Assembly (NCBI GenBank): GCA_024711185.1
Contig: JANJTI010000087.1
Span: forward strand, 1 to 19,804
Reading direction: 5' to 3'
Length of the DNA stretch: 19,804 bases
DNA from: Brevundimonas sp.
GTDB lineage: Bacteria; Pseudomonadota; Alphaproteobacteria; Caulobacterales; Caulobacteraceae
Shown here: positions 1-19,804 of the stretch, one piece after another
Layout: each line of letters opens with the position of its first letter
How positions within the stretch are numbered: the first letter of the stretch is position 1
Program-made: the position numbers and the translations under genes
Notes under the pieces: generated by a model
Seen by the model: the letters and a program-made list of their open reading frames with translations, nothing else
What the model was told of the DNA's origin: nothing
Database searches by the model: none

Positions 1-1
1 C

Positions 2-1270
2 GCCGCGGCCCGGCCGGACGGCGACCGTCCCGGCTGGCGCCTGCAGCTCTGGCGGCGCGAGAGCGACCTCGAGAACACCTTCGTTGCCCTCGCCGACGAC
101 CGCTCCGCCGCCACGCCCGCCAACCACCAGTTCGAGACCCCCGCCGTCGGCTGGGGCGCCAATGCGGCCCTGCGCCGGGTCATCGTCAGCGGCATCGCCC
201 GCGTCGAGTGGGAGCTTGGCGCCGACGCCCGCGTGTTCGAGGGCGAGACCCGCGAGCGTTTCCGCAACCTCGGCGCCGGCTTCACCCGCGGCCGCGTCGC
301 GGGCGGCGAAACGTCCGTCGCCGGCCTCTACGCCGAGGGCTCCTGGACGCATGGGCCGTGGCTCGTCGCCGGGGGCCTGCGCGCAGACCGGTGGGAGAAC
401 CGTGGCGGGATTCGTCGCGAGTTCGACCTCGCCAACGGCAACGCAACCCTCGACGAGACCGACCCCGACCGCTCCGGCGAGGTGATCAGCGCCCGCCTCG
501 CCGCCCGCCGCGACCTCGGCGCCGGCCACGCGCTGCGCGTCGCCGCCTACTCCGGCTTCCGGCCCGCCACCCTCAATGAGCTGCACCGCCCCTTTCGTGT
601 CGGCAACGACATTACCGAGGCCAACGCCGGCCTGGAGCCGGAACGGCTCCGCGGGATCGAGGCCGGCTGGAGCTGGAGCGGAGACCGCGCCTCCGTGGCC
701 GCCACCGTGTTCCGCAACGAGATCGCCGACCCCATCGTCAACGTCACTCTCGCCGAAGGTCCCGGAAACTTCCCGCGCGCCGGCTTCGTCCCCGCCGGCG
801 GCGTGCTGCGTCAGCGGCGAAACGCAGGAACGATCCAGGCGACCGGCGTGGAGGTCGACGGCCGACTGGACCTTACGGACGACCTGTCGTTGCGTGCCGC
901 CGCCGCCTTCACCGACGCCGAGGTGGACGGCGGCGCCGCCGCCCCGCAGCTGACCGGCCTGCGTCCGGCCCAGGCGCCGCGCTGGAGCGCCGTGGCGGGG
1001 CTCGACTGGCGCGCGACCGACCGCCTCGCCCTGGCCGCCGACCTGCGCTGGGAGAGCGATCGTTACGAGGACGACCTCAACAGCCGCGTGCTGGAAGGCG
1101 CCGTCACCGCAGCCGTGCGCGCGGACTGGAAGGTGCGCGCGGGCGTCGACCTCTATCTCGCCGCCGACAATCTGTTCGACGAGGCGGTGGAGGTGGCCGA
1201 AACGGGGACGGGCGTGCCCGGATACGGCCCGCCGCGGACATTGAGGCTGGGCCTGCGCCTCTCACGCTGA
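2..1270 (+). CDS. TonB-dependent receptor, C-terminal part (5' truncated by window)
   Basis: The frame is open from the first bases of the window, so only the last ~422 residues of an outer-membrane beta-barrel are visible. The pattern is alternating amphipathic strands with aromatic and Arg/Glu-rich turns. It includes a TonB-receptor barrel signature, Y-S-G-F-R-P-A-T-L-N-E-L, followed by a long loop and N-A-G-L-E-P-E. That N-L-x-P-E block is characteristic of TonB-dependent receptor barrels. The plug domain and signal peptide lie outside the window. The protein ends L-R-L-G-L-R-L-S-R rather than with the usual C-terminal aromatic. It should import a TonB-energised ligand, for example a ferric chelate or cobalamin-like compound; the ligand cannot be read from the sequence. 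The following PepSY/DUF2271/DUF4198/ApbE/flavoprotein genes suggest an iron chelate that is reduced in the periplasm. Family assignment is firm; substrate is inference. Confidence 0.85.
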   Translation, partial: AAARPDGDRPGWRLQLWRRESDLENTFVALADDRSAATPANHQFETPAVGWGANAALRRVIVSGIARVEWELGADARVFEGETRERFRNLGAGFTRGRVAGGETSVAGLYAEGSWTHGPWLVAGGLRADRWENRGGIRREFDLANGNATLDETDPDRSGEVISARLAARRDLGAGHALRVAAYSGFRPATLNELHRPFRVGNDITEANAGLEPERLRGIEAGWSWSGDRASVAATVFRNEIADPIVNVTLAEGPGNFPRAGFVPAGGVLRQRRNAGTIQATGVEVDGRLDLTDDLSLRAAAAFTDAEVDGGAAAPQLTGLRPAQAPRWSAVAGLDWRATDRLALAADLRWESDRYEDDLNSRVLEGAVTAAVRADWKVRAGVDLYLAADNLFDEAVEVAETGTGVPGYGPPRTLRLGLRLSR

Positions 1271-1286
1271 CTGCGCCAATCCAGCT

Positions 1287-1305
1287 ATTGCAAATCGTTC
1301 GCAGG
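1287..1305 (+). promoter_or_regulatory. candidate Fur-type operator before the reductase operon
   Basis: The 19-mer ATTGCAAATCGTTCGCAGG matches the variant Fur-box form AATGCGAATCATTCGCATT at 14 of 19 positions by my own alignment. It is partly palindromic (TGCAA-N5-TCGCA). It sits in the only gap between the receptor gene and the PepSY gene, 17 nt before the GTG start. The core resembles the palindrome at 8755-8773 before the second receptor. No clear -35/-10 pair was recognised here, so it could be a chance match. Confidence 0.4.
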
Positions 1306-1322
1306 TTCGGCACAAGCCGGAC

Positions 1323-1976
1323 GTGACCGACACCGCCGCCGCCAGTTCAAGACCCAGCCCCGCCCTGAACGCCCGCCGGTCGTTCTGGCTCAAGCAACTG
1401 CATCAGTGGCACTGGATCTCGGCCGCCGTCAGCCTGGCCGGCCTGCTGCTGTTCGCGGTCACGGGAATCACCCTCAACCACGCCGCCCAGATTCCCGCCG
1501 AGCCTGTCGTGGTCGAGACCGCCGCCCGGTTGCCGGCGCCCCTTGTCGAACGCCTCGCGGCCTTCCCCGAAACCACGACCGACCCCGTCCCCGACGCCGT
1601 CGCCCGCTGGGCCGCCGACGCCCTGGACGCCCGGATCGCCGGGCGCCCCACCGAAACCACCGCCCACGAGATCTACGTCGCCCTGCCCGAGCCCGGCGGC
1701 GACGGCTGGCTGACCCTCGACCGCGCCACCGGCGAGGCGGTGCGCGAGCGCACCACGCGCGGCTGGATCGCCTGGGCCAACGACCTGCACAAGGGCCGCA
1801 ACACCGGCCCGGTCTGGTACTGGTTCATCGACATCTTCGCCATCGCCTGCGTGGTCTTCGCCGTCACCGGCTTCGCCCTGACCTGGATGCACGCCCGCCA
1901 GCGCCCGTCGACCTGGCCCCTGCTCGGGCTCGGCGTCCTGATCCCCGTCGTCATCGCCCTGCTGTTCATCCACTGA
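1323..1976 (+). CDS. PepSY-associated transmembrane helix protein
   Basis: A 217-residue inner-membrane protein starting at GTG 1323, the only sensible start after the receptor stop. Predicted transmembrane helices lie at about residues 31-53, 165-189 and 198-216, with a periplasmic segment of roughly 110 residues between helices 1 and 2. This layout is typical of short PepSY-associated TM proteins found with siderophore receptors (PiuB-like family). Histidines cluster at the membrane edges: H27, H30 and H53 around helix 1, and H156 and H190 around helix 2. They could ligate heme; that is inference from position only. In this operon it probably carries electrons across the inner membrane between the cytosolic flavoprotein encoded four genes later and periplasmic acceptors. 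The DUF2271 gene follows after 8 nt, so translation is probably coupled. No truncation is visible. Confidence 0.82.
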   Translation: MTDTAAASSRPSPALNARRSFWLKQLHQWHWISAAVSLAGLLLFAVTGITLNHAAQIPAEPVVVETAARLPAPLVERLAAFPETTTDPVPDAVARWAADALDARIAGRPTETTAHEIYVALPEPGGDGWLTLDRATGEAVRERTTRGWIAWANDLHKGRNTGPVWYWFIDIFAIACVVFAVTGFALTWMHARQRPSTWPLLGLGVLIPVVIALLFIH

Positions 1977-1984
1977 GGTCGCTC

Positions 1985-2497
1985 ATGCGCCAGCTCCCCA
2001 TCGCCCTCGCCTCCCTCGCCGCCGGCGCGGTCGCCACGCCCGCGCTGGCCGCCGACCTGAGCGTCTCGGTGACCATCCCCCGGCTCAACGTCGCCGCCTA
2101 CCATCGGCCCTATGTCGCCGTCTGGGTCGAGCGCCCCGACAACACCGCCGTGCGCACCCTCGCGGTCTGGTATCAGCAGACCGCCAACCGCGAGGGCGAC
2201 GGCAAGGACTGGCTGAAGGACATGCGCACCTGGTGGCGACGCGGCGGCCGGTCGATGACCCTGCCGGCCGACGGCGTCTCCAGCGCCACCAAGGCCCCGG
2301 GGACCCACACCGTCGCCGTGCCCGGCGCCCGCCTGTCGAACCTGCCCGCCGGCGAGTACGTCATGGTCGTCGAGGCGGCCCGCGAACTGGGCGGCCGCGA
2401 GGTCGTGCGCGTGCCCTTCCGCTGGGGCGCGGCGAACACCGCCCGCGCCGCCGGCTCCACCGAACTCGGCGCCGTCGCCGTCGCCGTCACCCGCTAG
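1985..2497 (+). CDS. DUF2271 periplasmic protein, probable FMN-carrying subunit
   Basis: A 170-residue protein with a Sec signal peptide ending at about A22-A23 (L-A-A-D). The start is ATG 1985; a GAGG stretch overlapping the previous gene's stop can serve as ribosome binding site. The body has the DUF2271 hallmarks: a V-A-V-W-V-E strand, a K-D-W-L-K-D-M-R-T-W-W-R-R-G-G-R-S segment and an A-P-G-T-H-T turn. Residues 96-102 read D-G-V-S-S-A-T, matching the ApbE flavinylation consensus D-x-x-[ST]-G-A-[TS] except Ser for Gly. In NqrC-type proteins FMN is esterified to the last Thr/Ser, which would be T102 here. An apbE gene lies two genes downstream. I infer a periplasmic flavoprotein receiving electrons from the PepSY protein. 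Domain family is well supported; the cofactor is inference. Confidence 0.85.
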   Translation: MRQLPIALASLAAGAVATPALAADLSVSVTIPRLNVAAYHRPYVAVWVERPDNTAVRTLAVWYQQTANREGDGKDWLKDMRTWWRRGGRSMTLPADGVSSATKAPGTHTVAVPGARLSNLPAGEYVMVVEAARELGGREVVRVPFRWGAANTARAAGSTELGAVAVAVTR

Positions 2498-2509
2498 AGG
2501 AAGTCCGCC

Positions 2510-3325
2510 ATGAAGAAATCTCTCGCCCGCCTCGCCGCTCCGATCCTCGGCGTCCTGGCCGCCCTCGCCGCGCCGGTGACGGCCCAGGCCCACCGCGCCT
2601 GGCTGGCCCCGACCTCCACCGTGCTCTCGGGCGACAGCGCCTGGGTCGGCTTCGACGCCGGCATGTCCAACGGGGTCTTCATTCCCGACCACGCCGCGAT
2701 GAACCTGGCAGGTCTGGTGATCACCGCCCCCGACGGCTCGACCGTCCAGCCCGAGAACCTGCACCGCGCCCGCTACCGCTCCACCTTCGACCTGCACCTG
2801 ACGCAGCCGGGCACGTACAAGGTCTCCAACGTCACCGGCGGGATCATGGCCAGCTACCGCGAGAACGACGAGGAGAAGCGCTGGCGCGGTCAGGCGGCCG
2901 AGTTCCCGGGCGCCCTGCCCGCGGGCGCGACGGACGTCGTCGCCACCCGAACCTCGAACCGCATCGAGACCTTCGTCACCCTCGGCGCCCCGACCGACGG
3001 CGTCTTCGCTGACCCGGCAGAGGGCCTGGCGATGATCCCGGTCACCCACCCGAACGACCTGGTCGCCGGCGAGCCCGCCACCTTCCGCCTGTCCAACGAC
3101 GGGATCGCCGCCGCCGGCGTCGAGGTGACCATCGCGCGCGGCGGCACGCGGTACCGCGACGCGCCGGGGGAGATGACCGTCACGACCGGGGCCGACGGCT
3201 CGTTCACCGTCACCTGGCCCGAGGCCGGCATGTACTGGCTGAACGCCGCCGTCCGCACCCCCGCGCGCGGCGACGCGATGGCCGCCAACGCCCAGTATGT
3301 GGCGGTCCTGGAAGTCCTGCCCTGA
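2510..3325 (+). CDS. DUF4198 domain-containing periplasmic protein
   Basis: A 271-residue secreted protein starting at ATG 2510, preceded by a strong AGAGGAAG ribosome binding site. The signal peptide (K2-K3, hydrophobic core to residue 21) ends in V-T-A-Q-A, predicting cleavage after A27 so that the mature protein begins H28-R-A-W-L-A-P. The remainder is beta-rich with a C-terminal carboxypeptidase-regulatory/Ig-like half (about residues 185-271, containing T-G-A-D-G-S-F-T-V-T-W and G-M-Y-W-L-N). This is the DUF4198 layout, a family that includes nickel- or cobalt-uptake accessory proteins (NikK/NikM-like) and companions of siderophore receptors. A free N-terminal histidine could bind a metal. 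Its role here is unknown; the neighbours suggest periplasmic handling of an imported metal chelate. The product is intact and the apbE reading frame follows at once. Confidence 0.83.
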   Translation: MKKSLARLAAPILGVLAALAAPVTAQAHRAWLAPTSTVLSGDSAWVGFDAGMSNGVFIPDHAAMNLAGLVITAPDGSTVQPENLHRARYRSTFDLHLTQPGTYKVSNVTGGIMASYRENDEEKRWRGQAAEFPGALPAGATDVVATRTSNRIETFVTLGAPTDGVFADPAEGLAMIPVTHPNDLVAGEPATFRLSNDGIAAAGVEVTIARGGTRYRDAPGEMTVTTGADGSFTVTWPEAGMYWLNAAVRTPARGDAMAANAQYVAVLEVLP

Positions 3326-3420
3326 CGTCCGCCGACAACAACCGGGTCCTGGTTCCGACGCACGGGCGGCCGCCGACGCGCGCGCCCGGCGACACGGTCG
3401 TCGACCTGTCCGGCCAGACC

Positions 3421-4344
3421 ATGGGCACCACCTGGTCGATCCGGCTCGTCCCGCCGCCGGGGCTGCCGGCCGGCGCCGCGCGAGAGGCGGTCGAGACCGA
3501 ACTGGCCGACGTCGTCGCCCGGTTCAGCCATTGGGATCCGCGCGCCGAGCTGGCCCGCTTCAACGGCGCGCCGCCCGGCTTCTACGCCGTCTCGGAACCG
3601 TTCTGGTCCCTGCTCGACGCCGCACTGGACATCGCCGACGACACCGACGGCGCCGTGGATCCCACGCTGGGCGCACTGGTCGACCTGTGGGGCTTCGGTC
3701 CCGCCGGGCCTCGTCCCGCCGGCGACCTGCCGACCGACGAGGAGATCGGGGCTGCCCTCGCCGTCTCCGGCTGGAAGGGGCTCCGCCTCAACCGTCCGAT
3801 GCGCGCGGTGCAACAGGTCGGCGGCCTGAAGCTGGACCTCTCGGGCATTGCCAAGGGCCACGCCGTCGACCGCGTGTCGGACCGACTGACCGAACTGGGC
3901 GCTTCGCACCATCTCGTCGAGATCGGCGGCGAACTGCGCGGCCGCGGCGTGAAGCCCGACGGCCAGCCGTGGTGGGTCGAACTGCAGCAGGCCCCCGGCG
4001 CACCTGCCCCGCGCACCCTTGTCGCCCTGTTCGATCTCGCCGTCGCCACGTCCGGCGACTGGATCCGCGGCTTCGACCACGGCGGGCGCCGCTATGGCCA
4101 CACTCTCGACGGCCGCACCGGCCGGCCGGTCGACAACGGGGTCGCCTCGGTGACGGTGCTGGCGGAGACGGCCCTGCGGGCAGACGCCATGGCCACGGCC
4201 CTGACCGTGATGGGTCCTGTCGAGGGTCCCGCCTTCGCCGAGGCCCTGAACATCGCAGCCGCCTTCGTGGTGCGCGGCGACGAGGGACTGACCGAGACGC
4301 TCACCCCCGCCTTCGCGGCCATGCTGAACGACGCCGCCGCGTGA
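3421..4344 (+). CDS. apbE: FAD:protein FMN transferase (ApbE family)
   Basis: ApbE transfers FMN from FAD to a Thr/Ser of exported target proteins in a Mg2+-dependent reaction. The conserved blocks are present in order: T-M-G-T-T-W at the very start, L-D-L-S-G-I-A-K-G-H-A-V-D, E-I-G-G-E-L, A-T-S-G-D, H-T-L-D-G-R-T-G-R-P-V, and A-D-A-M-A-T-A-L-T-V-M-G. ATG 3421 is the first ordinary start codon, but it lies inside the conserved T-M-G-T motif and has no Shine-Dalgarno sequence. The frame is open further upstream. A CTG at 3322, 7 nt after GGAAG and overlapping the DUF4198 stop, would add 33 residues and restore the first strand, so the true protein is probably longer. No obvious signal peptide or lipobox is seen in either version. 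Its likely substrate is the DUF2271 protein. The next gene overlaps its stop codon. Confidence 0.9.
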   Translation: MGTTWSIRLVPPPGLPAGAAREAVETELADVVARFSHWDPRAELARFNGAPPGFYAVSEPFWSLLDAALDIADDTDGAVDPTLGALVDLWGFGPAGPRPAGDLPTDEEIGAALAVSGWKGLRLNRPMRAVQQVGGLKLDLSGIAKGHAVDRVSDRLTELGASHHLVEIGGELRGRGVKPDGQPWWVELQQAPGAPAPRTLVALFDLAVATSGDWIRGFDHGGRRYGHTLDGRTGRPVDNGVASVTVLAETALRADAMATALTVMGPVEGPAFAEALNIAAAFVVRGDEGLTETLTPAFAAMLNDAAA

Positions 4345-5708
4345 CCTCCGATCCGGTCCGCTGGCTGTGGGCGGCCGCCGCGGTCGCCCTGTGGCTGCTG
4401 TCGATCGCCGCCGTCGCCGCCCTGCGCGTGCGCGCCCGCCGGCGCACCGCCGCCCGGGCCGGGGCGCTCTCCGCCGAGGCGGAGGGCGAGGGCGTGCTGG
4501 TCGCCTTCGCCAGCCAGACCGGCCTCGCCGAACAGCTGGCCTGGCGGACCGCCGAGGCGCTGGCCGGCGCCGGCGCGCCCGCGCGCGTCGTCGGGCTCGG
4601 CGACCTCGACCCGACCACCCTGCGATGCGCCGGCCGGGTGCTGATCGTCGCCTCCACCACCGGCGAGGGGGACGCCCCCGACAGCCCGTCCCGCTTCGTG
4701 CGTCGGCACATGGCCGCGCCCGCGGAGCTCGCCGGCCTGCGCTACGCCGTGCTGGCGCTGGGCGACCGATCCTACGCGAAATTCTGCGGCTTCGGCCGGG
4801 CGCTGGACGGCTGGCTGCGCCGCTCGGGGGCCGAGCCCCTGTTCGACCGCGTCGAGGTCGACGACGGCGACGCCGGCGCCCTGCGGCACTGGCGACACCA
4901 GCTCGCCGCGGCGACCGGCGCCCCGGTGGCCGCCGACTGGACGCCGCCCGCCTACGACCGCTGGCGGCTGGTCGAGCGCGCGCACCTCAATCCGGGCGGC
5001 CCCGGGGGCGAAGCGTGGCGGCTGGCCTTCGAGCCGGTGGGACACAGGCCCGACTGGCAGGCGGGCGACATCGCCGAGGTCGGCCTGCCGGCGGTGGAGG
5101 GCGCGCCCCCGGCCAGCCGCGAATATTCCGTCGCCTCGGTCGCCGCCGATGGCCGGGTCGAGTTGATCGTCCGCCGGGTGGTCCGCGACGACGGCTCTCC
5201 CGGCCTCGCCTCCGGCTGGCTGACGGGTGGATTGCAGCCCGGCGACGAGGTCGACCTGCGCCTGCGCTCGAACCGCAGCTTCCACGGCCCTTCTTCGGAT
5301 GTCCCGCTGGTCCTGATCGGCGCCGGCACCGGCCTCGCCGGCCTGCGCGGCCACCTGCGTGCGCGGCCGGCGGCCGGCCACGGGGGCGCCTGGCTGCTGT
5401 GGGGCGAGCGCAGCCCGGTCCACGACGCATGGCTCGACGACGAACTGCAGGCCGCCCTCGCCGCCGGGCGGCTGACCCGTCTGGACCGCGTCTTCTCGCG
5501 CGCGCCCGGCGGCCGCTACGTGCAGGCGCTGGTGGAGGAACACGCCGACGAGCTGCGCTGCTGGGTCGACCGCGGCGCGACCGTGCTGGTCTGCGGCAGC
5601 CTCGAGGGCATGTCGGCCGGGGTGCACGCGGCGCTCGAGGCGGCGCTGGGGGCCGAGCGGGTGCTGGAGCTGCTCGAGACGGGGCGGTATCGGCGAGACG
5701 TGTACTGA
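4341..5708 (+). CDS. membrane-anchored flavodoxin/FNR-type NADPH reductase (sulfite reductase alpha-like)
   Basis: A 455-residue diflavin reductase starting at GTG 4341, which overlaps the apbE stop (GTGA). One transmembrane helix lies at about residues 8-30, followed by a basic stretch (R-A-R-R-R) that places the rest in the cytosol. The flavodoxin domain (51-195) shows S-Q-T-G-L-A-E, S-T-T-G-E-G-D-A-P-D-S and L-G-D-R-S-Y-A-K-F-C. The FAD domain (about 205-320) has R-E-Y-S (260-263) and G-S-P-G-L-A-S (285-291). The NADPH domain has G-A-G-T-G-L-A-G (328-335) and V-C-G-S-L-E-G-M. It ends with the aromatic Y typical of the family. The order FMN-FAD-NADPH matches cytochrome P450 reductase and CysJ, but the N-terminal anchor and context indicate electron supply to the PepSY membrane protein rather than to a sulfite reductase subunit. 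It converges with the dioxygenase gene across a 3-nt gap. Confidence 0.88.
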   Translation: MTSDPVRWLWAAAAVALWLLSIAAVAALRVRARRRTAARAGALSAEAEGEGVLVAFASQTGLAEQLAWRTAEALAGAGAPARVVGLGDLDPTTLRCAGRVLIVASTTGEGDAPDSPSRFVRRHMAAPAELAGLRYAVLALGDRSYAKFCGFGRALDGWLRRSGAEPLFDRVEVDDGDAGALRHWRHQLAAATGAPVAADWTPPAYDRWRLVERAHLNPGGPGGEAWRLAFEPVGHRPDWQAGDIAEVGLPAVEGAPPASREYSVASVAADGRVELIVRRVVRDDGSPGLASGWLTGGLQPGDEVDLRLRSNRSFHGPSSDVPLVLIGAGTGLAGLRGHLRARPAAGHGGAWLLWGERSPVHDAWLDDELQAALAAGRLTRLDRVFSRAPGGRYVQALVEEHADELRCWVDRGATVLVCGSLEGMSAGVHAALEAALGAERVLELLETGRYRRDVY

Positions 5709-5711
5709 GGC

Positions 5712-6389
5712 TCACACCTCCGACCAACGCCGCAGCAGGTTGTGGTAGACGGCGGTCAGCTCCAGCACCGACGGATCCTTCGGCCCCTTGTCCAGTGTCA
5801 CCCGCTGGATGGCCACGTCGAGGCGGAACAGGGTCTCGCGGTCGGCGTCGTCGCGAACCAGGCTCTGCAGCCAGAAGAAGCTGGCCACCCGCGCCCCGCG
5901 CGTCACCGGCGTCACCCGGTGCAGGCTCTTGGACGGATAGAGCACCAGGTCCCCGGCCGGCAGCTTGACCGTCTGCGGCCCGTACATCTCCTCGATGACC
6001 AGCTCGCCGCCCTCGTAGTCCTCCGGCTCCGACAGGAACAGGGTGCACGAGAGATCGCTGCGGATGCGCGTCGCGCCGCGCTGGCGGATGGCGTTGTCGA
6101 CGTGGACGCCAAAGTGCTCACCGCCCTCGTAGCGGTTGAACAGCGGCGGGAAGATGGTGTGCGGCAGGGCCGCGGAGACGAACATCGGATGGGCGTTCAG
6201 CGCCTGCATCACCAGAGCGCCGACCTCCCTCGCCTCGGGCGAGTCCTCGGGCAGCTGGCGGTTGACCTTGGCCGTCGCCGACTGGTGGCCGGAGGTGACG
6301 TTGCCGTCGACCCAGTCGCCGGCGTCCAGCCGGGCGCGCAGGGTGGCGACCTCGTCCTTCGTGAACACCTCGGGAATGTGCAGCAGCAT
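5712..6389 (-). CDS. Fe(II)/2-oxoglutarate-dependent dioxygenase, PiuC/YbiX (PKHD-type) family
   Basis: A 225-residue cytosolic protein, the normal length for YbiX/PiuC. ATG 6389 is preceded by a strong AAGGAGG five nt upstream. The metal site is the facial triad H96-x-D98 (in G-V-H-V-D) and H157 (in S-L-H-R-V), with R167 as the likely 2-oxoglutarate-binding arginine. [10 protein letters not shown] and the strand [11 protein letters not shown] also fit the family. Genes of this family commonly sit beside catecholate siderophore receptors (fiu-ybiX, piuA-piuC), as here, where the receptor gene lies 84 nt upstream. The in vivo substrate is not established; a role in processing an imported siderophore is often supposed. 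Expression is probably iron-dependent through the receptor promoter, modulated by the intervening hairpin. Confidence 0.93.
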
Positions 6390-6412
6390 GACCGCCTCCT
6401 TGATGCGGTGAC

Positions 6413-6449
6413 GCCCGGGATCCGGCCCTCAGGAAGCCGGATCCCGGGC
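6413..6449 (-). promoter_or_regulatory. 14-bp perfect intercistronic hairpin
   Basis: GCCCGGGATCCGGC (6413-6426) is exactly complementary to 6436-6449, with a 9-nt loop. It lies in the 84-nt gap between the receptor stop and the dioxygenase start. Neither strand has a T-run after it, so it is not a standard intrinsic terminator. A role in mRNA stability, processing or partial attenuation is more likely. Confidence 0.6.
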
Positions 6450-6473
6450 TCTGCCGGTCGTCGGGCCGGGCGA

Positions 6474-8732
6474 TCAGTAGCGCAGGTTGAGGGTCAGGAT
6501 GGCCTGCCGTGCGGGGGCGACGTCGGCATGGTGCACCCCGTTGGTGCGCAGGACGTAGTCCTCGTCGCCCGCGTTCTGGACGTTGAGCTGCAGCGAGGCG
6601 CTGTCGGTCAGATCGTACGAGGCGAACAGGTCGACCCGGGTCCAGGCCGGCGCATAGATGCGGCTGGCCCCGCCGCCGGCCCCGCCCTGGTTGCCCCCGA
6701 AGCTGTCGGAGACGTGGTAGAGACCGCCGCCCAGCGCCATCCGCGGGGCGACGCGATACGTCGTGAACAGGCTGAAGCTGTGCTCCGGCGTATTGGCCAG
6801 CGGATCACCGACGTTGACGTTGTTGTAGGCGCCCGCGACCAGCTCCGAGTCCATCCAGGTGTAGCCGCCGAACACCTGCCAGGCGCGGGTGATGGCGCCG
6901 GAGACGCCAAGCTCGACGCCGCGCACTTCCGCCTCGCCCGCCTGCTCGAACACACCCGGCGCCGTCTGGATCTGGGCGTTCTCGCGCTTCAGCAGAAAGG
7001 CGGCCGCGGACAGCGCCAGCCGGTCGTGGAACAGGTTGGCCTTGGCGCCGATCTCGAAGCTTTCGGTCTCCTCAGGCTCCAGCAGCACGGTCGCGAGATT
7101 GCCCGAGCCCATGCCGCCCGTACCGTTCTGGTCGCCGGCGGAGACGGTCGGCGGAGTCGCGGACGTGGCCCACGACGCATAGACGCTGGAGCTTGCGGTC
7201 GGCTTCCAGACCAGCCCGACCTGGTAGTTGACGAAGTCCCACTCTCCGGCCGAGGGCGTGTAGACCGGGGCCGCCGGCGTTCCCGTAGCGTTGCGCCCGT
7301 CGACCGAGAAGTCGTCGTAGCGGATCCCGAGGTTCAGCAGGAAGCGTTCGCCGAAGGCGACGGAGTCGAGCGCGTAGAGGCCGACGGTGTCGGTGACGCT
7401 GCGGCTGATCACGCCGCGCCGGATCGTTCCCGTCCAGGGGTCCCGCGGGTTCGGGTCGTACAGCCGGGTGCAGTCGAGGCCGGTGAGCGGGGCGGGGCAG
7501 GCGGAGGCGCCGGTCGTGGTCACGATCCATGATGCGTTGCGGTTGCGCTCCCGCGCGAGCTCCAGCCCGACGTCGTAGCTGTGCGTGACGCCGCCGAGCG
7601 CGAGACGGCCCGACAGGTCGGTGACGTTGGCGATCGTCTCTGTCGGGTTCCAGCGCGATTTGATCCCGCGCTTCATCCAGTACTCGCCGCCGATCAGCGC
7701 CACCCCGCCGTTGGCGATGTTGCCGCCGTCGCCCGGGTTGGTGACCATGTAGTCGTTCAGCGTTTCCGACCAGCGGCTGACGTTGCGCAGCACCGCGGCC
7801 TCGCTGAAGCGGTGACGGAAATCGAAGGTCAGGGTGTCGACCGTATTGGTCAGGTAGTCGCGCGCCTCCAGCCCGTAGAAGCTGTCGTAGGGCACGTCGA
7901 GGATGCCGCTGTCGGTGGTGCGCACTCCGATCTTGGTGAACAGCGGGATGCCGTAGTCCGGCATCTGGTCCGAGGTCAGGTGGTAGTAGCTGAAGGTCGC
8001 GGAGGTGGGCGTGCCCAGCCCCGCCGCCAGCGACAGGCCGAGGCCCCATTTGTCGTAGTCGACCGCGTCGCGGCCCGGCACATCGCCCGCCGCGCCCATC
8101 AGGTTGAGCCGCAGCCCGGCCGTCTCGCCGAGGCTCCAGTTCCGGTCGACCGTGGCGCGCCAGTAGCCGTCGGTCCCCACGCCCGCCGCCATGCGGGTGA
8201 AGTCGGTCAGACGCGGCGTCTTGGACGCCAGGTTGATGCTGCCGCCGCCCGAGCCGCGGCCGGAGTAGACCGCGTCAGGCCCCTTCACCACCTCGACCTG
8301 CTCGAGGTTGAACACCTCGCGCTGCTGGCCGCCGGAGTCGCGAATGCCGTCGACGAAGACATTGTTGCCCGACGCCTGGCCGCGGATGAACGGTCGGTCG
8401 GCCAGCGGCTGCCCGCCCTCTCCGGCCCCGAAGGTGATCCCGGGCGAGGTGCGCAGGATGTCCTGCAGGGAGGTGGCGGCGGTCTGCTCGATGATCTGCT
8501 GCGGGATGATGGTCACCGACCGGGGCGTGTCGACCAGCGGCGCGACGAACTCCGGGGATTGCGGCTCCCGCGCCGCCGGCTGCCCGGTCACGCTGACCGT
8601 GCCAAGGTGGGTGGCGTCCTGCGGCTCCGTCGAAGCGAGGGGCTCGTCCGCCAGCACCGGCCCGCCGACCAGCATACCGGCGGCGGTCGAGGCGAACAGG
8701 AGGGCGCGGAGCGCGTCGGCGCGATCGGTCAT
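6474..8732 (-). CDS. TonB-dependent siderophore receptor (catecholate/Fiu-like)
   Basis: A 752-residue outer-membrane receptor. The signal peptide ends V-L-A at residue 28. A TonB-box-like T-V-S-V-T-G (45-50) precedes a plug domain (about 60-175) with D-T-P-R-S-V-T-I-I-P, D-I-L-R-T-S-P-G-I, F-I-R-G-Q, V-F-V-D-G-I-R-D and V-E-V-V-K-G-P-D-A-V-Y-S-G-R-G-S-G-G-G-S-I-N. These blocks are the signature of the TonB siderophore receptor family. The 22-strand barrel follows, ending L-T-L-N-L-R-Y with a terminal aromatic. An extracellular loop has two cysteines (C-P-A-P-L-T-G-L-D-C) that may form a disulfide. ATG 8732 was chosen over an in-frame TTG at 8756 because the TTG lies inside the Fur-like palindrome and would leave almost no leader. 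Pairing with a PiuC/YbiX gene suggests catecholate-type ferric siderophores; the ligand is inferred. Confidence 0.93.
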   Translation of the reverse strand: MTDRADALRALLFASTAAGMLVGGPVLADEPLASTEPQDATHLGTVSVTGQPAAREPQSPEFVAPLVDTPRSVTIIPQQIIEQTAATSLQDILRTSPGITFGAGEGGQPLADRPFIRGQASGNNVFVDGIRDSGGQQREVFNLEQVEVVKGPDAVYSGRGSGGGSINLASKTPRLTDFTRMAAGVGTDGYWRATVDRNWSLGETAGLRLNLMGAAGDVPGRDAVDYDKWGLGLSLAAGLGTPTSATFSYYHLTSDQMPDYGIPLFTKIGVRTTDSGILDVPYDSFYGLEARDYLTNTVDTLTFDFRHRFSEAAVLRNVSRWSETLNDYMVTNPGDGGNIANGGVALIGGEYWMKRGIKSRWNPTETIANVTDLSGRLALGGVTHSYDVGLELARERNRNASWIVTTTGASACPAPLTGLDCTRLYDPNPRDPWTGTIRRGVISRSVTDTVGLYALDSVAFGERFLLNLGIRYDDFSVDGRNATGTPAAPVYTPSAGEWDFVNYQVGLVWKPTASSSVYASWATSATPPTVSAGDQNGTGGMGSGNLATVLLEPEETESFEIGAKANLFHDRLALSAAAFLLKRENAQIQTAPGVFEQAGEAEVRGVELGVSGAITRAWQVFGGYTWMDSELVAGAYNNVNVGDPLANTPEHSFSLFTTYRVAPRMALGGGLYHVSDSFGGNQGGAGGGASRIYAPAWTRVDLFASYDLTDSASLQLNVQNAGDEDYVLRTNGVHHADVAPARQAILTLNLRY

Positions 8733-8754
8733 GGCGAGGGTCCGGTGAAGGTTC

Positions 8755-8773
8755 AATGCGAGCGGTTCGCATT
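8755..8773 (-). promoter_or_regulatory. Fur-box-like 19-bp palindrome overlapping the receptor promoter
   Basis: AATGCGA-GCGGT-TCGCATT has perfect 7-bp arms and the 19-bp size and spacing of a Fur box (variant AATGCGAATCATTCGCATT). On the minus strand it overlaps a candidate -10 hexamer GATAAT (8776-8771), placing the transcript start near 8764, about 30 nt before ATG 8732. This is the usual position for iron-dependent repression. No good -35 was recognised. Confidence 0.65.
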
Positions 8774-8801
8774 ATCACCTCTGCCGGTCGCCGCAATCGA
8801 A

Positions 8802-8820
8802 ATTGCGACACATTCTCACA
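8802..8820 (-). promoter_or_regulatory. second, weaker Fur-like site upstream of the receptor
   Basis: ATTGCGACACATTCTCACA agrees with the Fur-box form AATGAGAATCATTCTCATT at 13 of 19 positions, with a good ATTCTCA half. It lies about 30 bp upstream of the first site, so it could allow cooperative binding. It is less symmetrical than the first site. Confidence 0.35.
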
Positions 8821-8838
8821 AATTCGGCGCCGCCGGCA

Positions 8839-10047
8839 TCAGCCGGCCGCCACCTGCTTCATCGGGACGGCGGTGTCGGCCAGGCGGGCCGGGTCAACAG
8901 GCGTTCCCCGCCCGATCATCTGCCGGCCGCCCATGAACTCCGCCGCCGCGTTCACCGCCTCGACGCAGACGATCCTGTCGCCCTTCAGGTGGAAGACCGC
9001 GAAGGCGCCGCCCGCCGGATCGCCGCGCACCACCTGCCGGTCCGCACCTTCGGGCAGGCCGGCGATCTGCAGCTTGATGTCGTACTGGTCGGACCAGAAC
9101 CACGGCACCTCCGGCGTCGGGCCGGGGCGCCCGACGATGGCCGCCGCCGCCTGCTTGGCCTGTTCGAGCGCGTTCGGCACGCTCTCCAGTCGATGGCGGA
9201 TCCCGCCCAGCGCCGGGATCGGGCGGAAGGTCATGTCGCCGATGGCGTAGATGGCCGGGTCCGAGGTTCGCCCCGTCTCGTCGACCGCCACCCCGTTGTC
9301 GCAGGCCAGTCCCGCCGACCGCGCCAGCGCGTCGCACGCCAGGGCCCCGACCCCGACCAGCACCACCTCGGCCTCAACCAGCCCCCCGTCGGCGAGCCGG
9401 ACGCCGCCATCCTCGAAGCCGGACACCTCGGCGGAGGTCAGGATCTCCACGCCCTCGCGGCGGTGGCGCGCGGTGAAGAAGTCCGACAGCACCGGCGACG
9501 CCACCCGGGCCAGCACCCGGTCCATCCGCTCGATGACCACCGCCTCGGCGCCCAGCGCCCGCGCCGACGCGGCCGCCTCCAGGCCGATATAGCCGCCGCC
9601 CACCACCGCCAGCGTCTTCCCCGGGCCGAGCGCCGCCTTCAGCCGCTGCGCGTCGGCGAGGGTGCGCAGCTCCAGCAGGTCGCCCCGGTCCGCTCCCGGC
9701 AGCGGCAGCTTCCGCGCCGTCGATCCCGTGGCGAGGATCAGGATGTCGTACGACTCGACCGTGCCGTCCGCGAAGGTCGCCGTCCTGGCCGCCGGATCGA
9801 TCGCGGTCGCCGTCACGCCGGTGCGCAGATCGATGTTCTGCTCGGCGTAGAAGCTTTCGGGCCGCAACAGGACGTCCTCGAGCCCTGCCTCGCCCTTGAG
9901 CCAGGCCTTGGACAGCGGCGGCCGCTGGTACGGCGGGGCCGGCTCCTCGCCGGCCAGCACCACCTCCCCCTCGAACCCGTATTGCCTGAGCAGGGCCGCC
10001 GCCGCCCCGCCCGCATGTCCCGCCCCGATGATCAGAACCTTCGTCAT
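8839..10047 (-). CDS. NAD(P)H-dependent FAD oxidoreductase, ferredoxin/rubredoxin reductase type
   Basis: A 402-residue protein with the two-dinucleotide-domain fold of putidaredoxin/rubredoxin reductases. FAD binding: G-A-G-H-A-G-G (8-14), the P-P-Y-Q-R-P-P-L-S-K stretch (38-47), A-T-G at 106-108 and A-I-G-D-M (268-272). NAD(P)H binding: V-V-G-G-G-Y-I-G-L-E (148-157). The C-terminal reductase domain is recognised by V-P-W-F-W-S-D-Q-Y and I-K-L-Q-I-A-G-L (residues 314-331). ATG 10047 was chosen because it places the first strand M-T-K-V-L-I-I-G correctly; an in-frame TTG 36 nt upstream would only add an unconserved leader. There is no redox-active C-x-x-C, so it is not thioredoxin-reductase-like. 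It would pass electrons from NAD(P)H to a [2Fe-2S] ferredoxin or similar partner; none is encoded nearby. It lies 106 nt upstream of the receptor, which has its own promoter signals, so co-regulation is uncertain. Confidence 0.9.
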   Translation of the reverse strand: MTKVLIIGAGHAGGAAAALLRQYGFEGEVVLAGEEPAPPYQRPPLSKAWLKGEAGLEDVLLRPESFYAEQNIDLRTGVTATAIDPAARTATFADGTVESYDILILATGSTARKLPLPGADRGDLLELRTLADAQRLKAALGPGKTLAVVGGGYIGLEAAASARALGAEAVVIERMDRVLARVASPVLSDFFTARHRREGVEILTSAEVSGFEDGGVRLADGGLVEAEVVLVGVGALACDALARSAGLACDNGVAVDETGRTSDPAIYAIGDMTFRPIPALGGIRHRLESVPNALEQAKQAAAAIVGRPGPTPEVPWFWSDQYDIKLQIAGLPEGADRQVVRGDPAGGAFAVFHLKGDRIVCVEAVNAAAEFMGGRQMIGRGTPVDPARLADTAVPMKQVAAG

Positions 10048-10169
10048 GTTCGGGAAGTAGGGCGAACCGCGCCCTTCCGCCAAGGGTCGATGCGCGGAGG
10101 CGAACGGCGTTGCCGGAGTGCCGCCCGCGTGTCATCTTTCTCCACGGGGGCATTCCGGGGGTTCGGATC

Positions 10170-11054
10170 ATGAAAACGGGGTTTGTCGCGGCGCTGGCCG
10201 CGGTGCTGGCGTCGGCCACGACGGCGGCGGCGCAGGATACGTCCGCGCGCGCCACCTACGGGGAGGTGAGGCTGAGGTCCGGCTTCACCCCGGACCCGCA
10301 TTCGGTGCGGATCACGGCCGGCGGCTCGATCGACGCCTCCCGCATCGGCTCGCCCTGCACCGGCACGATCGCCAATGCGCCGGACTACGAGGTGTCCTAC
10401 ACCGCCGGCTCGCTGCCCCTGTACATCTATGCCCAGGCCGACAGCGACACGACCCTGGTCGTCAACGGGCCGGACGGGCAGTGGTACTGCGACGACGACT
10501 CCAACGGCGGCCTCAACCCCCAGGTGACCTTCAACTCGCCCCGGTCCGGGACCTATGACATCTGGGTCGGCAGGTTCGGCGGCGGCACCACCCCGGCGAC
10601 CCTGTACATCTCCGAACTGGCGGACGATGATTCTGACCGGGATTACGACAACTCCGGCATGCCCGACGCCAGCCTGCGCGCCACCTATGGCGAGGTCAGC
10701 CTGCGCAACGGCTTCACCCCCGATCCCCACCGCGTCAGCCTCACCGCCGGCGGCTCGGTCCAGGCGTCGAACGTCTCATCGTCCTGCTCGGGCTCCATCG
10801 CCGTCGCCCCTGACTACCAGGTGACCTACACCGCCGGCTCCCGGCCCCTGGTGTTCCGCTCGCGGTCGTCGACGGACACCACCCTGGTGATCAACGGGCC
10901 GGACGGGCAGTGGTCCTGCAACGACGACGGCTGGAACAACAACAACGCCGAGATCCGCTTCGACAAGCCGATGTCGGGGGTCTACGACGTCTGGGTCGGC
11001 GTCTACGGCGGCGGCACGGCGCGGGCGGACCTGCTCGTCACCGAGATTCCCTGA
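10170..11054 (+). CDS. secreted protein with two tandem PPC-like beta domains
   Basis: A 294-residue protein with a clear signal peptide (M-K-T-G-F-V-A-A-L-A-A-V..., cleaved near A-A-A-Q at residue 21-22). ATG 10170 is preceded by a GGGGG ribosome-binding stretch 8 nt upstream. The mature protein is two copies of one domain (about residues 28-150 and 171-294) at a fixed offset of 143 residues, joined by an acidic linker D-D-D-S-D-R-D-Y-D. Each copy contains A-T-Y-G-E-V, G-F-T-P-D-P-H, a Cys (C63/C206), T-L-V-[VI]-N-G-P-D-G-Q-W, a second Cys followed by an Asp/Asn-rich loop (C107/C250), and a Y-D-[IV]-W-V-G strand. This resembles the bacterial pre-peptidase C-terminal (PPC) fold seen on secreted proteases, but no protease domain is present. 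The conserved Cys pairs may form one disulfide per domain, and the acidic loops may bind calcium. Function unknown. It is transcribed away from the FAD reductase gene. Confidence 0.82.
   Translation: MKTGFVAALAAVLASATTAAAQDTSARATYGEVRLRSGFTPDPHSVRITAGGSIDASRIGSPCTGTIANAPDYEVSYTAGSLPLYIYAQADSDTTLVVNGPDGQWYCDDDSNGGLNPQVTFNSPRSGTYDIWVGRFGGGTTPATLYISELADDDSDRDYDNSGMPDASLRATYGEVSLRNGFTPDPHRVSLTAGGSVQASNVSSSCSGSIAVAPDYQVTYTAGSRPLVFRSRSSTDTTLVINGPDGQWSCNDDGWNNNNAEIRFDKPMSGVYDVWVGVYGGGTARADLLVTEIP
10251..11051 (+). repeat. intragenic tandem duplication of a ~120-residue domain
   Basis: Copy 1 is about 10251-10619 and copy 2 about 10680-11051. The two are colinear at a 429-nt (143-codon) offset, with matching motifs A-T-Y-G-E-V, G-F-T-P-D-P-H, N-G-P-D-G-Q-W and W-V-G and matching cysteines. 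The DNA has diverged enough to show that the duplication is old. Confidence 0.85.
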
Positions 11055-11063
11055 GCCGCGCCA

Positions 11064-11082
11064 CCCCGCGGAACCGGCGGGG
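11064..11082 (+). terminator. possible weak terminator hairpin after the PPC-like gene
   Basis: CCCCGC (11064-11069) pairs with GCGGGG (11077-11082) across a 7-nt loop, 10 nt after the stop codon. There is no T-run, so at best it is a Rho-independent-like or mRNA-protective stem. Confidence 0.25.
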
Positions 11083-11145
11083 ACCCCGCGAATTCCCCTG
11101 AGGACGGCCAGCCCGGGCGGCCCGGCCGTCACATGGTGTTTCAGG

Positions 11146-11185
11146 CGGAGCCGTATCGGTTGGCTCCGCTCCCCGAAGCGGCCAA
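11146..11185 (+). promoter_or_regulatory. two mutually exclusive hairpins in the zwf leader region
   Basis: CGGAGCC (11146-11152) pairs perfectly with GGCTCCG (11162-11168). The second arm also takes part in an alternative stem, TTGG-(CT)-CCGCT (11160-11170) with AGCGG-CCAA (11177-11185). Only one can form at a time. They lie 43-82 nt before the zwf start, with no T-run. The remainder of the 173-nt gap shows no recognised promoter. Confidence 0.35.
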
Positions 11186-11227
11186 AGACCCTTCATCGCG
11201 ACGGGTTTCAGGAGTGAAGGAGCGCGG

Positions 11228-12688
11228 ATGGCGGCCCTTGTGCTGTTCGGCGGCGGCGGCGACCTCGCCATGCGGATGCTGTTGCCCTCGCTGTATTTCC
11301 TCGAGCACGACGGCCTGCTGCCCGACGACCTGAAGATCATCGGCGCCGCCCGTTCCGACGAGAGCCGCGACGAATACCTCGCCAAGGTGCGCGCCGCCGT
11401 CGAGGGCAAGGCCGAGGCCGACGACGCCTGGTCCGATGCAGCGTGGAGCCGCCTCGCCGACCGCCTCGACTATCTCGCGGTCGACGCCACCGATCCCGAC
11501 AGTCTGAAGCCCCTGAGGGCGCGGATCGGGGACGGCCCGACCACCTCCTTCCTCGCCGTCTCGCCCTCCCTCTACGGCCGCATCGTCACCGCCCTGAAGG
11601 CGGCCGGGTTGGCCGGCGAACAGGACCGGGTGGTGCTGGAGAAGCCGGTCGGGCGCGACCTCGGGACCTTCCGCGAGATCGACGACGCGGTGGCCCACGC
11701 CTTCAGCGAGAACCAGGTCTTCCGCATCGACCACTATCTCGGCAAGGAGACGGTCCAGAACCTGATCGCCCTGCGCTTCGGGAACACCGTGTTCGAGCCG
11801 CTGTGGAACAACCTTTCGATCGACCACGTCCAGATCACCGTCGGCGAGACGGTCGGCGTCGGCGACCGCTGGCCCTACTACGACGAGTACGGCGCCCTGC
11901 GCGACATGCTGCAGAACCACATGTTGCAGCTGCTCTGCCTGGTGGCCATGGAGCCCCCCGCCGACCTCGATCCGGACTCGGTGCGCAACGAGAAGGTCAA
12001 GGTGCTGCGCTCGCTACGGCCGATCACGCCCGACGAGGCCGAACGGGTCACCGTGCGCGGCCAGTACGTCGCCGGCGTGGTCGAGGGCGAGGCGGTCCGC
12101 GGCTATGACGAGGAGCGCGGCCAGGACTCCGACACGGAGACCTTCGTCGCCATTCGCGCCGACATCGACAACTGGCGCTGGGCGGGCGTGCCCTTCTTCA
12201 TGCGCACCGGCAAGCGCCTGCCGGAGAAACGCACCGAGATCGTGATCCAGTTCAAGCCGGTCCCGCACTCCATCTTCGACCACGGCGACCGCGGCGAGCT
12301 GGCCGCCAACCGCATGGTCATCGAGCTGCAGCCGGAAGAGGACATCTCCCTTTCGGTGATGAACAAGCGGCCGGGCCTCGAACAGCGCATGCAGTTGCAG
12401 CCGATCCGCATGTCGCTGTCGTGGGGTCAGAACGACCGCGACGCCCGGCCGCCTCGCCGCCGCATCGCCTACGAGCGCCTGCTGCTCGACGCGCTTGGCG
12501 GAGACTCCACCCTGTTCGTCCGTCGTGACGAGGCCGAGCAGGCGTGGAAGTGGGTTGACGAGGTCTCCGACGCCTGGGCGGCAGGCAAGGTCCGCCCGCA
12601 GCCGTACCCCGCCGGAACCTGGGGTCCGGAGGCCGCCGCCCTGCTGCTGGACCGCACCGGCCGCGAGTGGAACACCGGCCATGGCTGA
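11228..12688 (+). CDS. zwf: glucose-6-phosphate 1-dehydrogenase
   Basis: A 486-residue enzyme oxidising glucose 6-phosphate to 6-phosphogluconolactone with NAD(P)+, the entry step of the Entner-Doudoroff and oxidative pentose phosphate routes. ATG 11228 has AAGGAG five nt upstream. The nucleotide-binding loop is L-F-G-G-G-G-D-L-A-M-R-M (6-17), then L-E-K-P-V-G (137-142), the active-site signature R-I-D-H-Y-L-G-K-E (166-174), and D-M-L-Q-N-H-M-L-Q-L-L with the probable catalytic base H231. The C-terminal half has R-T-G-K-R-L and E-I-V-I-Q-F-K. Unusually, the loop reads G-G-G-G-D-L-A-M-R-M where many homologues have G-A-S-G-D-L-A-K-R-K, losing both lysines. The other active-site residues argue for a working enzyme. 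Its stop codon overlaps pgl by 8 nt, starting a tightly coupled operon. Confidence 0.97.
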   Translation: MAALVLFGGGGDLAMRMLLPSLYFLEHDGLLPDDLKIIGAARSDESRDEYLAKVRAAVEGKAEADDAWSDAAWSRLADRLDYLAVDATDPDSLKPLRARIGDGPTTSFLAVSPSLYGRIVTALKAAGLAGEQDRVVLEKPVGRDLGTFREIDDAVAHAFSENQVFRIDHYLGKETVQNLIALRFGNTVFEPLWNNLSIDHVQITVGETVGVGDRWPYYDEYGALRDMLQNHMLQLLCLVAMEPPADLDPDSVRNEKVKVLRSLRPITPDEAERVTVRGQYVAGVVEGEAVRGYDEERGQDSDTETFVAIRADIDNWRWAGVPFFMRTGKRLPEKRTEIVIQFKPVPHSIFDHGDRGELAANRMVIELQPEEDISLSVMNKRPGLEQRMQLQPIRMSLSWGQNDRDARPPRRRIAYERLLLDALGGDSTLFVRRDEAEQAWKWVDEVSDAWAAGKVRPQPYPAGTWGPEAAALLLDRTGREWNTGHG

Positions 12689-13394
12689 GGTCCGCGCCTT
12701 CTCCGACGCCGGCGCCTGGGCCGAGGCCTGCGCCAGCCGACTGGCGGACGCCGTGTCGGCCGCGATCGCCGCCGAAGGCGCCGCCTTCCTCGCCGGGGCC
12801 GGCGGATCGACGCCCGAGCCGGTCTATCGTCGCCTGGCCGCCGCCCCGCTCGACTGGTCCCGCGTGACCGCGTCTCTCGTCGATGAGCGCTACGTCCCGG
12901 AGACGTCGGACAAGTCCAACGCGCGCCTGCTGAAGCAGACCCTGCTGACCGGCCCCGCCGCCGCCGCCCGCTTCGTGCCGCTCTACAGCGAGCAGGTGAC
13001 CGTCGATCGCGCCGGCCTGCTGGCGGCCCACGCGCTGCGGGCCGTCGGGCGGCCCCTGGACGCGGTCCTTCTCGGCATGGGGGAGGATGGCCATATCTGC
13101 TCCATGTTCCCCGACAACCCCGCGCTGAAGCAGCTGCTGGCGCCGAACAATCCGCCCCTCGTTCTCGCCGTGCACAGGAGCCGCTCGACCTCCGCGCCGC
13201 AGGAGGACCGGCTGTCGATGAATCTGCCCTGGCTGGTCCAGGCCCGCCGCGTCGTCCTGGCCCTCACCGGCGCGAGGAAGCGCGAGGTGTTCGAGCGCGA
13301 GGTCGGCGGCGATCCCTCGGTCTCGCCGGTCGCCGCCCTCGTAGCGGCCCGCGGCGGCGACATCGAGGTGCTGTGGACGGAGGCCGCCCGATGA
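12681..13394 (+). CDS. pgl: 6-phosphogluconolactonase
   Basis: A 237-residue cytosolic hydrolase that opens 6-phosphogluconolactone to 6-phosphogluconate. ATG 12681 lies inside the end of zwf (8-nt overlap), giving the M-A-E-V-R-A-F start and normal family length. Hallmarks of the DevB/Pgl family are [10 protein letters not shown] (40-49), L-V-D-E-R-Y-V-P (67-74), S-N-A-R-L-L-K (79-85) and [15 protein letters not shown] (130-144), where H138 belongs to the conserved G-x-D-G-H catalytic motif. It is translationally coupled to zwf on its 5' side and to edd on its 3' side (ATGA overlap). Confidence 0.96.
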
Positions 13395-15283
13395 AGCCGC
13401 TCAATCCCGTCGTCGCCGAAGTCACCGCCCGCATCGTCGAGCGCAGCCGCCCGACCCGGGCCGACTACCTGCGCCGCATGGACGCCGCCGGTTCCGACAG
13501 GCCCGGCCGGGCAAAGCTCAGCTGCGCCAACTGGGCCCACGCCTTCGCCGGCCAGCCGGTGGTCGACAAGCTGACGGTCATGTCGGGGACCCAGCCCAAC
13601 GTCGGCATCGTCACCGCCTACAACGACATGCTCTCGGCCCACGTGCCGTTCGAGCGCTTTCCGCCGATCATCCGCGAGGCGGCCCGCGAGATGGGCGCCA
13701 CCGCCCAGGTCGCCGGAGCCACCCCGGCCATGTGCGACGGCGTCACCCAGGGCCGCCCGGGCATGGAGCTGTCGCTGTTCAGCCGCGACGTCATCGCCAT
13801 GTCCACCGGCGTGGCCCTGACCCACGACGCCTTTGACGCCGCCGTCTGCCTCGGCGTCTGCGACAAGATCGTGCCGGGCCTGTTCATGGGCTCGCTGGCC
13901 TTCGGCCACCTGCCGGTGGTCTTCGCCCCGGCCGGTCCCATGCCCTCGGGCATCCCCAACGCCGAGAAGGCCCGCGTCCGCGCCCTCTACGCCCAGGGCA
14001 AGGTCGACCGCCACACCCTGCTGCAGAGCGAGGTCGGCTCCTACCACTCGCCCGGCACCTGCACCTTCTACGGCACCGCCAACTCCAACCAGATGATGAT
14101 GGAGCTGGCCGGGCTGCACATGCCCTCGACCGCCTTCGTCCATCCCGAGACCGGCCTGCGCGACGCCCTGACCGCCGCCGCCGCGAAGCAGGCGGTGCGG
14201 CTCGCACGCGAAGGCCGCGGCCGCATGGCCGACGTCATCGACGAGCGCTCCATCGTCAACATGATCGTCGCCCTGCTGGCCACCGGCGGCTCGACCAACC
14301 ACGCCATCCACCTGGTGGCCATGGCCCGGGCCGCGGGCGTGCTGATCAACTGGGACGACATGGACCAGCTGTCCTCCGTCACGCCGCTGCTGGCCCGCGT
14401 CTATCCGAACGGCTCGGCCGACGTGAACGCCTTCCAGGCCGCCGGCGGCGTCGCCTTTGTCGCCCGCGAGCTGGCCGAGAACGGCCACATCCACGCCGAC
14501 GTCGAGACCATCATGGGTCGCGGCATCCACCACTATTTCCAGGAGCCCTCGCTGATCGACGGCGAGCTGGTCTGGCGCGACGGGTTGGCGGAAAGCCTCG
14601 ACACCGACATCCTCCGCCCCGCGTCCGATCCTTTCCAGAAGGACGGCGGTCTGCGGCTGGTGCAGGGCGACATCGGCCGGGCGGTGATCAAGGTCTCGGC
14701 GGTCAAGCCCGAACACCGGATCATCGAGGCCCCCGCCGCGGTGTTCGAGACCCAGGAGGAGGCCCTGCAGGCCTTCAAGGACGGCAAGCTTGATCGCGAC
14801 GTGGTCGTGGTGCTGCGCTTCCAGGGCCCGAAAGCCAACGGCATGCCCGAGCTGCACAGCCTGTCGCCGGCGCTCGGCGTGCTGCAGGATCGCGGCTTCA
14901 AGGTCGCCTTCGTCACCGACGGTCGCATGTCGGGCGCCTCGGGCAAGACCCCGGCCGCCATTCACGTCAGCCCCGAGGCGCTGGCCGGCGGGCCGCTGGC
15001 CCACGTGTGCGACGGCGACCTGATCCGCCTCGATGCCGAGGCCGGGGTGCTGACCACCGTCGGCGTCGGCGACCTGCGCGCCCGGCCAGCGGCCCGGCGC
15101 AGCGAGGCCCACGCCGCGGGCTCCGCCTGGGGCTTCGGCCGGGAGCTCTTCGGCGCGTTCCGTCAGGTGGTGAGCACGGCCGAGGAAGGCGCCTCGGTCT
15201 GCTTCACCGGCCCGCCGGCCCCGAACGGCCATGCCGACGGTCCGCCGGATCCGAACGTCGTCGACAGGGCGGTGGACGCCTGA
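13391..15283 (+). CDS. edd: phosphogluconate dehydratase
   Basis: A 630-residue IlvD/Edd-family dehydratase converting 6-phosphogluconate to 2-keto-3-deoxy-6-phosphogluconate. ATG 13391 overlaps the pgl stop by 4 nt (ATGA) and has GGAGG 7 nt upstream; an in-frame GTG at 13373 is less likely. Iron-sulfur cluster ligands are probably C45 (L-S-C-A-N-W-A-H), C157 ([11 protein letters not shown], family signature 1) and C224 ([15 protein letters not shown]). Signature 2 is [16 protein letters not shown] near residue 520. [15 protein letters not shown] and A-T-G-G-S-T-N-H are also conserved. The product KDPG needs KDPG aldolase (eda), which is not in this window. Confidence 0.97.
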
Positions 15284-15303
15284 TGCAGAGGGAAACGCAG
15301 TGA
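15283..15303 (+). other. six-codon minicistron bridging edd and glk
   Basis: ATG 15283 overlaps the edd stop (TGATG) and opens a frame encoding M-Q-R-E-T-Q. It ends at a TGA that overlaps the glk GTG start (GTGA). Its own sequence contains the GAGGG that serves as glk ribosome binding site. It may be a coupling device for re-initiating ribosomes, or chance. Confidence 0.3.
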
Positions 15304-16277
15304 CCGTGGCCTGGGACAAGACCCTTCTGGTCGGCGATGTGGGCGGCACCAACGCCCGCTTCGCCATCGCCCACATGATCGAGGGCAAGCCGGTGCTCGA
15401 GCACCACGAGAGCTTCAAGGGCGCCGACCATCCGACCTTCCTCGGCGCGGTTCAGGCGTTCATCGACGGCTGCGAGGTCAAACCCAGCGCCGGCGTCATC
15501 GCTGTGGCGGGTCCCGTCACCGACGGTGAGATCGACCTGACCAATTCCCACTGGCGGCTGTCCGAGGCGCAGCTCGAGACGCTCGGCCTCAGGCCGGCCC
15601 GGCTGATCAACGATTTCGAGGCCCTGGCCTGGGGCGCGCCGATCGTGCCCGCGGACGAACTGGCCTCGCTCGGCGGTCCCGACGCGGGCGACCCCGACAG
15701 CGCCATCGCCGTGCTCGGACCGGGCACCGGCTTCGGCGTCTCCGCCCTGATCCGCGACGGCCGCGGCCGCGAGATGGCCATGCCGTCCGAGGGCGGCCAC
15801 GCCTGCTTCGCCCCCGGCGATCCGATCGAGGACGAGATCCTGCGCATCCTGCGTCGCCGCTACGACCGGGTATCCATCGAACGGCTGATCTGCGGGCCCG
15901 GCCTGCTCAACATGCACCGGGCCCTGGCCGAGATCGACGGGCGGGAGACCCACATCGACGACCCGGCCGAGATCACCGCCCAGGCGCTGGAGGATCCGCG
16001 CAGCCCCTGCGGCGCCACCCTCGCCCGCTTCTGCGCCATCCTCGGCGCCGTGGCCGGGGACATCGCCCTGACCACCGGCGCCCGCGGCGGCGTCTACATC
16101 GCCGGCGGCATCGCCCCGCGCATCCTGCCCTTCCTGCAGGCCAGCCCGTTCCGCGAGCGCTTCGAACGCAAGGGGCGGTTCACCGACTACATGAAGGCCA
16201 TCCCGACCCGGGTCATCCTGCACAAACACGCGGCCCTGCTGGGCGCGGCCCGCGTGGCCTTCGCCGACGCCGGCTGA
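15300..16277 (+). CDS. glk: glucokinase
   Basis: A 325-residue ATP-dependent glucokinase of the E. coli Glk type, phosphorylating free glucose so it can feed zwf. GTG 15300 was chosen because GAGG lies 8 nt upstream and the protein then begins V-T-V-A-W-D-K just before the phosphate-binding loop [10 protein letters not shown] (11-20). An upstream in-frame ATG at 15231 lies well inside edd. Other blocks are V-A-G-P-V-T-D-G and L-T-N-S-H-W (glucose binding), [11 protein letters not shown] with the catalytic Asp in [21 protein letters not shown] and I-A-G-G-I-A-P-R-I. It is the last gene of the zwf-pgl-edd-glk operon, as known in Caulobacter. Confidence 0.96.
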
Positions 16278-16303
16278 CGAACTGTCGGCCGCCTCACATT
16301 TTT
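16269..16303 (+). terminator. possible weak terminator after glk
   Basis: GCCGGC (16269-16274) pairs with GTCGGC (16284-16289), including one G-T pair, around the glk stop codon. A TTTTT run follows only after a further 9 nt. This spacing is long for an intrinsic terminator, so the call is tentative. Confidence 0.3.
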
Positions 16304-16315
16304 ATCACGGCGGCG

Positions 16316-16340
16316 TGAACCTTCCGGGAAGCGTGGCGTT
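16316..16340 (+). promoter_or_regulatory. candidate EcfG/SigT general-stress promoter
   Basis: TGAAC (16316-16320), a 16-nt spacer and CGTT (16337-16340) match the alphaproteobacterial EcfG consensus GGAAC-N16/17-CGTT except for the first base. It lies 35 nt before the start of the small lipoprotein gene, the right distance for its promoter. The start site would fall near 16347. Confidence 0.55.
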
Positions 16341-16344
16341 TCAG

Positions 16345-16369
16345 CAGTCCCAATCCATCGGAGGGACTG
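16345..16369 (+). promoter_or_regulatory. inverted repeat covering the lipoprotein ribosome binding site
   Basis: CAGTCCC (16345-16351) pairs perfectly with GGGACTG (16363-16369) across an 11-nt loop. The right arm covers half of the GGAGGG ribosome binding site (16360-16365). If a transcript started upstream of 16345, the stem would hide the site. A start near 16347 would truncate the left arm, so the repeat might instead be a protein-binding site. Confidence 0.35.
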
Positions 16370-16375
16370 TTCCCA

Positions 16376-16639
16376 ATGCGCAAGTTCATCATCGCCGCCG
16401 CCGCCACCTTCGCCGTCGCCGGTCTCGCCGCCTGCGGCGAGAGCGCCGCCGACCGTCAGGCCGAGCAGCAGGCCGACGCCCTCGAGGCGCAGGCCGCCGC
16501 CACGCCGAACGAGGCCGAGGAAACCCGCCTCAACGAGAAGGCGGACATGATCGAGCAGCAGGCCGGCAACGCCGACGGCGGCCTGACCACCGAGAACACC
16601 CCGAACACCTCGCCCAGCACGGCGAACCCGGGCCAGTAA
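16376..16639 (+). CDS. small Ala/Glu-rich lipoprotein
   Basis: An 87-residue protein with a lipoprotein signal: M-R-K, a hydrophobic stretch, then G-L-A-A-C with lipidated Cys at residue 20, followed by Gly. Ribosome binding site GGAGGG lies 10 nt before ATG 16376. Residues about 21-65 are rich in Ala, Glu and Gln with a likely helical, coiled-coil-like character; the tail is Thr/Asn/Pro-rich and probably disordered. No family was recognised. The single-gene unit has a candidate EcfG promoter in front and a strong terminator behind, suggesting a stress-induced envelope protein. Function unknown. Confidence 0.8.
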   Translation: MRKFIIAAAATFAVAGLAACGESAADRQAEQQADALEAQAAATPNEAEETRLNEKADMIEQQAGNADGGLTTENTPNTSPSTANPGQ

Positions 16640-16656
16640 GGACCGTCGTTCGGATC

Positions 16657-16688
16657 AGGCCCCCGTCGCTCGCGGCGGGGGCCTTTTT
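16657..16688 (+). terminator. strong intrinsic terminator
   Basis: AGGCCCCCG (16657-16665) pairs with CGGGGGCCT (16676-16684), with additional inner T-G and C-G pairs and a small loop, followed directly by TTTTT (16684-16688). It ends the lipoprotein transcript 17 nt after its stop codon. It lies between convergent genes, but the T-run serves only the + strand. Confidence 0.9.
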
Positions 16689-16704
16689 CATGCGCGAGGG
16701 CTGC

Positions 16705-17121
16705 TCAGTCGACGCAGATCGCCGGCTCGGCCCGGCCGTTCTCGATGCTGGCGTAGCAGCCGAAGCGGCTGCTGTCGGCCTGGCAACGTCCGACCGCCGC
16801 CGCGCCCGCGGTCGGGAACGGCGCCGCTTCGATCCGGCAGTCGCCCAGGCAGTCGTCGCCATCGGTGCAGCGCTTGCCGGCGTCCGCGTAGCTGACGACG
16901 CATTGCAGCGTCTGCATCCGCCCCTGCGGCGTCATACGTCCGCCGCGCGCCTCGCAGTCCGACGCCTCGGTCCGTTCCGGCACCCGCACCGCCGGCGGCA
17001 CGTCGGTGGTGTCGACGTCGCGCACCACCGGCGGATCCTGGTCGCTCTCGGCGAGCGTCGCCGGCATCGGCTGGCAGGCGACCGCCAGCGCGGCGGCGAA
17101 GACGATCAGCAACCTCTTCAT
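16705..17121 (-). CDS. cysteine-rich putative lipoprotein coupled to hmgA
   Basis: A 138-residue protein starting at ATG 17121, which overlaps the hmgA stop by 4 nt (ATGA). The N-terminus [16 protein letters not shown] fits a signal peptide with probable lipidated C16, although the -3 residue is Ala rather than the preferred Leu. A Pro/Asp-rich linker (17-53) leads to a compact domain with eight cysteines (C56, C74, C85, C91, C95, C113, C122, C136), enough for four disulfides. Recognisable stretches are [18 protein letters not shown] and [12 protein letters not shown] do not recognise a named family. Overlap with hmgA indicates co-translation, but why an envelope protein accompanies a cytosolic tyrosine-catabolism enzyme is unclear. 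Confidence 0.78.
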
Positions 17122-18416
17122 CCGACCATCCCCTTCTCGAACCCGGTCCAGACGTCGTCGTAGTCCAGCTGCATGGTCGGACTGCTCTGGGCCCATTCCG
17201 TGGTGCGGATCGGCATCCGGCTTTCGAACATGAAGGCCAGGGTGTTCTCGATTTTCACGGGCTTCAGGTCGGCCTTCACCGCCTTTTCGTAGCTGGCCTG
17301 GTCCGGGCCGTGGCCGCTCATGCAGTTGTGCAGGCTGGCGCCGCCGGGGGCGAAACCGCCCTCCTTGGCGTCGTACTCGCCGAACACCAGCCCCATGAAC
17401 TCGCTCATCACGTTGCGGTGGAACCACGGCGGCCGGAAGGTGTCCTCGGCCACCATCCAGCGCGGCGGGAAGATCACGAAGTCGCAGTTGGCCGTCCACG
17501 CAGTGTCCGACGGCGAGGTCAGCACCGTGAAGATCGACGGGTCCGGATGGTCGTAGCTGACCGTGCCGATCGTGTTGAACGTCGCCGTGTCATACCTGTA
17601 GGGCGCGAGGTTGCCGTGCCAGCCGACCACGTCCAGCGGGCTGTGCGCGAAGGTCGTGCTCCACAGCCGGCCGCCGAACTTCTGCACGCACTCGGTCGGG
17701 CGATCCACGTCCTCGAACCAGGCGGCCGAGGTCTCGAAGTCGCGGGGATTGGCCAAGCCATTGGCCCCGATCGGCCCCAGGTCCGGGATGCGGAAGATGG
17801 CCCCGTAGTTCTCGCAGACGTAGCCGCGGATCTCGCCCTCGCACTCCACCCGGAAGCGCACTCCACGCGGGATGACCACGATCTCGCCCGGACGGGCGTC
17901 GAGGCGTCCCATCTCCGTGACGAACACCTGTTGTCCCGCCTGCGGGACGATCAGCAGCTCGCCGTCGGCGCAGTAGAACACCCGGTCGATCATCGACCGG
18001 TTTGCCGCGTACAGGTGGATGCCGATCCCCGCCGCAGCGTCCGGATCGCCGTTGCCGCCGTAGGTCACCAGCCCTTCGACCCAGTCGGTGGGCGCGGTCG
18101 GCATGGGCAGGGGGTCCCAGCGCATACGGTTGGGCGACGGCGGGGCGTCCGTGAACGGCCCGGAGCGCACCTTGCCCTGCGCGAAGGGCTTGTACGCCGG
18201 GTGCTGCGCCGACGGCCGCAGCCGGTACAGCCAGCTGCGCCGGTTCTCGCTGCGCGGGGCCGTGAACGCCGTTCCCGACAGCTGCTCGGCGTAGAGGCCG
18301 AGCCTGTGCCGCTGCGGCGAGTTCCGCCCCTCCGGCAGCGCCCCCTCCACCGCTTCGGTCGAGAAGTGATTGCCGAACCCCGGCATCCAGGCAGGCGCGT
18401 TGGCTCGCGTCGTCAT
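17118..18416 (-). CDS. hmgA: homogentisate 1,2-dioxygenase
   Basis: A 432-residue Fe(II) enzyme that opens the ring of homogentisate to maleylacetoacetate in phenylalanine/tyrosine breakdown. The start is ATG 18416, giving [18 protein letters not shown]; a GGGAGA lies upstream as ribosome binding site, and the earlier in-frame GTG 18482 adds an unconserved leader. Iron ligands by analogy with human HGD (H335, E341, H371) are H333 and E339 in [12 protein letters not shown] and H369 in S-G-H-G-P-D. G-F-G-N-H-F, R-S-W-L-Y-R and V-I-P-R-G-V-R-F are conserved family blocks. Length is normal. The other genes of the pathway (hmgB/hmgC, hpd) are not in the window. Confidence 0.97.
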
Positions 18417-18426
18417 GTGCGTTTGT

Positions 18427-18440
18427 CTCCCGTCCGGGAG
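18427..18440 (-). promoter_or_regulatory. palindrome CTCCCG-TC-CGGGAG in the hmgA leader
   Basis: Perfect 6-bp arms separated by 2 nt, 11 nt upstream of ATG 18416. On the transcript the proximal arm contains the GGGAGA proposed as ribosome binding site. It could be an operator or a leader structure; no known regulator motif was recognised. Confidence 0.3.
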
Positions 18441-18501
18441 ATTTAGCCCCCGGGGGATGACCCCGCCACCCCCGGAAAACACCTTAGCTGTTGCGGGCGG
18501 C

Positions 18502-18680
18502 TCACCTCCCCGTCGGCGAAGGCCGATGGGGAGGACAGATCGCGAAGCGATCAGGAGGGGGCGGCGCAGACGGAAAGATCAGACGGCGCCTCCAACGGCC
18601 GCCGCCGGCGCCGCCCCCTCCTGGTCGCCGCTGACGCGTCGACCTGTCCTCCCCGTTCGCCTGCGCGAGCGGGGAGGTGA
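18502..18680. repeat. REP-like inverted pair of palindromic elements
   Basis: Two related units face each other. Unit A (+, from 18502) and unit B (-, from 18680) both run TCACCTCCCC, hairpin, GGGGAGGACAG, spacer, AGGAGGGGGCGGCGC. Matching arms are 18502-18511 with 18671-18680 (10 bp), 18528-18538 with 18644-18654 (11 bp) and 18553-18567 with 18608-18622 (15 bp), all perfect. Each unit also folds alone: 18505-18534 has a 13-bp stem with a GAAG loop, and 18648-18677 has a 13-bp stem with a CTGC loop. There is no reading frame of interest. It fills most of the 275-nt gap between the acyl-CoA dehydrogenase gene and hmgA. It resembles BIME-type REP clusters; multi-copy status needs the genome. 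Confidence 0.8.
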
Positions 18681-18691
18681 CCGCACAGCCC

Positions 18692-19804
18692 TCAGAATCC
18701 CTGGCTTCGCGCCAGCCGCTCCTGATGGAACCCCGCATCCCCCAGCAGTTCGTTCAGCACCCGCACCCGCTTCATGAACAGGCCGACGTCGAACTCGTCG
18801 GTCATGCCGACGCCGCCGTGCATCTGCACCGCCTCCTGCACCGCCAGCTCGGCCACCCGGCCCGCCTTGGCCTTGGCCACGGACACGGCCAGCGCCGCGT
18901 CCTCGCGCCCGGCGTCGAGCGCCTGCAGCGCCCCCAGCACGGCGGCCCTGGCGATCTCCAGCTCGGTGAACAGGTGGGCGGCCCGGTGCTGCAGGGCCTG
19001 GAACTCGCCGATGAATCTCCCGAACTGCTGGCGGGTGCGGAGGTAGTCGAGGGTGATCCGGAAGGCCTCGTCGCCGGCCCCGGTCAGCGACGCCGCCGCG
19101 CAGGCCCGGCCCAGGTTCAGCGCCCCTTCCAGCCGCGCTTCGCCGTCCTGAAGCGACCCGATCACGGCGTCGGCGTCGACCTCCACATCGGTAAGGGTCA
19201 CCCGCGCCGCATTGTGCGCATCGACCATCAACGTGCGCTCGACCCCGACGCCCGCCGTCTTCGGATCGACCAGAAAAAGGCCGAGCCCCTCTTCGGTCCG
19301 CGCCGCGACGATCAGGGCGTCGGCGACATGGCCGTCCAGCACCATGGCCTTGGCCCCGTTCAGCCGGAAGCCGTTGCCCGAGCGCGACGCCGTCGCCGCG
19401 ATCCGCACCGGCGCGTGCTTGGCCCCCTCGTCGACGGCCAGCGAGACGATGGCCTCTCCCGCCGCGATGCGCGGCAGCCAGGCCGCCTGCTGCGCCTCCG
19501 AGCCGCCCTCCAGCACCGTCGCCGCCAGCACCGCCGAGCCCATGAAGGGCGACGGCGTCAGTGTCCGCCCCAGCGCCTCGGCCACCACGCCCGCCTCGAC
19601 CGCGCCAAGGCCGGAACCGCCGTGTTCCTCGGGGATGACCACCCCCGCGAAGCCCATCTCCCCGAACGCCCGCCACAGCTGGCGCGACACGCCCTCGGGG
19701 TCGCGGCTGTCGCGCAGCTTGCGCAGATGCGAGATCGGCGCCTGCTCGGCCAGGAAGCCGTCCGCGGCCCCCTTCAGCATCGTCTGCTCTTCGGTCAGGA
19801 TCAG
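18692..19804 (-). CDS. acyl-CoA dehydrogenase family protein (5' end outside window)
   Basis: The frame is open through the window end; visible residues begin L-I-L-T-E-E-Q-T-M-L, close to the usual N-terminus (often M-x-L-x-L-T-E-E-Q), so only a few residues are missing and an ATG at 19780 is not the likely start. Family signs are P-E-E-H-G-G-S-G-L-G, R-T-R-Q-Q-F-G-R-F-I-G-E-F-Q-A-L-Q-H (FAD-contacting helix) and V-Q-M-H-G-G-V-G-M-T-D-E. It would bind FAD and an acyl-CoA or related CoA thioester. The central S-L-A-V-D-E-G-A segment is degenerate compared with the usual A-x-T-E-x-x-x-G-S-D. No catalytic Glu is seen in a C-terminal Y-E-G-T motif, nor at the isovaleryl-CoA dehydrogenase-type position (A-L-N-L-G-R-A-C-A-A-A). 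It resembles the smaller or non-catalytic partners of heteromeric enzymes such as FadE28-type subunits. Substrate unknown. Confidence 0.88.
   Translation of the reverse strand: MILTEEQTMLKGAADGFLAEQAPISHLRKLRDSRDPEGVSRQLWRAFGEMGFAGVVIPEEHGGSGLGAVEAGVVAEALGRTLTPSPFMGSAVLAATVLEGGSEAQQAAWLPRIAAGEAIVSLAVDEGAKHAPVRIAATASRSGNGFRLNGAKAMVLDGHVADALIVAARTEEGLGLFLVDPKTAGVGVERTLMVDAHNAARVTLTDVEVDADAVIGSLQDGEARLEGALNLGRACAAASLTGAGDEAFRITLDYLRTRQQFGRFIGEFQALQHRAAHLFTELEIARAAVLGALQALDAGREDAALAVSVAKAKAGRVAELAVQEAVQMHGGVGMTDEFDVGLFMKRVRVLNELLGDAGFHQERLARSQGF

Follow-up and report, generated by a model that had tools for sequence, protein, structure and literature searches.

A DUF2271 protein in a Brevundimonas PepSY/ApbE operon is a predicted periplasmic flavoprotein with a partner ApbE that appears to lack an export signal

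Introduction

The closest described relatives of the locus analyzed here are the PepSY-like clusters reported by Meheust et al. in 2021, who counted 3220 of them (DUF2271 in 2833, DUF4198 in 1500) and inferred a role in iron reduction and assimilation (PMC8238504). The same study showed that the DUF2271 protein of Amantichitinum ursilacus is flavinylated when it is produced with its ApbE in E. coli, that a Thr to Ala change abolishes the modification, and that both proteins were made without signal peptides in this assay (PMC8238504). DUF2271 flavinylation and the clustering of PepSY, DUF2271, DUF4198, and ApbE genes are already known from that work; the point taken up here is the cellular site at which the flavin is added. 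The route by which FAD reaches the periplasm has been called obscure or unknown (PMC12052999, PMC4767422); a transporter route for flavins is reported in Listeria (PMC9973259).

A second close relative is the Caulobacter crescentus operon CC_3059-3063 (CCNA_03155-03159), which is derepressed by iron limitation and by loss of fur and has a promoter bound by Fur (PMC3751524). Its first gene is termed a "transporter" in PMC3751524 and a PepSY-family protein in PMC11870441, and mutants with transposon insertions in CCNA_03155-03159 have reduced fitness in the presence of EDTA (PMC11870441). More distant are FoxB, HiuB, and VciB, PepSY membrane proteins with shown or proposed roles in periplasmic ferric iron reduction (PMC13038864, PMC13001220, PMC8238504). 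These belong to other PepSY subfamilies than the protein described below, FoxB carries two haems, and the main text of neither PMC13038864 nor PMC13001220 contains the terms DUF2271 or ApbE.

Results

Gene content of the Brevundimonas locus

The window, that is, the whole stretch of DNA that was analyzed, comprises bases 1-19804 of a contig of a Brevundimonas-like genome (2.24 Mb, 374 contigs, 78% complete). Pfam matches place genes for PepSY_TM_like_2, DUF2271, DUF4198, ApbE, and a flavodoxin/NAD reductase in that order, with the end of a TonB receptor gene in front, as follows.

1-1270, plus strand: TonB-dependent receptor, 3' part, cut by the contig start (PF00593, 6.2e-34, on 233-1267)
1289-1303, no strand assigned: Fur-like palindrome TGCAAATCGTTCGCA, 19 bases before the PepSY start
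1323-1976, plus strand: PepSY_TM_like_2 membrane protein (PF16357, 3.5e-75)
1985-2497, plus strand: DUF2271 protein P0001, 170 residues (PF10029, 5.3e-46)
1985-2050, plus strand: DUF2271 signal peptide, residues 1-22, Sec type, no twin arginine, read by eye
2270-2290, plus strand: ApbE recognition motif D96-G-V-S-S-A-T102, with T102 (2288-2290) as the predicted FMN-linked residue
2510-3325, plus strand: DUF4198 protein, secreted (PF10670, 1.3e-49)
3322-4344, plus strand: ApbE FAD:protein FMN transferase, no signal peptide (PF02424, 4.4e-76, on 3421-4341)
4341-5708, plus strand: flavodoxin/NAD(P)H reductase, CysJ-like (PF00258, 3.7e-26; PF00175, 3.3e-6)

The presence of PF16357, PF10029, PF10670, and PF02424 side by side is the gene content of the PepSY-like flavinylation systems of Meheust et al., and the five genes from PepSY to reductase are those of the C. 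crescentus operon in the same order (PMC3751524). The two operons differ in genus, and no report of flavinylation was found in the portions of PMC3751524 and PMC11870441 that were covered. From the literature, the PepSY_TM_like_2 protein is predicted to be a transmembrane electron conduit. The best NCBIfam relative of the reductase is cysJ, at a score below the cut-off of that family, and its hydrophobic N terminus was read by eye as an anchor; it is a probable membrane-anchored cytosolic electron donor. The TonB-dependent receptor is possibly the first gene of the PepSY/DUF2271/ApbE unit. Elsewhere in the window, positions 11228-16277 hold a second, unrelated block of frames with translations that resemble Entner-Doudoroff zwf, pgl, edd, and glk in that order.

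The DUF2271 protein carries a conserved candidate flavin acceptor

The match of P0001 to PF10029 covers residues 25-162 and scores 156.2 bits, compared with a curated cut-off of 27.3. An earlier note had proposed, from the DNA alone, that this protein carries a signal peptide, is encoded two genes before apbE, and is the flavinylation target of its own operon through the stretch D-G-V-S-S-A-T at residues 96-102. Translation of 1985-2497 confirms this stretch (D96 is the codon at 2270-2272), the Pfam order confirms the position of the gene, and the N terminus, which consists of MRQ, a hydrophobic core, and ALA/AD, reads by eye as a Sec-type signal peptide. The A. ursilacus protein shares with P0001 the domain, the signal peptide, the motif, and the apbE partner; it differs in having the published core [S/T]GA[S/T], which is absent from P0001, where SSAT is found instead. 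In P0001 the Thr/Ser acceptor with which the motif ends is T102, which lies in a loop preceding a strand in a structural model of the protein (model residue 80).

We aligned 158 DUF2271 open-frame segments from 66 named loci, 89 further stretches, and the window. Because this set is rich in Brevundimonas and contains some places twice, weighted frequencies were calculated as well (151 unique rows, effective number 64.7). Of the 158 rows, 136 had Thr and 20 had Ser in column 102 and 2 had a gap, so that every row with a letter (156/156) kept a possible acceptor (weighted, Thr 0.80 and Ser 0.20). Asp occupied column 96 in 142/158 rows (weighted 0.83), and the weighted values for column 99 were Ser 0.50 and Thr 0.43. 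The conservation of residues 96 and 102, whose loss the earlier note had named as grounds for refutation, also extended to the 21 loci, among those with a genome handle, at which the fetched stretch held no ApbE (Thr/Ser in 21/21, Asp in 20/21).

A relaxed form of the motif, D..[ST][GSA][AP][ST], was found in 126 of the 158 DUF2271 rows and in none of the open reading frames of the cluster partners (0/136 PepSY, 0/130 DUF4198, 0/98 reductase, and 0/114 stand-alone ApbE). Its chance expectation is 0.0055 per 147 residues, as measured on a background of 1,489,157 residues in six-frame open frames of at least 150 residues from the same loci without DUF2271. The motif in DUF2271 is not a product of chance. 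Based on this conservation and on the published flavinylation of a homolog (PMC8238504), P0001 is predicted to be a covalent flavoprotein of the periplasm, and for P0001 itself we infer that FMN is very probably carried at T102. The idea of the earlier note was right, yet it had already been published at the level of the family (Meheust et al., 2021).

Some DUF2271 sequences stand out. The segment at 5001-5399 of locus L065, from a metagenome-assembled genome, lacks the four core residues of the motif together with residues that flank them, which is either a real loss or an assembly error. The cores differ in the fused ApbE-DUF2271 proteins (L161, L163, L165-L176, L185, L221, L223, and L224): of the 17 counted, 10 have [ST]RP[ST], THPT, or AKPT and a single one carries Gly third from the end, which suggests that recognition may be relaxed where enzyme and target form one chain. 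A second DUF2271 type (L186, L187, L225-L230, L233, L234, and L236) has the core [ST]GAS followed by Val and no PepSY neighbor; its ApbE is encoded about 2.1-2.3 kb away and is also without a signal peptide.

The partner ApbE looks active and likely starts at a CTG codon

The window ApbE matches the structure 5mgy at 1.9e-59. In a comparison of 55 sequences, its putative catalytic residues S244 and H260 were nearly invariant and D288 was invariant, and their spacing is that of Ser241, His257, and Asp285 named in a review (PMC12052999). Since the catalytic Ser, His, and Asp are present with matching spacing, the enzyme looks active. Its structural model has a mean pLDDT of 95.5 (71 for the first ten residues), and residues 8-10, in an RVLVP stretch, form a strand.

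This RVLVP stretch is conserved and lies upstream of the first in-frame ATG (3421), which coincides with the start of the domain. At the junction (3310-3345), the DUF4198 stop is followed by no ATG, GTG, or TTG start for ApbE until the ATG at 3421. A CTG codon at 3322 shares bases with the stop of DUF4198 (CTGA), with GGAAG 7 bases ahead of it, and it is likely that ApbE would be translated from this CTG by termination-reinitiation. At 8 of 59 loci examined, only a domain-start ATG was available for ApbE.

The cluster ApbE appears to lack an export signal

Any in-frame ATG, GTG, TTG, or CTG within the 130 residues that precede the ApbE domain was considered a possible start, and any charge-free hydrophobic stretch of 12 residues was scored as a signal; this criterion relies on hydropathy and inspection by eye, not on SignalP, and is permissive. 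The stand-alone cluster ApbE set comprised 114 open reading frames from 112 loci (109 distinct sequences), with 61 of the loci coming from the Brevundimonas-heavy named set. For 107 of the 114, no start codon gave a hydrophobic N terminus; 7 passed the test, and by eye only those of L085 and L088 looked like real signals. In the window ApbE, no signal peptide or lipobox was seen and no hydrophobic segment preceded the domain for any start codon tried (again by hydropathy, not SignalP). By the same test, 132 of 139 non-fused DUF2271 and 128 of 130 DUF4198 frames passed, as did 17 of 19 fused ApbE-DUF2271 proteins, the other two being fragments.

A separate search gave 115 ApbE matches in 80 genomes. 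Among the 30 best of these, all 16 distal ApbEs passed the test, each with a lipobox-like cysteine; the other 14 were the cluster ApbEs again, of which 1 passed. On a quick tree of 136 ApbE rows, the distal forms and the fused forms were each split off by a branch, with 3 changes of signal state, so that the signal-less enzymes were not scattered. An ApbE of Caulobacter vibrioides (P0134, which may not be CC_3062 itself) is of the window type, starting MPRVLVP with no signal. Among the 120 listed relatives of a Caulobacter-like ApbE, 108 had 28 residues before the conserved MGT, and the hydropathy test was passed by 1 (P0206, RVLVP type).

From its sequence, then, the cluster ApbE appears to be without any export signal, and enzyme and target carry contradictory address labels. 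The A. ursilacus ApbE differs in that its signal peptide was removed for expression (PMC8238504); in the window ApbE none is seen. Literature searches and the passages covered of PMC8238504, PMC11334425, PMC12052999, and PMC4767422 showed no discussion of a missing export signal in the cluster ApbE or of flavin attachment before export, and we do not claim that either is unreported.

Because ApbE lacks an export signal and DUF2271 has a Sec signal, cytosolic attachment before export is the likeliest order of events. We propose it tentatively, at somewhat less than an even chance: the flavin would be attached to the precursor before Sec export, and FMN would cross the Sec channel together with the polypeptide. 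This order is suggested by the use of signal-less proteins in the A. ursilacus assay, by the finding that a seven-residue motif is sufficient for ApbE (PMC12052999), and by the failure of a folded engineered target to be flavinylated in vitro (PMC10722498). Purified apo-NqrC was flavinylated in vitro (PMC12052999), so ApbE targets need not in general be unfolded.

It is unlikely that DUF2271 is instead flavinylated at T102 in the periplasm, after export of the signal-less ApbE by a route that sequence does not reveal. Such a route would fit the modification of other exported targets outside the membrane by lipoprotein ApbEs, the periplasmic localization that is essential for a studied ApbE (PMC12052999), and the signals of the L085 and L088 ApbEs and of the fused forms. 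It has to be set against the lack of a hydrophobic N terminus, from any start codon, in 107/114 cluster ApbE frames and against the rarity of a twin-arginine-like pattern, which could carry a partner protein, in DUF2271 (8/158 rows, P0001 not among them). A read-through fusion of ApbE to DUF4198 as the carrier is also unlikely, as the two frames differ and relatives such as L051 have TAA as the stop and a separate ATG of their own further downstream. The signals on L085, L088, and the complete fused forms nevertheless make it very probable that periplasmic attachment to DUF2271 also occurs in those systems.

The acceptor is kept in genomes with no detected ApbE outside the cluster

ApbE was present in all 80 DUF2271 genomes searched (of 83 found) and in 219 of 299 genomes of a phylum sample. 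If the ApbE and DUF2271 draws from the phylum are the same sample, as this calculation assumes, ApbE occurs in 163 of the 243 genomes without an over-cut-off DUF2271 match (219/299 minus 56 DUF2271 genomes). The host genome, at 78% completeness, contains one DUF2271 and one ApbE, both in the same operon, and FMN_bind was undetected in it.

Together with 35 genomes that are at least 98% complete, the host belongs to a group of 36 in which neither an ApbE besides that of the cluster nor FMN_bind was detected. The acceptor Thr/Ser is kept in 36/36, and residue 96 is Asp in 30, Asn in 4, and Ser in 2. Four of the 36 sole ApbEs (L184, L189, L200, and L218) pass the permissive hydropathy test, and we read them as non-signals. 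The retention of the acceptor beside an ApbE without an export signal in all 36 single-ApbE genomes suggests that the flavin may be attached in the cytosol.

These genomes also bear on whether the signal-less ApbE might modify some other, cytosolic protein, while DUF2271 receives its flavin from a different ApbE or stays unmodified. There is a precedent in the cytosolic ApbE of Klebsiella pneumoniae, which like the window ApbE has no signal peptide but acts on soluble cytoplasmic fumarate reductase, not on an exported protein (PMC12052999). We regard this explanation as very improbable for the DUF2271 clusters: the 36 genomes keep the acceptor with no other ApbE or FMN_bind detected (FMN_bind being the only other target searched), and the motif is absent from the PepSY, DUF4198, and reductase frames.

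For clusters without a nearby ApbE, FMN_bind was present in the genome at 20/21 loci, so a periplasmic lipoprotein ApbE may serve there. The complementarity of cluster ApbE and FMN_bind (11/50 versus 19/19, Fisher p about 1e-9) goes back to only 2 independent pairs with support (5 on the best tree); it loses significance once kinship is corrected for, and kinship alone could produce it.

Serine in place of glycine is an ordinary variant of the motif

Column 100 of the alignment contained Gly in 88, Ser in 45, and Arg in 11 of the 158 rows (weighted, Gly 0.59, Ser 0.15, and Arg 0.14), and weighted frequencies in column 101 were Ala 0.63 and Pro 0.34. The strict form D..[ST]GA[ST] occurred in only 57/158 rows, so the strict core does not define the DUF2271 family, and many DUF2271 sites fall outside the published core motif. 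SSAT was found in 119 of the 120 listed closest homologs, with Thr/Ser at 102 always kept. A tree of 148 DUF2271 rows, built with the motif columns removed and leaving many forks unresolved, gave at least 11 changes between Gly and Ser at position 100 in its best form, of which supported branches force only 5 (the Ser group). From the frequency of Ser, its prevalence among the closest homologs, and the repeated changes, we conclude that Gly to Ser is normal variation and not a defect. The earlier note had called it a mild deviation, which holds in that SSAT differs from the published core but not for the family, where Ser is an ordinary variant.

That ApbE does not accept SSAT and P0001 is an unmodified relative is hardly probable at all: Gly does stand in the published consensus, and in another target Gly to Ala cut flavinylation to about half, with minor effects of Asp to Ala (PMC12052999), but the Ser counts, the constant Thr/Ser at 102, and the repeated changes on the best tree, even if fewer are forced by supported branches, argue against it.

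The operon lies in an iron-related context

The palindrome TGCAAATCGTTCGCA agrees with a Fur pattern at 12 of 14 letters; the pattern was chosen after the palindrome had been seen, so only the conservation of the box counts. A Fur-like box with at least 11 of 14 letters was present in 40 of 67 upstream regions, the window included, compared with 0.15% of shuffled regions. Downstream of the operon lie genes for an Fe2+-dependent dioxygenase of the PiuC/YbiX type and a Fiu-like siderophore receptor (6474-8756). The Fur-like box and these downstream genes would fit a role in iron uptake. A second, imperfect copy of the palindrome (2-3 mismatches) occurs at 8757-8771, before the Fiu-like receptor; at 2-3 mismatches, about one Fur-like match per window is expected by chance.

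Discussion

Taken as a whole, the locus points with good probability to P0001 as a flavinylated electron carrier. We propose that P0001 is a covalent FMN protein in an iron-responsive electron export chain of the PepSY-like type. The ApbE of the same operon would use FAD to place FMN, through a phosphoester, on T102 of the DUF2271 precursor inside the cytosol, the compartment in which FAD is made and available, and the modified precursor would then be exported by Sec. The CysJ-like reductase, with NAD(P)H, FAD, and FMN, would pass electrons through the PepSY membrane protein to mature periplasmic P0001, which could in turn donate them to ferric iron or to a ferric chelate that enters through TonB receptors. 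The direction of electron flow and the electron acceptor in this scheme are inferred.

These findings assign the Brevundimonas operon to an already described class of electron chains that have been linked to iron reduction. If flavin attachment does precede export, a widespread ApbE subfamily would act in the cytosol on a protein destined for Sec, and the FAD supply problem of a periplasmic flavin transferase would be removed for the DUF2271/ApbE system. In many proteobacteria, Caulobacter and Brevundimonas among them, Sec would then routinely export a covalently flavinylated protein. If ApbE acts before export, the flavin loading of periplasmic proteins would not always depend on periplasmic FAD.
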